A program made the translations under genes and the position numbers. Below the pieces are notes generated by a model that did no database searches, was not told where the DNA came from, and was given only the letters and a program-made list of their open reading frames with translations. 64,000 nucleotides of DNA, from the NCBI RefSeq assembly GCF_035994185.1, contig NZ_CP108538.1, forward strand, positions 2,604,001 to 2,668,000. Reading direction: 5' to 3'. This document shows positions 1 through 64,000 of this stretch, piece after piece (the first letter of the stretch is position 1; the number at the start of each line of letters is the position of its first letter). The DNA comes from Streptomyces sp. NBC_01217. Lineage in GTDB: Bacteria > Actinomycetota > Actinomycetes > Streptomycetales > Streptomycetaceae.

Positions 1-1
1 C

Positions 2-307
2 ATCATGTGGATCTTCATCCTGCTCGGACTGACCATGAAGACGGCCCAGGCGGTTCAGGGAATGGGGATGCTCGTGCTGATGCCGCTCCAGTTCGGCTCC
101 TCGATCTTCGCCCCGACCAAGACGATGCCCGGCTGGCTCCAGTCGTTCACCGAGTACAACCCGCTCTCCAATCTGGCGGACGCGGCGCGCGGGCTGATGA
201 TGGGCGGACCGATCGCCCACTCGGTGTGGGTGACGCTCGGCTGGGCCGCGGTGCTGACCGCGGTGATGGCGCCTCTCGCGGTCGCCAAGTTCCGCAAGAA
301 GTCCTGA
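2..307 (+). CDS. ABC-2 type transporter permease, C-terminal part (5' end outside window)
   Basis: The frame is open from the left edge, so the gene begins before the window. About 100 C-terminal residues are visible. They hold two or three hydrophobic stretches separated by a polar loop with YNPLSNLADAARGLM, which resembles the last part of ABC-2 permeases of the daunorubicin-resistance (DrrB) type. These form the membrane channel of an exporter together with an ATPase that should lie upstream. The tail FRKKS is a normal cytoplasmic end. It converges on the AfsR-like gene with only 34 bases between the two stops. The substrate cannot be told. Confidence 0.75.
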   Translation: MMWIFILLGLTMKTAQAVQGMGMLVLMPLQFGSSIFAPTKTMPGWLQSFTEYNPLSNLADAARGLMMGGPIAHSVWVTLGWAAVLTAVMAPLAVAKFRKKS

Positions 308-341
308 CCACCGGCCCGGCCGGGGACCGGACCCGGCGATC

Positions 342-3300
342 TCAGTCCCGGTGCGCGTCGACGAGGGCGGTGGCCTCCTCCAGGGAGAGGCCGCCGCCCT
401 CGGCGTACGCGGCGTCGTAGGCGGCCCGGCCGAGGACGGCGACGGCCAGTTCCTCCGCCTGCGCGTAGTCCTGCCGCTCCATCGACGTCTGCACATGGCC
501 CTTGGGCAGCAGCCCCTTGCCGGCCCCCAGCAGCCGGGCCGCGAGCACGGCCCGCCGCTCGCCGCCGAGCCCGCCCAACGCCCGTGCGATGGTGACGAGA
601 TGGATGACGGACATCTGCGGCGCCACCATCTGCGACAGCCGGTCGCGGGAGAGGGTCAGCGCCTCCAGGCCGCGGGGCAGGGCATCGGCGTACAGCCCGT
701 CCTGGTTGTCCAGCCAGGCCAGTCCGCCCAGCACGAACCCCTCGAAGATCGCCACCGTCCGGGAGCTGAACTCCTCGCGCAGCGCCGTCAGCTGTTCGCG
801 CGCCTCGCCCGTACGACCGCTGCGGCCCAGCCACATGGCGAGAAAGAGCTGGGCTGCGGGCATCGCCTCGTGTCCGGCCTGACGCCCCTCGGCGAGCACC
901 TCGCGCAGGATCGCCTCGCCCTCCGCGCCACGGCCCAGTTCACTGAGAACGGACGCGTATCTGGTGCGCAGGACCGATACCTGGGACTGGGCACCGAGCT
1001 TCTCCGCATAGCCGATGGCGGCCTGGTAGTCCTCGGCCGCGCAGGTGTAAGCGCCCCGCCTCTCGTTGGCCTCGCCCCGGGAGGAGAGCGATTCGGCGGC
1101 GCCCCAGTCGTCGCCGAGCCGGCTGAAGATCTCCAGGCTCTCGTCGGCGTCCGTCTGCGCCTCGCCCGCCCATTCGGGCCGGTTGGCCAGCACATTGGCC
1201 CGCATCTGGAGGGCCGCGGCCAGCTCCCACTCGTATCCGAACTCCCTGCTGGCACGGACCGTTTCGTTCAGCAGCTCGCGCAGGTCGCTCGCGTCCCCGG
1301 TGAGCATGACCGCGAAGAACCAGAGCGACGCCGGGGTGCGGCAGGTCTGCGGCTGGCCCGGCCGGTAGGTGCGCGCGACGACGCGCAGCCGGGCCATGCT
1401 CCGCTCGTCGGCCCACTCGTCCTTGGCGTGGTCCATGCTGGCCAGCTGGATCAGGGCCACCTGGCGGCGGGCCTCCTGGAGCAGTTCGGGCCTCATGGGC
1501 GGCGGTGCGTCGGTGCAGCGTTCGAAGAGGTCGGGCGCGGGCTCGGCGGGCGGGGCGAAGGGGTCGGGGCCCAGTGCCGCGGTCGCGTCGGCCCACTGCC
1601 GCGCGTCGGCCCGCAGATCGCGCATCTGCCAGTACCAGCACAGCGAGAGCACCATGCAGAGCGCCTCCTGCTCGTCGCGGGCGGCGACGGCGCGGCGCAG
1701 GGCGGTGCGCAGATTCTCGTACTCGCGCTGGAGGAGTTCGATGACGGACCGCTGTCCGGCGCCGCGGAGTCCGGGCTCCGCGGCGCGGGCCAGCTCCCGG
1801 AAGTACACCAGGTGGTGCCGTTCCACGGTGTCCCGTTCCCCTGCCCCGTCGAGCCGTTCGGCGGCGTACTCACCGACGGTCTCCAGCAGCCGGTAGCGCA
1901 TCTCGCCGTCGTCGGCGGGCGTGGCGACGACGAGGGACTTGTCGACGAGCGAGCCGAGCACCCCGGCGACCTCGCGCGCGTCCTGCGGCCCGTCCGCGCA
2001 GACGGCCTCGGCCGCGTCCAGGGTGCAGCCGCCCGCGAAGACCGACAGCCTGCGCAGTACGGCGTGTTCGGAGGCGTGCAGGAGATCCCAGGACCAGTCG
2101 ACGACGGCGCGCAGGGTCTGCTGGCGGGGCAGTACGGTACGGGCCCCGCTGGTGAGCAGGCGGAACCGGTCGTCGAGCCGGTCGGCGATCTGGCGCGGGG
2201 TGAGCATCCGCAGCCGGGCGGCTGCGAGTTCGATGGCGAGCGGCAGTCCGTCGAGGCGGCGGCAGATCTCGGCGGCGGCAGCGGCGGTCTCCTCGTCGGC
2301 GTCGATCCGGAAGCCGGGCTTCGCGGCGGCCCCGCGGTCGGCGAGCAGCCGCAGCGCCATCGGGTCGGGCAGCGGGTCCACGGGGCGGACGAACTCTCCC
2401 GGCACCCCGAGGGGTTCACGGCTGGTCGCGAGCACGGTGACGCCGGGGCAATGGGCGAGCAGATGGTCGGCGAGGGCGGCGGCGGCCCCGACGAGGTGCT
2501 CGCAGTTGTCCAGGAGCAGCAGCATGCGGCGCCGGGAGCAGTGCTCGGTGAGGCGTACGAGGGGGTCGCCCGCGTTCCCTTCGGCGACCCTGAACTCCTC
2601 GGCGCCCGCCCCGCGCAGCACGGTCTCGCGGCCGCCGAGCGCGGTCAGCACGGCCTCCGGTACGGCCTCGGGGTCGTCGACGGGGGCGAGTTCGGCCAGC
2701 CAGACGCCGTCCGGCCAGGCGGGTGCGACGGACTCGGCGGCCTCCTGGGAGAGCCGGGTCTTGCCCGCGCCGCCGGGGCCCAGGAGGGTGACGAGCCGGG
2801 CGTGCGAGAGGTCCTCGCGCAGGGCGTCGATATCGCCCTCGCGCCCGACGAAGCTGGTGAGCCTGGCCCGGAGGTTCGTGTGCGGGGGCGGGGCGGTGGG
2901 AGGCCGGGGATGGGAGGGCCGGTGCGGGCCGGCTGCCGTGGTCGCCGCCGCCTCGGCCCTCGTAGCCGCTGTGGCCGGGCGCGCCCCGTCCTGGCGGAGC
3001 AACTCGGCGTGCAGGGAGCGCAGTTCGGGGCCGGGGTCGGTACCGAGGCGGTCGGCGAGGACGGTGCGCACCTCGTCGTAGGCCGCCAGCGCCTGCGCCG
3101 TACGCCCGGCGTCGCGCAGGGCCCGCAGCCGCAACGCCTGGAGAGGTTCGTCGATCGGGTGCTCGGCGCAGAGCGCGGCCAGTTCGGGCAGGGCCTCGTC
3201 CGCGCGGCCGAGCGCGAGGGCCGCGGCGAGCCCGCTGCGGCGGGCGTCCAGCCGACGGGCCGCCCAGCGGGCCGCGACGGCGCCGTGGCCGGGCAGATCG

Positions 3301-3707
3301 GCCAGGGCCGGTCCGCGCCACAGGGCGAGCGCGTCGTCGAGCACGGTCCGGGCCTTCGCCGCGTCGCCCTCCGCCAGCGCCCGCGCCCCTTCCCCCGCGA
3401 GCCGCTCGAAGCGGTAAAGGTCGACCGCGTCCGGCTCGGCGGCGAGCCGGTAGCCGCTCTCCGCGGAGGTGATCGCGGAATGCCCGAGGGCCCGCCGGAG
3501 CCGTCCGACGAGCGCCTGAAGCGCGCCCACCGCGTCGGCCGGCGGATCGCCGTCCCACACCTCGTCGACGAGCACGGCCGCCGGGACGGTGCGGCCGGGG
3601 CGCAGCGCCAGGACGGTGAGCAGGGCACGCAGCCGCGCCCCGCCGATGGCGACGGCCGTGCCGTCGTCGCGGAGTGCCTGGGTGGTCCCGAGGATGCAGT
3701 AGCGCAC
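342..3707 (-). CDS. AfsR/SARP-family transcriptional regulator with NB-ARC-like ATPase and TPR region
   Basis: A 1121-residue regulator. Residues 1-95 form an OmpR-type winged helix of the SARP class, and residues 96-245 a bacterial transcriptional activator (BTAD) domain. After a Pro/Ala-rich linker comes an ATPase domain with Walker A GPGGAGKT at 310-317 and a Walker B-like LLLLDNCEH near 395. The C-terminal 450 residues are helical and TPR-like. This order is that of AfsR-type pathway regulators, which activate antibiotic genes and respond to ATP or protein ligands. The gene stands alone and is convergent with the ABC-2 permease, so its target is not evident from context. The ATG start directly opens the winged-helix domain. 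Confidence 0.88.
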   Translation of the reverse strand: MRYCILGTTQALRDDGTAVAIGGARLRALLTVLALRPGRTVPAAVLVDEVWDGDPPADAVGALQALVGRLRRALGHSAITSAESGYRLAAEPDAVDLYRFERLAGEGARALAEGDAAKARTVLDDALALWRGPALADLPGHGAVAARWAARRLDARRSGLAAALALGRADEALPELAALCAEHPIDEPLQALRLRALRDAGRTAQALAAYDEVRTVLADRLGTDPGPELRSLHAELLRQDGARPATAATRAEAAATTAAGPHRPSHPRPPTAPPPHTNLRARLTSFVGREGDIDALREDLSHARLVTLLGPGGAGKTRLSQEAAESVAPAWPDGVWLAELAPVDDPEAVPEAVLTALGGRETVLRGAGAEEFRVAEGNAGDPLVRLTEHCSRRRMLLLLDNCEHLVGAAAALADHLLAHCPGVTVLATSREPLGVPGEFVRPVDPLPDPMALRLLADRGAAAKPGFRIDADEETAAAAAEICRRLDGLPLAIELAAARLRMLTPRQIADRLDDRFRLLTSGARTVLPRQQTLRAVVDWSWDLLHASEHAVLRRLSVFAGGCTLDAAEAVCADGPQDAREVAGVLGSLVDKSLVVATPADDGEMRYRLLETVGEYAAERLDGAGERDTVERHHLVYFRELARAAEPGLRGAGQRSVIELLQREYENLRTALRRAVAARDEQEALCMVLSLCWYWQMRDLRADARQWADATAALGPDPFAPPAEPAPDLFERCTDAPPPMRPELLQEARRQVALIQLASMDHAKDEWADERSMARLRVVARTYRPGQPQTCRTPASLWFFAVMLTGDASDLRELLNETVRASREFGYEWELAAALQMRANVLANRPEWAGEAQTDADESLEIFSRLGDDWGAAESLSSRGEANERRGAYTCAAEDYQAAIGYAEKLGAQSQVSVLRTRYASVLSELGRGAEGEAILREVLAEGRQAGHEAMPAAQLFLAMWLGRSGRTGEAREQLTALREEFSSRTVAIFEGFVLGGLAWLDNQDGLYADALPRGLEALTLSRDRLSQMVAPQMSVIHLVTIARALGGLGGERRAVLAARLLGAGKGLLPKGHVQTSMERQDYAQAEELAVAVLGRAAYDAAYAEGGGLSLEEATALVDAHRD

Positions 3708-3932
3708 GCGCCTATTCTCCGTGACCGAAATCGGGAAGTGGACGCATGTACGTCCGTATCCGTGTTCGCCGTGTGCCGGGATCGCTCGTCATGCCCCCAC
3801 CCTTCACGGAACCACCGCCCCCGCGCGAGACGTTTGTGACGTGTCGCCTGTACGGTCGCACTCGCCGTCCGCCCCGCCATGTCACGCCCGCCCCGCCACG
3901 CCCCCGCCCGGCCAGCCACCTGGAGTCCGCCG

Positions 3933-4730
3933 ATGACCACCGCAGCAGCCCGCAGCGACCGGCGGATCAGCCCGGTCTTCCTCGGAATCGTCGCCGTGAC
4001 GGCGGTCTCGGGCTGGGCGGTGTGGACGGATTTCACACAGTGGCCCGGGATCCCGCTCTTCCTCTTCGTGACGGCGGCCTGGGTGGTTTCGCTTTGTCTG
4101 CACGAGTACGCGCACGCCCGTACCGCGCTGCACAGCGGGGACATCTCCATCGGGGCGAAGGGCTATCTGACCCTGAATCCGCTGAATTACACCCACGCGC
4201 TGCTGAGCATCGTGCTGCCGGTGCTGTTCGTGATCATGGGCGGGATCGGGCTGCCCGGTGGTGCGGTGTTCATCGAGCGGGGCCGGATCCGCGGGCGCTG
4301 GAGGCACAGCCTGATCTCGGCGGCGGGGCCGCTGACGAACGTGCTGTTCGCGCTCGTCTGCACGGCGCCGTTCTGGCTGCACGCGCTGGACGGTGTCCCG
4401 GTCGCCTTCCAGTACGCGCTCGGGTTCCTGGCGCTGCTCCAGGTCACCGCGGCGATCCTCAACTTCCTCCCGGTCCCGGGGCTGGACGGCTACGGCGTGA
4501 TCGAGCCCTGGCTCCCGCACCGGATCCGGCGGCAGGTCGAGCCGTTCGCCCCGTTCGGACTGATCGCGATCTTCGCCCTCCTGTGGATCCCCGAGCTCAA
4601 CCACTCGTTCTTCGACGTGATCCACGCCCTGCTGCGGGCGCTGGGCATCAGCGACGCCACGACGTACTGCGGCTTCGACACCTACCGCTTCTGGCGGACG
4701 GCCGATCCGTTCTGCGCGGTCAACGGCTGA
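3933..4730 (+). CDS. M50-like site-2 protease family membrane protein
   Basis: A 265-residue polytopic membrane protein. The zinc motif HEYAH (His57, Glu58, His61) lies inside a hydrophobic segment, and a later NFLPVPGLDG segment matches the second M50 motif, in which Asp supplies the third zinc ligand. The family cleaves substrates within the membrane, often anti-sigma factors. The ATG at 3933 is preceded by GGAG with 7 bases spacing. An in-frame ATG at 3879 would add 18 Pro/Arg-rich residues and lacks such a site. A strong hairpin follows the stop. There is no neighbouring partner gene, and the substrate is unknown. Confidence 0.8.
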   Translation: MTTAAARSDRRISPVFLGIVAVTAVSGWAVWTDFTQWPGIPLFLFVTAAWVVSLCLHEYAHARTALHSGDISIGAKGYLTLNPLNYTHALLSIVLPVLFVIMGGIGLPGGAVFIERGRIRGRWRHSLISAAGPLTNVLFALVCTAPFWLHALDGVPVAFQYALGFLALLQVTAAILNFLPVPGLDGYGVIEPWLPHRIRRQVEPFAPFGLIAIFALLWIPELNHSFFDVIHALLRALGISDATTYCGFDTYRFWRTADPFCAVNG

Positions 4731-4743
4731 CGAGGGCGGTCTG

Positions 4744-4778
4744 CGGCCCGCCCCCTGGAGGTCCGGGGGGGCGGGCCG
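4744..4778. terminator. 12-bp perfect GC hairpin after the M50 protease gene
   Basis: CGGCCCGCCCCC at 4744-4755 is the exact reverse complement of 4767-4778, with an 11-base loop. It begins 14 bases after the protease stop. There is no T tract, as is usual for Streptomyces terminators. Confidence 0.65.
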
Positions 4779-5198
4779 AATGGGATGCGGACCAGGTGCT
4801 CGACAACGTGCGTGACCTTGTCGTCGAGCACCTGCCCCACCCGCAGCATGCCTGGCGGCCGGAAACTCCGCGGTGTGGCCGAGGCGTGCGAGGAGCTGGA
4901 CCGCGTCTCGCGAGTGCTGAAGAGCGCTGTCCGCATGACCGGATCGCTCGGACCGTCGTCCGTACGCATGGCGTGGACGGGCTCGAAGCCGTGTCGGGCG
5001 CAGGCCCAGGACAGCACCCGGTCGCGGGGGGCGGCGGGGCCGGAGACGTGTTCGCCCGCCTCCGGCGGCCCGAGCGCCGGTCGGGGCGGACCGTGGCCGG
5101 CCGGCCTGCGGCGTACTCACGAGAAAGCTCATGGCTTTCCGCCGCAGTCCGGCCATCCCCTCAGCGGCTGATGAGCAGCGATGCGTCAGCGGCACGCA
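4779..5198. other. Gene-free stretch, possible decayed coding sequence
   Basis: No convincing gene lies between the protease terminator and the mannosidase. A minus-strand frame around 4800-5050 reads WACARHGFEPVHAMRTDD, which faintly recalls the ligand-binding part of LysR regulators, but it has no plausible start and the rest is not protein-like. It may be a relic. A short inverted repeat (GATGCGT at 5180-5186, ACGCATC at 5194-5200) touches the mannosidase stop codon and could help end that transcript. Confidence 0.3.
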
Positions 5199-8100
5199 TC
5201 AGCTGCGCCCGAACCGCAGCGTGATCAGCTCGAACGGGCGCAGCGTCAGCTGTACGCCGTCGCCCGCCCGCTCCGGTACCGTCGCCCCGGTCAGCGGCCG
5301 CTCCAGCAGGTCGGTCGCCACGAGGTCACCGAGCTCGGATCCCACACCGAGCCGGACCCTGGCGCGGCCGCCCGTCGACTCGTAGAGCCGTACGACCACA
5401 TCGCCGCTCGCGTCGTCGGCCAGCTTCACCGCGCTGACGACGACCGCATCGTTGTCGACGGTCACGAGTGGTGCCACCTCACGGTCGCCGGCCACCCGGC
5501 GCTCCGGAAGGTTGATCCGGAAGCCCTCGCGGACCGCGTCGCCGATCGTCGCGCCGGGCACGAGCGCGTGGCGGAAGCGGTGCACGCCCTGGTCGGTCTC
5601 GGGGTCGGGGAAACGCGGGGCACGCAGCAGGGACACCCGGACGGTGGTGGTCGTCCCGGCATCGGAGTCGCGAACTGTACGGGTCACGTCGTGGCCGTAG
5701 GTCGAGTCGTTGACGAGCGCGACGCCCCAGCCCGGCTCCTCCACGTGGACGAAGCGGTGGTTGCATGCCTCGAACTTGGCCGCCTCCCAACTGGTGTTGG
5801 TGTGGGTGGCCCGGTAGAAGTGGCCGAACTGTGTCTCGGAGGCGTACCGCTCGGCATGGATGTCCAGCGGGAACGCGGCCTTGAGGAACTTCTCCGTCTC
5901 GTGCCAGTCGACCTCGGTGTCGATGTCGAGCCTTTTGGCGCCCGGGGCCAGTGTCAGCAGCTGGGTGACCTTCGAGTCGCCGAAGCTGCGGACGATGCGT
6001 ACGCCGACCGAGCCGTCGTCCTCGACAGGGGTGAGCTCGTCCAGGTCCGTCAGGTCGGTGACGGAGTTGCGGTAGAACGCGTCGACGTCCCACGCGTCCC
6101 ACATGTTCGGGAAGTCGGGGTGGATCTGCAGCAGGTTGGCCGCCCGGCCGGGCGCCACGGTCTCGCGCTCGGCACCGATGTCGTACACGGACACCACCAG
6201 ACCGCGGCCGTCGATCTCGACCCGCAGCAGGCCGTTGTCCAGTACGTGGCCGCCGGCCTCGCGCGGTGCGAGCTGTCCGCCGCTGCCCACGGTGGCGGCG
6301 GCGGCGCCACCGGCCGGGACGCCGCCGCGGGTGTGCGGTGCGGAGTTGAAGAGGAGCGTCCCTCCCGCCGCGGTGTCGCCGGCCAGGGCACGCTGCGCCG
6401 CGTCCACGATGCCGTTCAGTTCCTCGGCGACGGCCGCGTAGGTCTTCTCGGCCTCGCGGTGCACCCAGGCGATCGAGGAGCCGGGCAGGATGTCGTGGAA
6501 CTGGTGCAGCAGGACCGTCTTCCAGATCCGGTCCAACTGCCCGTACGGGTAAGGGAACCCGGTCCGCACGGCGGCGGTGGCGGCCCACATCTCGGCCTCG
6601 CGCAGCAGGTGCTCGCTGCGGCGGTTGCCCCGCTTGGTCCTCGCCTGGCTGGTGAGGGTGGCGCGGTGCAGCTCCAGGTAGAGCTCGCCGACCCACACCG
6701 GGGCGTTCTGGTACTCCGCCTCCGCCTTGGTGAAGAAGTCGGTGGGGGTCTCCCAGGTCACGGTGGCCGACCCTTCGAGGCTGCGCATCCTGGCCGCCTT
6801 CGCGACCATCTCGCGCGTGGTGCCGCCGCCTCCGTCGCCCCAGCCGGTCGGCGCGAGGGAGTGCTGGGCGACGCCCTTGTCCTTGAAGTTCTTCGCCGCG
6901 TGGGCGATCTCGCTGCCCTTCATCGAGCAGTTGTAGGTGTCGACGGGCGGGAAGTGGGTGAAGATCCGGGTGCCGTCGATGCCTTCCCACTGGAAGGTGT
7001 GGTGGGGGAACTTGTTGGTCTGGCTCCACGAGATCTTCTGCGTGAGCAGCCACTTGGAGCCCGCCGCCTTGATGATCTGCGGCAGACCTGCGGCGAATCC
7101 GAACGTGTCGGGCAGCCACGCCTCGTCGTTCTCGATGCCGAACTCGTCGAGGAAGAACCGCTTTCCGTGCACGAACTGGCGGGCCATCGCCTCGGAGCCC
7201 GGCATGTTCGTGTCGGACTCGACCCACATGCCGCCGGACGGCACGAACCGCCCGTCCGCCACGGCCTTCTTGACCTTGGCGTAGACCTCGGGACGGTGTT
7301 CCTTGATCCAGGCGAACTGCTGGGCCTGGGACATCGCGAAGACGAAGTCGGGCTCGTCCTCCAGGAGAGCGGTCATGTTGGACGTCGTACGGGCGACCTT
7401 GCGGACCGTCTCGCGCAGCGGCCACAGCCAGGCGGAGTCGATATGTGCGTGGCCGACGGCGCTGATGCGGTGTGCGGACGGCTCGGCGGGGGTGGCGAGG
7501 ACGTCGGCGAGCTCGGCGCGGGCGGCGGCCGCGGTGCCGTTCACGTCCTGCAGATCGACCGCGTCGAGGGCGCGGCCGATCGCTCGCAGGAGGTCCCAGC
7601 GGCGGGCGGCGTCGACGGGAAGTTCCTGCATCAGCTCGCCCAGCACCTCCAGGTCCTGGACGAGGTTCCACACGTTCTCGTCGAAGACGGCGAGATCCAT
7701 CCGGGCGAGGGTGTACTGCGGTTCGCTGCCCGCGGTCTCCTTGTCGCCGAGCTGCGTCGGCAGGAAGGGGTGGTAGTCGAGTATGACCGGGTTGGAGGCG
7801 GCCTCGATGTGCAGCAGCACCTCCTCGCCGCCCGCGACGGGGGCGGCGATGCGCACCCACTGATTGCGCGGGTTGAGGCCCTTCACCGGGGTGCCGTCGG
7901 GCCGGTAGACAAGGCCCTCGCACTGGAAGCCCGGCATGTTCTCGTCGAAGCCGAGGTCGAGGAGTGCCTCGACGGTGCGGCCCGCCCATGCCTGCGGGAC
8001 GGTTCCGGAGACCCGGAACCAGCTGGTGCCCCAGGGCGCGCCCCACCGGTCGCCCACCGCGATCGGTGCGGTCGGGCCGGCGAGGCCCTCGGCAACGGGT

Positions 8101-8228
8101 ACGGGCTCGCCCGGCGCAGTCCAGACGGCGACGTCCAACGGTATGGATTGCGGGTATACGGCCGGCCGGATGCGCTCGTCGAGAACGCGCTTGAGACGGG
8201 CTTCGACCAGGGTGCGGTCGTCATGCAT
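5199..8228 (-). CDS. Alpha-mannosidase, glycoside hydrolase family 38
   Basis: A protein of about 1009 residues with GH38 landmarks. HAHIDSAWLWP supplies the zinc-binding His and Asp, WLPDTFGF carries the Asp expected to be the nucleophile, and GMWVESDTN is the conserved segment before it. The N-terminal 200 residues and the long C-terminal beta region fit bacterial cytoplasmic alpha-mannosidases of about 1000 residues. There is no signal peptide, so it should act on imported oligomannosides. The ATG at 8228 has GGAG 8 bases upstream; the open frame extends 106 residues further but that part overlaps the neighbouring gene's end and is low in structure. It is the last gene of an operon with a GH5-like hydrolase and sugar transporter genes. 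Confidence 0.92.
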   Translation of the reverse strand: MHDDRTLVEARLKRVLDERIRPAVYPQSIPLDVAVWTAPGEPVPVAEGLAGPTAPIAVGDRWGAPWGTSWFRVSGTVPQAWAGRTVEALLDLGFDENMPGFQCEGLVYRPDGTPVKGLNPRNQWVRIAAPVAGGEEVLLHIEAASNPVILDYHPFLPTQLGDKETAGSEPQYTLARMDLAVFDENVWNLVQDLEVLGELMQELPVDAARRWDLLRAIGRALDAVDLQDVNGTAAAARAELADVLATPAEPSAHRISAVGHAHIDSAWLWPLRETVRKVARTTSNMTALLEDEPDFVFAMSQAQQFAWIKEHRPEVYAKVKKAVADGRFVPSGGMWVESDTNMPGSEAMARQFVHGKRFFLDEFGIENDEAWLPDTFGFAAGLPQIIKAAGSKWLLTQKISWSQTNKFPHHTFQWEGIDGTRIFTHFPPVDTYNCSMKGSEIAHAAKNFKDKGVAQHSLAPTGWGDGGGGTTREMVAKAARMRSLEGSATVTWETPTDFFTKAEAEYQNAPVWVGELYLELHRATLTSQARTKRGNRRSEHLLREAEMWAATAAVRTGFPYPYGQLDRIWKTVLLHQFHDILPGSSIAWVHREAEKTYAAVAEELNGIVDAAQRALAGDTAAGGTLLFNSAPHTRGGVPAGGAAAATVGSGGQLAPREAGGHVLDNGLLRVEIDGRGLVVSVYDIGAERETVAPGRAANLLQIHPDFPNMWDAWDVDAFYRNSVTDLTDLDELTPVEDDGSVGVRIVRSFGDSKVTQLLTLAPGAKRLDIDTEVDWHETEKFLKAAFPLDIHAERYASETQFGHFYRATHTNTSWEAAKFEACNHRFVHVEEPGWGVALVNDSTYGHDVTRTVRDSDAGTTTTVRVSLLRAPRFPDPETDQGVHRFRHALVPGATIGDAVREGFRINLPERRVAGDREVAPLVTVDNDAVVVSAVKLADDASGDVVVRLYESTGGRARVRLGVGSELGDLVATDLLERPLTGATVPERAGDGVQLTLRPFELITLRFGRS

Positions 8229-8283
8229 GAGGGTGACTCCGTGGTGGGTTGGGGTGCGGGTCCGGTTGCGTGGCAGGGGTGCG

Positions 8284-9537
8284 TCAGCGGACCTGGTCCG
8301 GGACGAGGACGTCGGTGATGCCGCGCGCGGCCAGGTGCTCCTTGTTCCCGGCCTGGCTCGCGAGGACGGCGGTGGGCCGGACCCCGTCCGCGGTGAGCCG
8401 GGCGAACGCCTCGAAGAACGCTCCGCCGGGGGCACATGTGGAGCGCCGGGGCGCGGTGTCGTCGTCTCCGGTGTCGACGACGAGTGCGGTGGTGCGGGGC
8501 GCCGGGCGGTACTCCGTGTCCCGCCGGTCCGCCACGATCCCGGCAATGGCCTTCCCGGCCGGTTTGACCTGCCGGTCGTTGGTCAACAGGCCCAGGCTGT
8601 ATTCGAGTTCGGGGAAGTCTGCCAGCGACCGGGACACGTCGTGGGAGCACCACCAGGTGACGCCCCACACGTCCTCGCAGTCCAGTGCGTTCGCCACGGT
8701 CGCCTCGGTGAACGCGGCGGCGTGCTCGGCGGGGATGAGTGGCGAGGGGGCACCGACCTCCTGCAGCCAGACGGGCCGGTGCGGGTCGGTGGCCCACGCC
8801 TTGGACAGTTCGATCAGATACGCGGCGTGGTGCTCGGTGGCGGTTCCGGTGCGGCCGTGCCGTTGGGCGGTGCCGTTGAAGACCCAGGAGTGCACGGCGG
8901 TGACCACGCCGATCCGGGCCGCGTGGGCGGGCGTGAACGCGTGGTCGTCCTGGTACCAGGCGGCGTCGTACTCGGCGTGCAGATGCAACTTGCCCGGCGC
9001 CCCCTCCTCGCAGGCGGCGAGCAGGGTACGCAGCCAACTTCCCGCCTGTACGGGGGTGATGGGATCCGGGTCGGGGTGCGGAGGACCTGAGAACTGGTTG
9101 ATCTCGTTACCCAGGGTCATTCCGATGAAGTTCGGTCGGTCGGCGAGGGCCGCGGCGAGCGTACGCAGGTATTCGGCCTGGCCCGCCACCACGTCCGGGT
9201 CGGTGAAGATGTTGCGCCGGTGCCAGGTCTGCGTCCACGCGGGCAGGAAGTCGAAGCTCGACAGGTGTCCCTGCAGTCCGTCCACATTGACGTCGAGGCC
9301 GCGCTCGGCCGCTGCGTCGGCGAGCTGGACGAGCTGCTCGACGGCGCGCGGCCGGATCAGGGTGCGGTTGGGCTGGAAGAGCGGCCAGAGCGGGAAGACC
9401 CGGATGTGGTCGAGGCCGAGGCCGGCGATCGAGTCCAGGTCGGCGCGCACGGCGTCGAGGTCGAAGTCCAGCCAGTGGTGGAACCAGCCCTGGCTGGGTG
9501 TGTAGTTGACGCCGAAGCGCAGCGGGGAGTGAGGCAT
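8284..9537 (-). CDS. GH5-like glycoside hydrolase
   Basis: A 417-residue TIM-barrel type hydrolase without signal peptide. TLGNEIN carries the expected acid/base glutamate after Asn, and WLQEVGA the second catalytic glutamate, the arrangement of clan GH-A (GH5-like cellulases, mannanases and mannosidases). An N-terminal RFGVNYTPSQGW and the WPLFQPN loop fit a retaining barrel enzyme. The ATG at 9537 is chosen because the fold begins immediately; 28 additional upstream residues are Pro/Arg-rich. It lies between the permease gene and the alpha-mannosidase, 55 bases from the latter. The context suggests action on a mannose- or glucose-containing oligosaccharide, but the substrate is not readable from sequence. 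Confidence 0.72.
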   Translation of the reverse strand: MPHSPLRFGVNYTPSQGWFHHWLDFDLDAVRADLDSIAGLGLDHIRVFPLWPLFQPNRTLIRPRAVEQLVQLADAAAERGLDVNVDGLQGHLSSFDFLPAWTQTWHRRNIFTDPDVVAGQAEYLRTLAAALADRPNFIGMTLGNEINQFSGPPHPDPDPITPVQAGSWLRTLLAACEEGAPGKLHLHAEYDAAWYQDDHAFTPAHAARIGVVTAVHSWVFNGTAQRHGRTGTATEHHAAYLIELSKAWATDPHRPVWLQEVGAPSPLIPAEHAAAFTEATVANALDCEDVWGVTWWCSHDVSRSLADFPELEYSLGLLTNDRQVKPAGKAIAGIVADRRDTEYRPAPRTTALVVDTGDDDTAPRRSTCAPGGAFFEAFARLTADGVRPTAVLASQAGNKEHLAARGITDVLVPDQVR

Positions 9538-9592
9538 ACGGTACGGGTGTCCTGGTTCTGTGGTGCGAAGGGGCGGAGGGAGGCGGGGGCGG

Positions 9593-10453
9593 TCAGCCCT
9601 TGACGGCGCCCTCCCCGACACCCCGGAAGAAGAAACGCTGCAGGCAGGCGAAGAGCACGATGAGCGGGAGCACGGCGATGATCGTGCCCGCGGCGACGAG
9701 CCGTTCGTCGTTCGCGAACGTGCCGTGCAGATAGTTCAGCCCGATGGTCAGGGTGAAGTTCGCCGGGTCGCTCAGCACGATCAGCGGCCACAGGAAGTCG
9801 TCCCAGGCCCCCATGAAGGCGAAGATCGCGACGACGGCGAGGGTGCCTCTGACCGAGGGAAGGGCGATCCAGAAGAACCGCTGCCAGACATTGGCGCCGT
9901 CGACGAACGCAGCCTCCTCCACCTCGTGCGGAAGGTTGAGGAACGCGTTGCGCATCAGCAGGACGTTCATCGCGGCGACGGATCCCGGCAGCAGCACACC
10001 GATCAGGGTGTTGTTCAGACCGAGCTCACGCATGGTGGTGAACTGGGCGATGATGATGCCCTCGACGGGTACGAGCATGGCGAGGATGAACGCCAGCGTC
10101 GCGGCCCTGCGCCCCCGGTACCGCATCCTGGCCAGCGCGTAGCCGGCCAGCGCGGAGCCGACGCAGTTGGTGACCACATTGGCGGTCGCCACCTTGACGG
10201 AGTTCAGCGCGTAGTCCCAGGCCGGGATGGTCTCGGCGACCCGCGTGTAGTTGTCCAGGGTGGGGTGGCCGGGGAAGAACTTCGGCGGGGAGCTGAAGAT
10301 GTCCTCTCCGGGCCCCTTGAGGGAGGTCGAGAGCTGCCACAGGAACGGTCCGACGGTCAGCGCGAGTACGGCGAGCAGCAGGACGTAGCGCAGCAGGAGC
10401 TGCCATATCGGGATGCGGCGGCCGTCGCCGTCGGTGAGGGTCAGGATGCTCAT
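9593..10453 (-). CDS. Carbohydrate ABC transporter permease, MalG type
   Basis: A 286-residue inner-membrane protein with six hydrophobic segments. The EAA loop EEAAFVDGANVWQRFFWIALP binds the ATPase and is typical of the CUT1 sugar-importer family. The start overlaps the stop of the preceding permease gene by 4 bases (10450-10453), indicating translational coupling. No ATPase gene is present in the operon. Streptomyces CUT1 importers usually share a single ATPase (MsiK) encoded elsewhere, which is the likely situation here. Confidence 0.92.
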   Translation of the reverse strand: MSILTLTDGDGRRIPIWQLLLRYVLLLAVLALTVGPFLWQLSTSLKGPGEDIFSSPPKFFPGHPTLDNYTRVAETIPAWDYALNSVKVATANVVTNCVGSALAGYALARMRYRGRRAATLAFILAMLVPVEGIIIAQFTTMRELGLNNTLIGVLLPGSVAAMNVLLMRNAFLNLPHEVEEAAFVDGANVWQRFFWIALPSVRGTLAVVAIFAFMGAWDDFLWPLIVLSDPANFTLTIGLNYLHGTFANDERLVAAGTIIAVLPLIVLFACLQRFFFRGVGEGAVKG

Positions 10454-11445
10454 GTGTCCTCCTTGCGGTCGGCGCGGAGCACCAGGAGCATCAGAGCGAC
10501 CGTCACGACGAAGATGACGACGGAGATCGCGGAGGCATAGCCGACCCGCCCGGTCAGCCCGGTGCCGACGCGCTGGACGAGCATCACCAGGGTGGTGTCC
10601 TCACCGGCCGGGCCGCCGGAGGGACCGGCCATCAGATAGACCTCGGAGAACGCCTTGAAGGCGGCGACCGACGCCAGCGCCCCGACGAGGACCATGGTGG
10701 AGCGGACGGCGGGAACGGTCACGGTGAAGAACCGGCGGACGGCGCCGGCGCCGTCCACGGAGGCCGCCTCGTGGAGTTCCCTGGGGACGTTGGCCAGCGC
10801 GGCCAGATAGATGATCATGTAGTAGCCGAGGCCCTTCCAGACCGTGACCGTCATCGCGCTGAGCAGCAGCAGCCACTGGTCGCTCAGGAAGCCGACCCGG
10901 CCGATCCCCACCGCCTCCAGTACCGCGTTGACCAGCCCCCGGTCGTCGAGCATCCACACCCAGATCAGCCCCACGACGACGATGGAGGCGACGACGGGGG
11001 TGTAGAAGGCGGAGCGGAAGAACGTGATGCCGGGGATGTTCCGCTGGACGAGCATCGCCAGGAGCAGCGGCAGGAGAACGAGGGCGGGCACGACTCCGAC
11101 CACGTACAGCGTGCTGTTCCGCAGCCCGATCCAGAACATCTCGTCGTGGATCAGCTCCTGGAAGTTCGCCAGGCCGACGAACTTCCCGGGCATCAGCGTC
11201 CGGCGGTCCGTGAAGGCGTTGACCAGGGTGCTGAAGAACGGGAACAGGCTGAAGGTTCCGACGACGAGCAGGCCGGGGGCCGCGAACAGCCATGGGCTGA
11301 AGGGGAGATGGCGGCGTATCCGGTGGCCGGGGAGCCGGCCGGACCGGCGGTCGCCGGGACGTGCGCCCCGAGCCGCCGGTACCGCTGCGCCGCTGTCCCG
11401 GATCGGCGGAGTTGCCGTGGCCGATTTCACGAGGGGGGTCTTCAC
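10450..11445 (-). CDS. Carbohydrate ABC transporter permease, MalF type
   Basis: A CUT1 permease with six hydrophobic segments and the EAA loop HEAASVDGAGAVRRFFTVTVP. I place the start at the GTG at 11445, which gives 331 residues and begins 7 bases after the stop of the binding-protein gene. An upstream ATG at 11499 would extend it by 18 residues but would overlap the binding-protein gene by 47 bases. Residues 1-50 are a hydrophilic, basic leader common in actinobacterial MalF homologues. It forms the heterodimeric channel with the MalG-type protein encoded next. Confidence 0.88.
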   Translation of the reverse strand: MKTPLVKSATATPPIRDSGAAVPAARGARPGDRRSGRLPGHRIRRHLPFSPWLFAAPGLLVVGTFSLFPFFSTLVNAFTDRRTLMPGKFVGLANFQELIHDEMFWIGLRNSTLYVVGVVPALVLLPLLLAMLVQRNIPGITFFRSAFYTPVVASIVVVGLIWVWMLDDRGLVNAVLEAVGIGRVGFLSDQWLLLLSAMTVTVWKGLGYYMIIYLAALANVPRELHEAASVDGAGAVRRFFTVTVPAVRSTMVLVGALASVAAFKAFSEVYLMAGPSGGPAGEDTTLVMLVQRVGTGLTGRVGYASAISVVIFVVTVALMLLVLRADRKEDT

Positions 11446-11452
11446 GGGGAGC

Positions 11453-12739
11453 TCAGCTCTGCTGCAGCAGCCGGTCGCAGGCCTTGACAGCGTTGTCAAG
11501 AGCTTCCTTGGGGCTCTGCTTGCCCTGGAGCGCCTTCGCCACCTGGTTGCGCAGCTCGGTCTTCATCTGGTCGCTGAAGAGCACCGGCGTGTAATTGACC
11601 GCCGTTTTGAGGGACTTGGCGGCGGCGATCCGGACCCGGGTCACATCGGTGCCGTCCTCCTCGGTGAAGTACGGGTCGTCGAGGGATCCGGCGGTGCTCG
11701 GGAAGATGGCGACCTGCTTCGCGAAGTCCATCTGCCGCGTCGCGTCGGTCACGTAGTGGGCGAAGGCCACGGCCGTCGGCTTCTGCTTCGTCTGCGCGTT
11801 CACCATGACGCCCATGACGTACATGTTGGCCTTGCCGGTGCTGCTGATCTGGTCGGTGATCCCGATGTTCTTGTAGAGACTCGGGGCCTGCTTCTTGAAG
11901 TTCTCCAGGTCCAGTGCGCTGCCCGGGTTCATCGCCACGGACCCGGTCAGGAACTTGTGGCCGGACGACTCGGGGGTCGCGGTCAGCGCCTGCGGGTCGA
12001 GTGCCTTGGCGTCGTACAGCTCCTTGTAGTGGGTGAGCAGTTCGACACCCTTGGCGTCATTGAAGGCGAAGCCCGTGCCTTCCTTGTTCATCAGCTGTCC
12101 GCCGTAGCGGCCGAAGTCCTCGATGGTGGGCACGTTGGCCAGTGTGGCGACCTTGCCCTTGCTCTTGGTGGCCAGTTCCAGACCTGCGTCGAAGAGTTCG
12201 TCGTAGGTGGTCGGCGGCTTCTCGGGGTCGAGTCCGGCGTCCTTGAAGAGGGACTTGTTGTAGAAGAGCGGTCCGGTGTTGAGGTACCAGGGGAAGGCGT
12301 AGGTCCCTTCCATGCCCGGCATCTGGTGGCTCTGCCAGGCGCCCGGCAGGTACTCCTTGCGGTACTTCGCCGCCGCCTTGTCGAGGTCCAGTGCGAGCCC
12401 CGCCTTGGCCAGCGGTGCGACCAGGTCGGGCGAGACATTGACGACGTCCGGCAGCGTGCCGCCGGCCGCGTCGGCGCTGATCTTGTCCGCGTAGCCCTCG
12501 GCCGGCCGGTCGACCCACTTGACCTCGGTCCCCGGGTACTTCTTCTCGAAGTCCGCGATCACCCCGTTGAAGTAGTCCTTGAAGTTCGCCTGCAGGTTCC
12601 AGGTCTGGAAGGTGATCTTTCCTTCGACCTTCCCGGAGGCGTCGGACGAGTTGTCGCCGGATCCGCCTCCGCACGCGCTCAGCGGCAGGACGGTGGCGAG
12701 TACGGCGGCAGCGGCTACTGCTCTGCGGGAGATACGCAC
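11453..12739 (-). CDS. Extracellular sugar-binding lipoprotein (CUT1 ABC importer)
   Basis: A 428-residue solute-binding protein. The N-terminus has a basic start, a hydrophobic core and the lipobox LSAC followed by GGGSGDNSSD, so the mature protein is anchored to the membrane. The body (ITFQTWN near the start, DFEKKYPG, FPWYLNTGPLFYNK) is that of family 1 sugar-binding proteins. The GTG at 12739 sits behind AAAGGAG and directly opens the signal peptide; the frame extends 45 residues upstream without signal features. First gene of the operon, downstream of the intergenic region shared with the LacI regulator. Confidence 0.92.
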   Translation of the reverse strand: MRISRRAVAAAAVLATVLPLSACGGGSGDNSSDASGKVEGKITFQTWNLQANFKDYFNGVIADFEKKYPGTEVKWVDRPAEGYADKISADAAGGTLPDVVNVSPDLVAPLAKAGLALDLDKAAAKYRKEYLPGAWQSHQMPGMEGTYAFPWYLNTGPLFYNKSLFKDAGLDPEKPPTTYDELFDAGLELATKSKGKVATLANVPTIEDFGRYGGQLMNKEGTGFAFNDAKGVELLTHYKELYDAKALDPQALTATPESSGHKFLTGSVAMNPGSALDLENFKKQAPSLYKNIGITDQISSTGKANMYVMGVMVNAQTKQKPTAVAFAHYVTDATRQMDFAKQVAIFPSTAGSLDDPYFTEEDGTDVTRVRIAAAKSLKTAVNYTPVLFSDQMKTELRNQVAKALQGKQSPKEALDNAVKACDRLLQQS

Positions 12740-13078
12740 GGTGAACGGCTCCTTTGCTCGGACCAGGCGTGCGGACGACAGGCCGAGGTCGACGACACTC
12801 CGGCTGCGTACGCCCAGCAGACCTTCCAATGCACACGGCGCAAAGTCAATACATTCGCCTGAAGTTAGCCTCAACTTTTCATATACTTGCAGGTCAGAGC
12901 GGTATATGGAGCTATTGACGACGCTTGACTAATGCGCTTTAGAGGCCTTGCACTCAAGCGCATTAGTTGACCGAGCACTTCGGTCGACCAAAGCACCGGC
13001 AAGGCTTACGATGCACCGGGGGCGAGTGAGCACCACGCCTCCCAGGAGCGACGGGGAACGCAGGAAGAGGGGCACCGG
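12740..13078. promoter_or_regulatory. Divergent promoter region of the sugar operon and LacI regulator
   Basis: This 339-base region separates the binding-protein gene (minus) from the lacI-type gene (plus) and has a lower GC content around 12840-12970 than its surroundings, as expected for promoters. It holds TTGAC-like hexamers at 12914 and 12967 and the operator-like inverted repeat listed separately. I cannot assign start sites. Confidence 0.6.
12928..12967. promoter_or_regulatory. Candidate LacI-family operator, 12+12 bp perfect inverted repeat
   Basis: ACTAATGCGCTT at 12928-12939 is the exact reverse complement of AAGCGCATTAGT at 12956-12967, with a 16-base spacer. Each arm contains GCGCTT/AAGCGC, the core found in many LacI-family operators. 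Its place between the sugar operon and the divergent lacI-type gene makes autoregulation plus operon repression likely. The wide spacing suggests either two half sites read by one dimer or two adjacent dimers. Confidence 0.65.
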
Positions 13079-14167
13079 GTGACACCGAAGGGGCCGCCGG
13101 CCGAGGAGACCCGGCCGGCAAAGCGCACACCCGCGCGACGGCCGACCATGAAGGACATCGCCCAGCGCGCCGGAGTGTCGGAGAGCGCCGTCTCCTTCGC
13201 GCTCAACGACCGCCCCGGCGTCTCGGAGATCACCCGGGACCGGATCCGGCGCGTCGCCGAGCAGTTGGGCTGGCGGCCGAGCACCGCCGCCCGCGCGCTG
13301 TCGGGCGAGGGGTCGGCCACCGTGGGGCTGGTCGTGGCGCGCCCGGCGGCGAGCCTGGGCGTGGACTCGTTCTTCCTCCAGCTGATCTCCGGCATCCAGG
13401 AGGTGCTGGCCGAGCGTCAACTCGGGCTGCTCTTCCAGGTGGTGGAGGATGTCGAGGCCGAGTGCGCCGTCTACCGGCGCTGGTGGGCGGAGCACCGCGT
13501 CGACGGGGTGCTCGTCGTCGATCCCCGTACGGACGACCCCCGCCCCGGCCTGCTGGACGAACTCGGGCTGCCCGGAGTCGTGATCGGGGCCCTGCCCGGC
13601 AGCGACACGGGTCCGCACCCGGGGCTCTCGCAGGTGCGCGCGGACGATGCGGGCGCCATGGCGGCGATCGTCGGCCGGCTGCACGAGCTGGGCCATCGGC
13701 GCATCGTGCACATCGCGGGGCTGCCTTCCCTCGCCCACACCGACCGACGCATCCGCTCCCTGCGCATCGAGGCCGACCGGCGCGGGCTGGCCGAGGCCCA
13801 CTCGGTGACCACGGACTACTCCGATACGGAGGGCGCGGCCGTCACCCGCAGAGTGCTGGAACAGTCCACGCCGCCGACCGCGATCATCTACGACAACGAT
13901 GTGATGGCCGCGGCCGGAGCCACGGTCGTCGCGGGCCTCGGCCGCTCCGTTCCCGGCGATGTCTCGGTCGTGTCGTGGGAGGACTCCGCGCTGTGCCGGC
14001 TGACGGTCCCCTGGCTGACCGCACTTTCCCGGGACACGGTCGCGTTCGGACGGATCGCCGCACGCGAGCTGACCGCACTGCTCGACGGCGGCGCGGCCCG
14101 CACCGTACAGGTGCCTCTGCCCGGGCTGATCGAACGCGGGAGTACGGCTCCGGCACACGGCAGTTGA
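13079..14167 (+). CDS. LacI-family transcriptional regulator of the sugar operon
   Basis: A 362-residue repressor. After a basic leader, residues 23-43 form the helix-turn-helix (MKDIAQRAGVSESAVSFALN), followed by the hinge GWRPSTAARALSGEG and a periplasmic-binding-protein-like effector domain (VGLVVARP onward). The GTG at 13079 has a GGAAGAGGGG ribosome site just upstream. Divergent from the sugar uptake and mannosidase genes, so it most likely represses them until an imported sugar binds the C-terminal domain. Confidence 0.9.
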   Translation: MTPKGPPAEETRPAKRTPARRPTMKDIAQRAGVSESAVSFALNDRPGVSEITRDRIRRVAEQLGWRPSTAARALSGEGSATVGLVVARPAASLGVDSFFLQLISGIQEVLAERQLGLLFQVVEDVEAECAVYRRWWAEHRVDGVLVVDPRTDDPRPGLLDELGLPGVVIGALPGSDTGPHPGLSQVRADDAGAMAAIVGRLHELGHRRIVHIAGLPSLAHTDRRIRSLRIEADRRGLAEAHSVTTDYSDTEGAAVTRRVLEQSTPPTAIIYDNDVMAAAGATVVAGLGRSVPGDVSVVSWEDSALCRLTVPWLTALSRDTVAFGRIAARELTALLDGGAARTVQVPLPGLIERGSTAPAHGS

Positions 14168-14483
14168 CGGGCATGACGGTACCCATGCCACCGCATACCG
14201 GATGCGCGTCCGCTCCCTGCGCACTCCGACGACGTCGGGGAGTCCCGGTTCACGGTTGTTCCCGGTCGGGCATCTCAGGCACACTACACAGTCTGGTGGG
14301 CCCGGGTCCCACCGTCGACCACCACGCGGTGCATCTACGCAGCCCCGGGCAAGGCGACGCCCAGAACCTGCATGGCGACGCCATCATCGACGTGAGGCCC
14401 GACGCGTTCGACGTCCCGCATGACCGAAGGGGCCACCCGGTCTGACGGCCGGACAGCCCCTCACCAAGATCGTCATGAGTCTT
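14168..14483. other. Gene-free stretch
   Basis: No gene seen between the LacI regulator and the small membrane protein. A weak hairpin (GGCATG...CATGCC) lies within 20 bases of the LacI stop. Short frames on both strands between 14280 and 14440 look slightly protein-like (for example a 28-residue minus frame) but have no support. Confidence 0.4.
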
Positions 14484-14660
14484 CTAACCCGCGGCGGCCT
14501 GGGAGCGGTGCCGGCGCAGATAGAACCACGCCATGTTGGACGAGAGCCCGGCCAGCAGGACCCAGACGATGCCGAACCAGCTGCCCTGGACGAACGAGAT
14601 CACGGCCGCGACGACGGCCAGGACGCAGACGGCGATGGCGTAGAGAGCGAGGCGGGGCAT
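14484..14660 (-). CDS. Small two-segment membrane protein, unknown function
   Basis: A 58-residue protein starting MPRLALYAIAVC with two hydrophobic stretches (about 3-23 and 28-46) and a basic tail RRHRSQ. The ATG at 14660 is preceded by AGGAG with 9 bases spacing, better than an ATG 30 bases further upstream. Small proteins of this type are common in Streptomyces and their role is not known. It lies 96 bases from the stop of the reductase gene on the same strand. Confidence 0.6.
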   Translation of the reverse strand: MPRLALYAIAVCVLAVVAAVISFVQGSWFGIVWVLLAGLSSNMAWFYLRRHRSQAAAG

Positions 14661-14756
14661 GGGGATCGGCTCCTGTCCGGGGTGATGCACGGTCCCGTCC
14701 AGTGTCCCTCATGCCCCTTTCCGCTCGTCGCAGGGTGCGCCGGTAGCGCGTCCGGC

Positions 14757-15467
14757 TCAGACGTCGGTGATACGCAGACCCGCGTGCGCCTTGTAGCGGC
14801 GGTTGACGGAGATCAGGTTGGCGACCAGCGACTCGACCTGGTGGGCGCCCCGCAGCCGCCCGGCGAAGACGCCGCGCATGCCGGGGATGCGGCCGGCGAG
14901 GGCCTGCACGAGGTCGGTGTCGGCGCGGGCCTCGCCCAGCACCAGCACATCGGTGTCGATCTCCTCGACGGTCTCGTCCTGGAGCAGCACCGCCGAGAGG
15001 TGGTGGAAGGCGGCGGTGACCCGGGACTCCGGCAGCAGGGCGGCGGCCTGCTCGGCGGCGCTGCCCTCCGCGGGCTTCAGGGCGTAGGCGCCCTTCTTGT
15101 CGAAGCCGAGCGGGTTGACGCAGTCGATGACGAGCTTGCCCGCGAGTTCGTCGCGCAGCGACTCCAGGGTCTTGGCGTGCCCGTCCCACGGCACGGCGAC
15201 GATCACGACGTCGCTGCGCCGGGCGCACTCCGCGTTGTCCGCGCCCTCGACACCGTGTCCCAGCTCGTCGGCGGCGGCCTGCGCGCGGTCGGCGGCGCGG
15301 GAGCCGATGATCACCTTCTGCCCGGCGCGGGCGAAGCGGTAGGCGAGCCCGCGGCCCTGCGGTCCGGTGCCGCCGAGCACACCGACGGTCAGCCCGGACA
15401 CATCGGGGAGGTCCCAGGGGTCCTTGGCGGGAGGCTTGGGTGCGCTGCCGTTGTCATTCGTAGTCAT
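14757..15467 (-). CDS. F420-dependent NADP reductase-type oxidoreductase (NpdG-like)
   Basis: A 236-residue protein with the dinucleotide motif VGVLGGTGPQGRGLA near residue 30, followed by IGSRAADRA and IVAVPWDG. This is the pattern of NADPH:F420 oxidoreductases, which move hydride between NADPH and the deazaflavin cofactor F420 used widely in actinomycetes. The ATG at 15467 opens a short polar leader (MTTNDNG) before the Rossmann fold. The open frame continues 187 residues upstream, but that part is antisense to the next gene. Confidence 0.85.
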   Translation of the reverse strand: MTTNDNGSAPKPPAKDPWDLPDVSGLTVGVLGGTGPQGRGLAYRFARAGQKVIIGSRAADRAQAAADELGHGVEGADNAECARRSDVVIVAVPWDGHAKTLESLRDELAGKLVIDCVNPLGFDKKGAYALKPAEGSAAEQAAALLPESRVTAAFHHLSAVLLQDETVEEIDTDVLVLGEARADTDLVQALAGRIPGMRGVFAGRLRGAHQVESLVANLISVNRRYKAHAGLRITDV

Positions 15468-15555
15468 GGGCCCGACATTACTGCGCGCCCCCCGTTCGGC
15501 TGGTTCGGCGCCGTTCGCCCGTGCGGGGGGCGGTCCTGCGGCATGATGCCGGGCC

Positions 15556-16158
15556 ATGGATGCCGTACGCGTCGCCCTGCTGCGTGAAGTACTCGCCGGG
15601 ACCGAGTGGCCCGCGGCGACCCGGCGGTTCGCCGGGTCGCTCAGGTCGTCCGTCGTCCCGCAGGGCGGCGGGCTGCTGCTGGTGGGGACGGCGGCGTACG
15701 AGCCGTGGCACCTGGCGGCCCATCTGGTGGACGAGTCCACCTGGTCCGGGCTGCCGGAGCTGACGCCCACGCTCGTACGGCACCGGGTGGAGCCGGGCGA
15801 TCCGGTGCATCTGGCCGTCGGTCTGGGCCGGATCGAGGCGGCCGGGCGGGGCGAGACACTGCTCCTGGTGGCCCCGGAGCGGCCCTGCGCCGGACTGCTG
15901 GAGCGGGTGCACGACGCCCGGCGGGCCGGAGCGACGGTCCTCTCGCTGGACGACGGCGATCCGGAGGTGCGGGGGCTGGCCCACGAGACGCTCGCGGCGA
16001 CCGGCGCCGACGACGTCGACCTGGACATCGTGCAGCATCTGGTGAGCGCGGCGGCCGGGGAGAACAGCGCCCCCGCGCCGCGCGGCCGCCGCCGCTTCCG
16101 GGACCGGCTGTCCCGCCTCGCCGACCAGCTGACGGCCCCGCCACCGGCCCGGTGGTGA
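15556..16158 (+). CDS. Hypothetical protein
   Basis: A 200-residue protein I do not recognise. It starts MDAVRVALLREVLAGTEWP, has alternating hydrophobic strands (GGLLLVGTAAYEPWHLAAHL, ETLLLVAPERPCAGLLERV, ATVLSLDDGD) suggestive of an alpha/beta fold, and ends in an Arg/Pro-rich tail. No signal peptide or clear catalytic motif. It is divergent from the reductase gene, with 88 bases between the two starts. Codon use is typical for a real gene. Confidence 0.7.
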   Translation: MDAVRVALLREVLAGTEWPAATRRFAGSLRSSVVPQGGGLLLVGTAAYEPWHLAAHLVDESTWSGLPELTPTLVRHRVEPGDPVHLAVGLGRIEAAGRGETLLLVAPERPCAGLLERVHDARRAGATVLSLDDGDPEVRGLAHETLAATGADDVDLDIVQHLVSAAAGENSAPAPRGRRRFRDRLSRLADQLTAPPPARW

Positions 16159-16277
16159 ATGCCCGGGATGCCGGGGGGGCGGAGCGGCTGGCGGGCCGGG
16201 GGCTGGGGGCCGAAGGCTGGGAGCTGGGGCGAAAAGCTGTTGCACAGGGCACCTACGGCGTCGGACCATGACCCCTC

Positions 16278-17579
16278 GTGACCTCAGCTCCCTCCCCTGC
16301 CGCCCGGCTCGCCGCTCTGCTGCCCGACCTCTCGCCCCTGCGCTCCTCGGCCGACTTCCGGCTGCTGTGGGTCCAGGGCCTGGTGACCTACTTCGGCAGC
16401 TTCATGGCACTGATCGCGCTGCCGCTCCAGATCAAGGAGCTGACGGGTTCACCGCTGGCCGTCGGTGCGATGGGCGCGGTCGAGCTGGTGCCGCTGGTCG
16501 TCTTCGGCCTGTACGGCGGGGCGCTCGCGGACTCCGCGGACCGCCGCAAGGTGATCCTGGGCACCGAGGCGGGGCTGGGGCTGCTCGCTCTCGTACTCCT
16601 GGTGAACGCCGCGCTGCCCGACCCGATGCTCTGGCCGCTCTACCTCGTCGCGGGCGGGGTCTCCGCGCTCTCCGGGCTCCAGCGGCCCGCGCTGGACTCC
16701 CTGATGGCCCGGATCGTGCCGCACGACCAGCTGACCGCGGCCGCCGCGCTGAACTCGCTGCGCTGGCAGTTCGGCGCGATCACCGGCCCTGCGGTGGCGG
16801 GGCTGGTGGTGGCCTACGCCGGTCACGCCACGGCGTACATGGTCACGGTGGTCACGTTCGCCGTCTCCGTGCTCCTGTGTCTGCGCCTGGCGCCCGCTCC
16901 GCCCGCCCGCGACGGCCAGAAGCCCTCGCTGCGCGGCATCGCCGAGGGAGCGAGGTACGCCTGGAGCCGCCCGGTGCTGCTGGGGACGTACGCGGTCGAC
17001 CTGGCGGCGATGTTCTTCGCCTACCCGAACACGATCTTCCCGTTCCTCGCGGACGAGCTGGACGCCGAATGGTCGCTGGGCCTGATGTACGCGGCGGGTT
17101 CGGTCGGCTCGCTGGTCCTGGGCCTGACCAGCGGCTGGACGTCGCGGGTGCGGCGGCACGGGCTGTTCGTCGTCTTCGGGGCCGCGGTGTGGGGGCTGGC
17201 GATCGCGGCGGCCGGGTGGTTCAGCGGGGTGTGGCCGGTGCTGGTCTGTCTGGCGGTGGCGGGCGCGGGCGACATGCTCAGCGGTCTGGGCCGCTCCACG
17301 ATCTGGAACCAGACCATCCCGGAGGAGCTGCGGGGCCGGCTGGCGGGCATCGAGGTGCTCTCGTACAGCGTCGGCCCACAGCTGGGCCAGGTGCGGGCCG
17401 GCGCGATGGCGGGCTGGACGGGGACCCGCTCCGCGATCTGGAGCGGGGGTGTGGCGTGCGTGGCCTCGGTCGCGCTGCTCACGGCGGCACTGCCGAAGCT
17501 GCTGACGTACGACTCCGAGACGGACGAGGACGCGGTGCGCAGGCGTGAAGCCCGGGAATCCAGCCCCTCCGGCGTCTGA
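16278..17579 (+). CDS. MFS transporter, EntS/tetracycline-exporter-like
   Basis: A 433-residue major facilitator with about twelve hydrophobic segments. The loop between segments 2 and 3, GGALADSADRRKVIL, is the conserved MFS signature. Residues 25-60 (FRLLWVQGLVTYFGSFMALIALP) resemble the EntS-type exporter family. I use the GTG at 16278, which begins the hydrophilic N-terminus directly; an ATG at 16268 lies in another frame. The C-terminus is cytoplasmic and charged. Substrate unknown. Confidence 0.85.
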   Translation: MTSAPSPAARLAALLPDLSPLRSSADFRLLWVQGLVTYFGSFMALIALPLQIKELTGSPLAVGAMGAVELVPLVVFGLYGGALADSADRRKVILGTEAGLGLLALVLLVNAALPDPMLWPLYLVAGGVSALSGLQRPALDSLMARIVPHDQLTAAAALNSLRWQFGAITGPAVAGLVVAYAGHATAYMVTVVTFAVSVLLCLRLAPAPPARDGQKPSLRGIAEGARYAWSRPVLLGTYAVDLAAMFFAYPNTIFPFLADELDAEWSLGLMYAAGSVGSLVLGLTSGWTSRVRRHGLFVVFGAAVWGLAIAAAGWFSGVWPVLVCLAVAGAGDMLSGLGRSTIWNQTIPEELRGRLAGIEVLSYSVGPQLGQVRAGAMAGWTGTRSAIWSGGVACVASVALLTAALPKLLTYDSETDEDAVRRREARESSPSGV

Positions 17580-17583
17580 GGTG

Positions 17584-17600
17584 CGGGGGCTTCGCCCCCG
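17584..17600. terminator. GC hairpin after the MFS gene
   Basis: CGGGGGC at 17584-17590 pairs with GCCCCCG at 17594-17600 around a three-base loop, five bases after the MFS stop. It is the common short terminator form in Streptomyces. Confidence 0.6.
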
Positions 17601-17610
17601 GACCCCGGGC

Positions 17611-17685
17611 CCTCGATCGCGCAGACCTCGATCGCCCGGCCTTCGATCTCCCGGCCTTCGATCACCCGGCCTTCGATCACCCGGA
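17611..17685. repeat. Five tandem copies of a 15-bp unit
   Basis: Units of 15 bp built on CYTCGATCNCCCGGC start at 17611, 17626, 17641, 17656 and 17671. Copies 3-5 differ at one or two positions. The array fills the space between the MFS terminator and the stop codon of the convergent small gene. It is probably a slippage-generated intergenic array and has no clear coding role, although it is open in several frames. Confidence 0.8.
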
Positions 17686-17710
17686 CCTCAGTCGCCGGAC
17701 GGGCCGGATT
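17686..17710. repeat. Dispersed intergenic repeat, copy 1
   Basis: A 25-base segment that matches 21386-21410 at 23 of 25 positions (core CGCCGGACGGGC). Here it overlaps the 3' end of the 80-residue gene, whose last residues GGESGPSGD it encodes. Similar CGCCGGACGGGC elements are, in my experience, scattered between genes in many Streptomyces chromosomes. Confidence 0.6.
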
Positions 17711-17930
17711 CTCCCCCGGTCGTGCCCCGGTCGTGCCACTTGGGGTCCGTCTCCCACTCGAGATTCCGCTCCTGCGCCGTCTGCATCGCGTGCTCCGCCT
17801 CCTCACGCGTGGTATATGGCCCGAAACGGTCCTTGGCCGGGCACTCGGGCCCCTCCTCGACCTTCTGATGCTGCAGGCAGTAGTACCACTCGCCCGGCTT
17901 GCCGACCGTGCGCTTCTTGAACAGGGCCAT
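17688..17930 (-). CDS. Conserved small hypothetical protein
   Basis: An 80-residue soluble protein ([18 protein letters not shown]..., ending GGESGPSGD). Features are [16 protein letters not shown] with two cysteines, [15 protein letters not shown], which looks like a SPOR-like or sequence-recognition fold, and [11 protein letters not shown]. Function unknown. The ATG at 17930 has AAGGAG with 6 bases spacing. It is divergent from map, with 58 bases between starts. The last codons lie in a dispersed repeat, so the C-terminus may have been extended by insertion of that element. Confidence 0.75.
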
Positions 17931-17988
17931 CGTCGGCTCCTTCCCTCGGGGCCATGCTGCCCCAAGCACGCTGGTTAGACTCGCTGAC

Positions 17989-18846
17989 ATGTCTGGCCAG
18001 TCGCTGCTCGTACCCGGGGAGATCACTCCCATCCGTTCCGTGCCCGGAAACATCCGGCGTCCCGAATATGTGGGCAAGCCGGCCCCCACCCCGTACACCG
18101 GTCCGGAGATCCAGGACGCCGACACCATCGAGCGCATGCGCATCGCGGGCCGGATCGCCGCGCAGGCGATGGCGGAGGCCGCGAAGCACATCGCGCCGGG
18201 CGTCACGACGGATGAACTCGACCGGGTCGCCCATGAGTTCATGTGCGATCACGGCGCCTACCCGTCGACGCTCGGCTACCGCGGATTCCCCAAGTCGCTC
18301 TGCTCCTCGCTCAACGAGGTGATCTGCCACGGCATCCCGGACTCCACCGTGCTGCGCGACGGCGACATCGTCAACCTCGATGTCACGGCGTACATCAACG
18401 GTGTGCACGGCGACAACAACGCCACGTACTTCTGCGGCGACGTGGACGAGGAGTCCCGGCTGCTCGTGGAGCGCACCGAGGAGTCGCTGAACCGGGCCAT
18501 CAAGGCGGTCCGGCCGGGCCGGCAGATCAATGTCATCGGGCGGGTCATCGAGTCGTACGCGAAGCGCTTCGGGTACGGCGTGGTGCGCGACTTCACCGGG
18601 CACGGGATCAATTCCTCGTTCCACTCCGGTCTGATCATCCCGCACTACGACAGCCCGCACGCGACCACCGTCATACAGCCCGGCATGACGTTCACCATCG
18701 AGCCGATGCTGACGCTGGGCAGCCATGACTACGACATGTGGGACGACGGCTGGACCGTGGTGACGAAGGACCGCAGGCGCACCGCCCAGTTCGAACACAC
18801 GCTGGTGGTGACGGAGACGGGCACCGAGATCCTGACGCTCCCGTAA
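17989..18846 (+). CDS. map: Type I methionine aminopeptidase
   Basis: A 285-residue enzyme that removes the initiator methionine from new proteins. The metal ligands are visible in order: Asp in [20 protein letters not shown] (both Asp), His in DFTGHGIN, Glu in TIEPML and Glu in FEHTLVVT. The N-terminal 40-residue extension with PVGxxRP-like proline motifs fits the actinobacterial subgroup. ATG at 17989 chosen; the open frame extends 30 residues upstream over the divergent gene's promoter. A hairpin follows the stop. Confidence 0.96.
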
Positions 18847-18868
18847 CCACACGGACAGCTCCTCCGCA

Positions 18869-18914
18869 AGCGGCCGCCCCGTTATCTTTTTCGCGGTCCT
18901 GCAACGGGGCCGCT
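18869..18914. terminator. Imperfect hairpin downstream of map
   Basis: AGCGGCCGCCCCGTT at 18869-18883 pairs with AACGGGGCCGCT at 18903-18914 apart from a three-base bulge, and the loop holds a run of T. It lies 22 bases after the map stop and before the IS110 element. Confidence 0.55.
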
Positions 18915-18929
18915 GGCCTCCGGGCCCGG

Positions 18930-20430
18930 TATGACTGTTGCCCCCTGTCGAAGGCATGACCTGGGGGGTGGTGTCGCCGGGTCCGGGGGTGTTCGTCGGA
19001 GACGCTGATCAGAGGTCCGGCCACCGTCCGGTCCGGCGCAATGCCGGGCAGTTCGCGGGCGGCAGGTCTGCATAACGTGGATGCGCGAGCACGACACCCG
19101 AGCCGAGGCCGGCACCGTCAACACCCCTGGAAGGGTGCGATGTTCGAGATCGAAGACGTGGGCGTGTTCCTCGGCCTGGACGTCGGCAAGTCCGCTCACC
19201 ACGGCCACGGACTCACCCCGGCCGGCAAGAAGGTCTTCGACAAGCCGCTGCCCAACAGCGAACCGAAGCTGCGGGCCGTGTTCGACAAACTTGCCGCGAA
19301 GTTCGGCACCGTCCTGGTCATCGTGGACCAGCCCGCCTCCATCGGTGCCCTCCCGCTGACCGTCGCCCGCGACGCCGGCTGCCGCGTCGCCTACCTGCCC
19401 GGCCTGGCCATGCGCCGGATCGCCGACCTCTACCCCGGCGAGGCCAAGACCGATGCCAAGGACGCCGCGGTGATCGCGGACGCGGCCCGCACCATGCCGC
19501 ACACCCTGCGCTCGCTCGAACTCACCGACGAGATCACCGCCGAGCTCACCGTCCTCGTCGGCTTCGACCAGGACCTCGCCGCAGAGGCCACCCGCACCTC
19601 CAACCGGATACGCGGCCTGCTCACCCAGTTCCACCCCTCCCTGGAACGCGTCCTCGGGCCACGTCTGGACCACCAGGCTGTGACCTGGCTGCTGGAGCGC
19701 TACGGCTCCCCGTCCGCCCTGCGCAAAGCCGGCCGCCGCAGGCTCGTCGAACTGATCCGGCCCAAGGCCCCACGCATGGCCCAGCGGCTGATCGACGAGG
19801 TCTTCGACGCGCTCGACGAGCAAACCGTTGTGGTCCCGGGCGCCGGCACCCTCGACATCGTTATCCCCTCTCTCGCCGCGTCCCTGGCCGCCGTCCACAC
19901 CCAACGCCGGGCAATGGAAGCCCAGATCAACGCCCTGCTGGAGGCCCACCCTCTTTCCCAGGTCCTGACCTCGATGCCCGGCGTCGGCGTCAGGACCGCC
20001 GCCGTCCTGCTGGTCACCGTCGGCGATGGCTCCAGCTTCCCCACCGCCGCCCACCTGGCCTCCTACGCCGGTCTCGCGCCCACGACAAAGCAGTCGGGCA
20101 CCTCTATCCACGGCGAACACGCCCCCCGAGGCGGAAACCGGCAGCTCAAACGCGCCATGTTCCTCTCTGCCTTCGCCTGTATGAACGCCGACCCCGCCTC
20201 CCGCGCCTACTACGACAAGCAACGCGCCCGCGGCAAGACCCACACCCAAGCCCTCCTCCGCCTCGCCCGCCAACGCATCAGCGTCCTGTTCGCCATGCTC
20301 CGCGACGGCACCTTCTACGAGACTCGGGCGCCGAAAGACGTTGAGCTCGCCGCGTGACCCCAGCAACACCGAACTACCCCAAACCCACCACGGGCGCCTT
20401 GACGAAACACATAGAGGCACCCCCGGGCGG
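18930..20430 (+). mobile_element. IS110-family insertion sequence (limits approximate)
   Basis: The transposase gene at 19140-20357 is flanked by about 200 non-coding bases on the left and about 60 on the right, and the flanking genes map and heme oxygenase lie just outside. No terminal inverted repeats are visible, as expected for IS110. A long left non-coding end is the arrangement of the IS110 group, where this part encodes a bridge RNA. Exact ends cannot be fixed without an empty-site comparison. Confidence 0.6.
19140..20357 (+). CDS. IS110-family transposase
   Basis: A 405-residue recombinase. The N-terminal RuvC-like DEDD domain is visible as FLGLDVGKS (first Asp) and KTDAKDAAVIAD (last acidic pair). 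The C-terminal domain has SMPGVGVRTA, then SYAGLAPTTKQSG, with the serine region typical of IS110. The length is normal and there are no frameshifts, so the element may be active. ATG at 19140 follows GGAAGGGTGCG. The gene is an insertion between map and the heme oxygenase gene. Confidence 0.93.
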   Translation: MFEIEDVGVFLGLDVGKSAHHGHGLTPAGKKVFDKPLPNSEPKLRAVFDKLAAKFGTVLVIVDQPASIGALPLTVARDAGCRVAYLPGLAMRRIADLYPGEAKTDAKDAAVIADAARTMPHTLRSLELTDEITAELTVLVGFDQDLAAEATRTSNRIRGLLTQFHPSLERVLGPRLDHQAVTWLLERYGSPSALRKAGRRRLVELIRPKAPRMAQRLIDEVFDALDEQTVVVPGAGTLDIVIPSLAASLAAVHTQRRAMEAQINALLEAHPLSQVLTSMPGVGVRTAAVLLVTVGDGSSFPTAAHLASYAGLAPTTKQSGTSIHGEHAPRGGNRQLKRAMFLSAFACMNADPASRAYYDKQRARGKTHTQALLRLARQRISVLFAMLRDGTFYETRAPKDVELAA

Positions 20431-20507
20431 CCGCTTTTGCGTGCTCCGGCACGGAGGCGGATACGGGCGTATCGTTTTTACCGACAGGCCGTCGGGAAGC
20501 TGTTGAC

Positions 20508-20526
20508 TTAGGTAAGCCTAAGTAAG
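20508..20526. promoter_or_regulatory. Iron box (DtxR/IdeR/DmdR-type operator) upstream of heme oxygenase
   Basis: TTAGGTAAGCCTAAGTAAG matches the first 14 positions of the DtxR consensus TWAGGTWAGSCTWACCTWA and sits in the palindrome ACTTAGG-TAAG-CCTAAGT (20506-20523). It lies 125 bases before the heme oxygenase start, so this gene is likely repressed under iron sufficiency. Confidence 0.75.
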
Positions 20527-20650
20527 AAGATCGGGGATGTCGACAGCCGCTGCCGTACGCAGTCGCTGCCGATGCTCATGCCTCTGTTTCTTCCTCTGCT
20601 CACGCTTTCTCTCTGGACTTCCCGTCCCCCTCGGTCCCCGGAGGCCCGCC

Positions 20651-21316
20651 TTGGACGCAACCGCCGCCGCCACGCCCTTCTCGACGCTGATCCGCACCGC
20701 GTCGCACGAGCAGCACACCGAGGCGGAGACCTCGACCTTCATGAGCGACCTGCTCGGCGGACGCCTCGGAGTCGACGCGTACACGCGCTACACCGAGCAG
20801 CTGTGGTTCGTGTACCAGGCGCTGGAGGAGGGGGCCCAGGCGCTGCGGAGCGACCCGGTCGCCGGTCCGTTCATACAGCCCGAGCTGATGCGCACCGCGG
20901 AGCTGGAGCGCGATCTGGCCCATCTGCGGGGTGCCGGCTGGCGCGAGGGCCTGGCGCCGCTGCCCGCCACGGCCGTGTACGCCGCCCGGGTCGCCGAGTG
21001 CGCCCGCACCTGGCCCGCCGGTTACATCGCGCACCACTACACCCGCTACCTCGGCGACCTCTCGGGCGGCCAGATCATCCGCGACAAGGCGGAGCGGACC
21101 TGGGGCTTCGCGCGCAAGGGTGACGGGGTCCGGTTCTATGTCTTCGAGGGGATCTCCAACCCCGCCTCGTTCAAGCGGGGTTACCGCGAGCTGCTGGACG
21201 CGGTGAACGCGGACGATCTGGAGAAGCAGCGCATCGTCGACGAGTGCAAGCGGGCGTTCGCGCTGAACACGGCGGTGTTCCGGGAGCTGGGCGAGGTGTT
21301 CCCGCTCAGCGCGTAG
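20651..21316 (+). CDS. Heme oxygenase (biliverdin-producing)
   Basis: A 221-residue enzyme that opens heme to biliverdin, carbon monoxide and free iron. SHEQHTEAETSTFM holds the proximal heme histidine and the HxxAE-type helix, and YLGDLSGGQ is the glycine-rich distal helix that contacts bound oxygen. The size fits the HmuO family. I choose the TTG at 20651, which follows GGAGG by 6 bases; the upstream ATG at 20537 would add 38 Cys/Leu-rich residues foreign to the family. It is preceded by an iron box and lies in a block of heme and iron uptake genes. Confidence 0.92.
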   Translation: MDATAAATPFSTLIRTASHEQHTEAETSTFMSDLLGGRLGVDAYTRYTEQLWFVYQALEEGAQALRSDPVAGPFIQPELMRTAELERDLAHLRGAGWREGLAPLPATAVYAARVAECARTWPAGYIAHHYTRYLGDLSGGQIIRDKAERTWGFARKGDGVRFYVFEGISNPASFKRGYRELLDAVNADDLEKQRIVDECKRAFALNTAVFRELGEVFPLSA

Positions 21317-21385
21317 CGCCTTTGCGGCGCGGCGTCGGGGGTGGCCGGGTCGATTGGTCGGCCCGGTTCATCATGCTGTCTTTGC

Positions 21386-21410
21386 CCTCAATCGCCGGAC
21401 GGGCTGGATT
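21386..21410. repeat. Dispersed intergenic repeat, copy 2
   Basis: Matches 17686-17710 at 23 of 25 positions. It is followed by partially repeated TTTTCCGCC segments up to 21440. It lies between the convergent heme oxygenase and PhzF-like genes, where it may act in transcription termination or mRNA end protection. Confidence 0.55.
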
Positions 21411-21464
21411 TTCCGCCCGTCGGGCTGGGTTTTCCGCCGGGCAAGCCGAAATTGGGATGAGGCG

Positions 21465-22199
21465 CTAACCACGGACGACGAGGGCGACGCGGCCTCCGAT
21501 CTCCACTGTGCCGTCGGGTGCGGGTGCGGTGAGGATCTGGGAGCCGCGTCCTTGTGCGATGTTGAGGGCGCGGCCCAGCTCCGCGCTGAGCAGCAGTGCC
21601 GCAGCCCCCGTCGCCTCGTCCTCCACGATCCCCCCGGTGCAAGCCCCGGCTCCACCGGAGCGGCTGACGCCGCGCTCATCGATTCGCCGCGGGAACGCCC
21701 GCGCCCTGACCCGTCCCGCCGCCTCGTCCTCCCAGGCCCATACGTACAGCCAGCCCTCGCCCGGCGGCGGCCCGGTCAGCGCCTCCACCTCGGCGACGGA
21801 CGCGTACCGCTCCAGCGTGCGCGGCGGCGCCCACTCGGGGCGTGCGGTGATCCAGGTGAACTCCCCGTCCTGGCGGGCGAAGATCTCCCCGACCGGCAGC
21901 TCCAGGATCTCCAGATCGAGCAGCCAGGCGGTGCCGACGAGCGGATGCCCGGCAAAGGGGAGGCGGAGTCCCGGGGTGTAGATGTCGACGTGCCCGCGCT
22001 CGGGGTCGTCGACGAACACGGTCTCGCTGAAGCCGAGCCGGCGGGCCAGCGCCTGCCGGGACGCCTCGTCGGGGTATGTACGCCCGTCGCGTACGACACC
22101 GAGGTGGTTGCCGTACCGGCCGTCGGGACCGCAGAACACGCGCAGTACGTCGATGCCTGCGGGTACGTCGAAGTCGCTGTCGCTCACGTGGGCATTCAA
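21465..22199 (-). CDS. PhzF-family isomerase-like protein
   Basis: A 244-residue protein of the PhzF/diaminopimelate-epimerase-like fold. Visible are LRVFCGPDGRYGNHLGVV at the start, LGFSETVFVDD with the conserved glutamate, FAGHPLVGTAWLL, and EATGAAALLLSAELG near the end. Members isomerise or bind small metabolites; the substrate is unknown. The ATG at 22199 opens MNAHVSDSDFDVPAG. It separates the heme oxygenase from the HtaA-like genes, and a very stable hairpin lies just upstream. A second, longer PhzF homologue lies at 40363. Confidence 0.82.
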   Translation of the reverse strand: MNAHVSDSDFDVPAGIDVLRVFCGPDGRYGNHLGVVRDGRTYPDEASRQALARRLGFSETVFVDDPERGHVDIYTPGLRLPFAGHPLVGTAWLLDLEILELPVGEIFARQDGEFTWITARPEWAPPRTLERYASVAEVEALTGPPPGEGWLYVWAWEDEAAGRVRARAFPRRIDERGVSRSGGAGACTGGIVEDEATGAAALLLSAELGRALNIAQGRGSQILTAPAPDGTVEIGGRVALVVRG

Positions 22200-22200
22200 G

Positions 22201-22247
22201 CACCGCCCGGGTGACGGCCGTACAGCTGGGCCGTCACCCGGGCGGTG
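22201..22247. terminator. 19-bp perfect hairpin between the HtaA and PhzF genes
   Basis: Bases 22201-22219 are the exact reverse complement of 22229-22247, with a 9-base loop. On the minus strand it comes 22 bases after the HtaA-like stop (22269) and just before the PhzF start (22199), so it most likely ends the htaA transcript. Confidence 0.75.
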
Positions 22248-22268
22248 TCGCCGGGCGGTGCGGGCGGA

Positions 22269-23797
22269 TCAGACGGTACGGCGACGGCGGGCGGCGATCA
22301 CGGCCCCGGCGCCGGTCGCCACGACGAGACCCGAGGCGGCGATCAGGGCGCCCGTCGGGACCTCGGAGCCGGTGGCGGCGAGGGAGCCGGAGCCGCCGAC
22401 CGAGCCGCCGCCCACGCTGCCTGCGCCGGTGGCCGTGGAGCCTCCCGCCTGGCCGGTGGAGCCCGTGGAACCGGTGGAGCCGGTGCCGCCCGGGAGATCG
22501 GCGTCCTCGTCGAGGGCGACCGCGACGGTCAGCGCGTCGAGCTGCTCGCCCGCCTGGTACATGCCGCCGAAGGCCTCGGTGCCGTCGGCGGTGAGGGTCG
22601 CCGGGACGGCCGAGAGGGTCACCACGCCGTCCTTGGCCGCGAGTTCGCCCTTCGGCAGCTTCAGGTCGGCGACGGCCAGGCCGGTGTAGGTGTTGGCCTT
22701 CCCGGTCTCGCGGTCCTTGGTGGAGACGTCCGAGATGAGCGTGCCCTTCGTCCCGTTCACCTGGATCTCCACATCGGTGAGGGAGAGGTCGAGGGCGTAG
22801 GAGCCGTTCTCCTCGTGGCCCAGGAAGCGGACCTTGCCGTCGAAGCCGGCGTCGAGGGTCTGCTCGTCGGCGTCGAAGTGGCCGGTGGCGTCCGGGAATC
22901 GGTAGCCGTCGCCGGTCGCGGTGGCGCCGGCCGTGGTCTCGACCTTGCCGTGGGCGATCGGGCCGGTGACGTACGTACGGAAGGACTTCTTGACGCCCCA
23001 GTCCAGGGTGCCGTCGACGATCGCGCCGTCGGTGGCGGCCGGCTTTCCGGTGGCCGGGGCGGACGGGGATGCGGTGGAGGTGGGCTTCCCCGTGGGCTTG
23101 GTGGTCGGCTTCGTGGTGGGCTTCGTCGTCGGCTTCGTGGTCGGTTCGGTGGTGGGGGCCGCGACGGGCGTCACCGAGAGCGTGGCCGGGTCGAGCACCT
23201 CGCCCTCCTTGTACTGGCCGTTGAACGCCTCGGAGCCCGCCTTCGTCAGCGTCGCCGGGATGTCCTTGAAGACCATCGCGCCGCCCGCGCCCTGGCCGGG
23301 CTTCACCGCCGACAGGTCGAGAGCCGCGAACGCCACGTCGTTGCTGGTGCCTTCGGGCGTCGCCACGTCTACGGTGATCGCGCCGCCGGTGCCGGACGTG
23401 GAGAGCTTCACGTCCGAGAGCGTGATGTCGAGAACGCCCCCGTGGGCGTAGAAGTTGACGCCGCCACCGAAGGCGGTGTCGGTGCCATGGGTGGCCGTGT
23501 CGTAGGTGCCCTTGCCGTTGACGAAGGTGAACACACCGTTGTCGGGGGCCTGGGTGGCGCCGTCCTTGACGGTGATCTTCCCGCCGGAGAACGACGAGGC
23601 GAGGTACTTGCGGAAGGACTCCTTGAGGCCCCATTCCAGCGTGCCGTCCTTCAGCTCCAGCTTCGGCGCCGCGGCGGCCGCCCCGTCGGGGGCGGTGCTG
23701 TCGGCGGCGAGCGCCGGAAGGGCGAACACGGTCGCGCCGAGGCGGCCGCCGTGGCGACGGCGGCGGCGAGAGCTATGGGACGGCGGGTGGCTGCCAT
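22269..23797 (-). CDS. Two-domain HtaA-like heme-binding surface protein with sortase signal; frameshift in signal peptide
   Basis: About 510 residues if the frame is restored. Two HtaA-type repeats start LEWGLKESFRKYL and LDWGVKKSFRTYV and end in LTKAGSEAFNGQYKEGE and LTADGTEAFGGMYQAGE. A (TKPT)n linker separates them. The C-terminus is a cell-wall sorting signal, LAATG, then a hydrophobic stretch and RRRR, of the LAXTG class used by Streptomyces class E sortases. HtaA domains bind heme and hand it to HmuTUV importers. ATG at 23797 (GAGGAG upstream) opens MAATRRPIALAAAVATAA, but the signal peptide then shifts frame near 23745: one extra C would restore the reading to ALAAD. Downstream only a GTG at 23729 without a ribosome site exists. 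Real mutation or base-call error cannot be told apart here. Confidence 0.75.
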
Positions 23798-23859
23798 GGT
23801 CGTTGGTCTCCTCAGGAAATGACAGGAAATGAATCGGGGGTGGTGCCGGGGACGGGGGT

Positions 23860-24259
23860 CTAGTCGGTGTTCTGCCGGGTGCCGGCGCGGCGGCGGGTCA
23901 CGTACAGCGCGCCCGCCGCGGCGGCGAGCACGCCCGCGCCGCCGATGCCGAGGTACAGCCCGGTGCGGGAACCGGAACCGGCGTCGGACGCCGATGCCGC
24001 GGTGGTGGTCTTCGCCGTGGGCGATCCGGACGGTTCGGCGACGCTGCCCAGGTCGGGCAGGGCGGGCAGTTCGGCCGCGGTGTCGCAGGCGACGGCCAGC
24101 GACACCGGGTCCATCGCGGTGCCCGCCCTGTAGAGCGAGCCGAACGCCGCGGCGCCGTCGGCGGTGAGCGCCGCGGGGGCCTCGGTGAGGACGGCGAGAC
24201 CGTCCTTCGGCGTGAAGTCCTTCGCGGTGAAGGTGACGAGCGGGACGGCCTCGTTTCGC
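23860..24259 (-). pseudogene. HtaA-domain protein, C-terminal fragment (5' end lost)
   Basis: About 130 residues from VPLVTFTAKDFTPKDG to the stop match the end of an HtaA domain (APAALTADGAAAFGSLYRAGTAMDP) followed by a Thr/Ser linker, a hydrophobic segment (LYLGIGGAGVLAAAAGALYV) and the basic tail TRRRAG. The signal peptide and most of the domain are absent: upstream the frame runs antisense through the hmuV-like sequence and has no sense. It would have been a single-domain membrane-anchored heme protein, lying 62 bases before the two-domain gene on the same strand. Confidence 0.7.
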
Positions 24260-24907
24260 TCACCGTCGCTCGTGACGCACGCGGGCGAAGTGCTGGCGCT
24301 CGTCGGGCCCAACGGGGCAGGGAAGTCGACCCTGCTGGCGGCGCTGGCCGCCGAACTGGCCCTGCGCCGGGCCGTGCTGCCGCAGTCCGCCACGCTGTCG
24401 TTCCCGTTCCCGGTGGAGGACGTCGTACGCATGGGACGGGCGCCGTGGGCCGGGACGGAGCGGGCGGACGAGGACGATCCGGCGGTCGCCGCGGCGATGG
24501 CGGCCACCGAGGTGACCGAGTTCGCCGCACGCCCCTTCTCCGCGCTGTCCGGCGGCGAACGGGCCCGGGTCGCGCTCGCCAGGGTGCTGGCGCAGCGCGC
24601 CCCACTGCTGCTGCTCGACGAGCCGACCGCGGCGCTCGATCTGCGCCACCAGGAACTGGTGCTGCGGATCTGCCGGGAGCGGGCCGGGGCCGGTGACGCG
24701 GTCGTCGTCGTGCTGCACGATCTGGGGCTGGCCGCGGCGTACGCGGACCGGGCCGTCGTGCTGCACGGCGGGCGGATCGCGGTGGCGGGCCCGCCCGCCG
24801 AGGTGTTCACGGGCGAGCTGCTCGGCGAGGTCTACCGGCAGCCCGTCGAGGTGTTCGCGCATCCACGGACCGGGACGCCCCTCGTCGTACCGACAAGAAC
24901 CGCTTGA
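24260..24907 (+). pseudogene. hmuV: Heme ABC importer ATPase HmuV, 5'-truncated and internally deleted
   Basis: The plus frame reads THAGEVLALVGPNGAGKST, then SALSGGERARVALARVL (signature), LLLLDEPTAALD (Walker B) and VVVLHDLGLAAAYADR, which identify a HmuV-type ATPase. The usual 25 or so N-terminal residues before AGEVLAL are missing, and only 18 residues separate Walker A from the Gln of AVLPQ, where about 45 are normal, so an in-frame internal piece is also lost. No good start exists; a GTG at 24272 falls inside the domain. It is joined head to head with the HtaA fragment. HmuT and HmuU genes are absent from the window. Confidence 0.72.
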
Positions 24908-25009
24908 CCATTGCTTGACCCCTCCATGGGTTGCCCATGAACTGCTCGTGATCGCCTTGTTCCCGCATCGCGCGGATGAGAGCTGAATCACTGCACCCGG
25001 GGGTATCGG

Positions 25010-25043
25010 TGAGGTAAGCCTCCATTAAGTTAGGTCCGCCTCA
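25010..25043. promoter_or_regulatory. Two overlapping iron boxes upstream of efeO
   Basis: TGAGGTAAGCCTCCATTAA (25010-25028) and TTAAGTTAGGTCCGCCTCA (25025-25043) each match the 19-bp DtxR/IdeR consensus at about 14 positions and overlap by four bases. They lie 52-85 bases before the efeO start, a position suited to repression by an iron-loaded DmdR-type regulator. Confidence 0.7.
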
Positions 25044-25094
25044 CTTGTCTTTGTCCGGTCTTCTCCTCCTTCTCCTTCATCTTGTGGAGCCCGC

Positions 25095-26231
25095 ATGCGA
25101 GCCGTTCGTTCCTCCGTCGTCACCGCTGCCGCGGCCGTGGCCGCACTGACCGCCGTCACGGGCTGCGCCGAGAAGAGCGACGGCAAGGGTGACGGCGCCG
25201 TGCAGGTCGTCGCGAAGGACGACTCCTGCGAGGTGTCGAAGAAGAAGCTGCCGGCCGGTCACATCGAGCTGGCCGTGCAGAACAAGGGCTCGAAGGTCAC
25301 CGAGGTCTACGTCCTGTTCCCGGACGACCGCATCGTCGCCGAGCGCGAGAACATCGGCCCCGGCACCAAGGCCGCCATCACGGCCGAGATCAAGGCCGGT
25401 TCGTACGAGATCGCCTGCAAGCCCGGCATGAAGGGCAACGGCATCCGGCAGAAGATCGAGGTCACCGGCGCCAACGCGGCCAAGCGCAGCCCCGAGATGG
25501 ACAAGGCCGTCGCCGCCTACCGCACGTACGTCCAGGCCCAGGCCGACGAGACGCTGCCGAAGGCGAAGGCCTTCACGGACGCCGTCGCCGCCGGTGACAT
25601 CGAGGCCGCCAAGAAGGTCTACGCCGACTCCCGGCTCGGCTGGGAGCGCACGGAGCCGGTCGCCGAGTCCTTCGGCGACATCGACCCGAAGGTCGACATC
25701 CGCGAGGACGGCCTGGAGGACGGCCAGAAGTGGACCGGCTGGCACCGCCTGGAGAAGGCGCTGTGGCAGGACAAGAAGCTGGGCGCCGAGGAGAAGGCCC
25801 TCGCCCCGGTCCTCTACAAGGACCTGCTCGACTGGCAGAAGCGGGTCGGCACGGCGGAGATCACCCCGACCTCGATGGCCAACGGTGCCAAGGAACTCCT
25901 CGACGAGGTCGCGACCGGCAAGGTCACCGGCGAGGAGGAGCGCTACAGCCACACCGACCTCGTCGACTTCAAGGCCAACGTCGAGGGCGCGCAGCAGTCC
26001 TACGAGCTGCTGAAGCCGATCGCCTCGAAGAACGACCCGGCGCTGACGGCGTCCCTGGACAAGCAGTTCGCGGCGCTGAACACGCTGCTGGACAAGTACC
26101 GCACGGACAAGAGCTCGTACGAGTTCACCTCGTACGAGAAGGTCGGCAAGGCGGACCGCAAGGAGCTCTCGGACGCGGTCAACGCGCTGGCCGAGCCGCT
26201 GTCCAAGCTCGCCGCCGCGGTCACCAAGTAA
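25095..26231 (+). CDS. efeO: EfeO-type periplasmic iron-uptake lipoprotein (cupredoxin plus M75 domain)
   Basis: A 378-residue exported protein. The signal ends in the lipobox VTGC, so the mature protein is lipid-anchored. Residues 35-120 form a cupredoxin-like domain (DDSCEVSKKKLPAGHIELAV, YEIACKPGMKG), and the rest is an M75/imelysin domain with the HxxE motif in GWHRLEKALW. EfeO captures ferric or ferrous iron outside the membrane and passes it to the EfeU permease. Iron boxes precede it and efeB starts 20 bases after its stop. Confidence 0.93.
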   Translation: MRAVRSSVVTAAAAVAALTAVTGCAEKSDGKGDGAVQVVAKDDSCEVSKKKLPAGHIELAVQNKGSKVTEVYVLFPDDRIVAERENIGPGTKAAITAEIKAGSYEIACKPGMKGNGIRQKIEVTGANAAKRSPEMDKAVAAYRTYVQAQADETLPKAKAFTDAVAAGDIEAAKKVYADSRLGWERTEPVAESFGDIDPKVDIREDGLEDGQKWTGWHRLEKALWQDKKLGAEEKALAPVLYKDLLDWQKRVGTAEITPTSMANGAKELLDEVATGKVTGEEERYSHTDLVDFKANVEGAQQSYELLKPIASKNDPALTASLDKQFAALNTLLDKYRTDKSSYEFTSYEKVGKADRKELSDAVNALAEPLSKLAAAVTK

Positions 26232-26251
26232 CGGACGGGGAGGCTCCGGTC

Positions 26252-27532
26252 ATGTCCGAGCAGACACAGAGCACCACGGTGGACGACGCCGCCGGGGCCG
26301 GTGGCCGTGCCCCCTCCCGCCGGGCGCTGCTCGGCTGGGGCGGCGCCGGTCTCGCGCTGGGCGCGGTCGCGGCCGGTGGCGCGGTCGCCGCGGTGCGCAC
26401 GGAGAGCGACGCGGTACCGACCGCGGACAGCGGTGCGGCCGTGCCGTTCCACGGCGCGCACCAGGCCGGTATCGCCACCGCCGTACAGGACAGGCTGCAC
26501 TTCGCCGCGTTCGACGTGACGACGAAGGACCGCGCCGAGCTGATGGCGCTGCTCAAGGAGTGGACGCGGGCGGCCGAGCGGATGACGGCCGGTCACGCGG
26601 TGGGCGACGGTGCGTACGGCGGCCTCGCGGAGGCTCCGCCGGACGACACGGGCGAGGCGCTGGGCCTCAAACCGTCCCGGCTCACGCTCACCATCGGCTT
26701 CGGCCCCTCGCTGTTCGCCAAGGGCCGGTTCGGTCTGGAGGACAGGCGCCCCGAGGCGCTCGTCGATCTGCCGAAGTTCCCCGGCGACAACCTCGACACG
26801 GCCCGCAGCGGCGGCGACCTGTGCGTCCAGGCGTGTGCGGACGACCCGCAGGTCGCGGTGCACGCCATCCGCAACCTCGCCAGGATCGGCATGGGCCGCA
26901 CCGCGATCCGCTGGTCCCAGCTGGGCTTCGGCAAGACGTCCTCGACGACGCCCGACGCCCAGACCCCGCGCAACATGATGGGCTTCAAGGACGGCACCCG
27001 GAACATCTCCGGCACCGACACCGCCGCCCTCGACAAGCACGTGTGGGTCGGAGAGAAGGACGAGGCGGGCTGGATGACCGGGGGTTCGTACCTGGTGGCC
27101 CGGCGCATCCGGATGCACATCGAGACCTGGGACCGCACCGGGCTCCAGGAGCAGGAGGACGTCTTCGGCCGGGACAAGGGCGAGGGCGCCCCGGTCGGCA
27201 GGTCCAAGGAGCGCGACGAGCCGTTCCTGAAGGCGATGCTGCCGACCGCGCATGTGCGGCTCGCCCACCCGGACAGCAACGACGGTGCGACGATCCTGCG
27301 CCGCGGCTACTCCTTCACCGACGGCACGGACGGCCTCGGCAGGCTCGACGCCGGGCTGTTCTTCCTCGCCTACCAGCGTGATGTGCGCAAGGCCTTCATT
27401 CCGCTGCAGCGCCGCCTCGCGGCGCACGACGCACTCAACGAGTACATCCAGCACGTTGGTTCGGCGCACTTCGCCGTCCCGCCGGGCGTCCGCGACAAGG
27501 ACGACTGGTGGGGCCGGGCGCTGTTCTCGTAA
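26252..27532 (+). CDS. efeB: EfeB, Tat-exported DyP-type peroxidase/deferrochelatase
   Basis: A 426-residue heme peroxidase. The N-terminus SRRALLGWGGAGLALGAVA is a twin-arginine signal. The catalytic GFKDGTRN (GxxDG motif) and a later Phe/Arg-rich RRGYSFTDGTDGLGRLDAGLFF belong to the dye-decolorising peroxidase family. EfeB oxidises ferrous iron, or releases iron from heme, for import by EfeU. Start ATG at 26252 after GGGGAGG. The middle gene of the efeO-efeB-efeU operon. Confidence 0.94.
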   Translation: MSEQTQSTTVDDAAGAGGRAPSRRALLGWGGAGLALGAVAAGGAVAAVRTESDAVPTADSGAAVPFHGAHQAGIATAVQDRLHFAAFDVTTKDRAELMALLKEWTRAAERMTAGHAVGDGAYGGLAEAPPDDTGEALGLKPSRLTLTIGFGPSLFAKGRFGLEDRRPEALVDLPKFPGDNLDTARSGGDLCVQACADDPQVAVHAIRNLARIGMGRTAIRWSQLGFGKTSSTTPDAQTPRNMMGFKDGTRNISGTDTAALDKHVWVGEKDEAGWMTGGSYLVARRIRMHIETWDRTGLQEQEDVFGRDKGEGAPVGRSKERDEPFLKAMLPTAHVRLAHPDSNDGATILRRGYSFTDGTDGLGRLDAGLFFLAYQRDVRKAFIPLQRRLAAHDALNEYIQHVGSAHFAVPPGVRDKDDWWGRALFS

Positions 27533-27566
27533 CGGGACTCGAAGCAGACAGAGGGAGAACCGAGAC

Positions 27567-28538
27567 GTGTTCAGCAATTTCCTGATCGGCCTGCGCGAGG
27601 GCCTTGAGGCCAGCCTGGTCGTGTGCATTCTCATCGCCTACCTCGTGAAGACCGGCAACAGGAACAAGCTGGTGCCGATCTGGGTCGGGGTCGGGATCGC
27701 AGTCGTCGTCAGCCTGGCGTTCGGTGCCGGACTCGAATTCGGTTCGCAGGAGATGACGTTCAAGGCCCAGGAGGCGCTCGGCGGTTCGCTGTCGATCGTC
27801 TCGGTCGGCCTGGTCACCTGGATGGTCTTCTGGATGCGGCGCACCGCGCGGCATCTGAAGAAGGAGCTGCACGGCAAGCTCGACGCGGCGCTCGCGATGG
27901 GCACCGGCGCGCTGGTCGCCACGGCGCTCCTCGCGGTGGGCCGGGAGGGCCTGGAGACCTCGCTGTTCGTGTGGCGTGCGGTGCATGCCGCGGATGACGG
28001 CTGGCACCCGATGATCGGTGCGTTCCTCGGCATCGCGGCCGCCGTCGTGCTGGGCTGGCTGTTCTACCGCGGTGCGCTGAAAATCAACCTGGCGAAGTTC
28101 TTCACCTGGACGGGCGGCATGCTGGTGGTCGTCGCCGCGGGCGTGCTCGCGTACGGCGTCCACGACCTCCAGGAGGCCGAGTTCCTGGGCGGGCTCCACA
28201 ACCGGGCGTTCGACATCAGCGCCACGATCCCGCCTGACAGCTGGTACGGCACGCTGCTGAAGGGCACGTTCAACTTCCAGCCCGACCCGACCGTTCTCCA
28301 GATCACGGTGTGGGCGCTGTATCTGATCCCCACTCTCGCGCTGTTCCTCGCCCCGGTAGGGTTCGGACGGTCAGTGGGGGCGACGGATCAGAAGGCGCGG
28401 AAAGCAACGGATGAGAAGCCTGAGGCCGGTTCGGCCGGCGACGGTGCTCGTGACGGCGACGGTGCTGTGCATGACGGCGAGCGGGTGCGTGACGGTGCAC
28501 GGCGAGCTGGAAGTCGTACCGGCGTCGACGAAGTCTGA
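27567..28538 (+). CDS. efeU: EfeU, FTR1-type iron permease
   Basis: A 323-residue membrane protein with about seven hydrophobic segments. Two REGLE motifs (REGLEAS near residue 9 and REGLETS near 130) bind and relay iron in FTR1/EfeU permeases. Start GTG at 27567 behind GAGGGAG. The last 60 residues after FLAPVGFGR are hydrophilic and repetitive. They overlap, out of frame, the first 128 bases of the following lipoprotein gene, so this tail may be dispensable. Confidence 0.93.
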   Translation: MFSNFLIGLREGLEASLVVCILIAYLVKTGNRNKLVPIWVGVGIAVVVSLAFGAGLEFGSQEMTFKAQEALGGSLSIVSVGLVTWMVFWMRRTARHLKKELHGKLDAALAMGTGALVATALLAVGREGLETSLFVWRAVHAADDGWHPMIGAFLGIAAAVVLGWLFYRGALKINLAKFFTWTGGMLVVVAAGVLAYGVHDLQEAEFLGGLHNRAFDISATIPPDSWYGTLLKGTFNFQPDPTVLQITVWALYLIPTLALFLAPVGFGRSVGATDQKARKATDEKPEAGSAGDGARDGDGAVHDGERVRDGARRAGSRTGVDEV

Positions 28539-29403
28539 GGCCGCCAAGGCCCTTTCGGACTTCACCACCGCGTACAACGCCGCGGACAAGGCCTATGACC
28601 CGGCTCTGGACGCGGACCGGGTCACGGGCCCGCTCGGTGTGATCAACCAGGCCGGGCTGAAGGCCCGGCAGAAGAACAATCCGGACGGCAACGCGAACCA
28701 CACGCCGCTGGAGCTGACCGACGCCAGATATCTCGTCCCGCAGAAGGCCGGCTGGCCACGGTGGTTCCTCGCGGACACCGACTCCAACCGTGACGAGGAC
28801 GGCGGAAAGCTGGACACCCGCTGGCTGGTCGTCTTCGAGAAGTCCGGGCCCGGCGCGGGGTGGAAGGCCGCATATCTGTCGGTCGTCGCGCCGTCCGCAC
28901 TGCCCGGTTTCGCGAAGGACGGCGAAGGCGGGGCCGTGCCGGTGGCCGTGGACAGCGCCGAACTGACCGTGGCGCCCGAGGACTTGGGCACCCAGTACAC
29001 GCAGTACCTGCAGAAGGGCACCCCGGACGTCTTCGCTCCCGGCAGCGCGACGTCGGACTGGCGGGAGGCGCGCCGCACGACCCGGCGGGCGGGCTTCTCG
29101 TACCAGTACATCGACCAGCCCCTGGACAGCGGCACGTTCGCCCCGCTCGGCCTGGAGACGGACGACGGCGGAGCGCTGGTCTTCTTCAGCAGCAGGCACT
29201 ACGAACGGCAGACCGCGGCGAAGGGGCTGCGTCCGCCGCTCAACGCGGACGTGGAGGCTCTGCTGACCGGTGAGGTGAAGTCGACCCTCACCAAGGAGCG
29301 GGTCTCCAGCCAGCTGGTGTACGTCCCGAAGAAGGGTGCGGGGAACGGCAGGGTGGTCATGCTGAACCGCCTGCCGGGCCTGACGGCGGCAAAGGGTTCC
29401 TGA
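28411..29403 (+). CDS. Hypothetical lipoprotein in the efe operon
   Basis: A 330-residue exported protein. The N-terminus has RSLRPVRPATVLVTATVLCM and the lipobox TASGC. The mature part contains DFTTAYNAADKAYDPALDAD and tryptophan-rich GWPRWFLAD, with no motif I can name. It begins 128 bases inside efeU in a different frame and ends in a convergent terminator, so it is probably the last gene of the iron operon. Function unknown; an accessory iron-binding or envelope role is only inferred from position. Confidence 0.78.
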   Translation: MRSLRPVRPATVLVTATVLCMTASGCVTVHGELEVVPASTKSEAAKALSDFTTAYNAADKAYDPALDADRVTGPLGVINQAGLKARQKNNPDGNANHTPLELTDARYLVPQKAGWPRWFLADTDSNRDEDGGKLDTRWLVVFEKSGPGAGWKAAYLSVVAPSALPGFAKDGEGGAVPVAVDSAELTVAPEDLGTQYTQYLQKGTPDVFAPGSATSDWREARRTTRRAGFSYQYIDQPLDSGTFAPLGLETDDGGALVFFSSRHYERQTAAKGLRPPLNADVEALLTGEVKSTLTKERVSSQLVYVPKKGAGNGRVVMLNRLPGLTAAKGS

Positions 29404-29458
29404 CCGGGTCGAGCCCGTCCGGGGATCAGGACTCAGCGGTCACCGGACGGGCCCGGTC
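29402..29458. terminator. Bidirectional hairpin between convergent genes
   Basis: GACCGGG plus CCCGTCCGG (29402-29422, with a five-base bulge) pairs with CCGGACGGGCCCGGTC (29443-29458). It spans the stops of the lipoprotein gene and the convergent prim-pol gene and can end both transcripts. Confidence 0.65.
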
Positions 29459-30188
29459 ACCTCGTCAGCGGCCAGGCCACCGGGCCGTGGCCGACCTCGT
29501 CCGCGTACTGCGCACACGCGTCGGTGAGCGTCTCCAGCAGCGTCAGCGGATCGGGCAGCAGGTGCTCCGGCCCCCGCACCCACTGCACATCCAGCTCACC
29601 GGGCAGTTCGGCAGGCGGCAGGAGTACGTAGCTGCCGCGGCAGTGCCACCGCAGTCCCGGATGCTCGTCCATGGTCTCGGGGTGGCAGTCCAGCTCGCAG
29701 GGCCACCACTCGTCCTCGTCCTCGGGCGTACCGCGGGTGGCGGTGAAGAAGAGCATCCGGTCGTCGCCGGAGCGGGCGACGGGGCCGACGTCGATGCCTG
29801 CGGCGAGGAGCCGCTCCAGGGCCTGGGTGCCCGCGGACAGCGGCACGTCGAGCACGTCGTGGATCATGCCGGTCGCGGTGATGAAGTTGGCCTGTGGCTG
29901 ACTGCGGGCCCAGCGCTCGATCTGGGCGCGGTCGGTGGTGGACTGCGTCTGCCAGGCGAAGGAGACGGGGTGCCGGGCGGGGGTGGGACAGCCGATGCGT
30001 TCACACGAACATCGGTAGCCGATCGGGTGGGCGGCGGGCGCGATGGGCATTCCTGCCTCGGCGACAGCGAGAAGCAGCGCCTCCCGGGCTGTGCCGTCGG
30101 CCTCGCCCTGCTGCGGTTTGGGCCGGCGGCGAAGCCATTGGGAAAATTTGCTCTCTGAGCCGCGATAACGGCCGACATCGGCGCCCAT
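29457..30188 (-). CDS. Bifunctional DNA primase/polymerase N-terminal domain protein
   Basis: A 243-residue protein with the prim-pol-like pattern of Streptomyces chromosomal homologues: AVAEAGMPIAPAAHPIGYRCSCERIGCPTPARHP with metal-binding cysteines, FAWQTQSTTDRAQIERWARSQPQANFITATG, and DVLDVPLSAG in place of the catalytic DxD. The usual acidic pair is therefore weak or lost (DVP rather than DVD), so activity is doubtful. No helicase or replication genes are near. ATG at 30188. Confidence 0.75.
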   Translation of the reverse strand: MGADVGRYRGSESKFSQWLRRRPKPQQGEADGTAREALLLAVAEAGMPIAPAAHPIGYRCSCERIGCPTPARHPVSFAWQTQSTTDRAQIERWARSQPQANFITATGMIHDVLDVPLSAGTQALERLLAAGIDVGPVARSGDDRMLFFTATRGTPEDEDEWWPCELDCHPETMDEHPGLRWHCRGSYVLLPPAELPGELDVQWVRGPEHLLPDPLTLLETLTDACAQYADEVGHGPVAWPLTR

Positions 30189-30374
30189 CTATCCCCTTAC
30201 CTCAGCGTTGCCCCTGCCCATCGTCCCACCATCCTGCGCCTCGGGTGGCCGGAGTCCCGAAGCGGGGTACGGGAGACGATGCCATGAGCTGGGCACTATG
30301 CCACTCGATGTCATGAAATGACGGGTGGGTCTTCGGGTGCTCCAAGGCGCTCCCAGGGCGCGTTCAGGGCGCTC

Positions 30375-30992
30375 TCAGGGGTGCGCAAGCCCGCGCAGGG
30401 TGTAGTCGACGACGGTGTCCGCGTACGCGTGGGTGAGCGGGAGGGTGCGCAGCAGCCAGCGGTGGGTGAGCGGGCCCACAAGGAGTTCCAGGGCGATCCG
30501 CGGGTCGATGTCGGCGCGCACCTGGCCCGCTTCCTGGGCGGCGCGCAGCCGTGCGACATACAGCTGGAGCGAGGGATCGAGCAGTTTCCGGACAAATTCC
30601 GCGCCGAGTTGCGGGTCGACGATCCCCTCGGCGGCCAGCGCCCTGGTCGGCGCCTCGAAGGCGGGGTCGGTCAGCTCGTCGACGGTGGCGCGCAGTACGG
30701 CCTTGAGGTCGGCCGCGAGGTCGCCGGTGTCCGGGATGCCCTGTGCGCCGCCTCCGCCGTTCTCCCCGGCCGCGCGGTCACCGAGAGCGACGAAGGCCTC
30801 CAGGAGGACGGCCGCCTTGGAGGGCCACCACCGGTAGATCGTCTGCTTCCCCACGCCGGCCCGGGCAGCGATGGCCTCGATGGTGGTCCTGGGGTAACCC
30901 ACCTCGCCGACCAGCCCCAGCGCCGCGTCGTAGATCGCGCGGCGGGAGCGCTCGCTGCGCCGGCTGGCGTCGGGTGGCCGGTTCTCTACCAT
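30375..30992 (-). CDS. TetR-family transcriptional regulator
   Basis: A 205-residue regulator. The helix-turn-helix is in TTIEAIAARAGVGKQTIYRWWPSKAAVL near residues 30-55, and the C-terminal part is a helical ligand-binding domain of the TetR_C_7-like sort. Start ATG at 30992; a frame extension to 31106 would run into the divergent gene's upstream region. It is divergent from the dimethylargininase gene (170 bases between starts) and may control it. Confidence 0.87.
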   Translation of the reverse strand: MVENRPPDASRRSERSRRAIYDAALGLVGEVGYPRTTIEAIAARAGVGKQTIYRWWPSKAAVLLEAFVALGDRAAGENGGGGAQGIPDTGDLAADLKAVLRATVDELTDPAFEAPTRALAAEGIVDPQLGAEFVRKLLDPSLQLYVARLRAAQEAGQVRADIDPRIALELLVGPLTHRWLLRTLPLTHAYADTVVDYTLRGLAHP

Positions 30993-31161
30993 GCCGGTAA
31001 ATCTAGCAGCGGCACGAGTCGATACGTGTCGTCTCATCACCGTGTGGAACCACCCGATCGGATCACTGCGCGCGGGCCCCGGAGAGTGGACCATGGGCTC
31101 ACGCACACACCCGTGCGATGTCCCCCGGCAGGCGACCCCTGCTTTTCGTGAGGAGCCTTCA

Positions 31162-31977
31162 TTGCCTCGTGAAGCCGTACCCCGCCGTTACCTGATGTGC
31201 GCTCCGGTCCACTTCAGGGTGACGTACTCCATCAACCCCTGGATGGACCCGAGCAAGCCCGTGGATCTGCCGCTGGCCCAGACCCAGTGGGAGGATCTGC
31301 GCGACCGCTATCGCGCTCTCGGGCACACCGTGGAACTGCTCACCCCCCGGCCCGGACTGCCCGACATGGTATTCGCCGCCAATGGCGCCACCGTCATCGA
31401 CGGCCGGGTGCTCGGCGCCCGGTTCGCGTACCAGGAGCGGTACGAGGAGGCCGGGGCCCATCGCGAGTGGTTCCGCGACAACGGCTTCACCGAGATCCAT
31501 GAACCGGCCCACGTCAACGAGGGCGAGGGCGACTTCGCCGTCACCTCGTCGTATGTCCTGGCCGGGCGGGGCTTCCGGTCCAGTCCGCTCTCGCACGACG
31601 AGGCGCAGGAGTTCTTCGGGCGCCCGGTGATCGGGCTCGATCTGGTCGACCCGCGCTACTACCACCTGGACACGGCCCTGTCCGTGCTCGACGACGCGGG
31701 CGACGAGATCATGTACTACCCGGGCGCGTTCTCGCCGGGCAGCCGGTCGGTGCTGGCACGGCTCTTCCCGGACGCGCTGATCGCCCGGGAGGCGGACGCG
31801 GCGGCGCTCGGTCTGAACGCGGTGAGCGACGGCCTCCATGTGCTGCTGCCGCAGGGCGCCACGGGGCTCTTCGATCCGTTGCGGGCGCGCGGCTTCGAGC
31901 CGGTGCCGATGGATCTGGGCGAGCTGCTGAAGGGCGGCGGCAGTGTGAAGTGCTGCACGCAGGAGCTGCGCGGGTAA
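31162..31977 (+). CDS. Dimethylargininase (DDAH) family amidinotransferase/hydrolase
   Basis: A 271-residue enzyme of the guanidino-group-modifying fold that hydrolyses methylated arginines to citrulline and methylamines. The active-site residues are present: the substrate-binding acidic group in NEGEGDFAV, His in RYYHLDTALSVLD, and the nucleophilic Cys in SVKCCTQELRG near the end. Start TTG at 31162 with AGGAG 7 bases upstream; an upstream ATG in frame at 30991 would overlap the divergent tetR start. Confidence 0.9.
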   Translation: MPREAVPRRYLMCAPVHFRVTYSINPWMDPSKPVDLPLAQTQWEDLRDRYRALGHTVELLTPRPGLPDMVFAANGATVIDGRVLGARFAYQERYEEAGAHREWFRDNGFTEIHEPAHVNEGEGDFAVTSSYVLAGRGFRSSPLSHDEAQEFFGRPVIGLDLVDPRYYHLDTALSVLDDAGDEIMYYPGAFSPGSRSVLARLFPDALIAREADAAALGLNAVSDGLHVLLPQGATGLFDPLRARGFEPVPMDLGELLKGGGSVKCCTQELRG

Positions 31978-32050
31978 CCGCGGGCGCCGGACGCGCTCAA
32001 GCGCTCCCGGCCCTCCCGGCCCTCCCGTCCCTCAAGCGCTCCCGGCGCTC

Positions 32051-33058
32051 TCAGTCACCCGACGGACCCGTCCCGCGCGGCGGCCACTCCTCGCCCCACG
32101 CGATGTCCCGGGCGGCGCGGTACAGCTCGCCGTGCCGCTTGGTGACCGTGGAGCGCTTCAGCGCCTCCTCGCGGGTGCACAGGTCCAGCAGCACCTGTCC
32201 CTTGCGGATCTGCGGCTTGCGGGTGACGCGCGCCCGGGCGGGCTCCGTCCCGAAGCGGGTCGCCACGACGTAGCTGAACTTCTCGTCCTCGTACGGCAGT
32301 GAGCCGCCCTTGACCTGCCGGTGCAGCGAGGAGCGGCTGACCCGGGCCGAGAAGTGGCACCAGTCCGTGCCCGGCTCGATGGGGCAGGTGTCGTCGTGCG
32401 GGCAGGGCGCGGCGACCTTCAGCCCGGCCGCGATCAGCCGGTCGCGGGCCTCGATGATCCGGGCGTAGCCGTCGGGGGTGCCCGGTTCGACGACCACGAC
32501 CGCCTGGGCGGCGGCCGCCGCGGTGTCGACGAGCGCGGTGCGGACGTCCGCGGTCAGCTCCTTGAGCACGTAGGAGACGGTGATCAGGTCCGTGGGGGCG
32601 AGTTCGAGGCCCGCGCCGATCCGGGCCCGGCGCCACTCGGCGGTGCGCAGGGCGGGGATGCCGGAGATCGCGGCCAGTTCGCGGCCGAGGGCGAGTGCGG
32701 GTTCCGCCCAGTCCAGGACGGTCGTCCTCGGCCCCTCCCAGGCCCCTGCCACGGCCCAGCTCGCCGCCCCGGTGCCGCCGCCGACGTCGGTGTGTGTGGC
32801 GGGCGCCCAGTCCGGGGCGGTCTCCTGGAACGCGGCGAGGGCGGACCGTACCGCTTCGAAGGTCGCGGGCATCCGGTACGCGGCGTACGCGGCGACGTCG
32901 GAGCGGTCACGGAGCACCGGGGCGTCCGTGGGGGTGGTGCCGCGGTAGTTGGCGATCAGCCGGTCGACGGCCTGGGCCGCCTGCTTGGGCGGCAGCCCGT
33001 CGAGCAGTGCGGCCAGCGCCGTGCGCAGGGCTTCCGCGGTGGGGAGGGTGGCATTCAC
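32051..33058 (-). CDS. Rsm22-like small-ribosomal-subunit methyltransferase
   Basis: A 335-residue protein with the SAM motif THTDVGGGTGAASWA near residue 90 and a cysteine cluster CPHDDTCPIEPGTDWCHFSARVSRS, which in Rsm22 proteins binds a metal or iron-sulfur centre. The end PWGxEW-like AWGEEWPPRG is typical. Rsm22 homologues act on the small ribosomal subunit in mitochondria; the bacterial role is less clear. The start region TLPTAEALRTALAALLDGLP is the family's N-terminal helix. Divergent from the next gene. Confidence 0.82.
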   Translation of the reverse strand: MNATLPTAEALRTALAALLDGLPPKQAAQAVDRLIANYRGTTPTDAPVLRDRSDVAAYAAYRMPATFEAVRSALAAFQETAPDWAPATHTDVGGGTGAASWAVAGAWEGPRTTVLDWAEPALALGRELAAISGIPALRTAEWRRARIGAGLELAPTDLITVSYVLKELTADVRTALVDTAAAAAQAVVVVEPGTPDGYARIIEARDRLIAAGLKVAAPCPHDDTCPIEPGTDWCHFSARVSRSSLHRQVKGGSLPYEDEKFSYVVATRFGTEPARARVTRKPQIRKGQVLLDLCTREEALKRSTVTKRHGELYRAARDIAWGEEWPPRGTGPSGD

Positions 33059-33199
33059 CGACGAATTGTAGGCGGCGGCGAGCCGGCTGTTTCCGGCCTG
33101 CCACCGGCTCCGGACGGCGCCGGATCCGAACTGCCGTGGGAACTGCGCCAGTTGCTACGCTGACCGGCGCGAGGTCGGGATCGCCCATCGAGGGAAACC

Positions 33200-34507
33200 A
33201 TGAGACAGAAGATCGTGCGCCTGGTTCTGGTCGGCGGAGTGCTCCTGCTCGCCCTGCTTCTTCTGCTGGCCACCTGCGGCAGTGGTGAGAAGGCCTCCGA
33301 CAAGCCGGAGAAGCAGGTCGGGGCGAGTGCGGCCCCGGTGACACGGCTCACCGTCCCCTCCGTGTTCGCGACGGAGCACGGCTGGGAGCTCATCGGTACC
33401 TCGCCCGACTACGCGCTCTCCCGGACGACGGGGAGCCTCGCCTATCTCGTACGGATCTCGGACACCAAGTACCAGCTGCGGACCATCGACTCGGGGACCG
33501 GCGAGGCGGGCTGGCACGGCGAGAGCTGGCGGCCCCCGTCCCCTCAGCACTTCCCGAGACTCCTCCCGGTCACCGTGGACGAGCACGAGTACTTCGTGAC
33601 GTGGTCGTACGGGAAGGTCGGGGAGAACGCGCTGACCCCCGCCGACACGATCGTCTCGCTGGATGTGTACGACGTGCAGGACGGCTCCCGGCGGCGCGTC
33701 GAGGTGCCGTGGAACTCCGTACCAACGGTCTCGGCCACCGGCCCCGGCATCCTCATCAGCGACGGCCGGACGAGCAGCGCGGTGGTCGACCCGGTGACCG
33801 GCCGGGTGACGGAGGTCACCGCCGCCGCGCTCAAATACCCCAAGGGCTGCACGACCTGCAAGCAGCTCACCGAGGTGCGCGGGCTGGCGAAGAGGGGCCT
33901 GCTGGTCAGCGGGGCCAAGGAGTTCTGGGTGCAGGGCGGGTGGTTCAGCCGCGACGTCGCCCCCAAGGGCACCGACCGGCTCAGCGGAATCCCGACGTCG
34001 GTGATCCCGGGCCTGGTGCTGGCGAAGTGGCAGCTCGCGAAGGGGGCGGCGCGCGCCGCCACCCACGACCTGTGGACGGTGCACGACCTGGAGACGGGCA
34101 AGCCCCTGGCTTCGGTGGAGTGCAGCAAGCCCGCGATAAAGCCGGGCCAGTATCCGCAGCTCGTCGCCGCGCCCTCCGGCAGCTTCCTGGTGGCCGGACC
34201 GCTCGCCTTCGACCTGTCGACGAAGCGGGCGTTCTGCTTCGAGGGCGCGGACGGCACGAAACCGCTGACGCTGGCGTCGGTGAACGACGAGGGCGTCGCG
34301 TACGGCGCGGCGAACGCACGCAACGCGACGGACGTACTGGCCGGCGGCGGCACCCCCGTCGCGGTCGCGGTCAGGAGCGGCACGACGGGCGCCCTGCCCG
34401 CCAACCAGCTGGTCCCGGGCGCGGTGACATCGGACGGCGTCGGCCTGTTCCGCTGGACGGACGAGAAGGACCGCCCGCACCTGATCGGCTACCCGAGCGC
34501 CCGCTAG
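33200..34507 (+). CDS. Hypothetical membrane-anchored beta-propeller-like protein
   Basis: A 435-residue protein with one N-terminal membrane segment (VRLVLVGGVLLLALLLLLATC); the following CGSG could be a lipobox variant. The extracellular part has repeated strands of the PQQ/quinoprotein-like type (RTIDSGTGEAGW, VVDPVTGRVTEV, VHDLETGKPLAS), suggesting a seven-bladed propeller. No catalytic motif. ATG at 33200 after GAGGGAAACC. Function unknown. Confidence 0.72.
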   Translation: MRQKIVRLVLVGGVLLLALLLLLATCGSGEKASDKPEKQVGASAAPVTRLTVPSVFATEHGWELIGTSPDYALSRTTGSLAYLVRISDTKYQLRTIDSGTGEAGWHGESWRPPSPQHFPRLLPVTVDEHEYFVTWSYGKVGENALTPADTIVSLDVYDVQDGSRRRVEVPWNSVPTVSATGPGILISDGRTSSAVVDPVTGRVTEVTAAALKYPKGCTTCKQLTEVRGLAKRGLLVSGAKEFWVQGGWFSRDVAPKGTDRLSGIPTSVIPGLVLAKWQLAKGAARAATHDLWTVHDLETGKPLASVECSKPAIKPGQYPQLVAAPSGSFLVAGPLAFDLSTKRAFCFEGADGTKPLTLASVNDEGVAYGAANARNATDVLAGGGTPVAVAVRSGTTGALPANQLVPGAVTSDGVGLFRWTDEKDRPHLIGYPSAR

Positions 34508-34528
34508 GGCCGCCGCCCGGCCGCTCTT

Positions 34529-35890
34529 CTACGACGCCCGCTGCTGCCAGGGCCGGCACAGCGCCAGGAAGCAGGCCATCGCGCCCACCGCGCACACCAG
34601 CTGTACGAGCGCCATCGGAACGGCCGTCCCCTCGCCCGCGATCCCGACGAGCGGCGAGGCGATGGCGCCGATCAGGAACGACGACGTGCCGAGCAGCGCG
34701 GAGGCGGACCCGGCGGCGTGCTTCGTACGCATCAGGGCCTGCGCGTTCGTGTTCGGCATCGCGAGCCCCATCGCCGACATCAGCACGAAGAGCCCGGCCG
34801 CGACCGGGACCAGGCCCACGTGCCCGAAGACCCCGGACGTCATCAGCAGCAACGCGGCCGCCGCCAGCACGATGACCGCGAGCCCGAAGCCGAGCGCCTT
34901 GTCCAGACTGATCCGGCCGACCAGCACCTTGCCGTTGATCTGGCCCACGGCGATCAGGCCGACCGAGTTGATGCCGAAGAGCAGGCTGAACGTCTGCGGC
35001 GAGGCTCCGTAGATCTCCTGCACGACGAACGGCGAGGCGCTGACGTACGAGAAGAGGGCCGCGAAGGCGAGGCTGCCCGCGATCATGTAGCCGGTGAAGA
35101 CGCGGTCGGCGAGCAGCCCGCGCATGGTGCGCAGCGCGTCGCCGATGCCGCCGGTGTGCCGGTCCTGCGGCGGCAGGGTCTCGTGCAGCCACTTCCAGAC
35201 GATGAGGGTGAGCAGGACGCCGACGACGGTGAGGACGGCGAAGATCCCGCGCCAGTCGGTGAACCGCAGCACCTGTCCGCCGATGAGTGGCGCGACGACC
35301 GGTGCGACGCCGGAGATCAGCATCAGGGTGGAGAAGAACCTGGCCATCTCCACGCCGTCGTACATGTCGCGCACCACGGCACGGGAGATGACGATCCCCG
35401 CCGCACCGGCCAGTCCTTGCAGGAGGCGGAAGCCGATGAGGAGTTCGGTGGTGGGGGCGAAGACGCAGATCGCGGTGGCGACGACGTAGACGATCATGCC
35501 GAGGAGCAGCGGCCTGCGCCTGCCCCAGCGGTCGCTCATCGGCCCGACGACGACCTGCCCGAGCGCCATGCCGGTGAGGCAGGCGGTGAGGGTGAGCTGG
35601 ACGGTCGCGGCGGGGGCGTGCAGGGAGTCGGTGACCGCGGGCAGGGCCGGGAGGTACATGTCCATGGAGAGCGGCGGCAGTGCGGTGAGGCCGCCGAGGA
35701 CGAGGGTGACGAGGAGCCCGGTGCGCCGGGCCGCGCCGGTGGCGGCCGGATTCCCGTGAGGCGTGCCGGTGGCTTTCCCGGGAGGTGTGCCGGTGGCTGC
35801 GGGCCTCGCGGCCCGGGTCCCGGTGGTCGATATGTGTGTACGTTCCTGCTGGGCCCGGCTTGCGCCGCTCTCCGGCATTCTCATCTCCAT
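34529..35890 (-). CDS. Bcr/CflA-family multidrug efflux transporter (MFS)
   Basis: A 453-residue transporter with twelve hydrophobic segments after a 60-residue Gly/Thr-rich cytoplasmic leader. PLSMDMYLPALPAVTDSL and VVGPMSDRWGRRRPLLLG are the Bcr/CflA signatures. These proton-driven pumps export chloramphenicol, bicyclomycin and related compounds. The true start may be internal; the leader is repetitive (TPPGKATGTPHGNPAATG) and could be partly non-coding. Divergent from the oxidoreductase gene, 65 bases apart. Confidence 0.88.
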   Translation of the reverse strand: MEMRMPESGASRAQQERTHISTTGTRAARPAATGTPPGKATGTPHGNPAATGAARRTGLLVTLVLGGLTALPPLSMDMYLPALPAVTDSLHAPAATVQLTLTACLTGMALGQVVVGPMSDRWGRRRPLLLGMIVYVVATAICVFAPTTELLIGFRLLQGLAGAAGIVISRAVVRDMYDGVEMARFFSTLMLISGVAPVVAPLIGGQVLRFTDWRGIFAVLTVVGVLLTLIVWKWLHETLPPQDRHTGGIGDALRTMRGLLADRVFTGYMIAGSLAFAALFSYVSASPFVVQEIYGASPQTFSLLFGINSVGLIAVGQINGKVLVGRISLDKALGFGLAVIVLAAAALLLMTSGVFGHVGLVPVAAGLFVLMSAMGLAMPNTNAQALMRTKHAAGSASALLGTSSFLIGAIASPLVGIAGEGTAVPMALVQLVCAVGAMACFLALCRPWQQRAS

Positions 35891-35955
35891 GTCGTTGAAT
35901 CCGCATCTATGCTCTCAGCTCAGCGGGGCTGGTCGAGACCTTTTTGGGAGCAGTC

Positions 35956-36969
35956 ATGACAGGCATGAGCGGGACTGTGCGCTGGGGCGTACTGGCCACC
36001 GGCGGTATCGCCGCGACGTTCACCGAGGATCTGCGGTCGCTGCCGGGCGCGGAGGTGGTGGCCGTCGCGTCCCGTACGGACGCCTCGGCGAAGGCGTTCG
36101 CGCAGCGGTTCGGGATTCCCCGGGCGTACGGCAGCTGGGCCGAGCTCGCCGCCGACGACGAGGTCGATGTGGTGTACGTCGCGACGCCGCACTCGGCGCA
36201 CCGGGAGGCGGCCGCGCTCTGTCTGGAGGCCGGAAAGCACGTGCTGTGCGAGAAGGCGTTCACGCTCAACGCGCGGGAGGTGGACGAGCTGGTGAAGCTC
36301 GCCAGGGACCGCGGCCTCTTCCTGATGGAGGCGATGTGGACGTACTGCAACCCGGTCATCCGGCGCATGACGGAGCTGGTCCGGGACGGCGCCATCGGTG
36401 ACATCCGCACCGTGCAGGCCGACTTCGGGCTCGCGGGTTCCTTCGGTCCCGAGCACCGGCTGCGGAACCCGGCGCTGGGCGGCGGCGCGCTGCTGGACCT
36501 CGGCGTCTATCCGGTGTCGTTCGCGCATCTGCTGCTGGGCGAGCCGGACCGGGTGCAGGCCGACGCGCTGCTCTCCCCCGAGGGCGTCGACCTGAACACC
36601 GCGATGCTGCTGGGCTGGTCGGATGCGGGCGCCTCGGCGCTGCTGAACTGTTCGATCGTCGCGGACACCCCGCTGACCGCCTCGGTCACGGGCACGAAGG
36701 GGCGGATCGACTTCCCGCGCGGCTTCTTCTACCCGGAGCGGTTCGTGCTGCACCGGGAGGGCCACGAGCCGCAGGAGTTCACCGCGGGCGCCGCGGGCGA
36801 GGGGCTGCGCGGAATGCAGTTCGAGCAGGCCGAGGTGGCGCGGGCGCTGCGGGCGGGCGAGACGGAGTCGCCGCTGGTGCCGCTGGACGGCTCCCTCGCC
36901 GTGATGCGGACGCTCGACGCGGTACGTGACCGCATCGGCGTCCGCTACCCGGCCGACGGCCTCGGCTGA
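35956..36969 (+). CDS. Gfo/Idh/MocA-family NAD(P)-dependent oxidoreductase
   Basis: A 337-residue enzyme. RWGVLATGGIAATFTEDL is the Rossmann start, YVATPHSAHREAAALCLEAGKHVLCEKAF contains the family EKP-like catalytic lysine (CEKAF), and GGGALLDLGVYPVS is the C-terminal signature. These enzymes oxidise sugars, inositols or dihydrodiols. ATG at 35956 with GGGAG nearby. No pathway context. Confidence 0.9.
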   Translation: MTGMSGTVRWGVLATGGIAATFTEDLRSLPGAEVVAVASRTDASAKAFAQRFGIPRAYGSWAELAADDEVDVVYVATPHSAHREAAALCLEAGKHVLCEKAFTLNAREVDELVKLARDRGLFLMEAMWTYCNPVIRRMTELVRDGAIGDIRTVQADFGLAGSFGPEHRLRNPALGGGALLDLGVYPVSFAHLLLGEPDRVQADALLSPEGVDLNTAMLLGWSDAGASALLNCSIVADTPLTASVTGTKGRIDFPRGFFYPERFVLHREGHEPQEFTAGAAGEGLRGMQFEQAEVARALRAGETESPLVPLDGSLAVMRTLDAVRDRIGVRYPADGLG

Positions 36970-36988
36970 CCGGGAGGGGGGCAGGGCT

Positions 36989-38617
36989 TCACGCGGGCGT
37001 GAGGCCCTGGTTGCCCACCTCCGTGACGAACGATCCGGCCGTCGCGACGGGCGCACCGGGCGTGGTGACGGCCGACACTGTGCGGTAGTCGGCGCGCGCC
37101 CGCTTCGTGTCCAGGGTGATCAGGGAGTATCCGCGGCGGCCGTTGAAGAACTTCATGTGCGGGTTGGCCTGCATCTGGTTGTTCCAGCTGGCCGGCTTGT
37201 CGGAGCCGTCCTTGCCGCTGGTGATGGACGTCGCGACGATCTCCGTGCCGAGCGTGCGGGACGAGGGATTGTCGAAGTCCTTCTTCAGGTCGAAGCCGTA
37301 GCCGACGTGGACGTCACCGGTCAGCACCATCAGGTTGTCGATCCCGGCGGCCTCGGCGCCCTTCAGGATCCGGTCGCGGGAGGCGGAGTAGCCGTCCCAC
37401 GCGTCCATCGACAGTTTGAAGGCGTCGGTCGGCACATCGCGCCGCTGGGCGAAGGTGACCTGCTGCGGTACGACGTTCCAGGTGGCCCGCGAGGCCTTCC
37501 AGCCGTCGAGCAGCCAGCGCTCCTGGGTGGCGCCTGTCATGGTCCGCGAGGGGTCCTCGGACTCCGGTCCGGGCTTCTGCCAGCCGTCGCCGTACGCCTG
37601 GTCGCTGCGGTACTGGCGGGTGTCGAGGATGTCGAACTGGGCGAGCCGGCCGAACCGCAGGCGCCGGTAGAGCTTCATGTCCGGACCGGTCGGCCGCTGC
37701 GGGGTGCGCAGCGGCTGGTTCTCCCAGTACGCGCGGTAGGCGGCGGCGCGGCGCAGCAGGAATTCCTCCGGCGGCACGTCGTTCTCGGGGATGCCGCCCG
37801 CGTAGTTGTTCTCGGTCTCGTGGTCGTCCCAGGTGACGACGAAGGGGTGCGCGGCATGGGCGGCGCGCAGATCGGGGTCGGACTTGTAGAGGCCGTACCG
37901 CAGCCGGTAGTCCTCCAGTGTGACCGTCTCCTTGTTGAAGTGGGCGGGGAGTGTGCGGTCGGTGTAGTTACGGGCTCCGCCGGTCGCGGTCACGGCGTAC
38001 TCGTAGAGGTAGTCGCCGAGGTGGAAGACGACGTCGACGTCCTCCTGGGCGAGGTGCTTGTACGCGGTGAAGTAGCCGTCGTGGTAGGCCTGGCAGGAGA
38101 TGGCGGCCAGGCTCAGCGAGCTGTTGCGGGCCCCGGGGGCGGGCGCGGTGCGGGTCCGGCCGACGGGGCTGGTCCATGTGCCGGTGCGGAAGCGGTAGTA
38201 GAAGACGCGGTCCGCCTGGAGGCCCTTGATCTCGACGTGGACGCTGTGGTCGAACTCCGGGTGGGCGGTGGCCGATCCGCGCCTGACGATGCCGGCGAAG
38301 CGCTCGTCGCGGGCGAGTTCCCAGCGCACCTCGACGCGGGCCCGGGGCAGTCCGCTGCCGGCCTCGTACGGACGGGGAGCGAGTCTGGTCCACAACAGGA
38401 CCGAATCGGGCAGCGGGTCGCCGGATGCGACACCGAGGGTGAACGGGTCCTCGCCGATCTTCCGGCCGTCCAGCTCGGCGGCGCTCGCGGTGCCCGCGGC
38501 CGGCATGTTGACCGAGAACGCGAGCGCGGCGGCGGCCCCCGTGACGGTGAGAAAGCGGCGGCGCCCGACGTGCCCGGCGGCGTCACGCAGCTCCTGCTGG
38601 TGCGATGAGTGCGTCAT
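36989..38617 (-). CDS. PhoD-family alkaline phosphatase, Tat-exported
   Basis: A 542-residue secreted phosphodiesterase/phosphatase. GRRRFLTVTGAAAALAFS is a twin-arginine signal cleaved after TASA. Metal-binding motifs of PhoD follow: CQAYHDGYFTAY with the conserved Cys, VDVVFHLGDYLYEY, VTWDDHETENNYAG and LTGDVHVGYGFD. It releases phosphate from phospholipid- or teichoic-acid-type esters outside the cell. ATG at 38617 with GGGGAGG. It may belong to the Pho regulon, but I see no clear PHO box. The stop lies 19 bases from the convergent oxidoreductase. Confidence 0.93.
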   Translation of the reverse strand: MTHSSHQQELRDAAGHVGRRRFLTVTGAAAALAFSVNMPAAGTASAAELDGRKIGEDPFTLGVASGDPLPDSVLLWTRLAPRPYEAGSGLPRARVEVRWELARDERFAGIVRRGSATAHPEFDHSVHVEIKGLQADRVFYYRFRTGTWTSPVGRTRTAPAPGARNSSLSLAAISCQAYHDGYFTAYKHLAQEDVDVVFHLGDYLYEYAVTATGGARNYTDRTLPAHFNKETVTLEDYRLRYGLYKSDPDLRAAHAAHPFVVTWDDHETENNYAGGIPENDVPPEEFLLRRAAAYRAYWENQPLRTPQRPTGPDMKLYRRLRFGRLAQFDILDTRQYRSDQAYGDGWQKPGPESEDPSRTMTGATQERWLLDGWKASRATWNVVPQQVTFAQRRDVPTDAFKLSMDAWDGYSASRDRILKGAEAAGIDNLMVLTGDVHVGYGFDLKKDFDNPSSRTLGTEIVATSITSGKDGSDKPASWNNQMQANPHMKFFNGRRGYSLITLDTKRARADYRTVSAVTTPGAPVATAGSFVTEVGNQGLTPA

Positions 38618-38878
38618 CTGTCCTCCCCTGGCTGGTGGCGTACTCGGCAAGTGCACCGGCCCAGGACATCGAGCGGTTGTCGTGTTCGCGTCGCTCGGGC
38701 GTCGCGCGGATGAGGAATGCGGCAGGAATGGGTTCACGGGGCAAAATGCGCATACGTGACGGAAGTCATGATCATAAGCGGTGACCGTCCACAGATCGAA
38801 CCCGCCGCTCCACAGGCCTTCTTGACGCTGCGTGGCCCTGCACGGACCGCCCGACGGGAGGGCGTACGCTGCGGCGTC

Positions 38879-39655
38879 ATGAGCGACGAACTGCTGGAAT
38901 CCGGTCCGCAGAAGACGGCGGTCGTGACGGGTGCGGGCTCCGGAATCGGCCGCGCGGTGGCTCTCGCCCTGACCGGCGCCGGCTGGTCGGTGGCGCTCGC
39001 GGGCCGGCGTCCGCAGCCCCTCGCCGAGACCGCCGCACTGGCCGGCCAGGACGCCCGGGTGATCACCGTCCCCGCCGATGTGTCACGCCCCGAGGACGTG
39101 GCGGCGCTCTTCTCGTCCGTACGGGAGCGCTTCGGCCGCCTGGACCTGCTCTTCAACAACGCGGGTACGTTCGGCCCGCGTTCCGTCCCGGTCGAGGACC
39201 TCCCGGTGGAGGAGTGGCGCTCGGTGGTGGACGTGAATGTGACGGGCGCGTTCCTGTGCGCGCAGGCGGCGTACCGGCTGATGAAGGAGCAGGACCCGCA
39301 GGGTGGCCGGATCATCAACAACGGCTCCATCTCCGCCCACGCGCCACGCCCGCACTCGGTCGCCTACACCACGACCAAGCACGCCATGACGGGCCTGACG
39401 AAGTCGCTCTCGCTGGACGGCCGTCCGTACCGGATCGCCTGCGGGCAGATCGACATCGGCAACGCGGCCACGGACATGACCGAGCGGATGCAGACCGGCG
39501 TCCTTCAGGCCAATGGCGAACTGGCGGCGGAGCCGGTGATGGCGGCGGCGGACGTGGCCCGGACGGTGCTCCACATGGCGGAGCTGCCCCTGGAGGCGAA
39601 CATGCAGTTCACCACGGTCCTGGCGACGGCGATGCCGTACATCGGACGCGGCTGA
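38879..39655 (+). CDS. Short-chain dehydrogenase/reductase
   Basis: A 258-residue classical [13 protein letters not shown] for NAD(P) binding, NNAG, the catalytic Ser in [10 protein letters not shown], and YTTTK for the Tyr/Lys pair. Residues after the catalytic site ([16 protein letters not shown]) are characteristic of a Streptomyces subgroup. Substrate unknown. I start at the ATG at 38879, because the frame upstream to 38717 crosses the divergent phoD promoter and is not protein-like. Confidence 0.9.
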
Positions 39656-39811
39656 CGGATCCGCCCGAACCGGCCGCCCGGCGTGGGCGGTTGCCACCCG
39701 GCCGATCACACAGACCCCATGCTTGCCGGAATGCACAGTTCTCACCCGAGTCGGCGCGTGCTGCCTCTATGCTCACAGCTCTTCACCAGAACTCCACACA
39801 AGGACCACAGC

Positions 39812-40279
39812 ATGCGCATACGCACCGCCGCACCGCTCGCCCTGGCCGCCGCCACCGTCCTGGCCGGCTCGCTGCTCGTCACGGCCCCGGCCTCCGCCGC
39901 CTCGCACCAGGGCGGGCTGCACCTCGGCAGGATCCAGTACGACAGCCCCGGCAAGGACACCGGCTCCAAGACGTCCCTCAACGCCGAGTGGGTGGACATC
40001 CACAACAACGGCAAGTCGAAGCTGCAGCTCAAGGGCTACAAGCTGAAGGACAACACCGGGTACACCTACACCTTCGGCAGCTACACCATCGGCGCGGGCA
40101 AGACCGTCAAGGTCCACACAGGCAAGGGCAGGAACGCCTCGGGCCACGTCTACTGGAACCGTGGTTGGTACGTCTGGAACAACACCGGTGACAAGGCCCG
40201 GCTGATCAAGCCCAGCGGCAAGCTGCAGGACTCCTGCTCCTGGACGAAGTCGAGCACGGGCACCAAGAACTGCCACTGA
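39812..40279 (+). CDS. Secreted lamin-tail-domain protein
   Basis: A 155-residue protein with a Sec signal (MRIRTAAPLALAAATVLAGSLLVTAPASAAS) and one lamin-tail/LTD-like beta domain: LNAEWVDIHNNGKSKLQLKGYKLKD, TIGAGKTVKVHTGKG, YVWNNTGDKARL. LTD domains mediate attachment to DNA, membranes or surfaces; in Streptomyces small secreted copies have no known role. The ATG at 39812 opens the signal directly. Confidence 0.85.
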   Translation: MRIRTAAPLALAAATVLAGSLLVTAPASAASHQGGLHLGRIQYDSPGKDTGSKTSLNAEWVDIHNNGKSKLQLKGYKLKDNTGYTYTFGSYTIGAGKTVKVHTGKGRNASGHVYWNRGWYVWNNTGDKARLIKPSGKLQDSCSWTKSSTGTKNCH

Positions 40280-40362
40280 GCGGTGCGTTCGCGGCCCGGG
40301 GCACCGGATTGCGGTCGGCCGGAGGCCGTACGCCCCGGACCGCGGCAGGGTTAGGCTGCGGC

Positions 40363-41244
40363 ATGAGCCAGAATTCAGCTACCGAGATCCTGCGCTACAC
40401 CGCCTTCTCCGCCGACCCGGAGGGCGGCAATCCGGCAGGTGTCGTCCTTGACGCGTCCGGTCTCGACGACACGGCGATGCTCGCCGTCGCGGCGGAGCTG
40501 GGTTACAGCGAATCGGCCTTTCTGACCGCGCGGGACGAGCCGGGCGACACAGACTCTCCGGCCGCTCGGGCGTACACGATCCGCTACTTCAGCCCGAAGG
40601 CCGAGGTCCCTTTCTGCGGCCACGCCACCGTGGCGACGGCCCTCGCACTCGCCGAGCGCGAGGGCCCCGGCGATCTGCTGTTCAGCACTCGCGCCGGTAC
40701 GGTCCCGGTCACCGTCAACCGGGAGAACGGCGAGCTGCGCGCCACGCTCACCAGCGTCGAACCCGACGTCATGGACATCGCCCCGGACGACCTGGCGGAG
40801 GCGCTCGCCGCCCTGGACTGGCCGGCCGCCGATCTCGACCCGGCCCTGCCACCCCGGATCGCTTACGCGGGCGCCCGTCACCTGGTGCTGGCGGCGGCGA
40901 CCCGTGAGCGGCTCGCCGACCTCGACTACGACTTCCCGCGCCTCGAAGCCCTCATGCGCCGACTGGACCTGACGACCCTGCAGCTGGCGTGGCGGGCGGC
41001 GCCGGACGTCTTCCACGTCCGCGACCCGTTCCCGGTCGGCGGCGTGGTGGAGGACCCCGCCACGGGCGCGGCGGCGGCCGCCTTCGGCGCCTGCCTGCGC
41101 GCCCTGGGCCTTGTCCCGGACACCGCGGTCCTCACCCTTCACCAGGGTGAGGACATGGGCCGCCCCGGCACGCTCACCGTCGAACTGCGGGCGGGCGACG
41201 CGCGGGTGCGGGTGAGCGGCACGGGTACCCGGATCGAGGCCTGA
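40363..41244 (+). CDS. PhzF-family phenazine biosynthesis-like protein
   Basis: A 293-residue PhzF homologue of full length: YTAFSADPEGGNPAGVVLD, LGYSESAFLT with the catalytic-type glutamate, FCGHATVATALAL, and the second-lobe EDPATGAAAAAFGACL. It is closer to the canonical PhzF isomerase layout than the shorter protein at 21465. Its substrate is unknown and there are no phenazine genes nearby. It converges on the butyrolactone locus. Confidence 0.88.
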   Translation: MSQNSATEILRYTAFSADPEGGNPAGVVLDASGLDDTAMLAVAAELGYSESAFLTARDEPGDTDSPAARAYTIRYFSPKAEVPFCGHATVATALALAEREGPGDLLFSTRAGTVPVTVNRENGELRATLTSVEPDVMDIAPDDLAEALAALDWPAADLDPALPPRIAYAGARHLVLAAATRERLADLDYDFPRLEALMRRLDLTTLQLAWRAAPDVFHVRDPFPVGGVVEDPATGAAAAAFGACLRALGLVPDTAVLTLHQGEDMGRPGTLTVELRAGDARVRVSGTGTRIEA

Positions 41245-41293
41245 CGGGGCGCAGGAGGGCGCCGGGGGACGCCGGGCGGATGCCGTAGGACCG

Positions 41294-42244
41294 TCAGCCG
41301 CCGAGGTGTCGGCGGTACCACGGCGCGTGCCGGGCGAAGGAGGCCGCGAACCCTTCGCCCGGCTCCCAGTCGAAGTCCTGGCCGACGCGTTCGTCGGTGA
41401 ACCAGTGGTCCACGGCGAGCATCCCGAGGTGATGCAGCGCGTACGGGACGTCGGCGAGCCTCTTGCGCGCCTCGTCCACATCGACGCCGGTGGCCCACCG
41501 GGGCAGCCGCAGTTCGTCGACGACCGTGGACAGCAGCTGCGAACAGCTCACCGGTTCGGGGTGGTTGACGTGGTAGACCCCGGACGGCTCCTTCGGGGAC
41601 AGCGCCGCACCCAGCAGGACCCGTCCCAGCGCCTCTACGTCGATCATCGAGTGCCGCGCCTCGCACCCGCTCAGCCCGGCCGAGAGCTGCCGGACCAGCC
41701 CGACCAGTCCGGGCACGGCCCACCGGTCCCCGGTCCCGTACACGATGTGCGGGCGCACGACGACACCGCCCGCCGCGAGGATGTGCTGTTCGGCGGCGGC
41801 ACGGGTCAGGCTGGTGGCCGAGGCCGGATCGGGCTCGGCCTGCCCGGGCCGCAGCCGGACGAACGGGCCCCGGCCGTAGACGGATGCCGTGCTCAGATAG
41901 ACGATCCGGGTGACCCCGCAGCGGGCCGCCTCTTCGGCCAGAGCCCGGGTTCCATGATCATTTACAGACCGTGCGGTCGGTTCGTCGCCGCCGATCTGCG
42001 AGGCGCAGTGGATCACCGCGTCGATCCCCTCGCAGCTGCCGCGCAGCGTCGCGGGGTCGGTGAGATCCCCGTACACCGTCTCGATGCCGGTCCCGGTGCC
42101 TGCGGTGCCGGAGGTGGCGGACGGGGCGAGCGCGGCCCGGTGGGTCATCAGCCGCAGCCGGAGGCCGGGGGTGGTCCGGGCCGCGGCCACCACATGGCTT
42201 CCGATGAAGCCGGCCGCTCCGGTGATGAGTATGCGCAGTGTCAT
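41294..42244 (-). CDS. NAD-dependent epimerase/dehydratase-like protein of the butyrolactone locus
   Basis: A 316-residue extended SDR. ITGAAGFIGSH binds NAD and LSTASVYG is the usual serine region, but where the catalytic YxxxK should stand the sequence reads SATSLTRAAAEQH, so the Tyr is missing and Arg replaces Lys. Its start overlaps the AfsA stop by 4 bases (42241-42244), so the two are translationally coupled. Homologues beside afsA genes are thought to modify the butyrolactone or butenolide signal, but the lost catalytic pair raises doubt about a redox role here. Confidence 0.85.
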   Translation of the reverse strand: MTLRILITGAAGFIGSHVVAAARTTPGLRLRLMTHRAALAPSATSGTAGTGTGIETVYGDLTDPATLRGSCEGIDAVIHCASQIGGDEPTARSVNDHGTRALAEEAARCGVTRIVYLSTASVYGRGPFVRLRPGQAEPDPASATSLTRAAAEQHILAAGGVVVRPHIVYGTGDRWAVPGLVGLVRQLSAGLSGCEARHSMIDVEALGRVLLGAALSPKEPSGVYHVNHPEPVSCSQLLSTVVDELRLPRWATGVDVDEARKRLADVPYALHHLGMLAVDHWFTDERVGQDFDWEPGEGFAASFARHAPWYRRHLGG

Positions 42245-43317
42245 GACAGTTCATTCTGCCGGTCGCCCGGCAGGCTCCCCCGGTTTCCCGCCACGCCCCC
42301 GGCCTGCTCCCCTGCCGCGTCGTGCCGCAGGTCCGGGGATTCGAGGACGCAGCTGAAGACCGGCTCGCCGTCCTGGGTCGCCGAGACGTGCACCCCGGTC
42401 GCCGTGCGGTCGGCGGCCGGGACGGACCGGGCCTCGATCCAGCAGGGGCGGTCGAGTTCCACGTACCGCAGGAAGTCGGTCTTCACGGACGCCGGGAGGA
42501 AGTCATGGCCGGGGGTGACGGCGACGGCCGCCTGACGGGCCGCCTCCAACAGCAAAATGCCCGGCACGTGGTCATTGGGCCGGGCGAACAGCGTCGGGTG
42601 TCCGGTGTCGAGCCGCAGCCGCCAGACGTTCCGCCGCGGCCCCGGCGACAGCACGACATCGCGTTCATCAATCCTGCCCACCTCGGCCGGTGCGACGGCG
42701 GGCAGGAGGGGTATCGGTGCGCCGATCACACCCTGCCGGTCGCCCCGCAGCCTGTCGTACACCTTGGCCGAGGTGCAGCTGATACGCCCTCCGCCTCTGG
42801 ACAGGACGGTACCGAGGCGGTGCAGGAGCAGTTCGACGTGCATGGAGCCGATGCTCCGGCCGCGCCGCCGGATCCGGGAGCAGGACACATCCACGGTGAT
42901 GTCCCAGGGCGCCTCGCCCAGGAGCAGCTGATCGGGCTCGCAGACGTACGCCAGCTCCCACATCACGAACTGGTCCCCGACCGGGACTCCGAACGCCGCG
43001 TGCCCCAGGAGCATCGTCGTCTGCCGCATGGTCTCCGCGATCAGCAGCGGATCCTGGTAGCGGCCCGACACGGGTGCGAAGAAGCGGTGCGCGTGCGGCC
43101 AACGGGCGGATACGGAGAACTGGGTGTCGGTCTGCGGAGTCCAGCCGGTGGGGAAGACGTCCTCGGCATCGGACCGGTGGACCAGATGTCTCGGGAAGTC
43201 CGAATCGGTCCGTCTGCCCCTCGGTGCCGTCTCGTCCTCCCGGCGAGCCGCGGCGAATTCGGCGGTGCCGCCGCCCTCGACGGACACCGAAGCGCTGTGC
43301 GAGGTGAGCTGAACCAT
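42241..43317 (-). CDS. afsA: AfsA-type gamma-butyrolactone synthase
   Basis: A 358-residue protein with two AfsA repeats, each a hot-dog-like fold. The first spans about residues 40-200 (VFPTGW, FFAPVSGRYQDPLLIAETMRQ) and the second 210-335 (ARPNDHVPGILLLEAARQA). AfsA couples a beta-ketoacyl-ACP to dihydroxyacetone phosphate, the first step of A-factor-type hormone synthesis. ATG at 43317 with GGGAGGAAAATTC upstream. Divergent from the receptor gene; the shared promoter region contains an ARE-like site, so it is probably repressed until the hormone accumulates. Confidence 0.93.
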   Translation of the reverse strand: MVQLTSHSASVSVEGGGTAEFAAARREDETAPRGRRTDSDFPRHLVHRSDAEDVFPTGWTPQTDTQFSVSARWPHAHRFFAPVSGRYQDPLLIAETMRQTTMLLGHAAFGVPVGDQFVMWELAYVCEPDQLLLGEAPWDITVDVSCSRIRRRGRSIGSMHVELLLHRLGTVLSRGGGRISCTSAKVYDRLRGDRQGVIGAPIPLLPAVAPAEVGRIDERDVVLSPGPRRNVWRLRLDTGHPTLFARPNDHVPGILLLEAARQAAVAVTPGHDFLPASVKTDFLRYVELDRPCWIEARSVPAADRTATGVHVSATQDGEPVFSCVLESPDLRHDAAGEQAGGVAGNRGSLPGDRQNELS

Positions 43318-43370
43318 GAATTTTCCTCCCAGAGGATCCATACCGGGAGGGCGGGCCGCCCCCGCAGTAA

Positions 43371-43396
43371 GATACTGACAGTCCGGTTTTCCTATC
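43371..43396. promoter_or_regulatory. Candidate ARE operator for the butyrolactone receptor
   Basis: A 26-bp element beginning GATACTGACAG and ending GGTTTTCCTATC fits the loose autoregulatory-element pattern (ATACnnAC...GGTTT) bound by ArpA/ScbR-type receptors. The ends GATA and TATC are mutually inverted. It lies 54 bases before the afsA start and 55 bases before the receptor start, so one site could control both. Confidence 0.6.
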
Positions 43397-43450
43397 CAGC
43401 CATATCCCAGTGGCGCTGACCACGCCACGACTGAGAGAGACTCGTAGCTG

Positions 43451-44113
43451 ATGGCCCAGCAGGCGCGCGCGATCCAGACTCGACGGTCAATCCTGGTGGC
43501 GGCGGCCGCCGTATTCGACGAACGGGGCTACAGCAGTGCCACCATCAGCGAGATCCTCACGCGGGCCGGGGTGACAAAGGGGGCGCTCTACTTCCATTTC
43601 ACCTCGAAGGAAGACCTGGCGCTCGGGGTGATGGACGTACAGCTGGACAGCGATCCGCTCCCTCCCCAGCTGACGAAGCTTCAGGAACTGGTCGACCAGG
43701 GCATGCTGCTCGCCCACCGGCTCCGCCATGAGCCGCTGGTGCGTGCCAGCGTCGGACTGGCGATGGACCAGGCGGTGGAGGGCCTCGACCGGGGCACCCC
43801 GTTCCGCGCCTGGATAGACCGGCTCGAACACCTGCTGACCGCCGCGAGGAACCAGGGCGAACTCCTGCCGCACGTCAATCCCCGCGAGACCGCCGAGATG
43901 CTGGCGGGTTCCTTCTCCGGCATTCAGGTGATGTCCCAAGCCCTGTGCAAGCGCGAGGACTTGGGGCGACGGATCTCGGTCCTCCTGCACTACGTACTGC
44001 CGAGCATCTCGACCCCGGCCGTGCTGGCCACGCTCGACATGGCCGAGGACCGGGGCGAGCGCCTGTTCGGCACGCTCGGATCGGTCCCCAGCCAGGCGGG
44101 CGCACCCGGCTGA
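43451..44113 (+). CDS. Gamma-butyrolactone receptor, TetR family (ArpA/ScbR type)
   Basis: A 220-residue receptor. The DNA-binding part ATISEILTRAGVTKGALYFHFTSKEDLA is nearly the family consensus. Trp121 in FRAWIDRL occupies the place of the conserved ligand-pocket Trp of ArpA, which suggests a true hormone receptor rather than a pseudo-receptor. It should bind the ARE upstream and release it when the AfsA-made signal binds, de-repressing antibiotic regulators. ATG at 43451. Confidence 0.92.
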   Translation: MAQQARAIQTRRSILVAAAAVFDERGYSSATISEILTRAGVTKGALYFHFTSKEDLALGVMDVQLDSDPLPPQLTKLQELVDQGMLLAHRLRHEPLVRASVGLAMDQAVEGLDRGTPFRAWIDRLEHLLTAARNQGELLPHVNPRETAEMLAGSFSGIQVMSQALCKREDLGRRISVLLHYVLPSISTPAVLATLDMAEDRGERLFGTLGSVPSQAGAPG

Positions 44114-44144
44114 CGGGACCGCGGCGGCTGACAGGGTGGACGCC

Positions 44145-44528
44145 ATGGACCGACATGAACAGCGCAGGCGACCCGGCGGCCCCGACACCTGGAAGACGAT
44201 CGACGAGCTGCACGACTGGCTCGACGCGGAGACCGGTGTGCCGCCCGAGCAGGATCTTCTGCTGCGGATGCTGAAACTGTCGGAGGAGGTCGGCGAGGTC
44301 GCCCAGGCCGTCATCGGGGCCACCGGCCAGAACCCGCGCAAGGGTGTCACCCATTCCTGGCAGGACGTGGAGGCCGAACTCTGCGACGTCATCGTGACGG
44401 CGATGGTCGCCCTGCGCACCCTCACCCCCGATGCGGCCGCCACCTTCGACGGGCATGTGCGGCGCATCGCGGCACGCTCGCACGGCCGGTCCGGCTCGGC
44501 ACAAAACACCCCCGACACCTCACCCTGA
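44145..44528 (+). CDS. MazG-like nucleotide pyrophosphohydrolase
   Basis: A 127-residue helical protein with the MazG metal motif EExGE (KLSEEVGEVAQAV) and the second acidic pair in AELCDVIVTAM. Such enzymes cleave abnormal or excess nucleoside triphosphates. Start ATG at 44145; a GTG at 44136 is also possible. It follows the receptor gene by 31 bases on the same strand and may be cotranscribed, a common arrangement in Streptomyces. Confidence 0.87.
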   Translation: MDRHEQRRRPGGPDTWKTIDELHDWLDAETGVPPEQDLLLRMLKLSEEVGEVAQAVIGATGQNPRKGVTHSWQDVEAELCDVIVTAMVALRTLTPDAAATFDGHVRRIAARSHGRSGSAQNTPDTSP

Positions 44529-44635
44529 CGAAGAATCACAGGGCACGGCACGAAGACAACGGGTGGCTGAACAACAGGCGAAGAAGTCTTGCGGATACGA
44601 TCGCGGGCACCCCAGCGAGACCAGGAGTGCCGACC

Positions 44636-45538
44636 GTGTCCCAACCGCGCATCGCCGTATCCATCGTCACCATGGGCGATCGCCCGCAGCAGGTCGAAGC
44701 CCTGCTGGCCTCGGTGGCCGGGCAGGACGTCCGGCCGGCCCGGCTGGTCGTCGTCGGCAACGGCTCACCGCTCCCTGACTTCACCGCGTTTCCCGGACTG
44801 TCCGGTCTCTCCGGCGGTGTGACGGCGATCGAGCTCGACGAGAACCTGGGCTGCCCCGGTGGCCGCAACGTCGCGCTGCGCAGGCTGGCGGAGTTCGGCG
44901 ACGTCGATGTCGTCATCGAGCTCGACGACGACGGACTCCTGGTCGACGACGGGGTGTTCCGCAAGGTGCAGGAGCTGTACGCCGCCGACCCGCGGCTCGG
45001 CATCGTCGGCTTCCGGATCGCCGACGAGCACGGCGAGACCCAGCGCCGCCATGTCCCTCGCCTGCGCTCCACCGACCCGATGCGACGCGGCCCGGTCACC
45101 GCGTTCCTGGGCGGCGGCCACGCCCTCTCCATGAAGATGCTCGCCCAGACGGGGCCCTGGCCCGCGGAGTTCTTCTTCACGCACGAGGAGACGGACCTGT
45201 CCTGGCGGGCTCTCGACGCGGGCTGGAAGATCCTGTACGAGCCCGATCTGCTGCTCCAGCACCCCAAGACCTCCCCGGCCAGGCATTCCGTCTACTACCG
45301 GATGACGGCCCGCAACCGGGTCTGGCTGGCCCGCCGCAATCTGCCTCTCCCCCTTGTCCCGGCCTACCTGGGCATCTGGACCCTCCTGACCGTGGCCCGC
45401 ACCCGGTCGGCGACGGGCCTGCGCGCCTGGGCCGGCGGCTTCGCCGAGGGGGTCCGCACACCGTGCGGGCCGCGGAAGCCCATGCGGTGGCGCACGGTGT
45501 GGCAGATGACGAAACTGGGACGGCCGCCGGTCATCTGA
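44636..45538 (+). CDS. Glycosyltransferase family 2
   Basis: A 300-residue GT-A enzyme: AVSIVTMGDRPQQVEALLASV at the nucleotide-sugar end, DENLGCPGGRNVAL, the metal-binding ELDDDG, and FFFTHEETDLSWRAL, which holds the catalytic ED-type acidic residues. It resembles rhamnosyl/galactofuranosyl transferases. The C-terminus has a hydrophobic patch (VPAYLGIWTLLTVA) for membrane contact. I choose GTG at 44636, with GGAG 8 bases before it; a GTG at 44627 overlaps that site. Confidence 0.88.
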   Translation: MSQPRIAVSIVTMGDRPQQVEALLASVAGQDVRPARLVVVGNGSPLPDFTAFPGLSGLSGGVTAIELDENLGCPGGRNVALRRLAEFGDVDVVIELDDDGLLVDDGVFRKVQELYAADPRLGIVGFRIADEHGETQRRHVPRLRSTDPMRRGPVTAFLGGGHALSMKMLAQTGPWPAEFFFTHEETDLSWRALDAGWKILYEPDLLLQHPKTSPARHSVYYRMTARNRVWLARRNLPLPLVPAYLGIWTLLTVARTRSATGLRAWAGGFAEGVRTPCGPRKPMRWRTVWQMTKLGRPPVI

Positions 45539-45575
45539 CCCCGCGCCGAGGAATGGGGCCCCGACGGCCGTCCGA

Positions 45576-46442
45576 TCAGCCCGCTGAGCCGTCGCCGTAC
45601 GGAAGAACCCGCCGCAGGAGCCCCTTGGGATGGCCCCGCTTTCGCCATTCCCTGGGGTATCCGATGGAGACCTCCTCGAAGCGCACACCGTCGTACCAGG
45701 TCGTACGGGGGATGTGCAGATGGCCGTAGACCATGGCCGCCACATTGAAGCGCCGGTGCCAGTCGGCGGTGAGTTCCGTGCCGCACCACTGGGCGAACTC
45801 GGGGTACGTCAGGACGGCCATCGGTTCCCGGACCAGGGGCCAGTGACCGGCGATGACCAGTGGAATCTCCGGATCGTGTGCCGCGAGGCGGCGCTCGGTC
45901 CACGCCACCCGCGCCCGGCACCAGGCGTCACGGCCCGGGTGCGGGTCGGGGTGCAGCAGGAACTCGTCGGTGCACACCACCCCCGTCTCGTGCGCGTACG
46001 CGAGGGACTCCTCCTTGGTCGTCGTGCCCGGCGCCCGGAAGCTGTAGTCGTACAGCAGGAACACGGGCGCAATGGCCACCGGCCCCTCGGGGCCGGGCCA
46101 CAGCGGATAAGGGTCCTGCGGAGTGGACACCCCGAGCCCCCGGCACAGCTCGACCAGATGCTCGTACCGCGCCTGGCCCCGCAGTTGGACCGGGTCGCTC
46201 TTGGTCGTCCACAGCTCATGGTTCCCGGGAGTCCAGATCACCTTGGCGAACCGGCCCGCGAGCAGCCCGAGCGCCCACTCCACGTCCTCGGCCCGCTCCG
46301 CGACATCACCGGCGACGATGAGCCAGTCCTCGTCCGAATCCGGCCGCAGGGACTCGATGATGGGACGGTTGTCCGCCATCCCGACATGCAGGTCGCTCAC
46401 CGCGAGCAGAGACCCGCGGTTTCCGTGGGCGCGATCGGACAT
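45576..46442 (-). CDS. Calcineurin-like metallophosphoesterase
   Basis: A 288-residue enzyme with all five metal-binding blocks: AVSDLHVG, VAGDVAE, TPGNHELW, IAGHWPL and YGHLHIPR. Members hydrolyse phosphoesters of nucleotides or other small substrates. Start ATG at 46442 after AAAGG. In other Streptomyces a very similar gene often neighbours a phosphopantetheinyl transferase gene; none is seen here, so the carrier proteins of the peptide cluster must be activated by an enzyme encoded elsewhere. Confidence 0.88.
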   Translation of the reverse strand: MSDRAHGNRGSLLAVSDLHVGMADNRPIIESLRPDSDEDWLIVAGDVAERAEDVEWALGLLAGRFAKVIWTPGNHELWTTKSDPVQLRGQARYEHLVELCRGLGVSTPQDPYPLWPGPEGPVAIAPVFLLYDYSFRAPGTTTKEESLAYAHETGVVCTDEFLLHPDPHPGRDAWCRARVAWTERRLAAHDPEIPLVIAGHWPLVREPMAVLTYPEFAQWCGTELTADWHRRFNVAAMVYGHLHIPRTTWYDGVRFEEVSIGYPREWRKRGHPKGLLRRVLPYGDGSAG

Positions 46443-46580
46443 GGAGAACCTTTCCCGAGGAAGGACCGAACGAGATCGTCTCCCATGATGTGGCCCCGTC
46501 ACATCACACCCCTCGGCTGTCGCGCGTCTGTCACAGGGGTTCCCTGCGACTGCATCGGCCGACGTGTGACCGCTGAGTGA

Positions 46581-47003
46581 TCAGCGGGACGTTTCTCCCC
46601 TGGGCGCCAGGGCCGTTCTCATCAGTTCCCCTGCCCTGTTGACCAGGAGGTCGGGGACCTCTTCCTCGTAGAAGCGGATCTGCCCGATGACCCCCTCGGT
46701 GCGGGAATGCCACGCGAGCCGCTCTGCCAACGAGTCCAGCTCGGGCAGGAGCTCCGCATGCACCTCTTGACGTGCCGTCAGGGACCATCCGTCGGCCGTC
46801 CGGGCCAGTTCACCGACCAGGACCCCGCCGATGCGCATCGCGGGTCCACGCTCCGCGAGCAGGGGAGCCATGTCGCCGATCCCGTCGGCGGAACCCTCCG
46901 CCGCGTCCTCGGTGCCGAGATGCCATCGCAGATCGGCAAGCACGGCGCTCGATACGGAGGCCCTGAGGTCCAGGGCGAGATCCACGGCGTACACATCGCT
47001 CAT
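46581..47003 (-). CDS. Hypothetical protein
   Basis: A 140-residue soluble protein ([43 protein letters not shown], ending [12 protein letters not shown]). No motif recognised. Codon use is good and the start is clean. A 56-base microsatellite ends the space directly upstream of its start codon, which could affect its expression. Confidence 0.68.
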
Positions 47004-47016
47004 GCCCGCAGCCTAG

Positions 47017-47072
47017 CCAGCCATCCAGCCATCCAGCCATCCAGCCATCCAGCCATCCAGCCATCCAGCCAT
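47017..47072. repeat. Microsatellite: seven perfect copies of an 8-bp unit
   Basis: CCAGCCAT is repeated seven times without error. It starts 13 bases upstream of the start codon of the minus-strand gene at 47003, so it covers the position of promoter or ribosome-site spacing. Because 8 is not a multiple of 3 it is open in every frame and produces a false repetitive peptide. Perfect copies point to recent slippage. Confidence 0.92.
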
Positions 47073-47745
47073 CATGAGCATGACGCCTGGCGGAACCGGT
47101 GGAACGGCAGGCGAGCCGGGCCTCCGCCGTCTCCATCGGATCGGTCGGTGATCGACAAGGCCTGGGACCGCCCCATCCCGGGGGCCCTGTGCCGGGCCGC
47201 CCGGGTTCGTCGTTGCATTCGCGTCAGCTTTGGGACCCGATCCTCGCGGTCCTGCTGACCCATTGGGACAGGGTGAGGTGCGTGGCCCCGGCCGTGCGGG
47301 CCGGGCTGCGTCGGCAGGGTGCCCCACGGCTTTCGGCCCGGCCGTCCCCGGACGTCCGGCCGTTGCTGTCGGCCAGGGCGTCGTGGAGAAGGGAGAGGTG
47401 TACGGGCAGGGCTGCACGGCAGTCGTCCCCGTCCCGGCGCGTGGGGCAGGCTGCCGGTCGTTCACTGGTGGTGCGGATCCTCGCGGTTGCCGTGAGCATG
47501 GGAATGGGTCCTTCCTGTGCTGGGGTGCCGGTCGCGTGGTCGCCGCGGCCGCGTAGGGGGTGGTGAGCCGGGCCCAGTCGGTCCGGCGGTGTGGTCAGGT
47601 GCTGGGAGGAGAGGGCCGCTCGGCCGCCGAAGAGGGCGGCGACGCGGGCCGCGGTCATCGGTGCGAGCACGACGGCCGTGAAGACCACGCCCATGGTCAC
47701 CGTGGCGGCGAGCAGTGTGATCGGCGCGCGTTGTGCGGCTTGATC
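47073..47745. other. Region of decayed genes, no intact coding sequence
   Basis: Minus-strand frames here look partly protein-like. One (around 47580-47710) reads PITLLAATVTMGVVFTAVVL followed by an Ala-rich segment, which could be a membrane helix. Another begins with an ATG at 47499 behind AGGAAGGA but becomes Arg/Pro-rich. No frame stays convincing for more than 50 residues. I read it as the remains of the membrane component of the transporter whose ATPase start is at 47789. Confidence 0.4.
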
Positions 47746-47789
47746 GATTCGGCGTTGTACCGCTTGGTCGGGCTGTGGGCTTCGATCAT
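47746..47789 (-). pseudogene. ABC transporter ATPase, N-terminal remnant
   Basis: From an ATG at 47789 with a good GGAGG site 7 bases upstream, the frame reads MIEAHSPTKRYNAE, nearly the standard opening of DrrA-like exporter ATPases (MIEAxxLTKRYG). After these 14 residues the similarity stops and no Walker motifs follow. It lies downstream of a two-component system on the same strand, where a target exporter is common. Confidence 0.5.
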
Positions 47790-47934
47790 GGCGAAACCTC
47801 CGTTCGCCCTCTCACCTTCGCCCAGGAACGGCCCCCAGCACATCGTCCCCTCGCAGCGATTCCCGGCTACCACGGCTGCGGTATCCGCCACGCCTGCCTA
47901 CGACCGCGACGACATGCGCATACCGCGCCGACGA

Positions 47935-48630
47935 CTACTCGGACGCCTGCGGACGCCCGGATTCCGTTGCCGGACTGACCAGGCCGCACTGATAGGCGAT
48001 GACGACGAGCTGCGCCCGGTCACGAGCCGCCAGCTTGGTCATGGCCCGGTTGACATGAGTTTTGGCGGTCAAGGGGCTGACGAAGAAATGTTCTGCGATC
48101 TCGTCGTTCGACAGCCCCAGTGCCGCCAGCCCCACGACATCGCGTTCCCGCCGTGTCAGGCACTCCAGCCGCTCGTGCACGTCCCCCGCGCACGGGTCCG
48201 GCTGCGCAAGAAAGCGCTTGATCAGCGCACGCGTCGCTGACGGGGACAGCAGTGCCTCGCCGGCGGCGATCGTGCGGACGGCGTCGAGGAGCTCCTCGGG
48301 CCTGGCCCCCTTGCCGAGAAAACCGCTCGCACCGGCGCGCAGCGCGTCGGCGACGTGCTCGTCGTCCTCGAAGGTGGTCAGGATGAGCACCTTCACCCCC
48401 GTGAGGTCCTCGGACTCACTGATGAGCCGTGTGGCCTCAAGGCCGTCCATCTCCGGCATGCGGATGTCCATCAGGACCACATCGGGGCTCTCCGCACGGG
48501 CCAGATCCAGTGCTTCCTGCCCATTGGACGCCTCCCCCACCGTCTCCATGTCGTCCGTGGAGTCGAACAGCATCCTGAAGGTACCCCGCAGCAGGGCCTG
48601 GTCATCGGCAAGCAGTACGCGAATCGTCAT
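47935..48630 (-). CDS. NarL/LuxR-type response regulator
   Basis: A 231-residue regulator. The receiver domain has the acidic DD near residue 10, the phospho-accepting Asp in VVLMDIRMPEMDG, TT in LILTTF and the Lys in FLGKGA. The LuxR-type helix-turn-helix follows (LTRRERDVVGLAALGLSNDEIAEHF...SPLTAKTHVNR). The ATG at 48630 has GAAGG upstream; 48636 is an alternative. It overlaps the kinase gene by 29 bases. Confidence 0.93.
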   Translation of the reverse strand: MTIRVLLADDQALLRGTFRMLFDSTDDMETVGEASNGQEALDLARAESPDVVLMDIRMPEMDGLEATRLISESEDLTGVKVLILTTFEDDEHVADALRAGASGFLGKGARPEELLDAVRTIAAGEALLSPSATRALIKRFLAQPDPCAGDVHERLECLTRRERDVVGLAALGLSNDEIAEHFFVSPLTAKTHVNRAMTKLAARDRAQLVVIAYQCGLVSPATESGRPQASE

Positions 48631-49840
48631 GCCCATCCTTCTTCGGTGGTTTGCCCATCACCAGGCCCGGACGCAGCGGCAGTTCGGCCGTCACGGTGAA
48701 GCCGCCCTCCGGGCGCACCCCCGCGTACAGCCAGCCCCCGACCGTGGAAGCGCGCTCACGCATCCCGATCAGCCCGTGCCCCGTCCCCGGAAGGTCGTGG
48801 TTCCCTCCGGTCCGTCCGTCGTCCTCAACGGTGATCGTCAGCCGCTCAGGACGGTAGTGCAGGGACAATCGCGCATGGTCGGCGCCGGCGTGCTTGTGCA
48901 CGTTGGTCAGGGCCTCCTGCACGATGCGGTACGCGGCCAGGTCGACCGTCGGCGCCAGCGGTTCGGCGATGCCCCGCCGGGTATGGCTCACGGTCAGGCC
49001 GGCGCGTTCGAGCGACGCCAGAAGCGCCGGTACGCGCGCAAGGCCCGGCATCGGATCACGCGGCGCCACCGGATCGCCGGACTGCCGCAGCAGCCCCACG
49101 GTCACCCGTAGCTCGTCCAGCGCGGACCGGCTGGTGTCCCGGATGTCCTCCAAAGCGGCCAGGATCTGTTCCGGCCGCCGTTCCACCAGATGGACGGCCA
49201 CGCCTGCCTGGGCGTTGATCAAGGCGATGTGGTGCGCGACGATGTCGTGCAGCTCGCGCGCGATCCGCACCCGCTCGGCCGCCACCCGCTGCTGCGCCTC
49301 CTGCTCACGCGTGCGCTCCGCGTGTTCTGCCCGCTCCTCCACCGCCACCACGTATGCGCGACGTGAGCGCACCCCGTCCCCGACAGCAGCCGGCAGCGCC
49401 GTCCACGCCAGCATCGCCGCATTATCGGGCGCCAGCCATGAGTGCGGGTCGGACATCACGGCGGAGCCCACCAGAACGACAGCCGAAAACGATGCCGCGG
49501 CCCAGGTGGCCCGCCGGTCGGTCAGCGCGGCCACGTTGTAGACCGACACCAGGACCGGGCTGATCACCAGCGGACTCTCCCGAATCCCGAGCACCTGGAA
49601 GGCCACACCGCAGGCAACCGCGACCGTCAGTACGCCGAAAGGGTGAGCGCGCCGCCACAACAACGCAACGCAACCGACACCCGCCAGCGCCACGACAGGC
49701 CACCGCAGGGAGAACTGGTGCCCGTGCCGTACGACCGAGGCGGCCGCGGCCGACGACACGAACAGCAGCGCCACGCCCAATGCGTCCAGCACACCGATCC
49801 GGGGCCGCGTCCCCCGCCTCAAACCGCTGATCTCCGCCAT
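48602..49840 (-). CDS. Sensor histidine kinase, HisKA_3 type
   Basis: A 412-residue kinase with five or so membrane segments in residues 20-155, a coiled linker (EERAEHAERTREQEAQQR), the phospho-accepting ARELHDIVAHHIALI, and an ATPase domain with IVQEALTNVHKHAG, VEDDG and GHGLIGMRERA. Partner of the response regulator. ATG at 49840 starts just before the first membrane segment; an ATG at 49876 is possible. Signal unknown; the likely transporter target downstream is destroyed. Confidence 0.9.
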   Translation of the reverse strand: MAEISGLRRGTRPRIGVLDALGVALLFVSSAAAASVVRHGHQFSLRWPVVALAGVGCVALLWRRAHPFGVLTVAVACGVAFQVLGIRESPLVISPVLVSVYNVAALTDRRATWAAASFSAVVLVGSAVMSDPHSWLAPDNAAMLAWTALPAAVGDGVRSRRAYVVAVEERAEHAERTREQEAQQRVAAERVRIARELHDIVAHHIALINAQAGVAVHLVERRPEQILAALEDIRDTSRSALDELRVTVGLLRQSGDPVAPRDPMPGLARVPALLASLERAGLTVSHTRRGIAEPLAPTVDLAAYRIVQEALTNVHKHAGADHARLSLHYRPERLTITVEDDGRTGGNHDLPGTGHGLIGMRERASTVGGWLYAGVRPEGGFTVTAELPLRPGLVMGKPPKKDGHDDSRTACR

Positions 49841-50187
49841 GTCACCCACGGTAGGGTCGACGGCCGCATCGGGCATCGTCTCGCGTGACACTCGCGTGAA
49901 GGCGTGCCTCGACCGGCGGTATCCGCCCGTTCGAGGAACGTCCGGCCGCGAACAGCGAATCCCCGGTGTTCGGTCGGCCCGGTCGTGGTCCACGACCGAA
50001 ATCTACGGTTCTACGGGGTGTCAGTTTCCCGTACTCGCCAGGCACTGGATGACGAGCTGTCGACAGCCGCTGTGATCGACTGGTCATCGGGCGTAGATCG
50101 GCGATCATCCAGCCCTGCTCGGCCATCCAGTGAGGCTTGCGAAGGTAATTGCATCACCCGGCTTCACCGTAGAAAGAAGACCTCGCA
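49841..50187. other. Intergenic region, no gene seen
   Basis: The region separates the kinase from the small plus-strand gene at 50188. It is less GC-rich than the flanks (AATCTACGGTTCTACGG near 50000). Short frames on both strands are not convincing. It marks the left limit of the peptide cluster. Confidence 0.4.
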
Positions 50188-50424
50188 ATGATCCTTTCAC
50201 TCTACAGTCTTCGCTCCGTCGTCAAGGGCGCCACCGCCCTCCTCTCCGCAGGCCTGCTGTCACTCGTCGGCTTCGCGGGCCACGGCACCTCCGGCTCCGT
50301 ACCGTCCGCCGGGTTCCAGGCCGGTTCCACTGTCTCGGTGTCCGTTGCGTCCGACACCGCGCCCACCACGGTCGACGACGGCGAGGACTGGAACAGTGAG
50401 GGTGGCCGCACGGTCCAGGGCTGA
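50188..50424 (+). CDS. Possible small secreted peptide
   Basis: A 78-residue frame with a plausible Sec signal (LRSVVKGATALLSAGLLSLVGFAGHG) and a short acidic mature part (TTVDDGEDWNSEGG). ATG at 50188 follows AAAGAAG. The last 165 bases overlap the 3' end of the convergent phosphotransferase frame, whose own last 55 residues look like low-complexity read-through, so this small gene may be the real occupant of the overlap. Function unknown. Confidence 0.4.
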   Translation: MILSLYSLRSVVKGATALLSAGLLSLVGFAGHGTSGSVPSAGFQAGSTVSVSVASDTAPTTVDDGEDWNSEGGRTVQG

Positions 50425-51603
50425 CGGGCCTGGTGCGGCATCGCCCGACCGACGCTTCGCCGCGCGGACGGCCAGCCCTTGGTCGTGCGCGGGCAGCTCG
50501 CACAGCCGCGTCAACCGGCCGGTAACCGCATCCAGCAGCATTTCCCCGCGCTGCTCCGTCCACGCCTCCGGCAACAGCGCCATGGGGATGCCCAATTCCC
50601 GGCAGAGAGCGGCGGAGTGCGACAGCGCGTTGCCGCGGCGCAGGAGAAGCCCGCCCACGTTGCGCAGGGACTCAAGCTCCGCGGCGGTCGGCATCGAATC
50701 GAGGACAACGATCTCCCCGGGGCCGATGGCATGCTTGCCGGCCGCGGCCACGGACCCGACCGCGTATCCCCGGGACAGGGGCGACACCGGCACCCCGCCG
50801 GGATGCGGCGCGGGCCGCAGGTGAGGCGGTGGAAGCGGGGCCGGGAACCCAACGATGTCACGCGACTGGAACACTCGCAGAGCACCGTTCTCCAGCCCCC
50901 ACTCCACGTCCTGCGGCCGGTGGAACAGTTGCTCCACCGTGGAGGCCAGACAGGTCAATAGGTCGGACAGAGTGCCCTCCTCCGGCATTTCCCATCCCTC
51001 TGGCCCCCACGCTGCATGTTGCCCTGGGCGGGGGATCACCCACGAGTGATCGCAGCCCAGCCCGGCGACGACTGGCGTACCGAGGCCCTCGGACGATTCC
51101 ACACGCATGGCGGGTTCGTCGGAGAGCGGGTCCCGGGTATACAGGACCCCGGAAGTGGCACATGCCGCCATTCGCTGCACGACGACGTTCATCTCAGGCT
51201 GCCGGGTGTCTCTCCGCAAGCGTCGGTACGCCTCGGCGTCAGCCGCGTGCAGCCCCTTTCGCACCCGGCGCACCGCTTCGACGACCTCGCGAGGTGTGCG
51301 GCGGTTCAGGTAGGAGTCGTACACCCCCGGCGCGGCGGCCAGGGGGCCGTCCTCACCCGTCGCAGAACTGCGGACAACCACCGCAGACCCCCTGGGGAAC
51401 CCGGTGAGCAGCAGGTTTCGTGTCTCGGCCAGGAATTCTCCCGGATCCAGTGCATCAAGGGTTTCGTGGCTGAGTACGAACGCCTTGGGCACCGGCAGAG
51501 CGGCTCGCAGCAGCGTCCGCAATCGCTCGGCCTTTCCGCCCAGCGGGCCTTCGCAGTGCTCCAGCGGCCGGTAGTGCCGTAACCCGTCGCCGTGACCGTC
51601 CAT
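50260..51603 (-). CDS. Compact PEP-synthase-like phosphotransferase (ATP-binding plus swivelling His domain)
   Basis: A 447-residue protein with parts of pyruvate phosphate dikinase/PEP synthase. Residues 20-250 form the ATP-grasp-like domain (LGGKAERLRTLL, VVVRSSATGED, SGVLYTRDP, QDVEWGLENGALRVFQSR). Residues 270-370 form the phosphohistidine domain, with His329 in RRGNALSHSAALCRELGIP. The PEP/pyruvate barrel is absent. This combination can move the beta-phosphate of ATP to a small acceptor, as rifampin phosphotransferase does. The acceptor may be a cluster intermediate or the antibiotic itself. The last 55 residues are Gly/Arg-rich and may not be part of the protein fold. Confidence 0.8.
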   Translation of the reverse strand: MDGHGDGLRHYRPLEHCEGPLGGKAERLRTLLRAALPVPKAFVLSHETLDALDPGEFLAETRNLLLTGFPRGSAVVVRSSATGEDGPLAAAPGVYDSYLNRRTPREVVEAVRRVRKGLHAADAEAYRRLRRDTRQPEMNVVVQRMAACATSGVLYTRDPLSDEPAMRVESSEGLGTPVVAGLGCDHSWVIPRPGQHAAWGPEGWEMPEEGTLSDLLTCLASTVEQLFHRPQDVEWGLENGALRVFQSRDIVGFPAPLPPPHLRPAPHPGGVPVSPLSRGYAVGSVAAAGKHAIGPGEIVVLDSMPTAAELESLRNVGGLLLRRGNALSHSAALCRELGIPMALLPEAWTEQRGEMLLDAVTGRLTRLCELPAHDQGLAVRAAKRRSGDAAPGPSALDRAATLTVPVLAVVDRGGRGVGRNGHRDSGTGLEPGGRYGAGGAVAREADE

Positions 51604-51733
51604 GGTTCTGCCCTCTCCATCGTCCGCTCGGTGGGATCCGAATCCAAGGGCTCGACCAGCCCCGTCGGTCCGATGAGCGACGAGGCCGGCCCGTCGCAGC
51701 GGTACAGGTGCTGCGCGGCGGGGAGCCGGAGGC

Positions 51734-52051
51734 TCAGCAGGCGTCGTGCGCCGGTGCGAGGGCCTCCACCCGCCGGGCGAGCTCCAAGTCCCTCTCGGTC
51801 ACCTTGCTGCCGGCGCAGTGCGTGGTGATCTTCAGGGCGACGGTGTCGTAGCCGAGGGTGAGGTCGGAGTGGTGGTTGAGCTCATCCTGGACCCGGGCGA
51901 TGTGAACGACCAGGGCCGTTGCCGCGGGATGCGAGGCGAGCCGGTAGGAACGGGTGAGCCGGTCGCCGTCGGGGGACCAGCCGGGTAGCTCGGCCAGCCG
52001 GTCCTCGATCTCCTTCTGCGACAGCTCGGCGGCCTTCTCACGCTCAGACAT
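51734..52051 (-). CDS. Pterin-4a-carbinolamine dehydratase
   Basis: A 105-residue enzyme that dehydrates 4a-hydroxy-tetrahydrobiopterin, regenerating the cofactor of aromatic amino acid hydroxylases. The signature is present: LPGWSPDGDRLTRSY, then HIARVQDELNHHSDLTLGYDTVALKITTH with the catalytic histidines. Its start overlaps the hydroxylase stop by 8 bases (52044-52051) without its own ribosome site, so it is translated by coupling. It confirms that the neighbouring hydroxylase uses a pterin. Confidence 0.93.
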   Translation of the reverse strand: MSEREKAAELSQKEIEDRLAELPGWSPDGDRLTRSYRLASHPAATALVVHIARVQDELNHHSDLTLGYDTVALKITTHCAGSKVTERDLELARRVEALAPAHDAC

Positions 52052-52772
52052 GGAGGGTCTGCAGCGCATTCACGGCCTCCTCGAGTTCGTCGAGCAGACC
52101 CTCCAGGCCCTCGTAGGACGGGGCGACAAAGTATTTCTGCTGGAGGTCGAAGATGTCGTAGTCCGTGGCGAAGACCTCGGAAACGGTCAAGGGGGTCTGG
52201 AGCGCGGGGTTATCCATGGCATTGGCCGCTTCCGCACTTGAGGTGAGGGTGGCTCCGCCGAAGATTTTGACACCGCTCGCTTCCTTGACGAGGCCGGTCT
52301 CGGTGGTGAACCAGTAGAAACGGGCCAGGGCCTTCATGACCGGTTCGTTGTCGAGGTGCCTCAGGGCGATTTCCGCGAGGCCGGTGAGGAAGTCGCCATA
52401 GGTGCGGTCGACGAGGATCGGCAGGTGACCGACCACGTCGTGGAAGAGATCGGGAAATTCCGCGAACCTCAGTTCGGACCGCTTGCGCATGGCGGGTGCG
52501 GTGGGGAAACGCTTGTCGTGCAGCATCCCGTAGAAGTGCGAGCCCGACAGCAGCCCCTCCACCGGATGCATGTGCCAGCCGGACAGATCGTAGAACCGCT
52601 TGTCCACGGCATGCATGCTCTCGATGTGCTCGCTCAGATCCAGTGCTTCGAACCCGGCTTGTGCCTGGGCGCAGCCATGCTGACGCAGTCGGGTGCGGAA
52701 GTCCTCCATGAGCAGGCTCCACGTGCCGCGGTCCTCATCATCGAAGCTGTCGGGCAGTTGGGCGTCGATCAC
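52044..52772 (-). CDS. Pterin-dependent aromatic amino acid hydroxylase
   Basis: A 242-residue monomeric hydroxylase. The iron ligands are His111 and His116 in DLFHDVVGHLP and Glu158 in FYWFTTETG. It is slightly shorter than typical bacterial phenylalanine 4-hydroxylases and lacks a regulatory domain. In peptide antibiotic clusters such enzymes can also hydroxylate phenylalanine at the meta position (PacX in pacidamycin) or act on tryptophan. Its place next to an adenylation protein suggests it prepares a hydroxylated aromatic building block. Which ring position is attacked cannot be read from sequence. Confidence 0.9.
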   Translation of the reverse strand: MIDAQLPDSFDDEDRGTWSLLMEDFRTRLRQHGCAQAQAGFEALDLSEHIESMHAVDKRFYDLSGWHMHPVEGLLSGSHFYGMLHDKRFPTAPAMRKRSELRFAEFPDLFHDVVGHLPILVDRTYGDFLTGLAEIALRHLDNEPVMKALARFYWFTTETGLVKEASGVKIFGGATLTSSAEAANAMDNPALQTPLTVSEVFATDYDIFDLQQKYFVAPSYEGLEGLLDELEEAVNALQTLHV

Positions 52773-52907
52773 TGGTCTCTCCTTGTGGTGTGCGCGAGTA
52801 TCTCGACGACCAGGTCTCAGAGGCCGCCGAGAGAACGGGAACCCAGCACTGCCCGTCTGCCTTGTTGCGCAGAGGAACAGCGGTGTCTGCCGGGGATTCG
52901 GTGAACC

Positions 52908-55337
52908 TCACGAAGAAGGTGAGGCGGGGAGCGACGCACGCTCCTCGGCTGTGAGAGCGGTGACCTCGCCGGCGATCGCCGCGGGAGGGGCAGCCGTGGG
53001 CACAGCGCGTTCGTGAAGCCATCGTGTCAGCCGCCCGATGGTCTTCTTCCTCAGCACGTCCTGGTTCCGCAACAGGTGTCGCAGGGCGGCACCGTCCGTC
53101 TTGCCGTGCACGGTGAGCGGCCAGTCGGGGACCGCGACGACCCTGTGCGGCAGCATGTATTCGGCGATCGCGGACGCCAGGTGTTCTCGGACGCCCTCCT
53201 CGTCAAGGGTGTCGCTTCGAAAGAAGACGGCGATCTCGTCCGTGCCATGGGAGGTGGTGAACGTTGTGGCGAAGCTGCTGATGACCTCGGGGTGGGCCCG
53301 AAGAGCGTCCTCCAGCTCCTTCAGGTCGATCCGGTAACCGTTGACCTTGACCTGGTTGTCCGACCGCCCCCGGAACAGCAGCTCGCCCTCCGGCGTCCAG
53401 GCCCCGTAGTCGCCGGTCCGGTAGAGCCGCGGACCGCCCGAGAAGGGATTCGGCACGAACTTTTCGCTCGTGAGACCCTCGTCGCCCACGTACCCGGCGG
53501 CGAGTCCCACGCCTGCGATGCAGATCTCCCCGACGACCCCCACGGGCTGCTGTCGCAGCCCGTTGTCCACCACGTAGATCTTCTTGTTGGCACTGGGTCC
53601 ACCGATTGGCACGGATGTCTCGCCCCGGTGCGGATCGATGCGGTGCAGGGTCGAGTTGATCGTCGCCTCGGTGGGGCCGTATCCGTTGTAGAGCGTCGTG
53701 TGCCGTGCGAGACGGGCGGCCAGCTCGGGGCTGATCGCCTCACCCGCGGAGACCAGAATGCGCAGACCGGCAAGCCGGGCGGGGTCGAGGAGCCTCAGAT
53801 AGGACGGGGTGATCGTGGAGACCGTGGCCTGGTGTTTGTCACTCCACGCCATGAGGGCGCCCGGATCACGGATCGTGTCCTCGTCGGCGATGACAAGTGC
53901 AGCGCCGGCGCACAGTGTTGAGAAGATGTCGAGCAGGAATCCGTCGAAGGAGGCTGCCATGAACTGTAGATAGCGGTCGGTGGGGACCATCGCGAAGCGC
54001 TCGATGTGATCGAGCACGGTGTTGCTCAAGCCCCGGTGCGCGACCGCCACACCTTTCGGCACACCCGTAGTTCCGGAAGTGAACACTATGTACGCGATGT
54101 CATCGGGTCCTGGGGCGTCGGGATCCCGCAGCCCCGGCATGCCGGTGTGTGCGTTTCCTGCCTTCTCGTGCGCGGCTTCCGCCTCCGGCGCCCCTGGGCC
54201 GGCATCCGGTGCGAGCACCAGCGACGGTAGCCCCAGGGCGGCTGTGGCGGGACCGGCAAGGCGCTCATGCACGAGGAGCGCCCGGGCGCCGACTTGCGCG
54301 AGGATGTGCCGCGTCTTGTCCTGTGGCCACTCCGGGTGGAGCGGAAGGTAGCGGGCCCCGGCTTCCATGATGCCGAGCACCGCCGTGACCGCGCAGTGGT
54401 CCCTGGCCGTCAGGACCGCGACGACGTCGCCCTCCGACACCCCAAGGCGCCTCCGCAGGTCCCGTGCGATGTCAAGGGAGTGACGACGGAGGTCGGCGAA
54501 GGACAGAATGCGTGACGCACTGATGACCGCCTCGGCCTCGGGGGCAAGGCGCACTCGTTCCCGGAACAGTTCCAGGACGGTGCGATCCGTTGAGAAGTCC
54601 TGCTCCGTGGCGTTGAAGCCGCGGACGGCCTCCTCCACGTGCTCGCGCACCACCTCCTCCACGGACGAGGCCGGTCGACCGCTGTCCTCGAACAGGCCGA
54701 TCAGGCTCATCAAGTGGGCGCCGATGCTGCTCCGGAACCACCCCGGAACCCGTCCACTGGGACTGCTGATCCGCAGTGTGTCCGTATCACGGCCGCCAAG
54801 GGTGATGGTCACGTCGTGGTCGACCGTCGTGGGCTCGGGGGAGCCGAGGCTCACGAGCACGTCGGCTCGCAGGGGCCGGTCCTTCAGGGTGGGCGGCCCG
54901 GGGAGGGATGAACCCTTGGCACCGTCGCGCAGGGCGGCCACGAGGTCCCGCACCTCCAGCAGTACGTCCCGGAGGGTGTTCCCGCGGGCGAACCGGACTA
55001 CCAGGGAGGCCGTGCCGGTGTGTCCGGGCATTCCTATGTCCGCAGCCGGCACGTCCAAGGCGACGGGACCGTCACCGTGGTAGCGACGCAGCAGGATGGC
55101 CACCACTGCGAGAAGGACATCGAGTGCTGTGTCGTCGTCACCGCGGGAGTACCGGGCGAGCACAGCGCCGGCCTCGGGGGACAGCGGAAGGTCGACACCG
55201 TCCTGGCCGGCGTGGCTGTCGTCCACCGCTCCTGAGAATACGCAGACGTCAAGAAGCCGAGGGACGTCTGATCCAGCGGGCTCGAATGTCTCCGCTGGGG
55301 TGCCGTATGGCGGTCGGTCTTCGGAGACCAGGGCCAT
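52908..55337 (-). CDS. NRPS protein: half condensation-like region plus adenylation domain, no carrier
   Basis: An 809-residue protein. Residues 50-225 resemble the C-terminal lobe of a condensation domain (LLAVVAILLRRYHGDG, TLRDVLLEVRDLV) but no HHxxxDG motif exists. Residues 240-760 are an adenylation domain: A3 YIVFTSGTTGVPKG (416-429), A5 NGYGPTEATI (551-560), A7 YRTGDYG, A8 NQVKVNGYRIDLKELE, A10 HGKTDGAAL with Lys746. My manual reading of the pocket residues is D-G-L-T-V-A-G-I-N-K; the T-V-A core resembles codes for Phe/Tyr/Trp. No carrier domain follows, so it must load a separate carrier, perhaps the one in the dioxygenase fusion. It probably needs the MbtH protein. Confidence 0.88.
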   Translation of the reverse strand: MALVSEDRPPYGTPAETFEPAGSDVPRLLDVCVFSGAVDDSHAGQDGVDLPLSPEAGAVLARYSRGDDDTALDVLLAVVAILLRRYHGDGPVALDVPAADIGMPGHTGTASLVVRFARGNTLRDVLLEVRDLVAALRDGAKGSSLPGPPTLKDRPLRADVLVSLGSPEPTTVDHDVTITLGGRDTDTLRISSPSGRVPGWFRSSIGAHLMSLIGLFEDSGRPASSVEEVVREHVEEAVRGFNATEQDFSTDRTVLELFRERVRLAPEAEAVISASRILSFADLRRHSLDIARDLRRRLGVSEGDVVAVLTARDHCAVTAVLGIMEAGARYLPLHPEWPQDKTRHILAQVGARALLVHERLAGPATAALGLPSLVLAPDAGPGAPEAEAAHEKAGNAHTGMPGLRDPDAPGPDDIAYIVFTSGTTGVPKGVAVAHRGLSNTVLDHIERFAMVPTDRYLQFMAASFDGFLLDIFSTLCAGAALVIADEDTIRDPGALMAWSDKHQATVSTITPSYLRLLDPARLAGLRILVSAGEAISPELAARLARHTTLYNGYGPTEATINSTLHRIDPHRGETSVPIGGPSANKKIYVVDNGLRQQPVGVVGEICIAGVGLAAGYVGDEGLTSEKFVPNPFSGGPRLYRTGDYGAWTPEGELLFRGRSDNQVKVNGYRIDLKELEDALRAHPEVISSFATTFTTSHGTDEIAVFFRSDTLDEEGVREHLASAIAEYMLPHRVVAVPDWPLTVHGKTDGAALRHLLRNQDVLRKKTIGRLTRWLHERAVPTAAPPAAIAGEVTALTAEERASLPASPSS

Positions 55338-55513
55338 GACAGTGGCTCCCTTTCAGGCTATGTGGATGGCGAGGGTGCGGGCGAGGCCTTCGGCCACTCG
55401 CGAGAACGCTTCTGGGCGGCGGTGATCACGTACCGGGAGACCGAGGGTCCGAGACGTCCAGGGAGCACCGGATGAGATGGCACAGTGTTCACGGCTGTTC
55501 ACGACAGGGGGCG

Positions 55514-56650
55514 TCATCGCAGTACCTGCATGGCCGCGGCGACGCCGCTGCCGGGCGCGACCGTGTGACCGAGCTCGGCCAGCCCCAGTTCGATCGCCGC
55601 TAGCGCGGTGAGGACGTCGAAGGCGTCGACGAACCCGCAGTGCCCCAATCGCAGCACCGTCCCCTGCAACGGGCCCTGCGATCCGGTGAGCTGGATGCCG
55701 TACCGCTCCAGCAGCAGGTTCACGAATGCGTCGCCATCGATGTCGGCGGGTAGTTTCACGGCGGTCACCGCCGCGTGCCGGTCCTCATCCGGGGAGAACA
55801 GCCGCAGCCCGAGGCCATGGACTCCGGCCCGGGCCAGACGGCCGAGCCGGACATGGCGGTCGAGCACGTTGTCCATGCCTTCCTCGTGGATCTGCCGCAG
55901 TGCCACGTCCAGCTGGTTGATCAGTGAGATGGCAGGCGTCCACGGGGTGCGCGGCACCTCGGCCTGCAAGGCCTCGCGGGCTTCGGTCCAGTCGAAATAG
56001 AAGCGGGGCAGCCGGGCCTGCCGGTGGAGTGCCCAGGCCCGCTCGCTGATGCTGGTGAAGGCCAGTCCCGGCGGTGTCATCAGGGCCTTCTGGCATCCTC
56101 CGACGACAACGTCGATTCCCCACTGGTCGGTACGCAGCTCGCAGGCACCAGCCCCGGAGGCGGAGTCGACCACGGTCACCAGCGGCGCGGTCGCGGCGGC
56201 GAAGCCGCGGATGTCGTTGACCATGCCGGTGGACGTCTCGCAGTGGACGCCGACGGCCACGCGCAGGCCAGGTGTGTCGGAGGCGGCCGCGGCGATGCGC
56301 TCCAGATCCCAGGGGTGGCCCCATTCATGCCGGACTGCGGTGACTTTGAGCCCGTAGGCCTCGGCCATGGCTGCCCAGCGTTCCCCGAACGCACCGTTGC
56401 TGACGACCAGCACACCGTCGCCAGAGGAGAGGAGGTTTTGCAGCGCGCCCTCGAAGGCTCCGGTCATGCTTGAGGTGAAGAGGAGCACGTCGTTGTCGGT
56501 GGCCAGGAGCCGCCGCAGATTCTCCAGCACCCGAGTGAACACCTCGGCGTACGCCTGGGTGCGTTCGTCCTCAAGGGGCAGCATCGCAGCCGCCGCAACG
56601 GGCGGGGGCAGAGGGGTTGGTCCCGGTACCATCAGCCGGTACTTCTTCAT
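55514..56650 (-). CDS. Class V aminotransferase (alanine/serine-glyoxylate type)
   Basis: A 378-residue PLP enzyme. VPGPTPLPPPVAAAAM is the family opening, DSASGAGACELRTDQWGIDVVVGGCQKALMTPPG contains the PLP lysine Lys188, and RLGHCGFV is near the end. Family members transaminate serine, alanine or glyoxylate; some cluster-encoded relatives make unusual amino acids. Serine would give hydroxypyruvate, a possible substrate of the 2-hydroxyacid dehydrogenase at 58967. It lies between the NRPS genes, 84 bases downstream of the dioxygenase fusion. Confidence 0.88.
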   Translation of the reverse strand: MKKYRLMVPGPTPLPPPVAAAAMLPLEDERTQAYAEVFTRVLENLRRLLATDNDVLLFTSSMTGAFEGALQNLLSSGDGVLVVSNGAFGERWAAMAEAYGLKVTAVRHEWGHPWDLERIAAAASDTPGLRVAVGVHCETSTGMVNDIRGFAAATAPLVTVVDSASGAGACELRTDQWGIDVVVGGCQKALMTPPGLAFTSISERAWALHRQARLPRFYFDWTEAREALQAEVPRTPWTPAISLINQLDVALRQIHEEGMDNVLDRHVRLGRLARAGVHGLGLRLFSPDEDRHAAVTAVKLPADIDGDAFVNLLLERYGIQLTGSQGPLQGTVLRLGHCGFVDAFDVLTALAAIELGLAELGHTVAPGSGVAAAMQVLR

Positions 56651-56734
56651 ATCCGGTCGTGTGCCTTTCCGTTGGTGGACGCCTTCTCGCAGCGCGCGGT
56701 GACAGGCGAAAGAGGAGACGGGGCCGTGTGGGCT

Positions 56735-58546
56735 TCAGAAGATGACGCGGGAGCCCGAGGCGGTCCGGGCGCCGCGGGACTTACGCAAGTCGCGGCTGAC
56801 GTTCGTCCTGCGCAGCCACCGGTCGCGGCCGTCGAAGCGCGCTGTGAATGGCTTCCTGCCATGCACAGCCTTGTAGTTGTCGATGAAGAGCACGTCACCG
56901 GGGCTGAGTACGATTTCGCTCAGCTTGTCGTCGATCTCCGCTGTCAGGGCGTCGAAGGCTGCCACTGCTGCGGGATCCCCGTCGACGCGGTCCATGAAGT
57001 ACGGGTCGAGCCGTCCGTACGGCTGGTTCGGGTCGCCGAAGAGCACAGGAACCTTCTCCGGCGCCGTGGCCATCCGCTCGACCCAGGCGAAGCTGCGCTG
57101 CAGCAGTTCCGCGGGGGCGTCCAGCCGGCTGTTGGTGTCCCGGTTCTTGGGCAGGTGTGACTCGTCCGGCCGGATGACATACCTCGGCTCGAAGAGGGTC
57201 GCGCGGATCTCCGAGGGGAGGTTCAGGTCGTCGAAGACCGCGTACGTTGTCTCCACCGCGTCCGGGTTCCGCAGGCACATGAGTCCCACGTACTCCGCGC
57301 GGAACGGGTGGAAGGCGTCCTCCGTGTGCCACCACAGGGGTGCCGAGGTCGAGGAGTTGATCTGCTCAAGCTCGTGCCCAGCGATGGGGATCACGTCGTG
57401 GATGAGCCGGCCGTGCTGTTGGGTCGCCCAACTGATGGGATCGCCCAGCAAGGAAGCGCACATCAGCAGGAATGCGTCCTCGCGGCGCGTGGCCCCTTGG
57501 CCCTCCGCCTGTCCTCCCCACTGCGCGGGAGTGTCCCCGATCTGCTGATCGTTCACCGGTAGGCCGGTGAACAGGCAGCCTCCGGCCGGCTCGTGGAGCC
57601 GGAATTCATTGGCTTGGCGACGTATGGTCCGCGGCATCTCCTGCGCACAGAGCACGACGTCCTCAAGGAAACCGTCGCTCTTGATCGTCGGATGGGCCGT
57701 CAGGAGCTGTCGAATCAGGGTTTCGACCTGCCCGATTTCATCGCCCGTCAGCTCAATGGTCCAGATACCGCCTCTGGTCCGTGTCTCGGCTGTTGCACGG
57801 TCCGGCCCGCTCTCACGGTGGACGGAAGCGTGGTGCACGACAGTCGCCGAGGACGGGTGGGACGGTCCGGTTGCCGGGTCCGCTGCTTCCATGCCGGAGT
57901 CCGGCCCCAGCAGGGCGAGGACGTCCTCCTCGGAGAGCTGGCCGATCTCGTCGAGAAGTTCGTCCATGCTCGGCGGCGCCGCATCCAGGGGTGGGGACGC
58001 CGCGGCAGACGCGCCTCGGGCGACAAGGTGTTCAGCCACATCCAGCACGGTGGGCAGATCGAAGAAGTCCGCGAGCGGCAGGTCGATGCCGTACCTCTCC
58101 CGTATCAGGACGGTGAGCCGAACGGCGAGGAGCGAGTATCCGCCGAGCTCGAAGAACTCGTCGTGCAGAGTGACATGGGCATCGGTGAATTCCCGCCCCC
58201 AGAGGGCGAGCAGGTCCGTGGCAACGACGTACGCCGGCAGTGCCGCCGAGTCCACTCCACCGTGTTCGTCCTGCGGGAGCTCGGCCAACTCGACGAAGGC
58301 GTCCGGGCTGTGCGGTGTGCCGGCGAGGTGTTTCCCGAGCTCCGCCTCATCGATCGACTGGCCCGGCCCAGCCGGAACCACATAGGCCACCAGACGTCGG
58401 TCCAGGGGCTCCTCCTCCCAGACCGCAAGGGCCCGAGCTATGTCCGGGTGCATCTGGAGGAGACTTTCGACGGCGCAGGTGGAACCATCCGTACGGTAAT
58501 TCATCCGACCCAACCATCCGTAGAGAGATTCATGACGCAATGCCAT
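56735..58546 (-). CDS. Fusion: adenylation C-subdomain remnant, peptidyl carrier domain, clavaminate-synthase-like dioxygenase
   Basis: A 603-residue protein. Residues 20-105 match the end of an adenylation domain, but the A10 lysine site reads HGGVDSAAL, so it cannot catalyse adenylation. Residues 110-178 are a carrier domain with the phosphopantetheine serine Ser138 in FFELGGYSLL. After an acidic linker, residues 265-600 are a TauD/clavaminate synthase-like Fe(II)/2-oxoglutarate oxygenase with ligands His407 and Glu409 (WWHTEDAFHP) and His562 (VHGRKPF), and arginines at 570-580 for 2-oxoglutarate. The enzyme resembles the VioC/AsnO group of amino acid beta-hydroxylases. The fusion suggests hydroxylation of an amino acid while tethered to the attached carrier. 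ATG at 58504 is an alternative start. Confidence 0.88.
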   Translation of the reverse strand: MALRHESLYGWLGRMNYRTDGSTCAVESLLQMHPDIARALAVWEEEPLDRRLVAYVVPAGPGQSIDEAELGKHLAGTPHSPDAFVELAELPQDEHGGVDSAALPAYVVATDLLALWGREFTDAHVTLHDEFFELGGYSLLAVRLTVLIRERYGIDLPLADFFDLPTVLDVAEHLVARGASAAASPPLDAAPPSMDELLDEIGQLSEEDVLALLGPDSGMEAADPATGPSHPSSATVVHHASVHRESGPDRATAETRTRGGIWTIELTGDEIGQVETLIRQLLTAHPTIKSDGFLEDVVLCAQEMPRTIRRQANEFRLHEPAGGCLFTGLPVNDQQIGDTPAQWGGQAEGQGATRREDAFLLMCASLLGDPISWATQQHGRLIHDVIPIAGHELEQINSSTSAPLWWHTEDAFHPFRAEYVGLMCLRNPDAVETTYAVFDDLNLPSEIRATLFEPRYVIRPDESHLPKNRDTNSRLDAPAELLQRSFAWVERMATAPEKVPVLFGDPNQPYGRLDPYFMDRVDGDPAAVAAFDALTAEIDDKLSEIVLSPGDVLFIDNYKAVHGRKPFTARFDGRDRWLRRTNVSRDLRKSRGARTASGSRVIF

Positions 58547-58747
58547 CGTAGGAATCTGCCGGAGAAGGCGTCAATCAGCCTTTCCGGGAATTACCTATCA
58601 GCGTTACGTGGAGGGTCTTAAACGTTTCTCTGAGACAGTCGTGCGCACTACGCCGTCGACAATCGGAATGCTGTCCGTAGTCTGGTGAACGGTGTCTGGA
58701 GTTGGCCGGCGCCATGTGCGAAGAAGAACTGAAGGAGAGGAATTCCC
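58547..58747. promoter_or_regulatory. Divergent promoter region in the peptide cluster
   Basis: A 201-base space between the minus-strand dioxygenase fusion and the plus-strand mbtH-like gene. It is notably richer in A and T than the surroundings (for example 58560-58680), which suits promoters for both arms. No operator recognised. Confidence 0.5.
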
Positions 58748-58966
58748 ATGGATCGTTCCACTGCACCTGCGGATTCAGAACGCTTCCTCGTGGTGCTCAA
58801 CAGCGAGGAGCAGTACTCGATCTGGCCCGCCCTGCGGCAGCCGCCGGCGGGCTGGCGGCCGGAGGGAAAGGAGGGCAGCCGTGAGGAGTGTCTGGAGCAC
58901 ATCGGCACGGTGTGGACCGATATGCGTCCCCGAAGTGTCCGACTGCACGACGAAGCAAGCCGCTAG
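58748..58966 (+). CDS. MbtH-like protein
   Basis: A 72-residue NRPS accessory protein. The family signature is complete: NSEEQYSIWPALRQPPAGW, then CLEHIGTVWTDMRPRSVRLH. MbtH proteins bind adenylation domains and are needed for their folding or activity. ATG at 58748 behind GAAGGAGAGG. Its TAG stop is followed without gap by the GTG start of the dehydrogenase gene, so the two are coupled. It should serve one or both adenylation proteins here. Confidence 0.96.
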   Translation: MDRSTAPADSERFLVVLNSEEQYSIWPALRQPPAGWRPEGKEGSREECLEHIGTVWTDMRPRSVRLHDEASR

Positions 58967-59908
58967 GTGGCTGGCGAGCACGTAGGGGTGCGCCTGTTCG
59001 GAGCGCCGCAGGCCATCGCGGACAGCATCGCCGCCTCCTGGCCGGAGGCCGTACTCCACGGGGAGGACACTGCGGCCGATTGTCGAGCTGCGATCGCGTG
59101 GCAGGCGGCTGAAGACGCACTGGTCGCGTTCCTGTCGGCGCACCCGGAGTGCCGCTGGTTGCACAGCACCGCGGCAGGCGTGCCCCCACGCGTGCTGCGG
59201 TGGGCGGAAGGGCGGTCCGTGGTGCTGACCAACGGGAGCGGTGCGCATGGTCGTGCGGTCGCTGAGCATGTACTGGCACTGCTGCTCGCCCACTACAAGC
59301 GGCTCCCCGCGCTGCTGAGCGATCAGCGGTCCCGGCGCTGGCAGCCCGCTGCGGCCGGGGAACTGTACGGCCGTCGGGCGGGCGTGGTCGGCCTGGGCGA
59401 CTTGGGCCGTACCACCGCGGCGTTGCTGTCGGCCTTCGGTGTCCGTGTCACGGGATACCGGCGCTCCGGCGCGGCGGTGCCCGAGGTCGACGCGGTCTTC
59501 GGCCCGGGCCGTCTGGCGGAGTTCCTCAGTGGCCTCGACATCCTGGTCCTGGCGGCACCGCTGACCCCGTCGACCAAGGGCCTCATCGGGGCTCAGCAGA
59601 TGGCGCTGCTCAGCCCCGGCGCAGTGCTGGTCAACGTTGGCCGGGGGCCGGTGGTGGACGAGGCCGCGCTGCTGGCGGCCCTGCGCTCGGGGCAGTTGTC
59701 AGGTGCCGCACTTGATGTGTTCGACACGGAGCCACCTCCTCCGCTCTCGGAGCTCTGGTCGGAGCCCGGTGTCATAATCAGCCCACACAGCGCAGACGCC
59801 ACTGCGGGGACGGACACCCGGTCGCTTGAACTGATCATCGACAACGTCGGTCGGTTCCGATCCGATGCCGACCTGCATAACGTCGTAGATGCGGCGCGTG
59901 GTTACTGA
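58967..59908 (+). CDS. D-isomer-specific 2-hydroxyacid dehydrogenase
   Basis: A 313-residue NAD-dependent dehydrogenase. GVVGLGDLGRTTAAL (around 139-153) binds NAD. The catalytic Arg is in NVGRGPVVDE, the Glu in DVFDTEPPPP and the His in ISPHSA. Members reduce 2-oxoacids to D-2-hydroxyacids or act on phosphoglycerate. The GTG start at 58967 directly follows the mbtH stop. In a peptide cluster it may supply a D-hydroxy acid unit, or reduce hydroxypyruvate made by the class V aminotransferase. The substrate is inferred only. Confidence 0.9.
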   Translation: MAGEHVGVRLFGAPQAIADSIAASWPEAVLHGEDTAADCRAAIAWQAAEDALVAFLSAHPECRWLHSTAAGVPPRVLRWAEGRSVVLTNGSGAHGRAVAEHVLALLLAHYKRLPALLSDQRSRRWQPAAAGELYGRRAGVVGLGDLGRTTAALLSAFGVRVTGYRRSGAAVPEVDAVFGPGRLAEFLSGLDILVLAAPLTPSTKGLIGAQQMALLSPGAVLVNVGRGPVVDEAALLAALRSGQLSGAALDVFDTEPPPPLSELWSEPGVIISPHSADATAGTDTRSLELIIDNVGRFRSDADLHNVVDAARGY

Positions 59909-60009
59909 CGGACCCATGGCAGCAGGGTCATCGGCCGAGCGGTGGCCGTCCGGTGTCGGACGGCCACCGCTGCCGGCCTCGGTGCCGGGAGTTGAGCAGT
60001 CAAGTCATC

Positions 60010-60350
60010 TCATTTGGCGAGTCGGCGGTAGCGGACGAGGGCGCACGCGACGCTGGTGAAGGCCGGGAAGTGGTCGGCCGTACCTCGTAGCCGCGGTGGA
60101 GCCGGCGGCATCCGGCGAGCTGGGCGGTGATCCGTTCGATCTTCCAGCGCTGCCGGCCAGCCGGGCGGAGGACTCGACGCCCTTGGGGGCGATGCCACGC
60201 TGCCGCCGACATCGCCGCATGTGAGCGTAGTCGTAGGTCCTGTCCGCGTAGAGTTTCGCGGACTTGCGTCGGCGCGGTCCGTGACGTGAGCGGGTCCGCG
60301 GCATGCCGCGGACCTTGGGTATCAGGATCTGACTGTCGTGGACTCGGAGT
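60010..60350 (-). pseudogene. IS5-family transposase remnant, frameshifted
   Basis: Three minus-strand frames carry successive pieces of one IS5-like C-terminal domain: KSAKLYADRTYDYAHMRR with RQRGIAPKGVESSARL (60170-60350), RQRWKIERITAQLAGCRRLHRGYE (60085-60165), then HFPAFTSVACALVRYRRLAK up to the stop at 60010. At least two frameshifts and loss of the N-terminal half make it inactive. It sits between two parts of the peptide cluster, and upstream to 60527 nothing else is recognisable. Confidence 0.75.
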
Positions 60351-60527
60351 TCCCGGCCACGAACTCTTACGCCGCCGGCCCTCCCCGATCCCTGTGCCGC
60401 CGTCGGCCACCGCCCTGCGGCTTCATCGGCGCAGGCGACACCACCCCGCTGGAACAGCTCCCCCGACTCGTCCTGCACCAGCCGCTCAACGCTCCCCACT
60501 GCCGATCCGGCCGAATGAGATGTTCTC

Positions 60528-61520
60528 TCAGGCCCCTCTGCGGGTCGGTGCCCGGTACGGGTCGACCTGGACCTGGTCGTAGCCGTGCTCGTTCTGCTCG
60601 CTCGCCGGCCGTCGCCGACCGGAGCGCACGAGTATCCGCTTGAGCCAGCGGTCGGTGCCGTCGTAGCGCGGCCGGAAGGCCACGCGGCCGTGTACAGAGG
60701 TGTCGTTGTCGATGATCAGCAGATCCCCGGGATCCAGCGGAACGACGAAGCCGGCGTCTTCAAAACGCTGGCCGAGCCGACCGTAGGCCTGATGGAAACG
60801 CCCGTCGTCGGTGAGCCAGCGGGAGTACGAGGGGTCGTACCGCACACGGAGTCCCTTGTCGTCTCCCCGCCACACCGTCGGCGCCCCCACAAGCCCGGGC
60901 CGGTCCCCCGCCGCCTCCCCGTAACTGGCGTCCGGCATCACCGCAGCCAGCGGCCGCGCCAGTTGATCGACGTCTTCCTCGGAGGGTGCGGCGCCGGAGA
61001 TCGTGGACAGTCGGCTGCCGATTCCGTCCGGGTTGCGCACACAGGCCAGCAGCAGAAAGTCGGCGCGCTGCGGGTGGAAGGCATCCTCACTGTGCCAGGC
61101 CAGAGGGACCACGCTGCTGGCGCCGACTTGGAGGTGCTCCTGCCCAGGGCTGGGCAGGATGTTGTGCACGATGCGGCCGTCTTGCTGGCCGGTCCAGCCG
61201 AAGACCCGGCCGAGCCGCGACGCAGTGAGCGCCAGGCCGATATCGAAAGCGGCGTTGATCCCGGGATCCGCCAGCGACCAGCGCAGCGGGGTCGGCCCTG
61301 GCTCGTCGTATTCCGCCAGCAAGCCCTTGACCACCCGGTACCCGACCGCGGGACTGGGAGGCCGGACCATCTCGTCCAGGGCAGCTCCCAGTTCGGCGGG
61401 AACCGCACCCATGGACAGGACGGTGTTCCCGGTTGCGCCTTCGGCGGCCAGAGCCCGCGAGACCCGCGCCAGCTCCACCTGAAGGACCCTTGACGTACGA
61501 CTTATCTCTGACACCGGCAT
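60528..61520 (-). CDS. Stand-alone clavaminate-synthase-like Fe(II)/2-oxoglutarate dioxygenase
   Basis: A 330-residue oxygenase of the TauD/clavaminate synthase group. The iron ligands are His143 and Glu145 in AWHSEDAFHP and His277 in NDTSVHGRVAF; RPRYDGTDRWLKR provides the 2-oxoglutarate arginine. The sequence VRNPDG after the first ligands is shared with the fused oxygenase, and both resemble VioC/AsnO-type amino acid hydroxylases. ATG at 61520 with AAAGG upstream; 61553 is an alternative. Divergent from the A-T didomain gene. It probably hydroxylates a second free or carrier-bound amino acid. Confidence 0.9.
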   Translation of the reverse strand: MPVSEISRTSRVLQVELARVSRALAAEGATGNTVLSMGAVPAELGAALDEMVRPPSPAVGYRVVKGLLAEYDEPGPTPLRWSLADPGINAAFDIGLALTASRLGRVFGWTGQQDGRIVHNILPSPGQEHLQVGASSVVPLAWHSEDAFHPQRADFLLLACVRNPDGIGSRLSTISGAAPSEEDVDQLARPLAAVMPDASYGEAAGDRPGLVGAPTVWRGDDKGLRVRYDPSYSRWLTDDGRFHQAYGRLGQRFEDAGFVVPLDPGDLLIIDNDTSVHGRVAFRPRYDGTDRWLKRILVRSGRRRPASEQNEHGYDQVQVDPYRAPTRRGA

Positions 61521-61849
61521 GGGAATGCCTTTCGAGATGAACACCAAAACCAATGGATTCGACCCCGCCGGTGCGCCAACACCCGACTGTCAGCCGACTG
61601 CCAGTATTTGGAATACAGAGTGGACCGATCAAGGGATTCCATGAGGGTTCCACGGACTCATTGCTACACCTTCCACTGATCGCCGGCGGACATCAACAGA
61701 ACGCGCAGAGCGACTCAACAGGGCGCACAGTTCGGATTGACTCTATTGCAAATTCACAGCTCCAGCGGGGTGCCGTTACTGTCTTCCTGGAAGGCAGAGC
61801 CGGGGTCGTACCCGGACGGCGAAGTGCCCCTGGCGAGAGGTGCCCGGAC
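61521..61849. promoter_or_regulatory. Divergent promoter region between dioxygenase and A-T didomain genes
   Basis: The 329-base space has AT-rich patches (ATTGACTCTATTGCAAATTC near 61736, and 61600-61660) unusual for this genome and fit for two promoters. The plus frame is open through it, but the composition is not coding-like and the GTG at 61850 is the better start for the didomain gene. Confidence 0.5.
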
Positions 61850-63694
61850 GTGATTGACGGCAATTCAGTCGAAAAAAGCGGCGGAATATCCCCGACCGGG
61901 ACCGGACTACTGGTGCCCGAAATCGACACTTCTTTGATACACGAACTGATTGCTGACCGCGCAGCGCGTCACCCGGAAGCTTGCGCGGTGACCTATGAGG
62001 GCCGCGGCATGACCTACCGAGAGCTCGATCGGCGGGCCGACGCGCTGGGCCGTGAGTTGCGGGTCCGCGGGGCCGGCGGACGGCCCCCGGTGGCTTTGCT
62101 GATGGAGAGGTCGCCGGAACTGATTGTGGCCATGCTGGCCGTGCTCAAGGCAGGCAGTGCCTACCTCGTGCTCAATCCGGGCGATCCGGACCAGCGGCTG
62201 GCCGAGCTGGCGCTCGACGCGAACCTGAGCCTGACCCTCACGAGTGAGCAGCTCTCCGGCCGAGTCCCGGCCGGCCTCGACAGCGTGGTTCTCGACGGCC
62301 TGCCGCTGTCGAACACCAGCACGCCGTCGACGCCGCGGGCGCGGCTCACCCCCGACCACCTGGCGTACGTCTGCTACACGTCGGGCTCAACGGGCGCCCC
62401 CAAGGGTGTCGGCGTGACCCATCGCGGCGTGGTGCGGCTGGTCCGCGAGGCCGGCTGGATGAGCTTCGGTCCCGAGGATGTCGTGCTGCACGCCGCGTCC
62501 CCGTCGTTCGACGCCTGCACGCTGGAGATCTTCGGAGCCCTGTGCAACGGCGGCCGACTGGTGATCCACCCGCCGGGCCGGATTGATCTTGAGGCGCTGT
62601 CCCGGACCATCATCGACGAGGGGGTCACCGTGGTGAACCTCCCCACCGGCGTGCTCCACCAGCTGGTTCAGTCCCGGCTCCCGGCCTTCGCCGGCCTGCG
62701 GCACGTCGTCACCGGTGGAGACGTGGCCTCGCCGGCCCTGGTCACCCGACTTCTGGAGGCCCATCCGCATCTGCTCTTCACCAACGGGTACGGCCCGACC
62801 GAGAACACGACGTTCACCACCTGCTGGACCAGCCGGACGCCGCCCACGACCGACGATGTGCCGATCGGGCAGGCCGTGGACGGCACGCGGGTCACCCTGC
62901 TCGATGCCGGTCTGCGCCCGGTAACGGACGGGACCGTGGCCGAACTCTACGCTTCGGGGGCGGGGTTGGCCTGGGGGTACCTTGGCCGTCCGGAGGCAAC
63001 CGCGGAGCGCTTCCTGCCCGATCCGGCCGGCCCTCCCGGTACCCGCATGTACCGCACCGGGGATCTGGTCCGGCAGCTGCCGGACGGTGGTCTGGGCTTC
63101 GTCGGGCGCGCTGACCGCCAGGTGAAGGTCCAGGGCTTCCGAATCGAGCCCGGATCGGTCGAAGCCGCGCTCGCGCAGCAGCCGGAGGTGGTCCAGGCCG
63201 CCGTGGTCGCCGAGCCGGGCCCTGACGGGCATCCACAGCTCATTGCGCACGTGGTGGCCGTCCCGGGCGCCGCCGACGACCTGGGCGCCGTGCTGCGCCG
63301 CAGGCTGCGGGACCGGCTGCCCGCGTACGGCGTTCCTCACGTCGTCCTGGTGCGTTCCGAGCTGCCCCTGGACCGCAACGGCAAGGTGGACCACGCGGCG
63401 CTGGCGACGCATAGACGTACGGTCCGCAACATCGGCACCGTGTACGTGCCGCCGTCGGACGAACTCCAGCGCGATCTGACGGAGTTGTGGGCGGAACTCC
63501 TGGACACCGAGCCGATCGGCATCGAGGACGACTTCTTCGACCTCGGTGGCCACTCGCTGCTCGCCGCCGAGCTGCTGGAGGCCCTTCACGCACGGTTCGA
63601 CGCGGACATCCCCGCGGCCACGCTGTATCTCCACTCGACCGTCGCAGAACTCAGCCTCGCAGTGCGCACGGCACAGCACAGGGAGGTGGCCTGA
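61850..63694 (+). CDS. NRPS adenylation-carrier (A-T) didomain protein
   Basis: A 614-residue protein. Adenylation motifs run in order: MTYRELDRRADALG, YTSGSTGAPKGV, NGYGPTENTT, YRTGDLVR, RADRQVKVQGFRIEPGSVE, and NGKVDHAAL with the catalytic lysine. A carrier domain follows, with Ser569 in DLGGHSLLAAEL. My reading of the pocket is D-A-L-N-V-G-G-T-F-K, which is the common valine-type code except for Asn where Trp is usual, so a Val-like or polar analogue is possible. GTG at 61850 behind GAGAGG. It is followed at once by a P450, the pairing seen in NovH/NovI and NikP1/NikQ. Confidence 0.92.
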   Translation: MIDGNSVEKSGGISPTGTGLLVPEIDTSLIHELIADRAARHPEACAVTYEGRGMTYRELDRRADALGRELRVRGAGGRPPVALLMERSPELIVAMLAVLKAGSAYLVLNPGDPDQRLAELALDANLSLTLTSEQLSGRVPAGLDSVVLDGLPLSNTSTPSTPRARLTPDHLAYVCYTSGSTGAPKGVGVTHRGVVRLVREAGWMSFGPEDVVLHAASPSFDACTLEIFGALCNGGRLVIHPPGRIDLEALSRTIIDEGVTVVNLPTGVLHQLVQSRLPAFAGLRHVVTGGDVASPALVTRLLEAHPHLLFTNGYGPTENTTFTTCWTSRTPPTTDDVPIGQAVDGTRVTLLDAGLRPVTDGTVAELYASGAGLAWGYLGRPEATAERFLPDPAGPPGTRMYRTGDLVRQLPDGGLGFVGRADRQVKVQGFRIEPGSVEAALAQQPEVVQAAVVAEPGPDGHPQLIAHVVAVPGAADDLGAVLRRRLRDRLPAYGVPHVVLVRSELPLDRNGKVDHAALATHRRTVRNIGTVYVPPSDELQRDLTELWAELLDTEPIGIEDDFFDLGGHSLLAAELLEALHARFDADIPAATLYLHSTVAELSLAVRTAQHREVA

Positions 63695-63696
63695 TC

Positions 63697-64000
63697 ATGA
63701 CGGTCTCCGACGATTACCAGGCCACCGCAGTGGTCGGCGGCGGCTGCCCGTACCAGCGCGGGGGTGCGGACCTTGCTGACCCTGCCCTGTACAGCGGGCA
63801 GGATCCGCACGCCGTGTGGACCGCGCTGCGTCAGCACGACCCGGTGAGCCGGCATGTCCTGGATGGGACGCCTTACTGGTCGGTCACCCGTTACGCGGAC
63901 GCCGACGCAGTCCTGCGCAACCACGCGACGTTCACCTCCGAGCAGGGAACGCTGCTCTATCTGCTCGGCCGCGGTGACCCGGCAGGTGGCCACCAGATGG
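63697..64000 (+). CDS. Cytochrome P450, N-terminal part (runs off window)
   Basis: About 101 residues are visible: CPYQRGGADLADPALYSGQDPHAVWTALRQHDPVS, then YWSVTRYADADAVLRNHATFTSEQGTLLYLLG and DPAGGHQM. This opening is typical of bacterial P450s and especially of the CYP163-like beta-hydroxylases of carrier-bound amino acids (NovI, NikQ). The ATG at 63697 comes 2 bases after the didomain stop, with GGGAGG upstream, so it is coupled to it. The heme-binding cysteine lies beyond the window. Confidence 0.87.
   Translation, partial: MTVSDDYQATAVVGGGCPYQRGGADLADPALYSGQDPHAVWTALRQHDPVSRHVLDGTPYWSVTRYADADAVLRNHATFTSEQGTLLYLLGRGDPAGGHQM

Follow-up and report, generated by a model that had tools for sequence, protein, structure and literature searches.

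The right end of a 64,000-nucleotide stretch of Streptomyces sp. NBC_01217 (here called the window; positions beyond its end continue its numbering) raises the question of what a nonribosomal peptide synthetase (NRPS) accompanied by so many oxygenases might build. A preliminary description listed two adenylation (A) proteins, two carriers (T), an MbtH protein, four oxygenases, an aminotransferase and a D-hydroxyacid dehydrogenase, all of which are present (Table 1). As it also stated, the window itself holds no complete condensation (C) or thioesterase (TE) domain, the sole trace being a partial C-like stretch (E 0.015) without the HHxxxDG motif. Extending the contig to the right, as had been proposed, uncovered complete domains of both kinds directly beyond the edge (64993-83009): three C domains, a terminal TE and a second TE, along with one more P450, one more dioxygenase (the third) and genes for a carbamoyltransferase and a capreomycidine synthase. 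A single NRPS cluster spans ~51.7-83.0 kb, and the right end of the window contains its left half. The parts that give the cluster its meaning, namely its starter module, carbamoyltransferase and capreomycidine synthase, had been missed because they lie outside the window.

Table 1. Features at the right end of the window.
Feature	Position	Strand	Evidence
PEP-utiliser-type phosphotransferase	50260-51603	-	named in the preliminary description
Pterin-4a-carbinolamine dehydratase, 111 aa	51734-52069	-	Pfam Pterin_4a 2.6e-23; NCBIfam NF002017 101.4 bits, cut-off 80
Pterin-dependent aromatic amino acid hydroxylase, 242 aa	52044-52772	-	Biopterin_H 5.8e-29
Stand-alone A protein, code DGLTVAGINK	52908-55337	-	AMP-binding 2.5e-77
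Class V aminotransferase AT5	55514-56650	-	NF045640 287 bits, below cut-off 650
Vestigial A subdomain + carrier + GntD/VioC-family beta-hydroxylase	56735-58546	-	PP-binding, TauD; NF041363 456 bits, cut-off 345
MbtH-like protein, 72 aa	58748-58966	+	reading frame; S. tendae orthologue, 89% identity, annotated MbtH family; no NCBIfam match
D-2-hydroxyacid dehydrogenase	58967-59908	+	2-Hacid_dh_C 1e-50
Second VioC-family dioxygenase	60528-61544	-	TauD 1.1e-12; VioC/GntD families below cut-off
A-T didomain, code DALNVGGTFK	61553-63694	+	domain search; code read
Cytochrome P450 a	63697-64000, on to 64977	+	haem motif FGIGPHYCVG

A gene-order search in other actinomycete genomes found the cluster nearly whole in Streptomyces tendae 139, where the uncharacterised counterpart (NZ_CP043960.1, 211253-248575) shares 73-91% amino acid identity. 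Gene order is the same from the aromatic hydroxylase through the last C-A-T and a LuxR gene, with the whole block inverted. The cluster had been called dispersed; instead it forms one block, and 60528-83004 falls in a single 22.6-kb alignment to S. tendae at 84.7% nucleotide identity. Across 21 gene pairs dN/dS lies between 0.12 and 0.40, so these are kept genes rather than chance reading frames. Unlike ours, the S. tendae cluster is borne on a 408-kb plasmid, is flanked on both sides by IS5 transposases, carries a BTAD regulator and a methyltransferase at the other end, and has two differing A-domain codes (DLTKVGEVGT and DALNIGGTFK). The dehydratase has no counterpart in S. tendae within the 70 kb examined. 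The phosphotransferase is present as described, but its membership in the cluster is doubtful because only decayed pieces stand at that place in S. tendae; it and the two-component genes to its left are the only ones that look separate. Further relatives of the cluster occur in S. calvus T3018, SID14436 and Streptomyces G093. The second VioC-family dioxygenase has orthologues in S. tendae (79%) and S. calvus (57%), and nothing close to it was found in G093 or SID14436.

The cluster appears equipped to make capreomycidine. The beta-hydroxylase, of the arginine/enduracididine type, scores above the cut-off of the GntD model and below that of the VioC model (369 bits, cut-off 418.6), has an HTED iron motif and a fused carrier with the motif GGYS, and counts CmnC and L-arginine beta-hydroxylases among its solved relatives. 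Together with the capreomycidine synthase VioD (TIGR03947, 489.9 bits; cut-off 390.9), these family calls above curated cut-offs suggest that the hydroxylase makes 3-hydroxyarginine and that VioD closes the ring. The aminotransferase, AT5, and the D-2-hydroxyacid dehydrogenase may then act on the product, AT5 stripping the alpha-amine of capreomycidine and the dehydrogenase reducing the keto acid to an alpha-hydroxy acid. AT5 is a relative of the L-aspartate-glyoxylate aminotransferase BhcA, and at 50% identity or more it occurs in 4 of 392 Streptomyces genomes, our own included. A dehydrogenase homologue is present in all five AT5 clusters seen, with 34-83% identity to ours in the other four. 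The AT5 family is wider and glyoxylate-type: 36 of the 120 matches listed, own included, reach at least 60% identity, and the relatives among these matches come from S. griseus, Kitasatospora, Nonomuraea, Actinoplanes and others. Counts of five in five therefore apply only to the AT5 clusters whose neighborhoods were seen.

The starter A-T-C module is the proposed destination for such an acid. Its code, SAEEVGVATK, replaces the alpha-amine-binding Asp235 with Ser and keeps an acidic pocket; no A domain of the cluster combines Asp235 with that pocket, and the acidic pair is absent from all its other codes. The identical code is found in the starters of S. tendae, S. calvus and G093, at identities to ours down to 49%. 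A profile of the domain (A2), built without the fifth AT5 cluster, that of SID14436, picked out the predicted domain on its contig (616.7 bits, against 406.2 for the genome's next domain) with the code SAEGLGVATK, in which Gly replaces Glu278. Ser235 thus accompanies AT5 in five of five clusters, compared to none of the 43 codes read from 12 VioD clusters lacking AT5, five of which carry DVEE-type codes that retain Asp235. In the tree, the Ser235 domains of the five AT5 clusters group as one clade (100/94) within a group (93/90) that includes the DVEE domains. Ser235 is not exclusive to this setting, however, as the A-T-C of an unrelated cluster in G043 (SVEQVGEVSK) has it without AT5 or VioD. 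Nor do the two alpha-hydroxy-acid domains reviewed have Ser at this position; they have Ala (the engineered one) or Gly (PMC11253843). We give about even chances to the reading that this is an undescribed type of NRPS starter, a capreomycidine alpha-hydroxy acid, supplied by a dedicated aminotransferase/dehydrogenase pair and selected by an A domain derived from one for capreomycidine through the loss of Asp235. Capreomycidine alpha-hydroxy acid was not found as a building block in the open-access literature searched.

Several other explanations have to be weighed against this one. The starter might activate the alpha-keto or des-amino acid of capreomycidine, with the dehydrogenase acting later or on another molecule. 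Alpha-keto-acid A domains likewise lose Asp235, so the code cannot separate keto from hydroxy acid (PMC11253843). The dehydrogenase of G093, which is only 34% identical to ours, leaves room for this idea; the presence of a homologue in every AT5 cluster seen and a module in which Pfam shows no ketoreductase make it unlikely. Alternatively, AT5 and the dehydrogenase could serve another building block or run in reverse, while the Ser235 domain takes either unmodified capreomycidine or some basic acid unrelated to it. The nearest named families of AT5 use glyoxylate or form amino acids from keto acids, the G043 domain has Ser235 without AT5, and the Phe-activating McyG domain has Val at 235, showing that loss of Asp235 is not proof of amine loss (PMC11253843). 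Against these points stands the pairing of AT5 with Ser235 and VioC/VioD partners in all five AT5 clusters seen, while none of the 12 VioD clusters without AT5 shows Ser235, and we consider this second possibility rather doubtful.

It is also improbable that the product is a peptide already described. The preliminary description called the gene set unfamiliar, and indeed no named product could be matched to it; the comparison was made with open-access papers, which leaves some scope for an overlooked compound. Viomycin/capreomycin and muraymycin differ from the expected product, and 'hydroxycapreomycidine', 'desaminocapreomycidine' and related terms are absent from the open-access literature searched. 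Faulknamycin and omicsynin/chymostatin do not match either, because of their size or the way they are released (PMC8399532, PMC12783407). Finally, the genes lie on both strands and could in principle be unrelated neighboring operons. The conserved gene order largely refutes this, since the block is kept in S. tendae and its core genes are found again in S. calvus, G093 and SID14436, and we regard it as very improbable indeed.

Beyond the proposed hydroxy-acid starter, the cluster appears to supply an aromatic residue. The pterin-dependent hydroxylase, whose partner is the dehydratase, was aligned to solved 4-hydroxylases and relatives and carries Thr159/Ala174 at the two positions that govern regiospecificity (PMC7027792), as do all six aligned sequences, own included. 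It is not a typical phenylalanine 4-monooxygenase (191.7 bits against a cut-off of 247 and 144.1 against 264.75; Thr/Ala rather than Phe/Gly), nor does it have the Cys187/Thr202 pair of the uridyl-peptide phenylalanine 3-hydroxylase. It adds a third residue type, from which regiospecificity is not readable by known rules. The stand-alone A protein has an aromatic-like code and no carrier of its own; its N-terminal part, the C-like stretch noted above, is the vestige of a condensation domain (dN/dS 0.56, compared to 0.22 for the A domain). The hydroxylase would make hydroxyphenylalanine, which this A domain may place on the GntD-fused carrier.

A further residue probably arrives by shuttle. The A-T didomain, whose true start is probably further right than 61553 (the S. 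tendae orthologue is annotated at 587 aa), has a valine-like code with a polar Asn278 and is followed by P450 a and, at 64993, a thioesterase-fold protein. This thioesterase has a Cys nucleophile in six of six clusters, where an aligned solved thioesterase, like a further thioesterase in four of the six, has Ser. A C-A*-T module of our cluster has its catalytic Lys517 replaced by Thr, and a carrier that lacks a functional A domain of its own occurs in five of the six clusters, the exception being G176 in the 40 kb examined. The lesioned domain evolves much like the others (dN/dS 0.27 versus 0.19-0.38), and relaxed selection is not clear. In SID14436 the Cys thioesterase and P450 a adjoin a short carrier-like match rather than its A-T. 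By analogy with known aminoacyl shuttles, the Cys-type thioesterase probably loads the lysine-less module: the A-T would charge a valine-like residue, P450 a would hydroxylate it on the carrier, and the thioesterase would pass it on. The same residue probably gains a carbamoyloxy group through the HilA-like dioxygenase and the carbamoyltransferase.

Taken together, the domains are consistent with a short, probably four-residue, peptide with an N-terminal capreomycidine alpha-hydroxy acid, a reading we favor slightly. The starter would load the hydroxy acid, the hydroxyphenylalanine and shuttled residues would follow, and the final C-A-T-TE would add the last residue and release the chain, a scheme in which no carrier, C domain or working A domain is left over or used twice. 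In S. calvus and SID14436 the carrier without an A domain ends an A-T-C-T protein, an arrangement missing from our cluster, so the module order given here is a model. If the hydroxy-acid reading is correct, it would define a small family of actinomycete peptides, with five clusters seen, and the SAEE...ATK code with the AT5/dehydrogenase pair would become a rule for finding and predicting cyclic-guanidine hydroxy-acid peptides from sequence. Our cluster would combine this starter with a Thr/Ala aromatic hydroxylase and with a shuttle in which a Cys-type thioesterase supplies a module whose own A domain is dead.

How does this compare to known systems? The proposal of a short peptide of hydroxylated amino acids made on partly free-standing parts holds up, and the aminocoumarin analogy does so in part. 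Beta-hydroxylation in aminocoumarin and nikkomycin pathways uses an A-T, a P450 and a TE acting on a free-standing aminoacyl carrier, and the same row of genes is seen here, but with a valine-like code, a Cys-type thioesterase and, as recipient, a full NRPS with a Lys-less A module. SyrC/CmaE shuttles, like our cluster, pair a Cys-nucleophile thioesterase-like fold with a free-standing A-T, a carrier-acting oxygenase and a module without its own A activity; in our cluster a P450 replaces the halogenase and the carrier-to-carrier transfer is putative. The suggested uridyl-peptide chemistry finds no support: PacX/Phe3H is also a small pterin-dependent aromatic hydroxylase within an NRPS cluster, but ours has Thr/Ala for Cys187/Thr202, and no nucleoside or uridine-modifying gene was seen among 25 reading frames scanned with Pfam. 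The tuberactinomycin pathways (viomycin, capreomycin) share a VioC-family hydroxylase, VioD and partly free-standing NRPS parts with our cluster. Unlike it, they activate capreomycidine as an amino acid with a CmnG-type domain, of which G018 has a close homologue (DPQDVGIVNK); we know of no AT5/dehydrogenase pair in them, and no Dap genes were seen in our cluster. Faulknamycin/cyclofaulknamycin and omicsynin/chymostatin are, like our predicted product, short Streptomyces peptides with a capreomycidine-type unit. The former are hexapeptides, and the latter, ureido tetrapeptide aldehydes, leave their synthetase through a reductase domain, whereas our cluster ends in a thioesterase (PMC8399532, PMC12783407).

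All the parts listed in the preliminary description were found in the window sequence (G000:C1:2604001-2668000 of a 9.03-Mb Streptomyces genome). The rightward extension of the contig that it had proposed recovered the right half of the cluster, which the window edge splits; the numbering below continues past the edge, and adding 2,604,000 gives the coordinate in G000:C1.

Features of the cluster and its borders (continued window numbering)
Feature	Position	Strand	Evidence
Two-component pair	47935-49993		LuxR-type response regulator (by sequence), HisKA_3 kinase
Phosphotransferase, PEP-utiliser type	50260-51603		447 aa
Aromatic hydroxylase	52044-52772
Class V aminotransferase (AT5)	55514-56650	-
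Arginine hydroxylase fused to carrier (GntD)	56735-58546	-
D-2-hydroxyacid dehydrogenase (D2HDH)	58967-59908	+
P450a	63697-64977	+
Thioesterase-fold protein, motif GHCSA	64993-65808	+	Pfam Thioesterase 2.9e-19
Carbamoyltransferase	65802-67376	+	Carbam_trans_C 9.2e-55, Carbam_trans_N 2.8e-22; NodU model under its cut-off
Dioxygenase distantly like HilA	67435-68274	+	NF041274 102.8 bits vs cut-off 500
Starter A-T-C	68453-71821	+	Code SAEEVGVATK
MFS transporter	71773-73173	+
P450b	73173-74426	+
C-A-T-TE	74432-78472	+	Code DAFSVIGVWK, motif GWSMGG
VioD capreomycidine synthase	78469-79593	+	TIGR03947 489.9 bits vs cut-off 390.9
C-A*-T (A domain without catalytic Lys)	79590-83009	+	Lys517 -> Thr, unusual A8 stretch
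LuxR-type regulator	83817-84626	-
Methyltransferase	85442-86320	-
Mutator-type transposase-like pieces (L005 11917-13191)	87917-89191		Putative, read by eye from sequence
BTAD regulator	89729-93340	-

The HilA-like dioxygenase found no match in a Pfam scan and no relative in a PDB sequence search. At the left border, the phosphotransferase is compact, with ATP-binding and His domains only. The preliminary description had counted it among the parts, and it does adjoin the cluster; its membership of the core is doubtful, just decayed pieces being present at its position in S. tendae. The two-component pair lies directly left of the cluster, and the transposase-like pieces lie to its right.

The gene-order search that had also been proposed showed the cluster block to be kept in S. 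tendae strain 139 (G027). With the fused carrier-hydroxylase GntD as query, 31 of 392 Streptomyces genomes matched at E 1e-80, and G027 alone, outside its own genome, gave a full-length close match (80%). The remaining matches cover the hydroxylase part only, except one in G385 (near full length, 40%, across a stop), which was rejected as a relative, its locus being an unrelated NRPS. The G027 region has matches to 21 of the 25 proteins queried, at 73-91% identity; those without a match there at E 1e-15 are the carbinolamine dehydratase, the phosphotransferase and both two-component proteins. A single block, 60528-83004, aligns at 84.7% nucleotide identity. In its public annotation, the S. tendae copy has these genes too, 'capreomycidine synthase' and 'GntD' among them. 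Because this copy lies on a plasmid (NZ_CP043960.1) with IS5 transposases on both sides, the cluster is probably mobile.

Between the two copies, dN/dS is 0.12-0.40 across 21 gene pairs. It reaches 0.56 in each of two stretches, one at the N-terminal end of 52908-55337, the other an A-subdomain remnant ahead of the carrier in GntD; with constraint looser there, both are probably relics of a module that has been split. The alignments of 52908-55337 and 61553-63694 each cross one stop in S. tendae DNA; since their aligned spans exceed the annotated S. tendae gene lengths, they probably overrun the gene ends.

More distant relatives occur in S. calvus T3018 (G211), G093 and Streptomyces sp. SID14436. 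GntD, VioD, AT5, D2HDH and a starter domain with Ser235 followed by a carrier are common to all five clusters, although the D2HDH match in G093 is weak (34%). The S. calvus sister cluster is larger (L034, L030, L031), with an A-T-C-T starter protein, putative 2,3-diaminopropionate synthesis genes (SbnA/SbnB-like by sequence) and the codes DVFSVAAVYK, DFWNVGMVHK and DDRHVSLIDK.

Residue 235 of an A domain is normally Asp and holds the α-amine of the substrate. In our cluster, S. tendae, S. calvus and G093, the starter code is SAEEVGVATK, with Ser at this position. To read the ten-residue codes, we aligned each domain to a segment of GrsA; the domains were located by motif, a method that may overlook some (G373 yielded one code). 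A review describes two α-hydroxy-acid A domains, with Ala at 235 in one (engineered) and Gly in the other; an α-keto-acid domain has Ile, β-amino-acid domains retain Asp235, and McyG, a Phe-activating domain, has Val (PMC11253843).

Four of 392 Streptomyces genomes have an AT5 match with at least 50% identity, the other 18 of the 22 genomes matching at E 1e-60 reach at most 42%, and a search of 394 genomes drawn from the class returned the own genome only. A wider search gave 2333 matches; the 120 listed include relatives in S. griseus, S. mirabilis, Kitasatospora and Nonomuraea. VioD matches are found in 23 of the 392 genomes, and we read the 16 loci with at least 48% identity, leaving out seven at 43-45%. 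Ser235 appears in none of 43 codes from the 12 VioD clusters that lack AT5 (34-40 kb read each). Five of these 12 instead carry DVEEAGVCTK or DVEEIGVVSK, in which the acidic pocket is the same and Asp235 is kept. We infer that the DVEE code specifies capreomycidine because no other acidic code of this kind was read in the five. G093 holds both SAEEVGVATK and DVEELGVVTK (L035, L036) and may use capreomycidine in both forms, hydroxy acid and amino acid; such a pairing offers a comparison within a single cluster.

The fifth AT5 cluster, from SID14436, served as a test of a profile (A2) built without it: its contig domain scored 616.7 bits, against 406.2 for the next best in that genome, and its code is SAEGLGVATK. 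Over the 392 genomes, the four building domains scored 882-1012 bits and the next match 540; the four matches following the building domains are DVEE domains of VioD clusters. Among 31 coded domains (profile matches were coded for the 30 with loci from the 392-genome search), six have Ser235, namely the five AT5-cluster starters and a domain from an unrelated G043 cluster that has neither VioD nor AT5. The G043 domain reads SVEQVGEVSK and lies in an A-T-C protein at about G043:C4 233195-234706 (L148-L149, L131). In a tree of 86 A domains whose bootstrap has not settled, the five starters form one clade (100/94), nested in a group of 12 rows (93/90) that also holds the G043 domain and the DVEE domains. 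Together, the Ser235 codes, the likeness to DVEE and the tree make the starter pocket resemble one for capreomycidine that has lost its hold on the α-amine. Beside the starter stand AT5 and D2HDH, the two predicted enzymes needed to turn an α-amine into a hydroxyl.

When 5.8 billion were searched, six proteins matched the aromatic hydroxylase at E 1e-30, its own included. The regiospecificity pair is Phe/Gly in 4-hydroxylases and Cys187/Thr202 in 3-hydroxylases (PMC7027792). With these positions mapped by alignment to solved 4-hydroxylases, our hydroxylase and five aligned relatives have Thr/Ala there, and neither residue rule applies; the alignment of relatives omitted P0001 (own) and P0002 (81% identical). 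As the C187S variant of Phe3H remained fully meta and its T202A variant gave 67% meta (PMC7027792), we would venture meta-hydroxylation as a weak guess. The adjoining stand-alone A domain has an aromatic-like code, DGLTVAGINK, and joins GrsA weakly on the tree (88/74, long branch, bootstrap not settled).

The free-standing A-T reads DALNVGGTFK, which resembles valine codes. A-T didomains adjoining the same P450 and thioesterase read DAWWVGGTFK in S. calvus, DVFWLGGTFK in G312 and DVFWLGGTYK in G176; polar Asn278 is confined to our cluster and S. tendae. These two alone among the five AT5 clusters also have the HilA-like dioxygenase and close carbamoyltransferase, a coincidence that points to a valine-type residue bearing a carbamoyloxy or hydroxy group.

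In all six clusters, the thioesterase by the A-T carries Cys where the nucleophile Ser is expected (motif GHCSA or GHCGS); the nearest solved thioesterase has GHSMG there. S. calvus, SID14436, G312 and G176 have a further thioesterase with Ser, and SID14436 and G312 each have an additional Cys-type one. Cys-type proteins of this fold include the aminoacyl shuttles SyrC (syringomycin) and CmaE (coronamic acid). In five of the six clusters, one carrier lacks a functional A domain of its own. In ours and S. tendae it belongs to the C-A*-T with Lys517 -> Thr; S. calvus and SID14436 have an A-less carrier closing an A-T-C-T, and in G312 the A domain is broken. No such carrier was seen within the 40 kb read in G176. 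The arrangement differs in SID14436: next to the Cys thioesterase with its P450 is a short match resembling a carrier, and another P450 adjoins the A-T (DAFFIGAVFK). The A* code differs from that of S. tendae at two of nine positions, with dN/dS 0.27, so free drift of the lesioned domain is only partly borne out.

We propose that α-hydroxy-capreomycidine would be loaded on the starter A-T-C, that (hydroxy)Phe would be put in trans by 52908-55337 onto the GntD carrier, that the Cys thioesterase would carry the valine-type residue to C-A*-T, and that a fourth residue would join on C-A-T-TE before release. The three C domains, each with HHxxxDG, would make three bonds; order and length are predicted. 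The second VioC-type dioxygenase and P450b stand outside this scheme. With McyG and the wider AT5 family weighed against it, confidence in the overall reading is moderate.

The uridyl-peptide chemistry suspected earlier is rejected, as the regiospecificity residues differ and no nucleoside genes were seen among the 25 reading frames scanned with Pfam. Of the aminocoumarin-type suggestion, the architecture for a putative carrier hydroxylation, as in aminocoumarin and nikkomycin pathways, is present. GE81112 is a tetrapeptide with a carbamate; its gene set is not known to contain capreomycidine or pterin genes, and on that ground it was set aside as the product. Biffamycin A, faulknamycin, omicsynin and chymostatin were ruled out by gene content, size or release. 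Comparisons drew on PMC13285481, PMC8399532, PMC12783407, PMC7027792 and PMC11253843; hydroxy- or desamino-capreomycidine was not found in the open-access literature searched. CmnG, the tuberactinomycin capreomycidine domain, is listed for L-Cap in PMC11253843 and is of a different lineage; its close homologue in G018 reads DPQDVGIVNK. A domains of capreomycidine-type clusters in G304 (L105) and G350 (L102) are interrupted by ~390-400 extra residues near the C-terminal subdomain. Compared with the capreomycidine pathway, our cluster has VioD and the hydroxylase but lacks an Asp235 capreomycidine domain, and its architecture fits SyrC-like shuttling, a putative activity here.
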